Shown here: in pieces, positions 1 through 35,495 of the stretch
How the letters are laid out: each line of letters begins with the position of its first letter
Position numbering within the stretch: the stretch's first letter is position 1
NCBI GenBank assembly: GCA_018669845.1
Contig: JABHSO010000091.1
Coordinates: 1 to 35,495, forward strand
Direction: 5' to 3'
Length of the DNA stretch: 35,495 nucleotides
Source: Gammaproteobacteria bacterium
Lineage (GTDB): Bacteria; Pseudomonadota; Gammaproteobacteria; GCA-001735895
Translations under genes and position numbers: made by a program
The notes under the pieces: generated by a model
Told to the model about the DNA's origin: nothing
Databases searched by the model: none
What the model saw: the letters and a program-made list of their open reading frames with translations, nothing else

Positions 1-128
1 TATAGGTCTGACGAAATAAACATAACCTGGGCAACAATGCATAATGTAGTTAAACCAATAAAGGTAAGAACATGAAAAAACGACGACAAGTTAGATAGAG
101 ATAAAGCAGTTGACAAGAGAGTCCTCAT
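1..128 (-). CDS. Possible 5' end of a membrane or exported protein, cut by the left edge
   Basis: On the minus strand a frame opens at an ATG (126-128) and stays open for 42 codons to the window edge. It begins MRTLLSTALSLSNL and continues with a hydrophobic stretch (HVLTFIGLTTLCIVAQVMF) that would fit a signal anchor or first membrane helix. In-frame upstream starts also exist at 155, 152 and 143, inside the palindromic element. No good ribosome-binding site is visible and 42 codons is short, so this may be chance. If real, it is transcribed divergently from the DmsB-DmsC fusion and could be its regulator or a separate membrane protein. No family can be assigned. Confidence 0.3.
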   Translation of the reverse strand, partial: MRTLLSTALSLSNLSSFFHVLTFIGLTTLCIVAQVMFISSDL

Positions 129-131
129 AGA

Positions 132-193
132 AGGGTGCGCCATGCGCACCATCATGACAATTCACCAAACTAATGGTGCGCACGGCGCACCCT
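132..193. repeat. REP-like palindromic element (paired 21-bp arms)
   Basis: Two 21-bp arms (132-152 and 173-193) are inverted copies of each other with one mismatch, separated by a 20-bp loop. Each arm is itself nearly palindromic (GGTGCGC, 3 bp, GCGCACC), so the DNA or RNA could form a cloverleaf-like fold. It is far richer in GC than its surroundings. Arms of this type resemble dispersed REP/MITE-type repeats in gammaproteobacteria, by memory and unchecked. It ends 13 bp before the start codon at 207, where no Shine-Dalgarno sequence is seen, so it probably affects expression of that gene. Confidence 0.7.
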
Positions 194-206
194 ACGAATT
201 AAGATT

Positions 207-2090
207 ATGTTTGCAAAAAGAGACAATGAACCGAGTTACGCTTTATTAAACGATCCGACAAGTCAGACCGTTAATCGTTATGGCACACCAATTGATACCA
301 TTCAAACTGATGATAAACGTCACGGCAAATCATTAAACATCAATGATGATGCCAGCATCGGTGAAAACCCCAACCGTTACAAACAACACGGCTTCTTTTT
401 CAATGCTGATAACTGCATCGCCTGTCATGCCTGTGAAGCAGCCTGTAGTGAAAAAAATGATAACCCGGCGCATATCGCATTTCGTTCCGTAGGTTTTGTC
501 GAAGGAGGTACTTATCCCGCCTACCAGCGTTTGAATATATCTATGGCGTGCAATCATTGTGATGACCCCGTTTGCCTGAAAGGATGCCCTACCCGTGCCT
601 ACACAAAATTTGCCGAGTATGGTGCTGTTTTGCAAGATCCTGACATTTGTTTTGGTTGTGGATATTGCACCTGGGTCTGCCCTTACAATGCTCCCCAGCT
701 TGATCCAGTTAAGGGTCAGGTGACCAAATGTAATATGTGTGTGGATAGACTCGAAGCAGGTCTTAAACCAGCCTGTGTATCTGCCTGTTTAGGTAATGCG
801 CTGGATTTTGGTGTGACCGAAAATATTCCTGAAAACAGAACCCAGGCCAAAGTAGAAATCCCCGGTTTTCCACGTACCGATATTACTCATCCGAACATTC
901 GTTTTCAGCAAACCAGAACAACTCAACGCGATATGAATCGAGTGGATCAAACAGTCGTTAAATATCATCGTGATGATAGCACTCAAAGCTTCAAGCCGGT
1001 GGTGGATGACAAATTAGGGCAAAAACGTGAATGGAACCTACATAAATTACTCGGTTCGTATGAAAATGCACATATTGCATTCACCCTGAGCGCACAGGCT
1101 GTAATGGGGGCTTTTCTCATTCTAATGGCAAGTTTCTTCAACCCGTCTCTGGCAGAATATCAATCCGGCTCTGCTTATCTGCCCGGCTTATTTTTGATGC
1201 TGGTTTTAATGGGATTCGGGCTTTTCAAACTGAATATGCACCTGGGCAAACCACACCGTTTTTACCGTGGATTTTATAACCTGAGATATTCTCCCGTGAG
1301 CCGAGAAATTGCCGGTGTCTCAGCTTTTTTTACCGGATTAATCGGATACAGCTTTTTAGCCCTGTTCGACAATGTCCTATTACAGATGCTGCAAGCAGTG
1401 TTTGCCGCCTTAGCCGTTGCCGGAGCAGTGTTAGGTGGTTACTTCATGTACAAGCTTTACCGCATTGAAGCTCGCCCATTCTGGAATCACTGGTACACAG
1501 CAGCCAGTTTCCTTTCCACTGCATTAACTCTAGGCACTTTATTAATAGTTACATTTTCTTTGATTTTTAACGTCTTAAACCCTGCGCTGAGTGCCACCCT
1601 GATGATAATCATTTGTGTCGGATTATTACTAGAAATTACAGGACTATCAGGCCACTCAAAAAATTTGAAATCCGCAGCCAGCGAAGGTGCTGTATCATTT
1701 TATTTGCAGACAACCCTGTACGGTAAGTCTTACTGGTTACGAAATATTTTACTGGTCTCAGCACTGCTAACCGCAAGCAGTTTATTTTACCTGCAAAGCA
1801 CATCGATAATTGGACTCGGAATATTAGCAGGATTAACATTGATGAGTAACATCATTGGCCGAGCACTATTCTATGTTGTTGTCACCCCAACCACCATGCC
1901 CGGAGCATTCTTCTGGAAAAACCAGGGGTTTGTAGAACATGCCAGAGAAACAGGTTTAGCCGATATGCCACAATTGGGCGTGGCTTATGAAAAACATCAT
2001 GCTTTCAAACTAGATGAATTAATCGACACTATCAAAACTACAACCATAAGAGAAAAATTATTCCAGTTCAGCCGAGTTTTCACAGGCTAA
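207..2090 (+). CDS. Fused DmsB-DmsC type 4x[4Fe-4S] / membrane anchor protein
   Basis: Electron-transfer subunit of the DMSO-reductase (complex iron-sulfur molybdoenzyme) type, with the iron-sulfur and quinol-anchor subunits joined in one 627-aa chain. Residues 61-200 carry 16 cysteines in four cluster motifs (C70/73/76/80, C115/118/123/127, C148/151/154/158, C175/178/190/194), in the DmsB order. Residues about 285-600 are a DmsC-like region of roughly eight hydrophobic helices. In E. coli DmsB and DmsC are separate proteins. No molybdopterin catalytic subunit is next to it: the flank on the left is not plus-strand coding and the next gene is a permease. The partner may lie outside the window. 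Whether it serves a DMSO, sulfite (SoeBC-like) or polysulfide enzyme cannot be told. The ATG at 207 has no clear ribosome-binding site, probably because the palindromic element sits just upstream. Confidence 0.85.
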   Translation: MFAKRDNEPSYALLNDPTSQTVNRYGTPIDTIQTDDKRHGKSLNINDDASIGENPNRYKQHGFFFNADNCIACHACEAACSEKNDNPAHIAFRSVGFVEGGTYPAYQRLNISMACNHCDDPVCLKGCPTRAYTKFAEYGAVLQDPDICFGCGYCTWVCPYNAPQLDPVKGQVTKCNMCVDRLEAGLKPACVSACLGNALDFGVTENIPENRTQAKVEIPGFPRTDITHPNIRFQQTRTTQRDMNRVDQTVVKYHRDDSTQSFKPVVDDKLGQKREWNLHKLLGSYENAHIAFTLSAQAVMGAFLILMASFFNPSLAEYQSGSAYLPGLFLMLVLMGFGLFKLNMHLGKPHRFYRGFYNLRYSPVSREIAGVSAFFTGLIGYSFLALFDNVLLQMLQAVFAALAVAGAVLGGYFMYKLYRIEARPFWNHWYTAASFLSTALTLGTLLIVTFSLIFNVLNPALSATLMIIICVGLLLEITGLSGHSKNLKSAASEGAVSFYLQTTLYGKSYWLRNILLVSALLTASSLFYLQSTSIIGLGILAGLTLMSNIIGRALFYVVVTPTTMPGAFFWKNQGFVEHARETGLADMPQLGVAYEKHHAFKLDELIDTIKTTTIREKLFQFSRVFTG

Positions 2091-2105
2091 AAACAAATAA
2101 CTGCA

Positions 2106-2127
2106 GGGCTGACCTTCACGGTCACCC
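2106..2127 (+). terminator. Weak hairpin after the DmsBC-like gene
   Basis: GGG(C)TGACC and GGTCACCC form an 8-bp stem with one bulged C and a 5-nt loop, 16 nt after the stop codon. There is no following T run, so it may only be a weak or factor-dependent terminator. Confidence 0.3.
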
Positions 2128-2279
2128 ATTTCAAAGCACAAAATATTAATTAATTCTATTAAAGACCAATGTTCATCCTCAAGAGCACCCGCATGGGGTA
2201 CGTTTACAGAATTAAAGAAGAATAAATCAAAGTAAAAAGGTATTCTGATTTTTTAAAACCAAGCAAACTCTGCCTCACC

Positions 2280-3212
2280 ATGTTTCTGCATATCCTAAAC
2301 ATCATTGCCCCTGTTTTCCTGGTCATTGCTGCAGGTTATATCGCTGTTCGTCGGGGTTATTTTAATCAGGACATGGTCGATGGCTTAATGAAGTTTGCCA
2401 TCCTGTTCGCCGTTCCCTCATTATTATTCCGTGCAACTTCGACACTGGACTTAAGCACCGCCTACGACTGGCGAATCATGCTTGCATTTTACTCCGCTGC
2501 AGCTGTTAGTTTTGTCTCTACGGGATTTATTGCCTATAAAATATTTAAAAATCACCCGGGGCAATCGGTGGCTATTGGATTTGGCGCTCTCTTTTCAAAT
2601 TCAGTTTTACTGGGTCTACCTATTTCTGAACGAGCCTGGGGTGCAGAAAACCTGTCCACGGTCTACGCCATTGTCTCCATCCATGCCCCGTTTTGTTACC
2701 TATTAGGCATTACATCAATGGAAGTTTTACGCTCAGATGGACGCTCATGGCCTGATACCTTTTCCGTCATCATTAAAGCAATGTTTCGAAACAGTCTAAT
2801 GATAGGCATAGGTCTGGGTTTTATAGTCAATCTATCCGGGGTCGCTTTACCTCAGGTTTTCACTTCAGCCATTGATATTATTAGTAATGCAGCTTTACCC
2901 ATTGCTTTATTTGGTCTGGGTGGAGTACTTACACGTTATAAGTTCACCCATTCTCTGGGCGAAGTTGGCACAGTCTCCGCATTCTCTCTTCTGGTTCACC
3001 CGCTTTTAACTTTTCTGATATGTTTTCTGTTAGAAGTAGACCCTGAGTTCCGTAATAAAGCCGTTTTAGTCGCTGCAATGGCTCCAGGCATAAATAGCTA
3101 TCTATTTGCGAACATGTATCAAAGAGGACAGAGCATAGCAGCTAGTGTCGTGCTGCTGGCTACTGCCATGTCTGTTGTAACTGTAAGTATCTGGTTATGG
3201 TTACTGAGTTAG
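2280..3212 (+). CDS. AEC-family (auxin efflux carrier) permease
   Basis: 310-aa integral membrane protein of the AEC family (PF03547), whose bacterial members transport malate, malonate or other small organic anions. The sequence shows about ten hydrophobic helices in two five-helix halves separated near residues 145-165. Family-like features are the N-terminal PVFLVIAAGY, the FAVPSLLF segment in helix 2, GALFSNSVLLGLPI, and a C-terminal APGINSYLFANMY segment. The length is normal. It lies alone between two intergenic gaps (189 and 515 bp). No Shine-Dalgarno sequence is evident before the ATG. The substrate cannot be inferred from the neighbours. Confidence 0.85.
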   Translation: MFLHILNIIAPVFLVIAAGYIAVRRGYFNQDMVDGLMKFAILFAVPSLLFRATSTLDLSTAYDWRIMLAFYSAAAVSFVSTGFIAYKIFKNHPGQSVAIGFGALFSNSVLLGLPISERAWGAENLSTVYAIVSIHAPFCYLLGITSMEVLRSDGRSWPDTFSVIIKAMFRNSLMIGIGLGFIVNLSGVALPQVFTSAIDIISNAALPIALFGLGGVLTRYKFTHSLGEVGTVSAFSLLVHPLLTFLICFLLEVDPEFRNKAVLVAAMAPGINSYLFANMYQRGQSIAASVVLLATAMSVVTVSIWLWLLS

Positions 3213-3227
3213 CCTGGTAATTCCAGG
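3213..3227 (+). terminator. Possible terminator of the AEC gene
   Basis: CCTGG and CCAGG pair across a 5-nt loop directly after the stop codon and are followed by a short T-rich stretch (TTTATTG). The stem is only 5 bp, so this is a weak call. Confidence 0.3.
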
Positions 3228-3727
3228 TTTATTGAGTGTATAAATCAAATATCATTTTATATCCTTAAGAATAAAAAATAATTTATCAAATTAAGCAATC
3301 GTCAACTCTCCGCCTAAGTTTTAATAAGAAACTTTTAATACCTAATAAATCATTGTTTTATATATACTTATATTTTTAATCTTTAAATTTGACTACTTTT
3401 TTATAAATTTTTAATTTTATAAACCATTTTACCTTTGACATATATCAATCAATACCCTTCGTATATATGGTGAAATATCAAATTAGACCATTATTTTCAA
3501 CAAAATAATAACGTGAGCATTTTCCATAGTATTAGCTAATAGAAAACATTTATTATCATAACTAATTGTTTTTACTAGACTATTTTTAAATTAGTAAAAT
3601 AATTAGAGAACCGATCAGGCTTTATATTAAATGGGAAAGTTTTATTACCCATTATTAACCTATGTTACCGGCTTTTACAGTAAACTCATGTTTCACTAAA
3701 TAAAGAAATATAACTAAAAATAATCAT
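3228..3727 (+). other. Long AT-rich intergenic region before the nap operon
   Basis: About 500 bp of very AT-rich DNA with no convincing reading frame. It holds the FNR-like promoter described separately (3435-3478). Close to napD there is one NarL/NarP-type heptamer match (TACCCAT, 3646-3652), which also pairs with ATGGG at 3631-3635 in a small dyad. The long distance between promoter and napD (about 240 nt of predicted leader) suggests a structured or regulated 5' leader, but I could not identify a known riboswitch. Confidence 0.5.
3435..3478 (+). promoter_or_regulatory. FNR/ANR-type box and -10 element for the nap operon
   Basis: TTGACATATATCAA at 3435-3448 matches the FNR consensus TTGAT-N4-ATCAA with one mismatch. 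AAATAT at 3473-3478, preceded by TG, could be an extended -10, which puts the start site near 3485 and the box near -43, close to the class II activation position (-41.5). This fits oxygen-controlled expression of napDAGHBF. The promoter assignment is inferred from spacing. Confidence 0.55.
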
Positions 3728-4060
3728 ATGAATTTATCAGCAATACTGGTCACTACAACGCCAGAAAACACTCTTAATATGATAGAAACTCTTAACAGCA
3801 TTCAAGATGTTGAAGTTTTTCATCATGACACTTCAACAGGCAAAATCATCATCATTCAGGAAGCTGAAGCAATACATGATGAAGTTAATGGCCTGAAAAA
3901 AATTAAATCACTACCAGGTATTATCCTGGCTGAAATGGTCGAGCACTATTTTGGTGAAGATCAAAACCTGTACCCCAGTACTGATCTGGAAAACATCGAT
4001 GCTACCTGTGGTACTCAGGTGGCTGATAGCTGCAGCATCCCTGAGTACTTGAATCAATAA
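3728..4060 (+). CDS. napD: NapD, chaperone for NapA maturation
   Basis: 110-aa cytoplasmic protein of the NapD family, which binds the Tat signal peptide of NapA and holds it back until the molybdenum cofactor is inserted. The N-terminal MNLSAILVTTTPE and the following ferredoxin-like beta-alpha-beta pattern (GKIIIIQEAEAIHDEV, IKSLPGIILAEMVEHYF) are typical. The last 20 or so residues are an extension with two cysteines in CGTQVADSC that is not a usual NapD feature. It is first in the nap operon, 80 bp before napA. There is no strong ribosome-binding site before the ATG. Confidence 0.88.
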   Translation: MNLSAILVTTTPENTLNMIETLNSIQDVEVFHHDTSTGKIIIIQEAEAIHDEVNGLKKIKSLPGIILAEMVEHYFGEDQNLYPSTDLENIDATCGTQVADSCSIPEYLNQ

Positions 4061-4131
4061 ACTGCTACAAATTTAAACAATAAAATTAAACTATTAAAAA
4101 TAGTACTGGCAAAAGCCTGTTACTAACCTTT

Positions 4132-4136
4132 GGAGG
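4132..4136 (+). promoter_or_regulatory. Strong Shine-Dalgarno sequence of napA
   Basis: GGAGG lies four bases before the napA ATG and fixes that start. It is the strongest ribosome-binding site in the nap operon, in contrast to napD, napG and napF, which lack a clear one. Confidence 0.75.
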
Positions 4137-4140
4137 TCAA

Positions 4141-6891
4141 ATGTTAGAAGTCAATCGTAGAGAATTTCTCAAATCAAGCGTCGCCGCATCGGCAGCAGCC
4201 ACTGTCGGTATTCCACTCACAGCTGTTCAGGCAAGCACTACCAGCGAAGCAGAAAAAGACTGGCAGTGGGACAAATCAGTTTGTCGTTTCTGTGGTACAG
4301 GTTGCGGCATTATGGTCGCCACAAAAGATGGTCGAATCGTTGCTACCAAAGGTGACCCCGATGCGCCAGTTAACAAAGGCCTAAACTGTATTAAAGGTTA
4401 CTTCAATGGCAAGATCATGTACGGCAAAGACCGTTTGACCAAACCATTATTAAGAATGACAGATGGTAAGTTCGATAAAAAAGGTAAATTCCAGGCTGTT
4501 AGCTGGGATCGCGCTTTTGATGAAATGGAAAAGCAGTTTAAAAAGACCTATAACACGATGGGACCAGCAGGCGTTTCCATTATAGGTTCCGGTCAATACA
4601 CCATCCCTGAAGGTTATGCTGCAGCCAAGCTGATGAAAGCAGGCTTTCGCAGTAATAATATTGACCCGAATGCACGTCACTGTATGGCATCAGCAGTTGT
4701 AGGTTTCATTCAAACCTTTGGTATTGATGAGCCATCCGGTTGTTATGATGATATCGGACTTACCGATACGGTCATTACCTGGGGTGCCAATATGGCAGAA
4801 TGTCATCCGATTCTGTGGGCTCGAGTTTCTGATCGCAAAATTGCTGACGAAGAAGGTTACAAGTTAATCAACCTGACCACCTGCTCTAACCAGACTTCAG
4901 ATATCGCTGACGTTGAAATCGTTTTCAAACCAGGTACTGACCTGGCTTTGTGGAATTACATTGCACGTGAAGTTGTCAAACGTGATGCCGTTAATCATGA
5001 CTTTGTAGAAAAGCACTGCGTGTTTGCCACCGGTCCTTATGACATTGGCTACGGAATGCGTTCAACCAGTAAATATGCGTTTGAGGCAGAAAAAGATATT
5101 CAGGCTAAAGAATTGGAAATCACTCTTGATAAAGATGAAGCCATTGCCCAGCGTAAAACAGCAGGCATGAAAGTAAAGCAGAAAAATACCAAGAAGCCTG
5201 TTAAGCACTGGATGATCGAATTCGAAGAATTCAAGAAAGGTGTAGAGCCCTATACTTTGGATTTTGTTGCTGAGTTATCCAAAGGTGACCCAGATGAATC
5301 AATGGACGAGTACAAGAAGAAATTACAGATTCTTGCCGATACTTACATTGAAAAGAATCGCAAGATAGTCAGCTTCTGGACTATGGGTATGAACCAGCAC
5401 TATCGTGGAAGCTGGGTCAATGAACAGGCTTACATGATTCACCTGTTATTAGGTAAACAGGCTATGCCTGGAAACGGCGCATTCTCACTAACAGGTCAAC
5501 CTTCAGCCTGTGGTACTGCACGTGAAGTGGGCACCTTTGCTCATCGTTTACCTGCTGATCTGGTAGTTGCGAATCCTAAACACAGAAAATTTTCTGAAGG
5601 ATTGTGGAAATTACCTGCTAAAACGTTAAACCCAAAAGTTGGTACGCACATCATGAAGATTTTGCGTAGCCTTGAAGATGGAAAAGTAAAATTCACCTGG
5701 GTACAGGTTAACAATCCTTTTCAGGCTTCAGCTAATGCTACTCACTGGATTAAAGCCGCTCGTGAAATGGACAACTTTGTAGTTTGTTCAGATCCTTATC
5801 CTACAGTATCAGCAAAAGTAGCTGACCTTATTCTTCCAACTTCAATGATCTATGAGAAGTGGGGACTGTATGGAAATGCAGAACGTCGTACACAGGGCTG
5901 GCGTCAACAGGTTAATGCACCGGGTGATGCACGTACTGATGTATGGCAAATGCTGGAATTCTCCAAGCGTTTTAAACTGAAAGAAGTTTGGGGTGAGAAA
6001 AGCATTCCAGGTCTGAAATCTAAAGGTTTTGATGATGGTAAGTTACCTAGTGTACTGGCTGAAGCAGAGTCTATGGGTTATTCACCTGAAGACACTTTGT
6101 ACGATGTACTATTTGCCAACAAGGAAAACAAACAAGTTGCCTGGCCTGATGAGGCTGTTGCCAAAGGTCATGCGAATAGCACGGCCGACTGGTTAGGCGA
6201 TGGCTGGTTCCCTGAAAAAGCACTGTTTAACGAGTATCGTCAGTTCGGTGTAGGTCATGCTCATGACCTGGCAGACTTTGACACCTACATGCGTGATGAT
6301 GTTCGCGGATTAAGATGGCCTGTTGTCGACGGCAAGGAAACTAAATGGCGTTTTAACGAAGAATATGATTCTTATTGTGAAAAAGGCAGTGGTTTTGATT
6401 TCTACGGAAAAGCATTGAAAGCTATAAAAAGCGGTGACCTGGATGGTATTACCAGCAAAGGTAAAACCAAATTGGCACATAAGGCGAAGATTTTCTTCCG
6501 TCCTTACGCTGCGCCTCCAGAGCAGCCAGATAACAACTATGACCTGTGGTTCTCAACTGGTCGTGTTATCGAGCACTGGCATACAGGTACCATGACACGT
6601 CGTGTTCCTGAATTACACAGAGCCGTTCCAACGGCTGTGTTGTGGATGCACCCTGATGATGCAGGCAAACGTAACCTCAGTCGAAATGACATCGTGTGGA
6701 TAGAATCTCGCCGTGGCAAGATCAAGGCGGTTCTGGAAACTCAGGGTCGTAATCGTCCACCAAAGGGTTATACCTTTGCTCCATTCTTTGATGAAGGCGT
6801 TTTTGTTAACAAGATCTGTATCGATATGACATGTCCTATGTCGAAAGAAACAGATTTCAAAAAAGCTGCTGTTAAAGTTTATAAAGCGTAA
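4141..6891 (+). CDS. napA: NapA, periplasmic nitrate reductase catalytic subunit (long type)
   Basis: Reduces nitrate to nitrite in the periplasm with a Mo-bis-MGD cofactor and one [4Fe-4S] cluster. The N-terminus is a Tat signal (NRREFLK, then an Ala-rich segment ending near VQA, residue 31). Cluster ligands are C48, C51, C55 and C83. C181 in ARHCMAS is the expected molybdenum ligand. At 916 aa it is about 90 residues longer than E. coli NapA (828 aa). Much of the extra length is a Lys/Glu-rich segment around residues 315-385 and another around 640-690. From memory, this long form and the [19 protein letters not shown] segment resemble NapA of Epsilonproteobacteria (Campylobacterota) more than the enteric type. 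Electrons would come from NapB. A strong hairpin follows the stop codon. Confidence 0.95.
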
Positions 6892-6901
6892 ATAGAAATA
6901 G

Positions 6902-6940
6902 GTGCCCTGCCAAGTCTGAATAACGAGCCTTGCAGGGCAC
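6902..6940 (+). terminator. Intercistronic hairpin between napA and napG
   Basis: GTGCCCTGC (6902-6910) pairs perfectly with GCAGGGCAC (6932-6940), extended inward by AAG/CTT after one bulged C, with a loop of about 14 nt. It begins 10 nt after the napA stop and ends 20 nt before napG. There is only a short T-rich tail (CTTTTC). It is better read as a partial terminator or 3' stabiliser that raises napA mRNA over napGHBF than as a full stop. Confidence 0.65.
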
Positions 6941-6960
6941 ACTTTTCATCAAACTTAAAA

Positions 6961-7731
6961 ATGAATTCTACTTCTCTTAAAGCACGACGTAAGTTTCTAA
7001 AAGGCATTACGCAGAATACTGCGATTGCCGCGACTGGAGGCCTGATCTGGGCATCTTTGTTGCAGAAAGAAGCTCGTGCCACACCTTTTGCCATCAGGCC
7101 GCCGGGTGCTTTAAAAGAAGATGACTTTAATGCCAAATGCATTAAGTGCGGGCAATGCGTGACTTCCTGTCCTTATGACACATTAACTCTCGCTAATACC
7201 AGTGATCAAATACCGATCGGAACACCTTATTTTATTCCGCGTGATGTGCCCTGTTACATGTGTCCGGATATCCCTTGCATGAATGCTTGCCCAACCGGTG
7301 CTTTAACACCTGAACTAGAAACAATAGAAGATTCACGTATGGGCCTGGCAGTTATCGATATTGAAAACTGCCTGTCCTGGTTAGGTTTACGCTGTGAAAT
7401 CTGTCATCGTGAATGTCCTGTCAAAGGAACAGCTATAACAGTGGAGCATCACCCACGTAAACTCAGCAAACATGCGATGTTTATTCCACTCGTGCACAGC
7501 GATGCCTGCACCGGTTGTGGAATTTGTGAAAAAGCCTGCCCCACTGATGAAGCTGCCATTAAAGTTGTTCACCCAAAACTGGTTCAAGGATCTGTCGGTG
7601 AACATTATCGTCTGGGCTGGAAATATGACAGCTCTATTACTCAGCAGTACAAACCTGAAGAACTGAAAAAAAATGCTCCAGTTAAAGCAGAGTCAACAGG
7701 ACTGGACTGGTTAAATACGGGTGAACTGTAA
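6961..7731 (+). CDS. napG: NapG, periplasmic ferredoxin-type quinol dehydrogenase subunit
   Basis: 256-aa iron-sulfur protein that passes electrons from NapH to the NapAB enzyme. The N-terminus has a twin-arginine signal (ARRKFLKG) and a hydrophobic stretch ending near ARA (residue 40). Four [4Fe-4S] motifs follow: CIKCGQCVTSCP, CYMCPDIPCMNACP, the split CLSWLGLRCEICHRECP, and CTGCGICEKACP. The length is typical of NapG. Its stop codon overlaps the napH start by one base (TAATG), showing translational coupling. With no napC in the operon, NapGH is the likely quinol-oxidising route. Confidence 0.93.
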   Translation: MNSTSLKARRKFLKGITQNTAIAATGGLIWASLLQKEARATPFAIRPPGALKEDDFNAKCIKCGQCVTSCPYDTLTLANTSDQIPIGTPYFIPRDVPCYMCPDIPCMNACPTGALTPELETIEDSRMGLAVIDIENCLSWLGLRCEICHRECPVKGTAITVEHHPRKLSKHAMFIPLVHSDACTGCGICEKACPTDEAAIKVVHPKLVQGSVGEHYRLGWKYDSSITQQYKPEELKKNAPVKAESTGLDWLNTGEL

Positions 7732-8708
7732 TGACTAAAATCAGTTCAACTAAAATGGGGCCAAACGGTAAGCCGGTAAGGCCCTTTGTTATGCCCACGA
7801 GCTTTGTTGGAAAACTGGGCGTTTGGAAATACCTGGTTTTGCGTCGGTTTGTACAAATTTCTACCTTATTATTATTTTTTGGTTCGGCTCACTGGGCATG
7901 GAATTTTAACGAATTACCCATTATCAGTGGCAACCTGTCCAGCTCAATGCTATTCGGCTTTATTCCACTGGCAGACCCTTTCGCTGTTTTACAGATTTTA
8001 GCTTCACAACAATCCCTGTTAACAGAAGTATTAATAGGAGCGCTGATAGTACTAGCCTTTTATTTTGTTGTCGGTGGACGTGTCTGGTGCTCATGGGTTT
8101 GCCCGATCAATTTAATCAGTGATCTGGCAGGGAAAATCCGTAAAAAACTGAATATACAAAATGCTCTACAACTCAGTCGAAAATTTCGATATACCATGCT
8201 GGCACTAACTCTCATCTTATCTGCGTTGACCGGAGTAGCTGCATTTGAATGGATTAGCCCAATCAGTATTTTTCATCGTGAAATCATATTCGGACTCGGC
8301 ACAGGTTGGGCTATCTTGCTTGGCATATTTATCTTTGATGCTTTTATTTTAAAAGATGGCTGGTGTGGATATATTTGCCCACTGGGTGCTTTTTACTCTA
8401 TTGTCGGCAAATTTTCATTGTTGCGCATAAGCTTTGATACCCCTACTTGCACACATTGCGTAGAATGTACAAAAATTTGCCCGGAACCCCAGGTTTTAGA
8501 TTTAAAACTGGCTTCTAGTAAAGGATACATTTCAGCCGGAGAATGCACTAATTGCGGCCGCTGTATCGGCGTATGCCCAGAAAATACTTTGCAATTTGAT
8601 ATCAAATTGTGGATGACACAAGACTACCAACAACATCTGCTGGCCGAAGAAGCCAGCAGGAACTCTAATAACCCTACTAAAACAGACCTTAGGAGAAAAG
8701 CAGCATGA
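7731..8708 (+). CDS. napH: NapH, membrane quinol dehydrogenase subunit
   Basis: 325-aa inner-membrane protein with four or five predicted helices (about residues 43-60, 95-115, 155-175, 195-215). It has the two family cysteine motifs after helices (WCSWVCP and WCGYICP) and two C-terminal [4Fe-4S] motifs (CTHCVECTKICP and CTNCGRCIGVCP) on the cytoplasmic side. It oxidises menaquinol or ubiquinol and delivers electrons to NapG. It overlaps napG by 1 nt and napB by 4 nt (ATGA). The size and motifs are standard. Confidence 0.93.
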   Translation: MTKISSTKMGPNGKPVRPFVMPTSFVGKLGVWKYLVLRRFVQISTLLLFFGSAHWAWNFNELPIISGNLSSSMLFGFIPLADPFAVLQILASQQSLLTEVLIGALIVLAFYFVVGGRVWCSWVCPINLISDLAGKIRKKLNIQNALQLSRKFRYTMLALTLILSALTGVAAFEWISPISIFHREIIFGLGTGWAILLGIFIFDAFILKDGWCGYICPLGAFYSIVGKFSLLRISFDTPTCTHCVECTKICPEPQVLDLKLASSKGYISAGECTNCGRCIGVCPENTLQFDIKLWMTQDYQQHLLAEEASRNSNNPTKTDLRRKAA

Positions 8709-9190
8709 AAATAAATAAGATACTCTTACTGAGCGGACTCGCAGCCATTATATTTGGTTGCAGCCAGAAACAGATGTCAAATTATGTAGACCCGGCCATC
8801 ATGAACGATATCAACATGGGCTTAAGCCAACTAAGTGTGTTTGATGTTCCCACGCCTCCGGTAAATAAATTTAGTGAAATAGAACCTGGCGAACTGGATC
8901 GTTTACCCATCGCCTACTCAACACTTCCACCACAAATTGGTCACGCTATTGAAGAATATATGCCAATAACTATGGAAGATAATGAGTGTATCGACTGTCA
9001 CGACAGGAGAAAACTATTGAAACGTGAATGGCGAGTAGGTAAAAAATTACCAATGCCTGACAATCATTACGGTAGCTTCAACAAACAGGGCGGCGTAGAA
9101 GATGTTGCTGGTGCTCGTTACAACTGCACACAATGTCACGTGGTATTATCTGACGCTCCTCCACTAGTTGAAAATTTATTTTTCAAATAA
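8705..9190 (+). CDS. napB: NapB, diheme cytochrome c, probable lipoprotein form
   Basis: 161-aa electron-donor subunit of periplasmic nitrate reductase. Two c-type heme sites are seen, C95-IDC-H99 and C141-TQC-H145, with H80 and H121 as likely distal ligands, as in NapB. Unlike the usual soluble NapB, the N-terminus reads MKINKILLLSGLAAIIFGC, a lipobox-like sequence with Cys19 as acceptor, so the protein may be membrane-tethered. An AGGAG site lies ahead of the ATG, and the start overlaps the napH stop by four bases. A 15-bp perfect hairpin lies downstream. Confidence 0.9.
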   Translation: MKINKILLLSGLAAIIFGCSQKQMSNYVDPAIMNDINMGLSQLSVFDVPTPPVNKFSEIEPGELDRLPIAYSTLPPQIGHAIEEYMPITMEDNECIDCHDRRKLLKREWRVGKKLPMPDNHYGSFNKQGGVEDVAGARYNCTQCHVVLSDAPPLVENLFFK

Positions 9191-9215
9191 AGCGTAATTA
9201 GCCTGTTTTTTCCTA

Positions 9216-9249
9216 GCCGCAGCTTAAATATTCTTATTTAAGCTGCGGC
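9216..9249 (+). terminator. Perfect 15-bp hairpin between napB and napF
   Basis: GCCGCAGCTTAAATA (9216-9230) and its exact complement (9235-9249) enclose a 4-nt TTCT loop. The structure is strong but has no U tract after it on the plus strand, and it ends only 17 nt before the napF ATG. It may be an attenuator, a translation control element for napF or an mRNA stability element. Confidence 0.65.
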
Positions 9250-9266
9250 ATCTACGCTTCTACAGT

Positions 9267-9806
9267 ATGAGTGATTCAATAGACAAGTCTCGCCGTGGAT
9301 TTTTTACCGGCAAGTTACTCACCCGTGAAGGACGCGAAGAAGTTAAAGTACAGGTAAAACGTCTGGGACTTATTCCGCCCGGCTTAAGACTCAGCATTTC
9401 AGCCAGCAACTGTCAGAATTGTGCTGGAAACTGTGAAAAAATCTGTCCTCAAAAAATCATTAAACTCCACCCGGAAACTCATGATTTACAAAGCCAGCCT
9501 TATCTCGATTTTGACCAGAATGGCTGTACTTTCTGTAGTGAATGTAACAAGGCTTGTCCAAGCTTTACAGTCGATCCACTACACAGCAGGCCGGAACTGG
9601 GAAAAGCTTATCTGGATCAGGAAAAGTGCTATGCATGGCTCAACATTACATGCATGTCATGCATGAACAGCTGCCCGGTAGAACTCATTAAATTTAACAA
9701 AAAAAGAAAGCCATCCATCTCAGTCAGAAGCTGTAATGGTTGTGGATCGTGTATAACAAATTGCCCTGCCTCAGCTATTCGCATAAATCCCCCTGCTAAC
9801 AGTTAA
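9267..9806 (+). CDS. napF: NapF, cytoplasmic ferredoxin-type accessory protein
   Basis: 179-aa iron-sulfur protein of the NapF family, thought to act in the cytoplasm on NapA before export. The start is the family-like MSDSIDKSRRGFFTG. Cysteine motifs seen are CQNCAGNCEKICP, CTFCSECNKACP, the split CYAWLNITCMSCMNSCP and CNGCGSCITNCP, enough for several [4Fe-4S] clusters. It is the last nap gene here; no napL, napC or napE follows. There is no obvious ribosome-binding site, but a strong hairpin lies just upstream. Confidence 0.88.
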   Translation: MSDSIDKSRRGFFTGKLLTREGREEVKVQVKRLGLIPPGLRLSISASNCQNCAGNCEKICPQKIIKLHPETHDLQSQPYLDFDQNGCTFCSECNKACPSFTVDPLHSRPELGKAYLDQEKCYAWLNITCMSCMNSCPVELIKFNKKRKPSISVRSCNGCGSCITNCPASAIRINPPANS

Positions 9807-9810
9807 TTTC

Positions 9811-9841
9811 ATATTGACTGTTCACGTATAGTCAATATTAT
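9811..9841 (+). promoter_or_regulatory. Promoter of trpB overlapped by a 9-bp inverted repeat
   Basis: TTGACT (9814-9819) and TATTAT (9836-9841) are separated by 16 bp, a good sigma-70 match, predicting a start near 9848. The same bases form an inverted repeat, ATATTGACT (9811-9819) and AGTCAATAT (9830-9838), with a 10-nt centre. The dyad could be an operator or the hairpin of the nap terminator (followed by TATGTTTT). Both readings are possible. Confidence 0.5.
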
Positions 9842-9887
9842 GTTTTGTGACGCATAAAACTAAAATCACTCACTAAAGGAAATATTC

Positions 9888-11087
9888 ATGTCTATAGATT
9901 TTGCACCCATGCCCGATGATAAAGGTTACTTCGGAGAATACGGCGGACAAGTCATCCCTCCACAGTTAATTGAAATAATGGATGATATTAATGATGCCTA
10001 TGAAAAAGTACGACAAACGGAAGAATTCCAGCAGGAACTAGCTTCACTGAATGCAGACTATACTGGTCGACCCAGCCCTATTTATTACGCTAAAAGGTTA
10101 TCTGACAGTATCGGTGGCGCTAAAATATTTTTAAAACGTGAAGATCTGAACCATACCGGTGCACATAAAATCAATCATTGCCTGGGCGAAGCATTGCTCG
10201 CCAAACACATGGGTAAAACCAAAGTACTGGCTGAAACCGGAGCTGGTCAACACGGTGTTGCCCTGGCGACAGCCTGCGCACTGGTTGGTATCGAATGTGA
10301 AATTCACATGGGTCAGATCGATATTGAAAAAGAACACCCGAATGTCACTAAAATGAAAATCCTGGGCTGTAAACTGGTGCCTGTAACTCGCGGAACTCAA
10401 ACCTTAAAAGATGCAGTCGACAGCGCATTTGAGGAATACCTTAAAGACCCTGTTAATTCACTTTATGCCATTGGTTCGGTAGTTGGACCCCACCCATTTC
10501 CCAGAATGGTACGTGACTTTCAAAGTATTGTCGGGCGTGAAGCACGCGAGCAGTTTCTCGAAAAGCAGGGGAAACTACCCGATATTATTACTGCTTGTGT
10601 AGGCGGAGGCTCAAATGCCATTGGTTTATTCACTGCATTTTTAAATGATGAAGATGTAAAGTTAGTTGGAGTAGAGCCTGCAGGAAAAGGACTAGATACC
10701 AATGAACATGCAGCCACGTTAACACTAGGAAGCAAAGGCGCTATTCATGGCTTTGAGTGTTACAACCTGCAGGATGATGAAGGCAACCCACTGCCTGTCT
10801 ACTCTATCGCTTCAGGACTGGATTATCCCGGCGTGGGCCCTCAACACTGTTATTTGAAAGATATCAAACGCGTTGAATACGAAACTGCTGATGATAAAGA
10901 ATGCCTTGATGCTTTCATGACCTTATCACGACTCGAAGGCATTATCCCAGCTCTGGAATCAGCACATGCTGTTGCATATGCCATGCGCAAAGCAGCAACC
11001 ATGAGTCCAGACCAAACCATTCTGATTAATCTCTCAGGACGCGGCGATAAAGATGCTGATTTTGTAGCTGATAAACTTGGTCTATAA
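9888..11087 (+). CDS. trpB: Tryptophan synthase beta chain (no trpA nearby)
   Basis: 399-aa PLP enzyme that joins indole and serine to make tryptophan. The PLP lysine is K94 in HTGAHKIN and the catalytic glutamate is E117 in ETGAGQHG. The phosphate-binding GGGSNA and the C-terminal SGRGDKD, which contacts the pyridine nitrogen, are intact, and the length is normal. trpA normally follows trpB and is absent: the next genes are convergent redox genes. The segment between the catalytic Glu and the COMM domain ([20 protein letters not shown]) departs from the enteric sequence. It may be the cell's only TrpB in a dispersed pathway, or an extra copy that uses free indole. A good AAAGGAAA ribosome-binding site precedes the ATG. 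Confidence 0.9.
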
Positions 11088-11146
11088 CAACTTAGAGCTG
11101 CCGTAAAAATAAATTTACATTTATGGCCATTATTTATTAATTTGGC

Positions 11147-11224
11147 AATTACTATTAGGGCAAGGCGTGAGGAGGGCGAATAGTGAGCTATTTAACCGAC
11201 GAGCAACGCAGCCATAATGAGTAA
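11147..11224. repeat. Imperfect-dyad intergenic element between convergent operons
   Basis: The 227-bp gap between trpB and the redoxin gene holds a stretch with imperfect two-fold symmetry. TTACTATTAGGGC at the left mirrors GCCATAATGAGTAA at the right, GGCGT mirrors ACGC, and AATAG-TGAG-CTATT sits at the centre. Its higher GC and the phrase GGCAAGGCG...AACGCAGCC look like a dispersed intergenic repeat family of gammaproteobacteria, from memory and unverified. No clear terminator is seen otherwise. Confidence 0.4.
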
Positions 11225-11314
11225 GTGGAACCCCAGAATTATGAATTAATTTTTTAGGCTGCCCTTAAATTCGTGCTGCTTTAATTGCAACCATCGACAA
11301 AGTTATGGCCAATA

Positions 11315-11821
11315 TTATTTAAAAAGTTGACGAACCTGTTGACTGAATTGAGCATCCTCCCAGCTAGCAATTCCTTTTATGGTCGCTAGTTGGGTTCCAT
11401 CCTTTGCTATGAAGATGGTATAGGGCAATACGGGAACTTCTATTTTTTTCCTGTCTTTCTTATTAACTAATAACGGAGGCATTTCAAGCTTCAGCTTTTT
11501 AATAAAAAATTTGGCCTGAGCCATACGTTGATCCATGGAAAGAGGAATAACCACTATGTCACTATTATCTTTTTTCCAATCCAGCATTTTCGGCATTTCT
11601 TCACGACATGGAATACACCATGCAGCCCAGAAATGCAGAATACGGGGCTTTCCATTAGTGTCTGACACAGAGTGAGTTTTATCTTCACTATCCTGCCAGC
11701 TGATATCAGCTAGAGGTTGATTATTACCCATCTGAATTTCAGCAGCCAGACTAAAGGTGCTGATAAATAGTAGCCCCAGACAGGCCATCTGGATCAGCAT
11801 TTTTTGTCTATGCAACATCAT
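11315..11821 (-). CDS. TlpA/ResA-like periplasmic thioredoxin
   Basis: 168-aa exported thioredoxin-fold protein. A signal peptide (hydrophobic to about residue 26, cleavage near LAA) precedes the fold. The active site is W68-C69-I-P-C72 in FWAAWCIPCREEMP, with the cis-proline in VLPYT. Proteins of this family keep heme-binding or copper-binding cysteines reduced outside the cytoplasm. It is last in a five-gene minus-strand operon and overlaps the preceding cytochrome gene by four bases. In this setting it could reduce CXXCH sites of apocytochromes or serve the Met/Cys-rich partners upstream; the sequence does not decide which. Confidence 0.8.
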   Translation of the reverse strand: MMLHRQKMLIQMACLGLLFISTFSLAAEIQMGNNQPLADISWQDSEDKTHSVSDTNGKPRILHFWAAWCIPCREEMPKMLDWKKDNSDIVVIPLSMDQRMAQAKFFIKKLKLEMPPLLVNKKDRKKIEVPVLPYTIFIAKDGTQLATIKGIASWEDAQFSQQVRQLFK

Positions 11822-12096
11822 TTTTCCGATTGTAAGTAATCAAATACCTGGTTGAGCTGTTGCTGAGTCAATTTTGGCATACCAATACTCTGCATACGTA
11901 TTTGCATCGTATTCAACACTATACGCCACTGCTTCGGTTTCAGTCGTTTTGCAGCCGGTGTCTGATGGCAGATATTTGAGCAATTTGTATTAAATATTTG
12001 CTGACCTACTTTAATACTTTCGTCATTGGCTGAAGTTTCTGCCAGAGTAGTACAGCCATAAAAAATCAGCATTAGAGTAATGAGCCGTTTAATCAT
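11818..12096 (-). CDS. Small monoheme cytochrome c with a CX3CH motif
   Basis: 92-aa exported protein: signal peptide to about residue 20, then a short class I-like cytochrome c fold. The heme site is C39-SNI-C43-H44, with three residues between the cysteines instead of the usual two; I checked this codon by codon. A later Met in SIGMPKLT is the probable axial ligand, followed by a C-terminal helix (QQLNQVFDYLQSEK) typical of class I cytochromes. It overlaps its neighbours by four bases on both sides, so it is made together with the two thioredoxin-like proteins. It could shuttle electrons to or from them. Confidence 0.75.
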   Translation of the reverse strand: MIKRLITLMLIFYGCTTLAETSANDESIKVGQQIFNTNCSNICHQTPAAKRLKPKQWRIVLNTMQIRMQSIGMPKLTQQQLNQVFDYLQSEK

Positions 12097-12668
12097 GGCA
12101 GCTGCAGCTCCAGAATTTCAGCCAGTGCAGTACCCGTTCGATAATCTTCATTCAATAGAATTGTCCCATCATTATCAATAACGACTACAGACCCCATTGC
12201 AGCATTTAACTGATCAAATAATTGCTGATCTTCATCTGCCAGAATTGTAAAAACTGAATTAGAATAACCATTTGCCTCGGCCGAGGCTCGAGTAATAGAA
12301 ACACTGCCCGAAACATAGTCAACCAACGCATAAACAACGGTACCTCGTCCACTAAACTGCGGAATAATGAAGTTATGGATATGGTCGGTGTGAGACAGGC
12401 AAACCGGACACCACATAGTAAAATAGAGAACAATCACATCAGCAGGGGTGGTTCCACCGTTCAGGTGCTCTGACAGGGTAAAGTCATTGTTCTCGGTATC
12501 TATAATAGTAAAATCAGATAATATTTGACCAGGCATGTTACCTATTGAACCATCAACAACATCTTCCCTCTGATCACTACTAGAAGGTTTCAAATCATCT
12601 GTTATTTCACTACAGGCTGTTAAAAATACCAGACTTGCAAACAACAAAAACTGTTTAACGTAAGACAT
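12093..12668 (-). CDS. Lipoprotein thioredoxin/redoxin (WCPVC)
   Basis: 191-aa lipoprotein of the AhpC-TSA/redoxin superfamily. The lipobox LTAC gives Cys19 as the lipid acceptor. The thioredoxin fold follows with active site W86-C87-P-V-C90 in YFTMWCPVCLSH and a conserved C-terminal VVVIDNDGTIL strand. A flexible, acidic linker (residues 20-50) would let it reach out from the membrane. The start overlaps the barrel gene by 14 nt and the stop overlaps the mini-cytochrome by 4 nt. A Sco-like or peroxiredoxin-like role is possible; it lacks the Sco histidine context as far as I can see. Confidence 0.75.
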   Translation of the reverse strand: MSYVKQFLLFASLVFLTACSEITDDLKPSSSDQREDVVDGSIGNMPGQILSDFTIIDTENNDFTLSEHLNGGTTPADVIVLYFTMWCPVCLSHTDHIHNFIIPQFSGRGTVVYALVDYVSGSVSITRASAEANGYSNSVFTILADEDQQLFDQLNAAMGSVVVIDNDGTILLNEDYRTGTALAEILELQLP

Positions 12669-13635
12669 GACTCACCCCCACAGTTATTACATCGGTGGCT
12701 GGAAAGTTATAACCCCAGCCATCCTCTGTTGGAGAATGACTCCAGCTTAATTTGGTAACCCAGTCTCTGCTATGTGTGGCCCAGGCCAGAGTCAAAGCCA
12801 TGGATTTTTTTCTAAAACCGGAAGTCGGGTCGGTGATACCATCAATTTCTGACTTATCTTCTTTCAGGTAGGAATAGGCAAAAGTAGTGGTGATAGAATT
12901 CATCTCATCAGTAAAATGGGTATATCCAAAGGTGAGAGTTGAACTGAAACGATCTCCTAATTTTTTATCATAAGGCTCAACATAGGTGCCATATTCACGA
13001 TTAATTGGCCTTTCAAGGTATTTACCATAATTAGCACTAAAGCTGGCATTCCAGGGATAGATGGTTTTATCAATCAATACCGATGCATCGAAACGGTAGA
13101 AACCTCTTCCAGTTATATCAAAATTATCCTGTACATCGCCATAAGGTGAAATACCTGTAGGCAAGTTCAGTGTTCCCCCCCAGTAAATGGCGGGCATCAA
13201 ATCTGCCCAGGTATTCACTTCCCAAACACAGGCAATCTTGTCAAAGGCTTCATACCAGACCGATACACTGGAATCTCCAATGCCATTGGTGTCGCGTTGC
13301 AATTTAGAGTATTGATTCTTGTTCCAGGTATATGGCAAGGAGGCAGATACCTGCCAGCGCGGTGCCAGACGATGGGCATAACCGAAATTCAAACGATACT
13401 GATTAAGATCAGAACCCTGAGGATCAGCAACCCAGTCACCATTATTATCCCAGAAGCCATTATAGTGCTCATAGCTTGTCGATAAATCCAGCATAGCCCG
13501 GGAGAACTTTGGCAGTATAAGCCCTGAACCTGAACCACCTCCACAACATGAAGCAGCCCAGGCTGAAGAATTAACCAGTAGTTGTACTGCACTTAAAAAA
13601 AGCACAGCACTCATAAACTTTAAAATTAGTTTCAT
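12655..13635 (-). CDS. Outer-membrane beta-barrel with an N-terminal Cys-Cys-Gly3 tip
   Basis: 326-aa exported protein, signal peptide to AWA (residue 27). Directly after it comes ASCCGGGSGSG with adjacent cysteines C30 and C31, a likely metal or thiol site. The rest alternates short amphipathic strands rich in Tyr, Trp and Thr (LSTSYEHYNGFWD, YRLNFGYAHRL, SATFGYT-type segments) and ends VGVSHVLR, typical of a small outer-membrane barrel. The specific family is not recognised. It lies between the Met-rich lipoprotein and the lipoprotein thioredoxin; the gap to the former is 17 nt and the overlap with the latter is 14 nt. A channel or receptor role in metal or thiol handling is inferred from neighbours. 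Confidence 0.7.
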   Translation of the reverse strand: MKLILKFMSAVLFLSAVQLLVNSSAWAASCCGGGSGSGLILPKFSRAMLDLSTSYEHYNGFWDNNGDWVADPQGSDLNQYRLNFGYAHRLAPRWQVSASLPYTWNKNQYSKLQRDTNGIGDSSVSVWYEAFDKIACVWEVNTWADLMPAIYWGGTLNLPTGISPYGDVQDNFDITGRGFYRFDASVLIDKTIYPWNASFSANYGKYLERPINREYGTYVEPYDKKLGDRFSSTLTFGYTHFTDEMNSITTTFAYSYLKEDKSEIDGITDPTSGFRKKSMALTLAWATHSRDWVTKLSWSHSPTEDGWGYNFPATDVITVGVSHVLR

Positions 13636-13652
13636 AACAGCACCAACAAACC

Positions 13653-15353
13653 TTACATGCTCATACTGCTTCCCGGAGTCACTGTAAACCGGGCATAACC
13701 ATTGTCACTATCAGCTACTGCACCTCCGATAGTATTACTGTATTGCACTCCATTAATATCCATACGAACATAAATAATTCCTTCAGAACCATTGGTCAAA
13801 CCCGCAATACCAGTTGCAGTCCAGTAACCATCATCAGTACTTTCAGCAGTGACCCAGCTATCAACATCATCGGGAGTAGTTGTCATCTGTACGGTCATAG
13901 TAGAAATAGTCAGGTCATCAATCATGTCACTACCAGAGTCCAGTGTGACATTCTCATACACAGCCTGATAACTCATCATGCTTTCTTCAGCTGCAATAAA
14001 TATCTCAAAAGTATGATTATCATCCATGCCTGTCAGCTCAGATTTAAACAGGCTATAAGGACGAACAGCTGGCATTCCCATCATATTGGCAATTGTATCG
14101 TCACTATTTTTCAGCGTAGTACGAACCGTATCACCCATTGCCATCATAACGGACGGGTAGAAATGAGCCATTTCACCTCCTTCCATTGTCATTGCACCAT
14201 TGTCCATAACCATCGTGCCACCAATCATGATGTTCAGATCCCAATAACCCATAGATCCACCATCCATCATTTCAGACTCCATGATATAAAACAGTGTACA
14301 GTTGTACGTTCCGGCAAAGTCATTATCTTCAGTACATCCATCAACAGGAGTAGAATGCATCATCGATTCCATATACATCATAGGCATCAGAGTAATGCTT
14401 TTCCCGCTTTGAACTAAACTACCTTCAAGATTGGTTAGCCTGATTTGAAACTGGCTCTTACCATCCATTGCATCCAGATCAGATAAAAATTCTACTCTAT
14501 AGTTTTCCGTAAGAACCGTTGAGCCAAAGATCAGATTATTCTCAAGTCCGGTAACATCATTCCCTCCTTCATGGAAACCCATTAATGCAGCAGCAAACTG
14601 GCTTTTAATTTCTGCAGGTAAAGTAGTTGAAGCTGCACCAAAAGTAATTGCAACAGATTCATCTTCACCATCAAGACTACCATCAGAAAGATCCAGAGCC
14701 AGAGCAGTTAAAAGACTAAACTGCTCGGTAGTAGCGAGTCCAAGATTTGCAGTCAATTGACTAAAAGCTGCTGCTCTTATACCTGCTAAAAGTTCAGATT
14801 CACTGGAACCATCAACCGGGTCAGTAGCATCAGTAGGTTCAACAGTCGTATCCGGAATATAACCAAACCCATCAAGATATGCATCCTGAGCCATAGTCAT
14901 TGTCATGTTATGAGTAGCAATCAATTGCTGGATAATACTACTGCCAGGTGTCGCATGAATGCTGTCACCATTGCTTAAAGTGCCGCCAGCCACATAGGCA
15001 GATAGAGTGCCAGCTGAGACTGGGTCTCCTCCAGCCACTTCGTCAATATAAGTACCGCCGTTACAGGTCAAAATCAGATCATTTTCCAGCTCGCTGCTCG
15101 GTACGTTAGTAACATAAACTCCTTCAGCCCCCGACATAAATGGTCCAGCTATAACTGTACCCGCGGTATTTTGAATTTCACAACTGGCATTACTAACGTA
15201 TGAAGCAAACACAGACCCGGTTATCGAAGATGTGGAAACACCTCCATCATCAGAACCGCCTCCGCCTCCACCGCAACCTGAAATAGCCAGAGAAGTGGTC
15301 ATCACTAAAGCCAGGGTATAACGAACAAACGTAGGGTAATTTAATTTTGACAA
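13653..15353 (-). CDS. Met-rich surface or periplasmic lipoprotein, partly YtkA/FixH-like
   Basis: 566-aa lipoprotein: signal peptide, lipobox ISGC (Cys27) and a Gly/Asp/Ser-rich linker. Residues 320-406 hold 19 methionines in about 85 residues, including LMPMMYMESMMH, IMESEMM and SVMMAM. The pattern MPMM.M, a Tyr-Asn-Cys strand and an MGYWDLNI strand resembles the YtkA/FixH-type beta sandwich. Such Met clusters are typical of Cu(I) or Ag(I) sites, but binding is an inference. A second strand-rich domain fills the C-terminus, and the middle (residues 180-270) looks helical. It is first in its operon, behind a palindromic operator and a perfect -10. I cannot assign an established family to the whole chain. 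Confidence 0.7.
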   Translation of the reverse strand: MSKLNYPTFVRYTLALVMTTSLAISGCGGGGGGSDDGGVSTSSITGSVFASYVSNASCEIQNTAGTVIAGPFMSGAEGVYVTNVPSSELENDLILTCNGGTYIDEVAGGDPVSAGTLSAYVAGGTLSNGDSIHATPGSSIIQQLIATHNMTMTMAQDAYLDGFGYIPDTTVEPTDATDPVDGSSESELLAGIRAAAFSQLTANLGLATTEQFSLLTALALDLSDGSLDGEDESVAITFGAASTTLPAEIKSQFAAALMGFHEGGNDVTGLENNLIFGSTVLTENYRVEFLSDLDAMDGKSQFQIRLTNLEGSLVQSGKSITLMPMMYMESMMHSTPVDGCTEDNDFAGTYNCTLFYIMESEMMDGGSMGYWDLNIMIGGTMVMDNGAMTMEGGEMAHFYPSVMMAMGDTVRTTLKNSDDTIANMMGMPAVRPYSLFKSELTGMDDNHTFEIFIAAEESMMSYQAVYENVTLDSGSDMIDDLTISTMTVQMTTTPDDVDSWVTAESTDDGYWTATGIAGLTNGSEGIIYVRMDINGVQYSNTIGGAVADSDNGYARFTVTPGSSMSM

Positions 15354-15382
15354 AATAATTCTCCGGGTAATATATCTGTCGG

Positions 15383-15430
15383 ATTATAAATAATGAGGTG
15401 CAGCGTGAACATGTGACAAATTGTCACATG
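15383..15430 (-). promoter_or_regulatory. Promoter with perfect palindromic operator, Met-rich/redoxin operon
   Basis: On the minus strand a perfect -10 (TATAAT, 15388-15383) follows a perfect 21-bp palindrome at 15430-15410: arms CATGTGACAA and TTGTCACATG about a single central base. The predicted start is near 15376, which puts the operator centre near -44, a class II activator position. No good -35 is visible, as expected for an activated promoter. The half-site TGTGA resembles CRP, but the spacing between TGTGA and TCACA is 7, not 6. A variant is repeated at 28345-28365. Confidence 0.65.
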
Positions 15431-15460
15431 CCTTTATCAAGCATGAGTAAAACTATGGAT

Positions 15461-15607
15461 AAAAAGTATTTCCTGATTACCCCTGAGAGTCAGTCAATTT
15501 AACTCAAAAAATTGTCTCACCACAGAGGGTGCAAAGGTGCGCAGAGGAATAAATGGTTTTAATGGCATAGATAGCTAAAGCTTAGTAGTAATCAGAAAGT
15601 ATTTTAT
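15461..15607. repeat. MITE-like intergenic element with imperfect terminal inverted repeats
   Basis: CTGATTAC (15473-15480) and GTAATCAG (15588-15595) are exact inverted copies. The flanking 12 bases outside each arm also mirror partly, so the repeat is about 20 bp and imperfect. Inside lies CACCACAGAGGGTGCAAAGG and GCGCAGAGGA, a phrase seen as a remnant repeat in many bacterial genomes (from memory). It fills most of the 275-bp gap between the conduit operon and the Met-rich operon. No transposase is present. Confidence 0.4.
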
Positions 15608-15628
15608 ATGCAATATCAGGCTACAGCA

Positions 15629-18286
15629 CTATTTAATATAATCAACCCCGATATCACGGCTCAATTTATCGTGGTAGTACTTATATTTCAATTGCGTCTC
15701 AATTCCATGGCAATCTACACAGAAAGTTCCTTTAACACCTTTTAGTCTCAGAAAACTATTTAAAACATTTCCAACCTTATTTTTGTTATCTATAACATCC
15801 ACATGAGTATTTGTAATTTTACTTCCGACCTCCCAATGATGTGGTTCATGGCATGTAATACAGGCAATTGAACCGAACTCTGACACCTTTTCCTGATCAT
15901 TCAATAATGGCATAACCTTGGGATCTGATCGCAATATCAGATCTTTTTGAGGGTGATCAAAATATTTTACTATTGACTCCTTTGCACTGCCTTTTTCACG
16001 GTGGCAATCAAGACAAAGTTGATCTCTTTTAAAAATATTCTCCTCACCTTCATGAGTCGACCCGGTAACTGCAAATAAATAATTATCAGCTATTTCTCCT
16101 CGATGCATACTATGGCAACTTCCGCAAACACCAGACTGCTGAGGTAACTGTTCATATTTATTTAAACTTTTATCTGCCGTTATGCGTAAGTCATGGTCTG
16201 AATAAATGACGGCATTGTTTCCTTCATGACATTGACTGCAAAGCTCTCCATTTTTATATTCTTCATGTAACACAGGGGTACCGGGTTCTCCGCCATGCAC
16301 ACTATGACAACTCAGACAAGTTACTCTGGTCACTTCCTTTCCAGCAATTTCAACAGGATTCTCAAGCTCTACATTGACGACGTGAACCCCTTTATCTCTA
16401 GCTTTATTTTCATCTTCAGCATGATGGCGTTGATGACAGCTTGAACAAAGCTTTTCTATACTCTCTGGACTTTGAATTAACAGCGCTGATTTCTCACTCC
16501 CATTATGAACTGAGTGGCAAACCTGACAGGTGACTTGTTTGATTTTTTTACCATCAATTTCAACGGCTTCATCCATTTCTATATTAACGGGATGGATTCC
16601 TTTTTCTCTTGCCTGTTTTTTATTCTCACTGTGCAAATTTTCATGACAGGATTTACAAAGTTCATGACTGTTAAATCCAGATATTAATAATGATTTACTT
16701 TCTGCTCCATGAATTTGATGACAACTTTGACACAGCATCTGTTGTTGAGATCCAGTACTGGCACCTGCATTCTTTAGCTCACTGGGTAAACCTTTATGTA
16801 ACTTTTCAATGCTGGTATAACCCTTTGAGTTTTCATCAGGAGCTTGCTTTAACAAAATACCCACAGGGTGGTTTACTCCGGTTAAGGGAAACTCATCATC
16901 AACAGCACTACTCAACTTTGATTCATGACATTTCTGACATAAATCTCCCTCATTATTTAATACCCGCAACCATGGATTAGCATGGGATTCATATAAAGTA
17001 TCCGCTTCATCAATTCCTGATGTATGGGGAGTATGACAACTTCCACAGGATAATTGTTTACCGGCTAACAACGGAAACTGTTCGGGTATTTTATCCTGAC
17101 GTTCTGTTAATTTATTTTCTTCTCTTCTATGATGAATATCTGGGTGTTGTTCACCTCGACCTATAACACGCCGAGAATCAATAACCGCTCCATGATGACA
17201 GCTATAACACATATTTTGGCTAGCTACAGGAAGCACACCATCTTGCTCTTTCTGTTCAGAGTGAGTGGCTTCTGCCCATGAAAAATGGCATATATCACAA
17301 TTTTTCCGTGATGTTTTATTTTGCTCAGAACCAAATTTATCTGCTATTAAAACACCACTTCTGTTAAGCGGAGCTATAATTTTTTTTACTGTATTATTAA
17401 TAGCATCAACAATATACAGATGACCTTTATGCCAGTTTAAACCAACAGGTGATTTAAAGTTAACGGCTGTTTTACCATCAACCGATAGTAAGCCCATAAA
17501 TCGACCATTATTGAAAATAGAAATCGTTCCGAGATAACTATTACTGACAAACAGACGACCATCTTCTGAAAAAGTTATTCCATTGGGCCGATACAGTTCA
17601 CCAGTCGCCAGGCCAAATCTTGATATCTGCGTAAAGTATTTTCCCTTACGATTAAATACTTGCACACGACCATTTAATACATCAACCACATGCAGATAAC
17701 CATCTCTATCAACAGATATATGAAATGGAAACTGGAACTCAGATTTTAGCTCTCCCCGCTTACCCCAGCAGGATGCTGCTTTTTTTGTTATCAGATCAGT
17801 TTGGCATAACTGATGATTTTTTCTATCACTCCAGGTTATCACATCATCCTGAACAACCAGTCCAACCGGTTCCGGTAACCCGGTATTTTTATTCTGAGTA
17901 ACTAATGGAATATTTTTTACAAACCATCCACGCAATTCAAAAACAGCAATTCGATGATTAGCAGTATCGGCAATATACACATGGTTATCTTCAATAGCTA
18001 AAGCCATGGGTAAGTTCAATTCCCCTGCTCCACTACCCTGCTTACCAAAGGTATATATTCTTTTACCCTGAGCTGAAAGTACAACTACACGGTGCTGAGC
18101 TCCATCCAGTACAAAAAGCCTGCCATCCTCAGAAACGGCAATATCTGTGGGTTGATTAAAGCCAGATCGAAAACTTTTAACTTGCTCTGCCTGGCCTTCA
18201 CTGCCTTCGACTGTCTGCACCATTAGCATTAATAAAAATAATGCTAATAGCAGATTTATTTTTGATAGTAAAACCGGAGCAGTCAT
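15629..18286 (-). CDS. NHL beta-propeller fused to a 14-heme cytochrome c
   Basis: 885-aa exported protein. A signal peptide (to about residue 29) is followed by an NHL-type propeller (about 36-305) of roughly six repeats such as NQPTDIAVSEDGRLFVLD, FPFHISVDRDGYLHVVD and YRPNGITFSEDGRLFVSN. Residues 330-860 carry 14 CXXCH heme motifs, many followed by -x-x-H in the multiheme style (CHTPH, CHSVH, CHEPH). Residues 544-683 are a tandem pair of 70-residue diheme modules. It is the last and largest gene of the conduit operon, starting 2 nt after the 3-heme gene stops. Propeller-cytochrome fusions suit a large extracellular or periplasmic electron carrier that docks to a partner through the propeller. 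No anchor other than the signal peptide is seen. Confidence 0.85.
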   Translation of the reverse strand: MTAPVLLSKINLLLALFLLMLMVQTVEGSEGQAEQVKSFRSGFNQPTDIAVSEDGRLFVLDGAQHRVVVLSAQGKRIYTFGKQGSGAGELNLPMALAIEDNHVYIADTANHRIAVFELRGWFVKNIPLVTQNKNTGLPEPVGLVVQDDVITWSDRKNHQLCQTDLITKKAASCWGKRGELKSEFQFPFHISVDRDGYLHVVDVLNGRVQVFNRKGKYFTQISRFGLATGELYRPNGITFSEDGRLFVSNSYLGTISIFNNGRFMGLLSVDGKTAVNFKSPVGLNWHKGHLYIVDAINNTVKKIIAPLNRSGVLIADKFGSEQNKTSRKNCDICHFSWAEATHSEQKEQDGVLPVASQNMCYSCHHGAVIDSRRVIGRGEQHPDIHHRREENKLTERQDKIPEQFPLLAGKQLSCGSCHTPHTSGIDEADTLYESHANPWLRVLNNEGDLCQKCHESKLSSAVDDEFPLTGVNHPVGILLKQAPDENSKGYTSIEKLHKGLPSELKNAGASTGSQQQMLCQSCHQIHGAESKSLLISGFNSHELCKSCHENLHSENKKQAREKGIHPVNIEMDEAVEIDGKKIKQVTCQVCHSVHNGSEKSALLIQSPESIEKLCSSCHQRHHAEDENKARDKGVHVVNVELENPVEIAGKEVTRVTCLSCHSVHGGEPGTPVLHEEYKNGELCSQCHEGNNAVIYSDHDLRITADKSLNKYEQLPQQSGVCGSCHSMHRGEIADNYLFAVTGSTHEGEENIFKRDQLCLDCHREKGSAKESIVKYFDHPQKDLILRSDPKVMPLLNDQEKVSEFGSIACITCHEPHHWEVGSKITNTHVDVIDNKNKVGNVLNSFLRLKGVKGTFCVDCHGIETQLKYKYYHDKLSRDIGVDYIK

Positions 18287-18288
18287 TT

Positions 18289-19071
18289 CTACCTCAGTAG
18301 ATCACTCATTTTCAATCGATCGGTATCTTTTTTATATCGACTAAAAAACTGAGCAATTTTGTTACTGGTAATTGAATGACTTTGTTTTTCATTTGCTCCA
18401 AGTAATTTAAAATCTAATACCTTCTGATTTTCACTATGGCATTTATCACAACTTAGTCCTTTCTTATTTAGTGGCTTGTGTAAATTAGCTTTGAGTCGAG
18501 CTTTATCTTCAATAGAAAACGTTTTCCACTTATTTTCTACTTCCCTGGAGAATTTTTCATCCTTAAAAACCAGCATCCTTTGATCATTATTAATAGGAAT
18601 AATTCGAGCACCAGGTCGAGGCAAAATTGAAACTTTTACTTTTTCAGCCTCAGTATGAACAGAGCTATAAACATCAATTACCTGTCCAGCATTCGGGTAT
18701 CCATATGCAAGCCATTTATATTTCAGTTTCATACCTTCATCTTTCAGATGACAGGTTTCACAGCTAATATAATTAGTATGCATATTTAGAAAACTTCGAT
18801 TTCGTTGATTCACCTGATGTGGTTTTTCAAGGTGACAGTTCTGGCAGAATGGTTGTTTAAGTTTATTCTCAGTTTCTTTTTTATGGTGAAAAGGATTAAC
18901 AGAAAGATTCTTTTTAAGCTTTATCTCTTTATGTTCCCTGAGTTGCTTTAAAGCGTCTGCTACATTTTTATCTGTAACATTTTTACCATCTACCAGTTCA
19001 ATAAATAAATTATCAGCAGTTACCGACAAACTGAGTAACAGGCAAAAACTTAACATTATTAATTTAATCAT
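18289..19071 (-). CDS. Triheme cytochrome c, periplasmic
   Basis: 260-aa protein from the ATG at 19071 (272 aa if the ATG at 19107 is used). I prefer 19071 because it gives a clean signal peptide (MIKLIMLSFCLLLSLSVTA) and an 8-nt overlap with the gene before it, while the earlier start adds a Lys/Arg-rich lead and a 44-nt overlap. Heme motifs are CQNCH, CETCH and CDKCH. The regions between are Lys-rich and hydrophilic, so the protein is basic, which would suit a soluble shuttle between acidic partners. No family is recognised. It sits between the inner-membrane octaheme fusion and the 14-heme protein. Confidence 0.78.
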   Translation of the reverse strand: MIKLIMLSFCLLLSLSVTADNLFIELVDGKNVTDKNVADALKQLREHKEIKLKKNLSVNPFHHKKETENKLKQPFCQNCHLEKPHQVNQRNRSFLNMHTNYISCETCHLKDEGMKLKYKWLAYGYPNAGQVIDVYSSVHTEAEKVKVSILPRPGARIIPINNDQRMLVFKDEKFSREVENKWKTFSIEDKARLKANLHKPLNKKGLSCDKCHSENQKVLDFKLLGANEKQSHSITSNKIAQFFSRYKKDTDRLKMSDLLR

Positions 19072-21280
19072 CAGTTTTCTCGCTTGAATCAGAATCTTTT
19101 TCAACATTATCCTGAGAGCTTAGAGCTGTTTTTTTACCCTGTCTTTTTTTACCTGGAGTCCGACCTAAAACTTTTTTCTGGAAATGATCGCCTCCCACTA
19201 CGGCATAAATGACATTTTTCTTTTTGCCAAATATTTTCCATAAAATAGTGCCTCCACCTAAAATAATAAGCACCGGTAAAAGTGCTGCCAGGGCTTTTAC
19301 CCAGTTTGACTCCATTCTGGATTGATCGAGTGGAGAGTCAGGATTTAACAGTGGGATAATATCAATATCGTGTAAATCTGTTTTTACAAAACCAATATTT
19401 AACGGGTTGATAGCAAAACCATGGCAACCTGAGGCAGCACAGGTTTTTGCCAAATTTTCAGGATGTGTGGAGGCTTCAGGATCATTGTGTCTTTTAACAC
19501 CATGACTAAAGCCGTCCGGTGCATGACAATCAATACATGAAGCACCTTCTTCTACCCCTGACTTTAATAGTCGACCATGTAAACTCATTTCATAACTATC
19601 ACTCGCCAGTACAAATCTGGGCCCAACCAGATTTTTTTCACCTGTTTGTTTATCTTCAATTTCTACTTTTACCATACGTTCATGATCTGCATGACAGTCA
19701 TTGCACATTTTATTTTTATCATTTTTACCCCAGCGAGAACCTATAAAACGCCGTAATATATGCCCACCAAATTGATTCAACCAAACTTCACCCTGATGAC
19801 AGTTTCCACACTCTGTATCCAGATGAGCAAAGGAATCCTTAAACTTGGGCATATCTTTCTGGCTGATGAATAACTCATTGGTATGACAACTGCGACAGGA
19901 AGGATATACATCCAGAGATTCTTCAAGGCGATTGCCACCGGTTAATCCTTTAGTCCAACCATTACCATGTGCAGATTGCTGAAATTCTTCCACTACTTTT
20001 TTATGTGTATAGGCTTCTTTTCCTGAGGGTTCTTCCACGTGACAGGATTCTGCACAATCGACTTCACCATTTTCAACTTTATGTGGAAAATATTGAATTT
20101 CACGGTGACAATCTTTGCAGGGAACACTGCCATGCAATGAACTAAAATAATGTGACTTATCAATAGATGAGTTTCGTAAAACACCATTTTCATCAATGTA
20201 CTCAAGCCCCTTCAAAGCATGACAGCTAAAACAGCCATCAGGATCAGGATGGCGCTCTGCAGCGTCCACCTGAGTAACAACTATCATCAGCAGGATAAGA
20301 CCAAAAATCACACCTATAACTACTCGCTGCCAGCTACTAACTTTCCAGCCTTTCTTTTTTAAATCATGAACTGCTTTCCATTCAGGATGCGGGAAATAAT
20401 CAGCACCCTTCTTTTTACGCTTTGGCTCAACAGCTCGTGGAACCGCAACCCAGTCAATAGCATGCCAGTCACACACATCAACGCATTCATGACAGGACAT
20501 ACAGGAGTGCTGATCAACAACCGCTATCTTATCGATCATTTTGATGGCACCTGTCATGCAATTTCGTGCACAGATATTACAACCTGTGCAACGACTACGT
20601 TCAACACGAATATGACGGGTAAAACGGAACATAGATCCCAGTCGATTGACCAACCCGTCAATGGCTCCAACAGGGCAAAGAAACTGGCAGTAAGCACGAC
20701 CTTTAACCGCAAAAAAACCTAACAGGAATAACAGCGCCAGGTTGACCAGCCCAACAGCAGAAAGGATAAAAGCAATACCCATGAAATCACCGCTGAAAGC
20801 CTGAAATATTCGAGGCACCGTTACAAAATTACACAGCGTACAGGCACTGATTCCAAGCATCGGCATCAACACCAGATAGACACTAAAATACCCATAACGA
20901 ATCGGCACCTGAGGTAAACCACGAAACTCAATTTTCCAGCGATCTGGAATCATTCGACTAACCAGCTCAGGAAAACCACCCATAGGACATATATAACCAC
21001 ACCACATACGCCCAAAAAAGAAACTGGTAACCAATATGAGGCTCAACGCAATAACACCTATCCAGGCAACACTCATCTGGTTTCCCAGGTCCTCCAGCGT
21101 CATACCGGGGAAATAAAGAAAAAATCTGCGTACACAAACCTTACCGCATAAATCAGGATTACCGACAAGGCTCGGTAAAAACACCCACGGCGCAAGAATG
21201 GCAAAACAGGCAAGTATAATAATGAAATACCTGTATTTCTGGCCATTGGGTATTGCTACTATCTGGCTAATTAATTTCAT
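19064..21280 (-). CDS. NapH-like polyferredoxin fused to an octaheme cytochrome, inner membrane
   Basis: 738-aa membrane protein in three parts. Residues 1-280 resemble NapH/NosR C-terminal polyferredoxins: about five helices, two membrane motifs (WCGYICP at C94/C98, YCQFLCP at C198/C202) and two cytoplasmic [4Fe-4S] sites (C231/234/237/241 and C260/263/266/270). A helix at about 320-338 then leads to a periplasmic cytochrome with eight heme sites at C350, C388, C409, C462, C491, C526, C582 and C614. C409 is CX3CH (CAESCH) and C614 is CX4CH (CAASGCH). A last helix (about 665-683) and a Lys/Ser-rich cytoplasmic tail end the chain. The fusion looks like a quinol dehydrogenase passing electrons directly to hemes, in the role of CymA or NapC. 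CMSCH at 260 is a ferredoxin ligand set, not a heme site. Confidence 0.88.
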   Translation of the reverse strand: MKLISQIVAIPNGQKYRYFIIILACFAILAPWVFLPSLVGNPDLCGKVCVRRFFLYFPGMTLEDLGNQMSVAWIGVIALSLILVTSFFFGRMWCGYICPMGGFPELVSRMIPDRWKIEFRGLPQVPIRYGYFSVYLVLMPMLGISACTLCNFVTVPRIFQAFSGDFMGIAFILSAVGLVNLALLFLLGFFAVKGRAYCQFLCPVGAIDGLVNRLGSMFRFTRHIRVERSRCTGCNICARNCMTGAIKMIDKIAVVDQHSCMSCHECVDVCDWHAIDWVAVPRAVEPKRKKKGADYFPHPEWKAVHDLKKKGWKVSSWQRVVIGVIFGLILLMIVVTQVDAAERHPDPDGCFSCHALKGLEYIDENGVLRNSSIDKSHYFSSLHGSVPCKDCHREIQYFPHKVENGEVDCAESCHVEEPSGKEAYTHKKVVEEFQQSAHGNGWTKGLTGGNRLEESLDVYPSCRSCHTNELFISQKDMPKFKDSFAHLDTECGNCHQGEVWLNQFGGHILRRFIGSRWGKNDKNKMCNDCHADHERMVKVEIEDKQTGEKNLVGPRFVLASDSYEMSLHGRLLKSGVEEGASCIDCHAPDGFSHGVKRHNDPEASTHPENLAKTCAASGCHGFAINPLNIGFVKTDLHDIDIIPLLNPDSPLDQSRMESNWVKALAALLPVLIILGGGTILWKIFGKKKNVIYAVVGGDHFQKKVLGRTPGKKRQGKKTALSSQDNVEKDSDSSEKTDD

Positions 21281-21285
21281 AACAT

Positions 21286-22146
21286 CTATAAATCAAATTT
21301 GTGGCAAACCAGACACAATGTGCCATCTTTTGCGGGTAGTCTTAATAACACTTCATACTTGATGCGCTGATATGAAAGCTCTATTTCTTGTCCACTATGC
21401 TCTGCTAATTTTTTCAACCGTGATTTTTTATCTTCCTGCACTATGTTATTCCAGGCATGTTTTTCATAACCAATGCCTAACTCAAGGTCTCTATCCTGTA
21501 CCTGTTTACCTGCTGCTTTATGCATATCCAGAACACCCTTTTCATGCACAGCATGGCAGCTTATACAGGTAATTAATTTTCCATTCAGTGGAATGCTCAC
21601 CTGATGTTTACGTTCATATTTTTTAATCCGTTCTAACATGTCATCATCAACTTCCAGCAAATGATTATTAGCATTAAGATGAGGTGTTTTTAAATGACAG
21701 CCGAGGCAGAGTTTCTGTGGAAGTAATCTAAATTCGAAATCCTCACGAACATATTCTTCTTCGGGATCAGGGGTTTCTACATGGCAAAATTTACACTGCT
21801 GTTTTTTTAATTCACCCTTATCATCAAGAAGCCGGTGTATATTTTCCCTCTGGTTTGATTCTCTATCATGACATTGATAACAGAAATCAGTTATCTGTTG
21901 ATAGGGTCCCTGCCTGAAAAAATCATCAGCATCTCTATCTACTTCATCAAATGGAGTTTCTTCAATATTTTTCACGTCATGACAAGTTTTACAATCAATC
22001 TGGCCCTTTTTATTTAAAGGAAACTTTTCAGGTACTGTCATTGACTCAGGTACATTTATATCGACCACATGATGTAATGGTGGAAGTTTGACTTCTGCAT
22101 GGGAAGCCATTGAGACAAGCAAACATAAAAAAAATATTATTCTCAT
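21286..22146 (-). CDS. Hexaheme cytochrome c, periplasmic
   Basis: 286-aa exported cytochrome starting at the ATG at 22146 (MRIIFFLCLLVSMASHAEV, a good signal peptide). A GTG at 22152 would add two residues and give a GTGA overlap with the gene before it. Six heme motifs are seen: CKTCH, CYQCH, CKFCH, CLGCH, CISCH and CLVCH. Extra histidines (LPPLHHVV, KTPHLNANNH, CHAVH) can serve as distal ligands. No known family is recognised. Placed between the 8-heme lipoprotein and the inner-membrane fusion, it is a likely periplasmic relay. Confidence 0.82.
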   Translation of the reverse strand: MRIIFFLCLLVSMASHAEVKLPPLHHVVDINVPESMTVPEKFPLNKKGQIDCKTCHDVKNIEETPFDEVDRDADDFFRQGPYQQITDFCYQCHDRESNQRENIHRLLDDKGELKKQQCKFCHVETPDPEEEYVREDFEFRLLPQKLCLGCHLKTPHLNANNHLLEVDDDMLERIKKYERKHQVSIPLNGKLITCISCHAVHEKGVLDMHKAAGKQVQDRDLELGIGYEKHAWNNIVQEDKKSRLKKLAEHSGQEIELSYQRIKYEVLLRLPAKDGTLCLVCHKFDL

Positions 22147-22148
22147 GA

Positions 22149-23126
22149 TCACATGCCTGCCTGCACTGCTTCGCCATGACTATGGCATAACTGACAGTTA
22201 CCCGCTATTTCATGCAATCCGGAAAGTCCATTCCCAACATCCAGTTCTGCTTCATCCAGCAATACATCCATCTGATGGCACATGACACATAACTCAGCAT
22301 TATTACCGGAAGCATTATCGATACTATATGGTTTGATCCTGATTTCAGGGTCAAGCTTACTCAGACCCTTTTTAGAATCATCAATAATCAGACCCGTATT
22401 ATCAGTACCATGCATAACATGGCAGTCAGTGCATTCAACAAAACTATCGTATCTATAACCTTCTCGCAGACCGGCATAACTTCTTTCACCTGTACCTGCT
22501 TTCTCACCATGTTTATCAACATATTTATAATTATCAGCCATAGCGATCAGCGGGTTTTCATAATCAACATCCATCTCAAAACCTGTTTGCTGATGGTCTC
22601 GGTTATGACAGCGCAAACAAAAGTCAGAGCTTGAAGTGTAGGACGTATAAAGTTGCCTGGAGTCTTTAAGTCGGGTTAAATCGCGATTAGGATCAAAGTC
22701 ACCATTCATGTCTGAAGCCAAATGACACTCCACACACTGCTCATCTTTTAAAGCTTCAGTGCTTTCTGAATCGAAGGTATGACTGTGTTTACCTTCAGCA
22801 ATTGGCATTTCAGCTAAATCAGTGCTGTTATGACAAACTAAACATTTTCTAGGTTCAGACGAGCCATTACTACCATGACACCCGGTACAACTATCATAAC
22901 CCTTGCTTTGAACAATGGACCTAATGGAATCAGCCTGCTGGTGAATTGAATTTAGCACATGACAACCATCACATTCAGCTAAGCCCCATGCCGACCCTTC
23001 TCCTCCATGAGACTCTGTTAATATCAGGTTGCCACTTTCAGACGATACTGTTTCGACTTTGTCTGAATTATTGCAAGCAGTCAGCAATACACTCAGAACT
23101 AAAAACAAACACTTCAAGATTCTCAT
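22149..23126 (-). CDS. Octaheme cytochrome c lipoprotein
   Basis: 325-aa lipoprotein starting at the ATG at 23126, which overlaps the preceding stop as ATGA (an in-frame ATG at 23147 is also possible). The signal ends in the lipobox LTAC (cysteine 18 from this start). Eight CXXCH sites follow: CDGCH, CTGCH, CLVCH, CVECH, CLRCH, CTDCH, CVMCH and CQLCH. The chain is acidic overall. In MtrCAB-type systems an outer-membrane lipoprotein cytochrome carries electrons to the outside, and this is the candidate for that role. Which face of the outer membrane it is on is not evident. No named family is recognised. Confidence 0.83.
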   Translation of the reverse strand: MRILKCLFLVLSVLLTACNNSDKVETVSSESGNLILTESHGGEGSAWGLAECDGCHVLNSIHQQADSIRSIVQSKGYDSCTGCHGSNGSSEPRKCLVCHNSTDLAEMPIAEGKHSHTFDSESTEALKDEQCVECHLASDMNGDFDPNRDLTRLKDSRQLYTSYTSSSDFCLRCHNRDHQQTGFEMDVDYENPLIAMADNYKYVDKHGEKAGTGERSYAGLREGYRYDSFVECTDCHVMHGTDNTGLIIDDSKKGLSKLDPEIRIKPYSIDNASGNNAELCVMCHQMDVLLDEAELDVGNGLSGLHEIAGNCQLCHSHGEAVQAGM

Positions 23127-23746
23127 CGAGAACCACCCCGATGACAATCAGCACAATAACCCGCATTGTGACAGCGTGAACAGGAGTAAGCATTCATACG
23201 TGCATCTATACCGTGGGTATTGATATAAGCTAATTTATGCTGACGGTGTGTTGACCTGTCACGTTTAAAATGACAGTCAGTGCAAAAAGACAACTTCAGA
23301 TGGCATGTCTGACATTCTCCATTGTCCAGCCAGGAATCTTCTGCATGCTGGTTGATATAGTCAAAATCATGATTATCAGGCCATATAACCGTGGGATCAT
23401 TATGACAAAGAACGCATTCAAAAGGTGCTTTCTGTTTATCCAAATGACAGTCATGACAAATTGCTTCCAGCGGTTCATTGGAAATCGTTGTAATTGATTT
23501 AACCAGCTCAGAATTAACAAGCTTATTTCTATTAAAAGAATGACATAGCAAACAGGGGTCTCCTTCCTTCTGCATTACTTCCATGTGTGCATTATGGGGA
23601 TAAAAAATATCGGCACGATCATGCCTTTTTTGCCACCAGGATTTGTCTTCCAGTTTATTGATAGTATCAGATGCATTTCCTGCATGAGACATCAACATTA
23701 AAAATATCAACATTGGAATAGAACAAATAAGCTTTAGATTATTCAT
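23123..23746 (-). CDS. Heptaheme cytochrome c, periplasmic, barrel partner
   Basis: 207-aa exported protein from the ATG at 23746, giving the signal MNNLKLICSIPMLIFLMLM...GNA and an 8-nt overlap with the barrel gene; an ATG at 23773 is less likely. Seven heme motifs are packed into about 150 residues: CLLCH, CHDCH, CVLCH, CQTCH, CTDCH, CSRCH and CADCH. The dense, short chain and its place directly after the barrel gene suggest the periplasmic wire that plugs into the barrel, in the role of MtrA (decaheme) but with fewer hemes. That pairing is inferred from gene order. Confidence 0.82.
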   Translation of the reverse strand: MNNLKLICSIPMLIFLMLMSHAGNASDTINKLEDKSWWQKRHDRADIFYPHNAHMEVMQKEGDPCLLCHSFNRNKLVNSELVKSITTISNEPLEAICHDCHLDKQKAPFECVLCHNDPTVIWPDNHDFDYINQHAEDSWLDNGECQTCHLKLSFCTDCHFKRDRSTHRQHKLAYINTHGIDARMNAYSCSRCHNAGYCADCHRGGSR

Positions 23747-24977
23747 CAAACCAACCCTTAGCCCGGTCATCAAAACGGTAGCTCAATTTTAGTCCAAACA
23801 GATATTCATCATCGACATGACTATTCCATACTCTGGAAACAAAAAAAGTAAAATACAAATCAGAACGAATCATTTGTTGAAAATCTGCTTCAATGGCCAC
23901 AGCCTGATTATTGCCACTCAACCATTTCTGTTGATGCTGAATAGCTGCACTAAATCTTGATGTAATTAATGGTGAGAATGAATAATTCGTCTCACCATAT
24001 ATTGATAAAGCACTATCTTTATCCAGTTTAAGAAAATCCACCTGAGCCAGGTATTCGGTTCCAGAGTATTTATTTAAATCCAGACCCAGTGTTAATCCAT
24101 AGCCATTTTCACCATGTTCTCGTAAAACTGTGCGGCCCCTGGTACTCCAGCTCATTGTAGAACTGGAACTAAAAAAATAACTAGCAGCTAACGATGTTTG
24201 TCTTCCTTTCACATAAACTGAATAAAACTGTTCTCTAAATGATAATTCAGGATCATCAAGAGAAAAGGTTTCATAGTCAATTTGCAAACGCTTGTTTTTT
24301 TCTAAATCACCATAGAATTTAAATTGAAGCTGTTCAGTACTGTCTTTACTGGTCAGATAGCTGCCATTAAAATCAATACCAAAATTCAGAAAGATACTAT
24401 TAGTTATTTCTCCTGAACTACTCAGCCCCCAGTTCAGACGAGTTTCGTGCTGTTTAGTTTCAAGCATTTCATCTTCCAGTCGCTGCCAACCAATTCGTGC
24501 TTCAGAAGTTTTGAATAAAATATCAGAGGATAACCGGGGAAGTTTGATAGCTGAAAAATAAATATCAAATCCATACAGTGCTTCACCGCTTACGACGGCA
24601 TAGTCATCAATTCTGGAGGGATTTCCTGCATACATCTTTAGCAGAAAATCATCATTATTTGAATTTAGTACCGCACCATCCAGGGTATAGAAGCCTAAAC
24701 TATCTGCACGTTCAAAACGGCCCAATTTATAAGCTGAGAGTAGCCCATCCAGTTTTTTTGAAAAATACATCTGGTACACATTTGCTTCGTTTTCATCATC
24801 CTGACGTAATGCAAAACTTAATCCCGACTCAACACCATTAGCATCATCAACAAAACGAATATCGGCATACTCTTCGATAAACCCCATTGAATTATTAAAG
24901 TGGGTGTCTGTTTGAACACGCCCATCCACTTGCCCATAAAATCCGGCATTTACAACGCCTGATATTGATGACAACAA
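23739..24977 (-). CDS. Outer-membrane beta-barrel of the cytochrome conduit, non-canonical start
   Basis: Barrel protein of at least 412 aa, with alternating polar/aromatic strands throughout (YFSKKLDGLLSAYKLG, LYFTFFVSRVW, YLFGLKLSYRF near the end) and no cysteine. It would be the sheath of a porin-cytochrome conduit, about 60% of the size of MtrB. The coordinates use the first standard start codon (TTG at 24977), but this cuts a signal peptide in half. The codons upstream read KILSRSFLLILLSSISGVVNA, an excellent signal, and reach back to 25007, directly after the TAG stop of the 77-aa gene, in the same frame. No ATG, GTG or TTG lies between. Translation probably starts at a rare codon (the ATC at 25004 lies 8 nt after AAGGA) or continues through the TAG. 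Confidence 0.75.
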   Translation of the reverse strand: MLSSISGVVNAGFYGQVDGRVQTDTHFNNSMGFIEEYADIRFVDDANGVESGLSFALRQDDENEANVYQMYFSKKLDGLLSAYKLGRFERADSLGFYTLDGAVLNSNNDDFLLKMYAGNPSRIDDYAVVSGEALYGFDIYFSAIKLPRLSSDILFKTSEARIGWQRLEDEMLETKQHETRLNWGLSSSGEITNSIFLNFGIDFNGSYLTSKDSTEQLQFKFYGDLEKNKRLQIDYETFSLDDPELSFREQFYSVYVKGRQTSLAASYFFSSSSTMSWSTRGRTVLREHGENGYGLTLGLDLNKYSGTEYLAQVDFLKLDKDSALSIYGETNYSFSPLITSRFSAAIQHQQKWLSGNNQAVAIEADFQQMIRSDLYFTFFVSRVWNSHVDDEYLFGLKLSYRFDDRAKGWFDE

Positions 24978-25007
24978 TATCAGTAAAAAAGAACGGGAAA
25001 GGATTTT

Positions 25008-25241
25008 CTAAATCCTTTTATGCGGAGTACTGCTGAGCTCTTCCTGATCACCTTTTTTCATGACAGCCCAGGATACCAGGGCAATAAGAGCAACCGCACA
25101 ACTACCACAGGTATTACAGTGACCTTCCCTGGTCACTGTACAATTTGTAGACATCGCTATATGAGTCACGGCCAATGAAGCACCGGCAGCCCAGGGTGCC
25201 AATTGCTTCAATCGACCGAGATTTTTTGACTTAATATCCAT
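25008..25241 (-). CDS. Small Cys-rich membrane protein in the conduit operon
   Basis: 77-aa protein of unrecognised family. Two hydrophobic stretches (LAPWAAGASLAVTHIAM and CAVALIALVSWAVM) flank a Cys-rich loop, NC...HCNTCGSC, with four cysteines. That is enough for a disulfide pair or a metal or iron-sulfur site, though no heme CXXCH is present. It starts 2 nt after the octaheme gene stops. Its TAG stop is followed in the same frame, with no break, by the signal peptide of the barrel. Its role may be assembly or anchoring of the conduit; this is a guess from position. Confidence 0.6.
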   Translation of the reverse strand: MDIKSKNLGRLKQLAPWAAGASLAVTHIAMSTNCTVTREGHCNTCGSCAVALIALVSWAVMKKGDQEELSSTPHKRI

Positions 25242-25243
25242 CT

Positions 25244-28225
25244 TTATTTTCTGATAGAAAATAATTCTATATTTCTAACAACGGCCAGTAACAGCCCAAA
25301 CATCAGGAACAGGTAACCCAGGCTTCCACCACCACCACTACTACTATCGGAATCATCACTATCATCAACCGGTATTGTAGAACTGGTATCAGCTACTTCA
25401 GTTGCAGTGTAGAAACTGAAATGAGTCGTTTGAAAAACAATATAGCCAGCTTCCATATCAGTTTTAGCCCGTACAATTAAAATATCAGCAGGGTTAATAA
25501 GTGACCATGTTTCCCCATCGGTCGATGTAATAATATTGATTTTATCTGCATCACTACTACTTCCACTATAAGGCAGTTTTACCAATACAGAAGAATTGAA
25601 TGATGTCTGTTTTTCACCAGAAGGTTTATTGAACTGCAAAGAGAAAACTTCTGCCCCGGCAACCAGATCACCAAGCCCGGCTGCTGCTGCATTAGCACCC
25701 GTATCATCATCAGCAATACTGACCTGAAGCGTGTAATCTGCAAAATCTTCATCATCAGAAATGACGATGACATCACGAATAGAGTAATCGCCCTGACGAG
25801 ACTGGAACAGAAATGCATTGGTGTTTCTTAACTGGGCTGCCAGTTGAGTCACATCGTCAGCATTTGATATTCCGGCTGAAGCCATGGCCTGATCAATCAA
25901 CTGAGTGACTGTATATGATTGAGCTGCCGCAGTGGCTGCTGTGGCTACTGCAGATCTCAAAGCTGTCATCGATGGGTCAACAGTACTGTAGGCAAGAATA
26001 TCAGAAACATTGGCTCTTACTGTTGCCTGACCATCTTCATCAACAACTGCATTACCATCTTCATCGACAACCATTTTCATGTAAGGATAATCGAATACAA
26101 TAATGCCATCAGTCACAAGTTTTGGATCAATAATAGTGGCTACTTCATAACTGTTATTTTCACCAAAAATTCCATCATCAGAAACCAGGGCACTGATAGT
26201 TGTTCCATCCTGTTTGTAGTTATGACACTCTTCACACTGCACCGAGGAAACGGCAGGACGGGGATTATGAGAGATAAGATACTGATTAGGCTCTGACCAG
26301 ACCAGAACAGCATCCGGATTTTCTATTCCATTACTTTTAAATACCTTGTCATAAGCCATTTTTAACCCAGCAAAACCTTCATAATCAGCAGGATCATTAT
26401 AACGGAAGCTGCCGTGAGAAATTCTACCACCCACTTCTGCCAGGGTTTCACCCGTTTCAGGGTCAAAGATAGCTCCTCCTGTTACATTACCTTCATCATC
26501 TTTAATTTCACGAAAAACGCTGTTGCGTTGTGTCTGGTCTAATACCATTCCAGTATTATTATCTTTCCAGAAGTAACGGGGTTTAGGCTTATAGGGAACG
26601 ATAGTTTGTTTGCCGTTCTCTGCCTCACGATAGCGAAACATCGGTTCGAATTCTGTCCCTCTGACAGCTTTATCGGTGATATGACAGGCCTGACAACTGA
26701 CTACATCCAGATGGGCTTTGGTGATTTTTTCAACTTCACTAGCAGGTTGTCCACTCATGTCTCCACTGAGTTTCCACAGTGTTTCATGAGCCGCTTGCAT
26801 ATTGGTTTCCCCAGATGGATTAGCCTGTACTGCCAACGTTGGATCTGAGTTGTCATGACAATACTCACAGGATTTAGCATTCGGGTTGTAATCAAGGTCA
26901 TTACGCACATCCATATCAGAGTTTCCTTTCAGAAAATCATGACTGGCATTCATATCTGCACTGGCTGAAAGAGGGTTATAATAATTTCGAGAGTGACATA
27001 CATTACAATTTTCAATGGTACGAGACTCACCATTGGCCTCTGTCCATATTTTACCTTTATGCACATCATCCTGATAATCTTCAACAATAAGTCCGTCATC
27101 ATCAAGATCAGCCTCGGCATTTTCACCAAAACCATAAAAACCACGACGGGAATTACTGGTTCTATGACAGGCCATGCAATTGTCATTGGCTGAGAAACGT
27201 AACATGGGAATGGCAACCTTTCTCTCTTCAGGAGTGTCACCGTCAACAAAGGCATCTGCATTCCAGTTAATGATTGGTTCACCGGTCGTTTCATCAAACA
27301 CTACTTCCGTATCCGAAATCTCACCATCTTTGGGCATTTCCATACCATGATCACTTGTTACCATATCTTCACGTTCAAAAGATAACAATGTCCGGTCATC
27401 CCCTTCAACACCCTCTATATTCAGGTTCAAAACTTCAAGGATTGCCGTATTGGATTCGCGAAAATGCCCCTGATCAATCAACACACCACGTCTGACATTA
27501 CTGGCCATTCTCGATGCACTTCTAGTTTCTATCTCAGAATCCATCACCACAAGATTAGTCAGGTCAGCGTGACATTTGAAACAGTCATTTTCAACAACAC
27601 CTGATTTTTTCCAGTCCCATTGACTAACCACATCAGAATCAACGTGATGATTATTCTCATCCGTTCCACGGTTGTAATAGTCACCATCGAACTCAGTCAC
27701 GGTTGAAGGATCAGTCTCATCATAACGATTTCCATTACGATCCTTCTCCATCCAGCCACCACCAGAATGGCAACTTTCACAACGCATAATCAATCCAGCA
27801 CTACCATGATCACCAAAGTCATTGGCACTGCTGTTAGATTTTTTAGCCAGAGAGTCAGGATTATTACTACCCATGCAGTTATAACCTCCGTAATAACCGG
27901 GACCAACCAGATTGCTAAGACCTATCTTGGCACCAAAATCGTCGCTGGTTTCATCACGCCCCTGCTCAATATGAAAAGCATGAGTAATTTTTTCATAGTC
28001 ATGACAGGAACCTCCACAGCTTTCTTTTGGGCTATAGGCTTTGCCACTATCCAGCACATGATTCCCATCCTCATCATACAAAGGAATAGCAATATGAAGA
28101 GATGGTTCATCATAGACATTTGCCTGTGCAGGCCCTGTCAAAGCGAATAAAAGCCCCCCTAAAACAAGGCTGGCTAATGCTCTGCCCCGACTACTTTGAT
28201 GTAATTTCATTCTGGTTGATATCAT
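25244..28225 (-). CDS. Surface octaheme cytochrome with GlyGly-CTERM-like tail
   Basis: 993-aa exported cytochrome. I place the start at the ATG at 28225 because AGAGG lies 6-7 nt before it; the open frame extends to 28273. The signal ends near PAQA. Eight heme sites are seen: CGGSCH (a CX3CH), CESCH, CFKCH, CMACH, CNVCH, CEYCH, CQACH and CEECH, the last at about two-thirds of the chain. The C-terminal third has no hemes, is Ala/Asp-rich and then strand-rich. It ends with SGGGGSLG, a hydrophobic helix and basic residues (VVR, SIRK), as in GlyGly-CTERM substrates of rhombosortase. It is very acidic (VVDEDGNAVVDEDG). First gene of the conduit operon, behind the palindromic operator. Surface location is inferred. 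Confidence 0.85.
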   Translation of the reverse strand: MISTRMKLHQSSRGRALASLVLGGLLFALTGPAQANVYDEPSLHIAIPLYDEDGNHVLDSGKAYSPKESCGGSCHDYEKITHAFHIEQGRDETSDDFGAKIGLSNLVGPGYYGGYNCMGSNNPDSLAKKSNSSANDFGDHGSAGLIMRCESCHSGGGWMEKDRNGNRYDETDPSTVTEFDGDYYNRGTDENNHHVDSDVVSQWDWKKSGVVENDCFKCHADLTNLVVMDSEIETRSASRMASNVRRGVLIDQGHFRESNTAILEVLNLNIEGVEGDDRTLLSFEREDMVTSDHGMEMPKDGEISDTEVVFDETTGEPIINWNADAFVDGDTPEERKVAIPMLRFSANDNCMACHRTSNSRRGFYGFGENAEADLDDDGLIVEDYQDDVHKGKIWTEANGESRTIENCNVCHSRNYYNPLSASADMNASHDFLKGNSDMDVRNDLDYNPNAKSCEYCHDNSDPTLAVQANPSGETNMQAAHETLWKLSGDMSGQPASEVEKITKAHLDVVSCQACHITDKAVRGTEFEPMFRYREAENGKQTIVPYKPKPRYFWKDNNTGMVLDQTQRNSVFREIKDDEGNVTGGAIFDPETGETLAEVGGRISHGSFRYNDPADYEGFAGLKMAYDKVFKSNGIENPDAVLVWSEPNQYLISHNPRPAVSSVQCEECHNYKQDGTTISALVSDDGIFGENNSYEVATIIDPKLVTDGIIVFDYPYMKMVVDEDGNAVVDEDGQATVRANVSDILAYSTVDPSMTALRSAVATAATAAAQSYTVTQLIDQAMASAGISNADDVTQLAAQLRNTNAFLFQSRQGDYSIRDVIVISDDEDFADYTLQVSIADDDTGANAAAAGLGDLVAGAEVFSLQFNKPSGEKQTSFNSSVLVKLPYSGSSSDADKINIITSTDGETWSLINPADILIVRAKTDMEAGYIVFQTTHFSFYTATEVADTSSTIPVDDSDDSDSSSGGGGSLGYLFLMFGLLLAVVRNIELFSIRK

Positions 28226-28316
28226 TTTTATACCTCTCATATTCATATTTTTTATACTCAGGCTTAGCTGCAAATAAAATAGATGCTCTCAGCACTGACT
28301 AAATTTAGTTGGTGGC

Positions 28317-28365
28317 ATTATCTAAAAATTCTTTTTAAACTGGAATGCGGCAAATTGTCACAGGC
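28317..28365 (-). promoter_or_regulatory. Promoter and operator of the conduit operon
   Basis: Minus strand: a -10 (GATAAT, 28322-28317) follows a 21-bp site at 28365-28345. That site matches the palindrome at 15410-15430 in 18 of 21 positions. The half with TTGTCACA is identical; the other half is degenerate (TGCGGCAA for TGTGACAA). The site centre is 33 bp from the -10, against 32 bp in the other promoter. The predicted start is near 28310. The site lies in the 209-bp gap divergent from rnfA and might also touch that promoter. Confidence 0.6.
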
Positions 28366-28398
28366 AGTAGAATTCACTCTTTTTTATCCAAGACTAAC

Positions 28399-28427
28399 TA
28401 GGCATGTTAAGGGCTTACCCGTATAAT
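28399..28427 (+). promoter_or_regulatory. rnfA promoter, probably giving a leaderless mRNA
   Basis: TAGGCA (28399-28404, 4 of 6 to the -35 consensus) and a perfect TATAAT (28422-28427) are 17 bp apart. Transcription should begin at 28434-28435, exactly at the rnfA start codon. No Shine-Dalgarno sequence lies before that ATG, in agreement with a leaderless message. Confidence 0.55.
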
Positions 28428-28434
28428 CACGCCC

Positions 28435-29016
28435 ATGACTGAATACCTGTTAATCCTCATCAGCACCATATTTGTGAATAATATTGTGCTGGTAAAATTT
28501 CTTGGCCTTTGCCCTTTCATGGGGGTTTCTCGTAAAGTAGAAACCGCTATCGGCATGAGTGCGGCCACAACCTTTGTTTTAACGCTATCAGCTGTTCTCA
28601 GTTATATTGTTAACAACTGGGTTCTCGCCCCTCTTGACCTGGAATTTTTACGTACCATTGCATTTATCATTACGATTGCAGCCGTGGTTAATTTCACCGA
28701 AATGGTGGTGCATAAAACCAGCCCTCTATTGCATAATGTTCTGGGGATTTTTCTTCCTTTGATCACCACCAATTGCGCTGTTCTCGGTGTGGCTTTATTA
28801 AATATTCAGGAAGATCATACATTTCTGGAATCGGCTTTTTATGGATTTGGAGCCGCAGTCGGATTCTCCATGGTACTCATCCTGTTTGCAGCCATGCGTG
28901 AACGCATCAATGTTGCCGATGTGCCTGCTCCATTTCAGGGTGCAGCCATTGGCCTGATTACTGCGGGCCTGATGTCTCTGGCCTTTATGGGTCTGGGTGG
29001 ACTGGTTAAAGTATAG
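28435..29016 (+). CDS. rnfA: RnfA, membrane subunit of the Rnf complex
   Basis: 193-aa integral membrane subunit of the Rnf (Rsx) ferredoxin/NADH oxidoreductase, which couples electron transfer to ion movement or reduces SoxR-type partners. Six helices; very close to E. coli RsxA over the whole length, with [21 protein letters not shown], the invariant [17 protein letters not shown] (Cys in membrane) and [24 protein letters not shown]. The N-terminus aligns with E. coli, so the ATG at 28435 is right even though no leader or ribosome-binding site is seen. First gene of rnfABCDGE-nth. Confidence 0.97.
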
Positions 29017-29029
29017 TGCCCCTTCTATT

Positions 29030-29593
29030 ATGCTAATTTTAATCGCTGTTTTAACGCTGAGTTTTATAGCCGGAAGCTTTGGCCTGATCCTGGGTTATGC
29101 CGCTATTCGCTTCAAGGTGGAAGGCAACCCGATAGTCGATCAAATTGATGCCATCCTTCCACAAACACAGTGTGGTCAATGTGGTTTTGCCGGCTGTCGT
29201 CCTTATGCCGAAGCAATTTCCAAAGAAGAAGCTCCCATCAACCAGTGTCCACCGGGTGGTGAATCGACCATTGTCGCTCTGGCCGATTTACTCGATGTAG
29301 AGATTCTGGAACTGAATGAAGAAAATGGGGCGCACAGTGAAATCCCATTAGTCGCAATCATCGATGAAATGAACTGTATCGGTTGCACATTATGCATTCA
29401 GGCTTGCCCGGTTGATGCTATTTTAGGCTCAGCTAAACACATGCACACCATAATCGAAGATGAATGTACGGGCTGTGAGCTTTGCCTTCCACCCTGCCCG
29501 GTAGATTGCATCGACATGGTTCCCATTAAACAAACTCTGGCAGACTGGAAATGGCCTGCCCCCGAAACATTATCCGGTAATCAGCATGCCTAA
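29030..29593 (+). CDS. rnfB: RnfB, polyferredoxin subunit of the Rnf complex
   Basis: 187 aa from the ATG at 29030, which gives the same N-terminal length as E. coli RsxB (one helix, then [14 protein letters not shown]). A GTG at 28997 would add 11 residues and overlap rnfA by 20 nt. After the helix comes the Rnf-specific [4Fe-4S] site (CGQCGFAGC...CPPGG), then two ferredoxin sites, [12 protein letters not shown] and [12 protein letters not shown]. It passes electrons between ferredoxin and the membrane subunits. It overlaps rnfC by 8 nt. Confidence 0.95.
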
Positions 29594-31247
29594 TAGTGTT
29601 TACTCTTTCCACGGTGGTTTACATCTTGATGATCATAAAAGTGAATCACTAACCCAGCCATTGCAAATTGCCAGCTTTGCCGATGAGTTAATTCTAAAAG
29701 TAAGTCAACATATCGGTGAACCCAATACGCCTGTTGTGACTATAGGTGACAGGGTAAAACGCGGACAACTACTGGCTGAATCATCAGCATTAGTCAGTGC
29801 TCCGGTACATGCCCCGACTTCAGGCACAATCAAAGCTATTGAAAACCGATCTATCGCTCATGCTTCAGGTCAGAAAGCAGAATGTTTTATTATAGTTCCA
29901 GACGGTAAAGATGAAGCTATAGACGTTGAAATAAGATCAGCAGAATCTACAGCTTTAGATAAGGCTGCTTTATTAGATCAAATTCGCTCTGCCGGCATCG
30001 TTGGGTTAGGTGGCGCTGTATTTCCAACAGCCGCCAAGCTGACAACTGCAAATCAACATGGCATTAAAACACTCATCATCAATGGTGCTGAATGTGAACC
30101 TTACATAACCTGCGATGATTTATTAATGCAGAATTATGCGTCCATCATCTTTAAAGGCATATCTTACTTACAGGCTATTTTACAGCCTGAAAAAACCATC
30201 ATCGGAATAGAAGACAATAAACCTGCAGCAATTAAAGCAATGCAACAAGCTTTAACCGAGTCCAGCTTAAGCAATATCACAGTCACCAGTATTCCAACGC
30301 TTTACCCTTCCGGGGGCGAAAAGCAGCTCATCAAACTGCTGACCGGGTTTGAAGTACACAGTAGCCAGCTGTCATTTGAAATTGGCATTCTCTGTCAAAA
30401 TGTAGGAACCTGCGCTGCCATCTCTCAGGCTATAGATAAATCCCGACCACTCACATCACGGGTCGTTACTGTTACCGGCCCCGGGATCAAAAATCCTGGA
30501 AACTGGTTCACCCCTTTAGGAACACCTGTTAGTCACCTGATTAATCTGGCGGGTGGTTATACCATTGAAAAGCCTAAACTGATCATGGGCGGACCAATGA
30601 TGGGACTCACTTTAAAAAGCGATCAAATTCCCGTGGTTAAAGCGACCAACACAATTCTTGTAATGGATCAGCAAGAGCAGGAAATTGCCCAGGAATGTAT
30701 TCGCTGTGGCCGCTGCACCGAAGTGTGTCCGGTTCAGTTGCTGCCTCAACAACTTTACTGGTACAGCAGAACACATCAATTTAATTTGACCGAAAGCTAT
30801 CACCTGTTCGATTGTATTGAATGCGGTTGTTGTTCAGCGGTATGTCCAAGTCATATTCCTCTGGTTCAGTATTACCGATTTGCAAAGGGTGAAATTTGGG
30901 ATCAACGTAGAAAAACCTACAAATCAGATCGTTCACGTAAGCGGCATGAATTTCGTGATGCACGAGTCGCTAAACAAAAGTTATTAGATGAAGAGAAGCG
31001 TAAACTAAAACGCGAAGCTCTGGCTAAAAAGAAAGCAGCAGAACTCGCCGCTAAAGAAAAAACTGAAGCAGAGTCATCTAACAGTCAAAATGCAGACGCC
31101 GTACAGGCAGCACTGGAAAGAGTGAAAGCGCGTAAAAAAGCTCAGCAAGTTGATCCTAAAAACACTACAGATCTGACCACTGACCAACAGGACCAGATTG
31201 ATGAGGCCGATGCAAGGCGTGAAAAAAATAAAGTGGATGACGCATGA
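29586..31247 (+). CDS. rnfC: RnfC, NADH-binding subunit of the Rnf complex
   Basis: 553-aa peripheral subunit that binds NADH and FMN. Family segments seen: the N-terminal FHGGLHL, the Rossmann-type [36 protein letters not shown], and two [4Fe-4S] sites [12 protein letters not shown] and [12 protein letters not shown], followed by [11 protein letters not shown]. The Lys/Ala/Glu-rich helical C-terminal tail (residues about 440-553) is much shorter than the repeat-rich tail of E. coli RsxC (740 aa). It overlaps rnfD by 4 nt. Confidence 0.95.
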
Positions 31248-32275
31248 TGACATATTCCTCACCTTATATAACTCCTTCAGCTTCAACCAACCGCCTGATG
31301 TTGAATGTCCTTATTGCACTGATACCTGGCACAGTAGCCTATATCTGGTATTTCGGAGTAGGACTGATCGTCAATCTGGTATTTGCAATCAGTTTTGCAT
31401 TACTGTTTGAAACTGCCATTCTGCTGCTAAGGAAAAGACCTCTAAAACCTTATTTATCTGATTTTAGTGCAGTAATAACAGCCTGGTTATTTGCTTTATG
31501 TATTCCCATGCATAGCCCCTGGTGGCTAATTGCTGTAGGCATAGGTTTTGCCATGATTGCCGGAAAACACCTGTATGGTGGCATGGGTTTCAACCCTTTC
31601 AATCCTGCCATGGTTGGTTATGTTGCTGTACTCATTTCTTTTCCAGTAGAAATGACCACCTGGTATTTACCTTTACAGATCAGTCCTGATTCATTAAATA
31701 TTTTACAGGCTTTTTCTTATAGTCTTGGGCTAGTCGACATTCAACAATGGGATGCTTTAACTTCAGCTACACCTCTGGATCAATATAAAACCAGCCTCAG
31801 CCTAAATATGATGATCAGCGAAATTCGACAGTCTCCCGTGTTTGGCAGTTTTGCCGGGGTCGGCTGGGAATGGATTGCCAACTGGTGGTTTATTGGTGGG
31901 CTCTACCTGATTTTCACTAAAACTATTCGCTGGCACATTCCCGTAGCAATGATTCTTGGCATGCTGCTACTGTCTTTTTCATTTTACGTGGTAGATCCTG
32001 ATAGTGTAGCTTCACCGGGTTTTCATTTATTTTCAGGCGGCCTGATGTTAGGTGCTTTTTTTATTGCAACGGATCCGGTAACCGCATCAACTACCGTTAA
32101 AGGACGACTCATTTATGGCTTTATGATAGGCACACTTGTCTACATCATTAGACACTGGGGCGGATATCCTGACGGCGTAGCATTTGCCGTTCTACTGGCT
32201 AATATGTCCGTACCACTTATAGATTATTACACCCAACCTCGTGTTTTTGGTGTAAATCCTCCAGAAGATCATTAG
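31244..32275 (+). CDS. rnfD: RnfD, membrane flavin subunit of the Rnf complex
   Basis: 343-aa membrane protein with about ten helices, homologous to NqrB. The SATPLDQYKT segment (T176) matches the family site where FMN is bound covalently to threonine. GGMGFNPFNPAMVGY and FFIATDPVTASTTVKGRLIYG are conserved family signatures. The start is coupled to the rnfC stop (ATGA overlap), and rnfG follows after 10 nt. Confidence 0.95.
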   Translation: MMTYSSPYITPSASTNRLMLNVLIALIPGTVAYIWYFGVGLIVNLVFAISFALLFETAILLLRKRPLKPYLSDFSAVITAWLFALCIPMHSPWWLIAVGIGFAMIAGKHLYGGMGFNPFNPAMVGYVAVLISFPVEMTTWYLPLQISPDSLNILQAFSYSLGLVDIQQWDALTSATPLDQYKTSLSLNMMISEIRQSPVFGSFAGVGWEWIANWWFIGGLYLIFTKTIRWHIPVAMILGMLLLSFSFYVVDPDSVASPGFHLFSGGLMLGAFFIATDPVTASTTVKGRLIYGFMIGTLVYIIRHWGGYPDGVAFAVLLANMSVPLIDYYTQPRVFGVNPPEDH

Positions 32276-32285
32276 GAATGCTTAA

Positions 32286-32897
32286 ATGAACTATAAGCAA
32301 ATTATGATTTCCGGTTTTCTATTATGGTTTTTTTCAGTCATTGGAACCACTCTGGTTGCATTTACTCAACAAAACACGCTTGAACTAATCGCAGCCAATG
32401 AAAAGAAAGTACTATTAAGAAACCTGTACGCCTTAATACCCTCAGATCAAATGGATAATGATATTGCCCTGGATACACTACAAGTTACACCTTCCAATTT
32501 ATTAGGCACCGATTCAGAATCAATTGTTTATCGAGCCCGTAAACAGGATGAACCTGTTGCAGTAGTTTTCAACACCATTGCACCGGGCGGATATAGCGGA
32601 AATATCTACCTATTAATTGCAGTGTATGATGATGGGACTCTGGCTGGTGTCAGAGCCGTTAAACATAATGAAACACCCGGTCTTGGAGATGCCATTGAGA
32701 TACGAAAATCAGAGTGGATTCTCGGTTTTGATGGAAAATCTCTAATCGACCCAATCGTTGATTTCTGGAAAGTTAAACGTGATGGAGGGCATTTCGATCA
32801 AATTACCGGCGCAACAATTACACCCAGAGCGATCGTAAAAGCAGTAAAAAATACCCTCGACTATTATGAATTAAACCGTAAGAGGCTCTACCAATGA
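32286..32897 (+). CDS. rnfG: RnfG, flavoprotein subunit of the Rnf complex
   Basis: 203-aa protein with one N-terminal helix and a periplasmic FMN-binding domain, homologous to Nqr[10 protein letters not shown] places the covalent FMN threonine at T177 (motif S/T-G-A-T). [13 protein letters not shown] and [12 protein letters not shown] are family segments. Its stop overlaps the rnfE start by 4 nt. Confidence 0.95.
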
Positions 32898-33577
32898 GTT
32901 CAACACCTGGAGAGATCGCCCGTAGTGGCTTGTGGAAGAATAATGTAGCACTAGTCCAACTTCTAGGACTTTGCCCATTATTGGCAGTAACCAGTACCAC
33001 TATAAATGGAATAGGTCTTGGACTCGCCACGTTGATTACACTGGTTTTATCAAACAGCCTGATTTCCGCAATTAGAAATGTTGTTAGAAATGAAGTTCGC
33101 CTTCCCGTTTTTGTATTAATAATTGCTTCTATCGTCACAATCATTGAACTCACCATGCAAGCCTATTTTTATGACCTGTACCTGGTGCTGGGCATTTTTA
33201 TTCCATTAATAGTCACTAACTGTTCAATAATCGGTCGCGCTGAAGGCTTTGCCTCTAAAAACCCAATAGCCGTTTCAGCTCTAGATGGTTTCATGATGGG
33301 ACTTGGGTTTCTGATCGTTCTTACTTTGTTAGGAATGTTTCGCGAAATAATTGGCTTTGGCACCCTACTGGCTAATGCAAACCTTATGTTTGGTGAAGGT
33401 GCGAGTGCTCTAAAGTTAACCTTAAATGAAGAATATGGTGGTTTCCTGCTAGCGATATTACCTCCTGGTGCATTTTTTGGTTTAGCTTTATTAATTGTTG
33501 CTAAAAATCTTATTGAGACCCGTTTCTACAAAGCTCCTACCGTAAAAAATACTGATGCAGAACCTGCGACAACCTAG
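32894..33577 (+). CDS. rnfE: RnfE, membrane subunit of the Rnf complex
   Basis: 227-aa six-helix membrane subunit, homologous to RnfA and NqrD. The conserved [13 protein letters not shown] near the N-terminus and the [21 protein letters not shown] segment, whose membrane cysteine mirrors that of RnfA, are present, as is the [13 protein letters not shown] motif. Last rnf gene; nth follows after 32 nt. Confidence 0.95.
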
Positions 33578-33609
33578 GGTATACGTCTTGCACACCATCA
33601 TTCCAAAAC

Positions 33610-34245
33610 ATGAATAAAAACAAACGTATACAAATATTTTCTCGCCTTAAAGAGCAAAACCCGGAACCCAAAACAGAACTCAATTATTCTTCTGAATTTG
33701 AATTACTGATAGCGGTAGTATTATCTGCTCAGGCAACAGATGTAGGCGTTAACAAAGCCACAGACAAACTTTATAAAATAGCCAACACTCCTGAAACTAT
33801 ACTGGCATTAAAAGAAGAAGGGCTAAAGCAATACATTAAGACCATTGGTTTATTTAACTCAAAAGCTAAAAACGTCATTAAAACCTGTCAGATTCTGATC
33901 GACCAACACGAATCAAAAGTCCCAACAGATAGAGCAAGTCTCGAGGCTTTACCCGGTGTTGGCCGTAAGACCGCTAACGTAGTACTCAATACGGCATTCG
34001 GAGAACCCACCATTGCTGTAGATACTCATATTTTTCGTGTATCAAACCGCACTGCAATTGCTCCAGGAAAGAATGTAATTGAAGTTGAAAATCGTCTTAT
34101 AAGGCTGGTACCTGAAGAGTTCATGCTAGATGCACATCACTGGCTAATTCTTCATGGAAGATATACCTGTATAGCTCGTAAACCTCGTTGCGGTAGCTGC
34201 ATTATTGAAGATCTGTGTGAGTTCAAAAAGAAGAGTTCCGATTAA
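33610..34245 (+). CDS. nth: Endonuclease III, DNA glycosylase/AP lyase
   Basis: 211-aa base-excision repair enzyme that removes oxidised pyrimidines. The helix-hairpin-helix LPGVGRKTANVVL contains the catalytic lysine K120, and D138 lies in VDTHIFRV; both numbers match E. coli Nth. The [4Fe-4S] loop is C187-X6-C194-X2-C197-X5-C203. Its place after rnfE is conserved in gammaproteobacteria (rsxABCDGE-nth in E. coli), which supports a shared transcript. Confidence 0.97.
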   Translation: MNKNKRIQIFSRLKEQNPEPKTELNYSSEFELLIAVVLSAQATDVGVNKATDKLYKIANTPETILALKEEGLKQYIKTIGLFNSKAKNVIKTCQILIDQHESKVPTDRASLEALPGVGRKTANVVLNTAFGEPTIAVDTHIFRVSNRTAIAPGKNVIEVENRLIRLVPEEFMLDAHHWLILHGRYTCIARKPRCGSCIIEDLCEFKKKSSD

Positions 34246-34302
34246 ACCCAGTCTATTAAACTGATATAATATTGTTTTTTACCGCAAAATAAAACCTACT
34301 CA

Positions 34303-34722
34303 ATGTTTCAAAACAGAGATGAAATCAGAAAAGTTTATCTAACTGTCTGGCAGAAGCTTCAAAAGGGACAAATACTCGAACCTATGGAGTCGGTAATAGC
34401 TGATATTATCCAGTTACACTCGGAGTATCACACTTTTCTACAACAGGGAGAGTCTGTACAACATACCGAATTCAATCCAGAATCAGGCAATAGCAATCCA
34501 TTTTTACACATGGGTATGCACATAGCCTTACGTGAACAAACATCAACAGATCGACCATCAGGGATCAAAAAAATCCATCAAAAACTAGCTAAAAAGAAAG
34601 GTTTACATGAAGCCGAACATGCCATGATCGAATGCCTGGGACAGGCTTTATGGCTTGCTCAAAGGGATAACACTATGCCTGATGATAATGCCTACTTATC
34701 CTGTCTAAAAAAATTATCCTGA
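34303..34722 (+). CDS. DUF1841 family protein
   Basis: 139-aa cytoplasmic protein with the DUF1841 pattern: N-terminal FQNRDEIRKVYLTVWQKLQKG, the EFNPESGNSNPFLHMGMHIALREQ core, and a C-terminal HEAEHAMIECLGQALWLAQR segment rich in His and Glu. The function is unknown. It lies 57 nt after nth on the same strand, and the conserved His/Glu residues hint at metal binding, unproven. Confidence 0.85.
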   Translation: MFQNRDEIRKVYLTVWQKLQKGQILEPMESVIADIIQLHSEYHTFLQQGESVQHTEFNPESGNSNPFLHMGMHIALREQTSTDRPSGIKKIHQKLAKKKGLHEAEHAMIECLGQALWLAQRDNTMPDDNAYLSCLKKLS

Positions 34723-34732
34723 TATTTTTCCC

Positions 34733-34764
34733 TTGAATAAAAAAGCCGCAGTAGCTACTGCGGC
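34733..34764 (-). terminator. Rho-independent terminator of the DUF302 gene (perhaps bidirectional)
   Basis: A perfect 20-bp palindrome (34745-34764, arms GCCGCAGTAG and CTACTGCGGC) is followed on the minus strand by TTTTTTATTC. It therefore ends the minus-strand DUF302 gene (stop at 34790). It may also stop plus-strand transcripts of the DUF1841 gene 23 nt upstream, though the T run on that side is poor. Confidence 0.85.
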
Positions 34765-34789
34765 CTTAGATTGACTACTCACTATCAGC

Positions 34790-35269
34790 CTAATTAAAAT
34801 CAACCATTTTTACCATGTGAGGTCCAAGCTCGTTAACCAGATCTTCAATTTCTTTCTGGCCTTTATACATTTGACCCATCAGCTGGATATTCATAAATGA
34901 AGCATAAACTTTGCCATCAGATTTTTCATAAACAGCAAAAGAACAGGGCATCATAGCCAGGAATTTTTTGTATCTATCATGCTTTAACAGTTTTACAGCA
35001 GCCCATGGCTCACACATTGAAAACACAAGGTTTTTACCAATATCTTCTTTGGTCACATGTTTAAGATTTTTCTGAAAATTCTTCTTCCATTTTTTTGGGA
35101 CTTTCCAGCCCAGAGCCTTAGCATTCTGTTTGATTTTAGTAATCGTTTCATCAAAACCCAACGGACTAAGTTTCTCGATAATCATTTCTTCTGAAGCCTG
35201 AGCAGTTGAGAAGCCAAAAGCCACTAGTATAGGAAGTAAGAAAACAAATATTTTAGATTTTTTTAGCAT
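34790..35269 (-). CDS. DUF302 domain protein, exported
   Basis: 159-aa protein with a clear signal peptide (MLKKSKIFVFLLPILVAFGF, cleavage near AQA) and a DUF302-type domain with KNLVFSMCEP and MMPCSFAVYEK. The two cysteines lie about 22 residues apart. DUF302 proteins are common in sulfur-oxidising and other respiratory bacteria, but their role is unknown. It has a good ribosome-binding site (AAAGG) and its own terminator, so it is transcribed alone. Confidence 0.8.
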   Translation of the reverse strand: MLKKSKIFVFLLPILVAFGFSTAQASEEMIIEKLSPLGFDETITKIKQNAKALGWKVPKKWKKNFQKNLKHVTKEDIGKNLVFSMCEPWAAVKLLKHDRYKKFLAMMPCSFAVYEKSDGKVYASFMNIQLMGQMYKGQKEIEDLVNELGPHMVKMVDFN

Positions 35270-35495
35270 TATTTTTACCTTTAAGTTGTAGAATTTATGG
35301 GGTCACATAGCCCTTATCTTATATTTTTTATTATAGATTTCATTTTAACACTATTCCCTGATCCACACATAGAAAATTAAAAAACGAATAAAGCCCTGGC
35401 TGTATAATGGTTTGCACCACACAAGACCAGCACCCAATAGGTGAACAACCAAGGCTCATGAATATTTTACCCTACAACCTCGCTACCACAAACGA
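35270..35495 (+). mobile_element. Right-edge region, possible left end of an insertion sequence
   Basis: Up to about 35390 the DNA is AT-rich with nothing recognisable beyond the DUF302 upstream region. From CCTGGCTG (35393) the sequence looks like an IS end with an internal promoter: TATAAT at 35403-35408, then a short leader and an ATG at 35458. The IS1380 family is a guess based on the look of the end and the first residues; the window stops too early to test it. Confidence 0.3.
35458..35495 (+). CDS. Start of a gene cut by the right edge, possibly a transposase
   Basis: An ATG with AAGG close upstream (35451-35454) opens a frame reading MNILPYNLATTN to the edge. Twelve codons cannot identify the product. 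A perfect TATAAT lies about 50 bp upstream. See the neighbouring entry for the insertion-sequence idea. Confidence 0.3.
   Translation, partial: MNILPYNLATTN

Follow-up and report, generated by a model that had tools for sequence, protein, structure and literature searches.

How do methane and sulfur oxidisers, which persist at oxic-anoxic boundaries despite scarce oxygen, dispose of their electrons? This question is raised by an operon of nine open reading frames, all on the minus strand (15629-28225), in a gammaproteobacterial stretch of DNA of 35,495 nucleotides (contig JABHSO010000091.1), which we refer to as the window. The original prediction had described these genes as a multiheme pathway linking the inner membrane with the cell surface, and as a possible new type of conduit. 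The first description is supported, and the set is conserved as a unit; the second fails, as explained below. We consider the operon likely to be a trans-envelope conduit of the type of the MCA0424 operon of Methylococcus, as far as that system is described in the accessible passages of PMC4831470, connecting the inner membrane with extracellular acceptors, and most likely sending electrons out when oxygen is short. The genes are as follows.

25244..28225, minus strand: g1, multiheme cytochrome of the surface type (993 aa; 7 CXXCH and CGGSCH, 8 heme motifs in all)
25008..25241, minus strand: g2, predicted membrane hairpin (77 aa; four conserved Cys between hydrophobic parts)
23739..24977, minus strand: g3, outer-membrane beta-barrel (modelled with 22 strands and without a plug; free of heme motifs)
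23123..23773, minus strand: g4, heptaheme cytochrome (216 aa, 7 CXXCH; gene overlaps the barrel gene)
22149..23147, minus strand: g5, octaheme lipoprotein-type cytochrome (332 aa, 8 CXXCH)
21286..22152, minus strand: g6, hexaheme cytochrome (6 CXXCH, signal-like N-terminus)
19064..21280, minus strand: g7, inner-membrane protein (NapH-like 4Fe-4S module fused to an octaheme domain)
18289..19107, minus strand: g8, triheme cytochrome (3 CXXCH, signal-like N-terminus)
15629..18286, minus strand: g9, NHL beta-propeller protein (14 heme motifs after the propeller)

The ORF listing and a motif-counting script confirmed nine same-strand genes with 54 heme sites, namely 51 CXXCH, two CX3CH and one CX4CH, distributed as 8 in g1, 7 in g4, 8 in g5, 6 in g6, 8 in g7, 3 in g8 and 14 in g9; an additional CXXCH in g7 (CMSCH, residue 260) was left out of the count as a 4Fe-4S ligand motif. 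The spacing of the two unusual sites in g7 (CAESCH and CAASGCH, beside six CXXCH) is constant in 32 of 32 aligned rows. The unusual site in g1 keeps its Cys and CH around a variable spacer, the 34 rows comprising 20 CX4CH, 6 CX5CH, 3 CX2CH, 2 CX3CH, 2 CX7CH and 1 truncated sequence (it is CX7CH in Methylococcus too). This is the least certain heme of the operon, and since its spacer varies, the total is to be read as 53 or 54 hemes. The tight packing that had been claimed, with overlaps or gaps of at most 5 nt, held at every junction (overlaps or gaps of 2-5 nt) except g2-g3, where a g3 start at the TTG at 24977 would leave a gap of 30 nt. Such a start truncates the signal peptide and leaves it without a charged beginning, the reading frame continues upstream without interruption as far as the end of g2, and in a near relative (L003) a TTG lies seven codons farther upstream; the real start of g3 is therefore probably just behind g2. 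All of the components named in advance, including the barrel, the lipoprotein cytochrome, the surface cytochrome with a GlyGly-CTERM-like end and the polyferredoxin-octaheme membrane fusion, were likewise found. The operon adjoins an Rnf operon.

The novelty claim fails because the window operon is the counterpart of a published system. In the accessible passages of PMC4831470, the MCA0424 operon of M. capsulatus (Bath) is given 11 genes, eight multiheme c-type cytochromes with 58 CxxCH and a beta-barrel (MCA0427). There, Larsen and Karlsen (printed 2015/16) proposed that it carries electrons to the exterior, and the paper itself states that biochemical evidence for the function is absent; the genome paper of Ward et al. 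had already noted the region (PMC517821). We found the g4 gene in five of six Methylococcus genomes, and these same five carry 11 genes with eight multiheme cytochromes (7+7+7+8+6+6+3+14 = 58 CXXCH) in the order g1, g2, second g1, barrel, heptaheme, octaheme, hexaheme, NapH, octaheme, triheme and NHL/14-heme. Gene content and order are thus as in the window, bar one duplication and one gene split: the MCA0424-type operon has two surface cytochromes, a split g7 and 11 genes, whereas the window has one, a fused g7 and nine genes, and differs further in the GlyGly-like tail of its g1. Gene by gene, the window proteins are 29-62% identical to those of one Methylococcus locus (L089), with the blastp alignment of the barrel covering the second half only; g1 aligns nearly full length with both surface cytochromes of the Methylococcus locus (38-41% identity), and identities to Methylococcus are 47% for g4, 35% for g8 (270 columns) and 43% for g9 (903 columns). 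In L089, the DNA near the g1 start contains exact copies of the upstream strings printed for IHF and sigma-54, and the FUR string with 2 mismatches; each of the five Methylococcus genomes has an exact copy of the sigma-54 string. None of the three occurs in the window within the allowed mismatches. A printed sigma-54 string overlapping the g1 start codon was considered and rejected, the coordinates being in disagreement. Based on these sequence comparisons, we take the window operon as an ortholog of the MCA0424-type cluster, its identity with the Bath operon resting on counts, order and strings, and after this match with the operon in PMC4831470 the idea of an unprinted new system was rejected.

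A barrel search over 5.8 billion proteins gave 39 homologs, and a scan with two peptide patterns from the barrel alignment, covering one genome each for 84,980 species, gave 43 loci; since the scan rested on these two patterns, absence from its list proves little. The loci are titled Gammaproteobacteria (including Chromatiales, Methylococcaceae, Methylobacter and Methyloprofundus), Pseudomonadota, 'proteobacterium' and, in one case, just 'bacterium'. Checked for conservation, the g1-to-g9 order of the genes found proved to be the same in 41 of these 43 other loci, the exceptions being L021, in which a 24-heme g5-like protein replaces g1, and L029, in which g1 is on the opposite strand. All eleven sub-modules (counting g7 and g9 as two each) are present in 26 of the 43, and contig edges cut short most of the remaining loci; g8 and g9 are absent inside the contig in L033 and L042, the former also without g1. 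A profile search with g4 gave 193 homologs, and in genome surveys g4 occurred in 47 of 301 Methylococcales genomes, in nine of 369 sampled Gammaproteobacteria (the window's own genome, six strong matches and two near 1e-13) and in one of 398 genomes sampled from the phylum, again its own. The barrel was found in one of seven other genomes of the window's genus and in none of 28 in the rest of the family, which makes the gene set patchy. In a tree built from five concatenated proteins of 31 loci (unrooted, drawn with midpoint rooting), the 14 methanotroph operons form one clade with a support of 1.000.

Together with the window's own genome, the hosts number 44, and by titles, pmoA or tree position we classed 21 as methanotroph-type and 23 as not. 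The pmoA family is present in 15 of the 44, all methanotroph-type, while dsrA (15/44) and soxB (14/44) are confined to the non-methanotroph-type hosts, in which one or the other occurs in 17 of 23; for these two genes, as for the JDVT protease discussed below, only matches over the cut-off were counted, weak ones occurring in controls too. The window's host genome has no pmoA, no dsrA over the cut-off and soxB only in fragments under it, and the L003 genome, a congener, has dsrA. Sulfide oxidation with iron-oxide respiration has been reported for the desulfobacterotal Desulfurivibrio alkaliphilus (accessible passages of PMC12545173), and by analogy the operon hosts may be gammaproteobacterial candidates for this metabolism. 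Our searches of the openly licensed literature found no printed account of the operon in non-methanotrophs. As far as these searches reach, the new elements are the occurrence of the operon beyond methanotrophs, the fused form of the inner-membrane protein, the barrel prediction and the distribution of surface anchors. What was a gene list from Methylococcus thereby becomes a defined, conserved set shared with uncultured Gammaproteobacteria carrying sulfur-oxidation genes.

In the available passages on Methylococcus, the eight cytochrome genes of the MCA0424 operon are 2.3-8.6 fold up in sMMO-producing, copper-limited cells, MCA0424 and MCA0426 were detected in the surface fraction by MS, and the operon lies within a copper-responding cluster with TonB-family genes, with a FUR-like box printed upstream (PMC4831470). 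Tanaka et al. measured current and ferrihydrite reduction by M. capsulatus, both higher in copper-deficient cells; gene deletion is established in Methylococcus, and deletion of MCA0421, which is outside the MCA0424 operon, reduced the current without abolishing it (PMC6281684). Papers on methanotroph hypoxia (PMC11218250, PMC11008690) name outer-membrane cytochromes, mtoA/mtrB, pili or flavins, and their accessible passages contain no mention of an MCA0424-type operon that we could find. The response to low copper, the FUR-like box and the TonB-family genes of the copper cluster would suit a metal-scavenging reductase, with surface cytochromes that reduce extracellular Cu(II) or Fe(III) for uptake and provide no respiratory outlet. 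We judge this unlikely in view of the 54 heme motifs and the inner-membrane Fe-S module, which would seem to exceed the needs of assimilation, and of the 23 non-methanotroph-type genomes that carry the operon without a pmoA-family gene, 17 of which have dsrA or soxB. The DNA upstream points the same way, the sole Fur-consensus row between g1 and rnfA in a raw scan having 7 of 19 mismatches. That scan (one strand) gave many scattered rows with 5-7 of 19 mismatches, the best at 16680, inside g9.

At the inner membrane, g7 shares with NapH/MauN a membrane core, two CX3CP motifs and two 4Fe-4S sets, all within its 16 conserved Cys, and differs in that its core is fused or adjacent to an octaheme domain; with 67.9 bits against TIGR02163 (cut-off 213), it is, on sequence grounds, a domain homolog of NapH/MauN only. 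Its seven hydrophobic windows, two of which flank the octaheme domain, would fit Fe-S clusters inside the cell and hemes in the periplasm, and g7 also matches PF22113 over the cut-off. The protein is split between two genes in the methanotrophs and in one further clade, and the fused form occurs in several branches outside methanotrophs. Of the smaller partners, g6 has a hydrophobic N-terminal segment and is probably periplasmic, and g9 combines an NHL match (PF01436, 61.7 bits) with one to paired CXXCH (81.9 bits). Conserved His outside the motifs equal the number of hemes in three of the seven cytochromes (8/8 in g1, 7/7 in g4, 8/8 in g5) and come near it in the others (for example 7 for 6 CXXCH in g6 and 4 for 3 in g8); they are candidate second heme ligands. 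In the outward conduit that we favour, g7 would oxidise quinol or a cytoplasmic Fe-S donor, passing the electrons to its own periplasmic octaheme domain; g6, g8 and perhaps g9 would relay them onward; the heptaheme g4, probably inside the barrel g3, would carry them through the outer membrane; and g5 and the surface-anchored g1 would hand them to an outside oxidant, a route most useful at low oxygen.

The same chain could in principle run inward, with Fe(II), a partner cell or a cathode supplying electrons that enter via g1 and reach the quinone pool or low-potential Fe-S centres. Multiheme chains are reversible in principle, the adjoining Rnf operon would suit such a flow, and the 17 of 23 non-methanotroph hosts with dsrA or soxB are possible lithotrophs. 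The barrel g3, on the other hand, is without any CXXCH and thus unlike Cyc2, in which a heme motif is fused in front of the barrel. The anodic current of M. capsulatus with formate is outward, the operon's part in it being putative (accessible passages of PMC6281684), and we regard the inward direction as improbable.

At the outer membrane, the structure model of g3 (pLDDT 87) has 22 strands and no plug, and g3 has no Pfam or NCBIfam match. Its unlikeness to MtrB, which had been claimed, was borne out, none of the 39 barrel homologs matching the MtrB/PioB models (TIGR03509, Pfam) at E up to 1, where scattered unrelated rows only were returned. Foldseek matches of the g3 model are TonB receptors and porins with low TM-scores (up to about 0.5), and no known conduit or MtrB is among the 50 fold matches listed; the lack of MtrB among these 50 is not evidence of a different fold. 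Among PDB sequences, the barrel profile and the heptaheme profile each found a single, unrelated row, and for the Geobacter Omb/Oma/Omc and Ext complexes, approached indirectly via NCBIfam and PDB sequences, no relevant match to the barrel or g4 was found. MtrCAB, PioAB and MtoAB share with the window the logic of a barrel with multiheme and surface cytochromes, and PF22113, the MtrC/MtrF domain, is found in g1 (34 bits, cut-off 30), in g5 (44 bits, cut-off 30) and in g7, but these systems have a decaheme cytochrome beside the barrel where the window has a heptaheme one, and the window barrel has no MtrB/PioB match. The decaheme models remain below cut-off in the window, the best scores being 58 of 192.2 bits for DmsE/MtrA (TIGR03508; g9) and 25.5 of 209.3 bits for OmcA/MtrC (TIGR03507; g5). 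Across host genomes, MtrB exceeds the cut-off in eight of 44 and has no match in the window's own; as an MtrB-type barrel is under the cut-off or absent in the remaining 36, MtrB-based screens would likely miss the operon.

The invariant residues of g4 are its seven CXXCH and seven other His (37 rows; the same in 43 rows at 90%), and its gene is adjacent to that of the barrel in every locus where both were found. As a candidate arrangement, g4 is probably lodged in g3. The barrel could instead be an ordinary porin or secretion pore without a cytochrome, with g1 exported by a type II system and the remaining cytochromes storing or shuttling electrons in the periplasm, a view to which the alignment with TonB receptors and porins but to no MtrB model, the GspD of the host and the low-confidence model of g4 (pLDDT 47.8) lend something. 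The constant adjacency of the two genes speaks against this, and the predicted barrel is plug-less and has more strands than general porins, which have 16-18; we therefore give the pore without cytochrome little credence. Another conduit has been proposed in Methylococcales, at a Methylobacter bioanode locus (PMC13322032); in the accessible passages it has four genes encoding a decaheme, two monohemes and an MtrB/PioB barrel, and it was rejected as a counterpart.

At the cell surface, the outward conduit would end in g5 and g1. The N-terminus of g5 (LSVLLTAC) is lipobox-type as judged by eye. Between g1 and the barrel lies g2, present in 41 of the 43 loci (the remaining two begin at the barrel on a contig edge) and without a family over the cut-off in Pfam or NCBIfam; its C34, C42, C45 and C48 are each conserved in 90% or more of 42 rows, and this four-Cys loop is a possible metal or Fe-S site. 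The C-terminus of g1 is a Gly-rich, hydrophobic and basic tail resembling GlyGly-CTERM, which, scanned alone, scored 14.8 bits against TIGR03501 (cut-off 15.5); for the whole protein this model is not listed at E up to 0.1. The host genome (G000) encodes a rhombosortase (135 bits, cut-off 84) located 3 kb from gspD on contig C187, and GspD is over the cut-off in 40 of the 44 genomes, the window's host included. The tail and the sortase support the predicted surface exposure of g1 in the window.

Among the 37 readable g1 C-termini, 21 have Gly-Gly before a hydrophobic, basic-ended tail and 16 do not, and rhombosortase exceeds the cut-off in 18 of the 21 tailed genomes and in 0 of the 16 untailed ones. 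The Gly-Gly flag was chosen after inspection of the rows, and L029, with its ORF cut at the contig end, was dropped; the first automatic tail rule (hydropathy and basic end) had given 16/3/2/17 over 38 rows (Fisher p = 1e-5). Since matches under the cut-off occur throughout (42/44 genomes and 14/14 controls), only those over it were counted. Two of the three tailed genomes without rhombosortase have a different type of tail, those of L010 and L014 being JDVT-CTERM (36.7 and 44.8 bits, cut-off 27), and the JDVT protease is over the cut-off in both, as well as in seven others that also have rhombosortase; in L018, g1 is tailed and a sorting enzyme was not found in the genome. All 16 untailed cases are methanotroph-type, so tail and sortase track the split between methanotrophs and the rest, and common ancestry accounts for part of this distribution; the cases of L010 and L014 favour a real matching of tail and sortase, as far as this can be predicted from sequence.

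More broadly, and tentatively, with somewhat more doubt than confidence, we suggest that methanotrophs and sulfur-oxidising Gammaproteobacteria possess a conduit unrelated to MtrAB, with a plug-less 22-strand barrel and a heptaheme core, in which the core is fixed and the anchor is exchangeable and matched to the host. Such an exchange of anchors among hosts would serve as a natural experiment on which cytochrome has to lie outside. The anchor types concerned are GlyGly with rhombosortase, JDVT, or none. When ten tails were scanned alone, the best GlyGly-CTERM score was that of the window, three matched no model, and those of L016 and L043 fitted MYXO-CTERM models better, L043 exceeding one cut-off.

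Genes g2 and g3 of the conduit operon, encoding the small membrane hairpin protein and the outer-membrane barrel, lie in one common frame, with the stretch between them at 24978-25007 (-). The signal peptide of g3 is truncated if translation begins at the first standard start; taking ATC at 25004-25002 as the start would give the full signal peptide, and in L003, another locus with a homologous operon, a TTG lies near the corresponding position. In g1, the surface-type cytochrome, the spacing of the extra N-terminal heme-like site (residue 70 of the 993-aa window protein) ranges from CX2CH to CX7CH among relatives; the site may be regarded as a candidate heme site across these relatives. At L021 the usual g1 place is occupied by a 24-heme, 983-aa cytochrome resembling g5, the octaheme lipoprotein-type cytochrome (L021:5259-8210), upstream of the small protein, the barrel and the heptaheme cytochrome.

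The conduit operon is adjoined from behind by a five-gene module and flanked by further genes, including the following.

207-2090 (+), ferredoxin-DmsC fusion
4141-6891 (+), molybdopterin oxidoreductase with a TAT signal
11315-15353 (-), five-gene module: 566-aa Met-rich lipoprotein-type protein; 326-aa SCCGGGSG-type protein, likely outer-membrane; two redoxins, one of them lipoprotein-type; small cytochrome c
28435 onward (+), Rnf-type operon, divergent from g1 and starting about 210 bases away

Neither the 566-aa nor the 326-aa protein had a match in Pfam. Seven further loci (L008, L010, L013, L014, L015, L020 and L024) have a homolog of the former next to their conduit operon, and in several methanotroph loci g9, the beta-propeller multiheme gene, is followed by TlpA-like genes. 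RnfA- and RnfC-type proteins were assigned by Pfam in the Rnf-type operon, and the genes at 207-9190 (+) possibly encode a respiratory oxidoreductase.

Upstream in five related loci (L031, L037, L038, L040 and L041), the opposite strand holds large ORFs that encode proteins of 979-1258 aa, each with 6-9 CXXCH motifs; these gave no match to the nine operon proteins at E 1e-4. Distant stretches resembling g4, the heptaheme cytochrome (about 52 bits), were observed within 375-aa frames on G576:C24 and G674:C40, contigs of two Gammaproteobacteria of the same genus, and these frames perhaps represent a related fused cytochrome.
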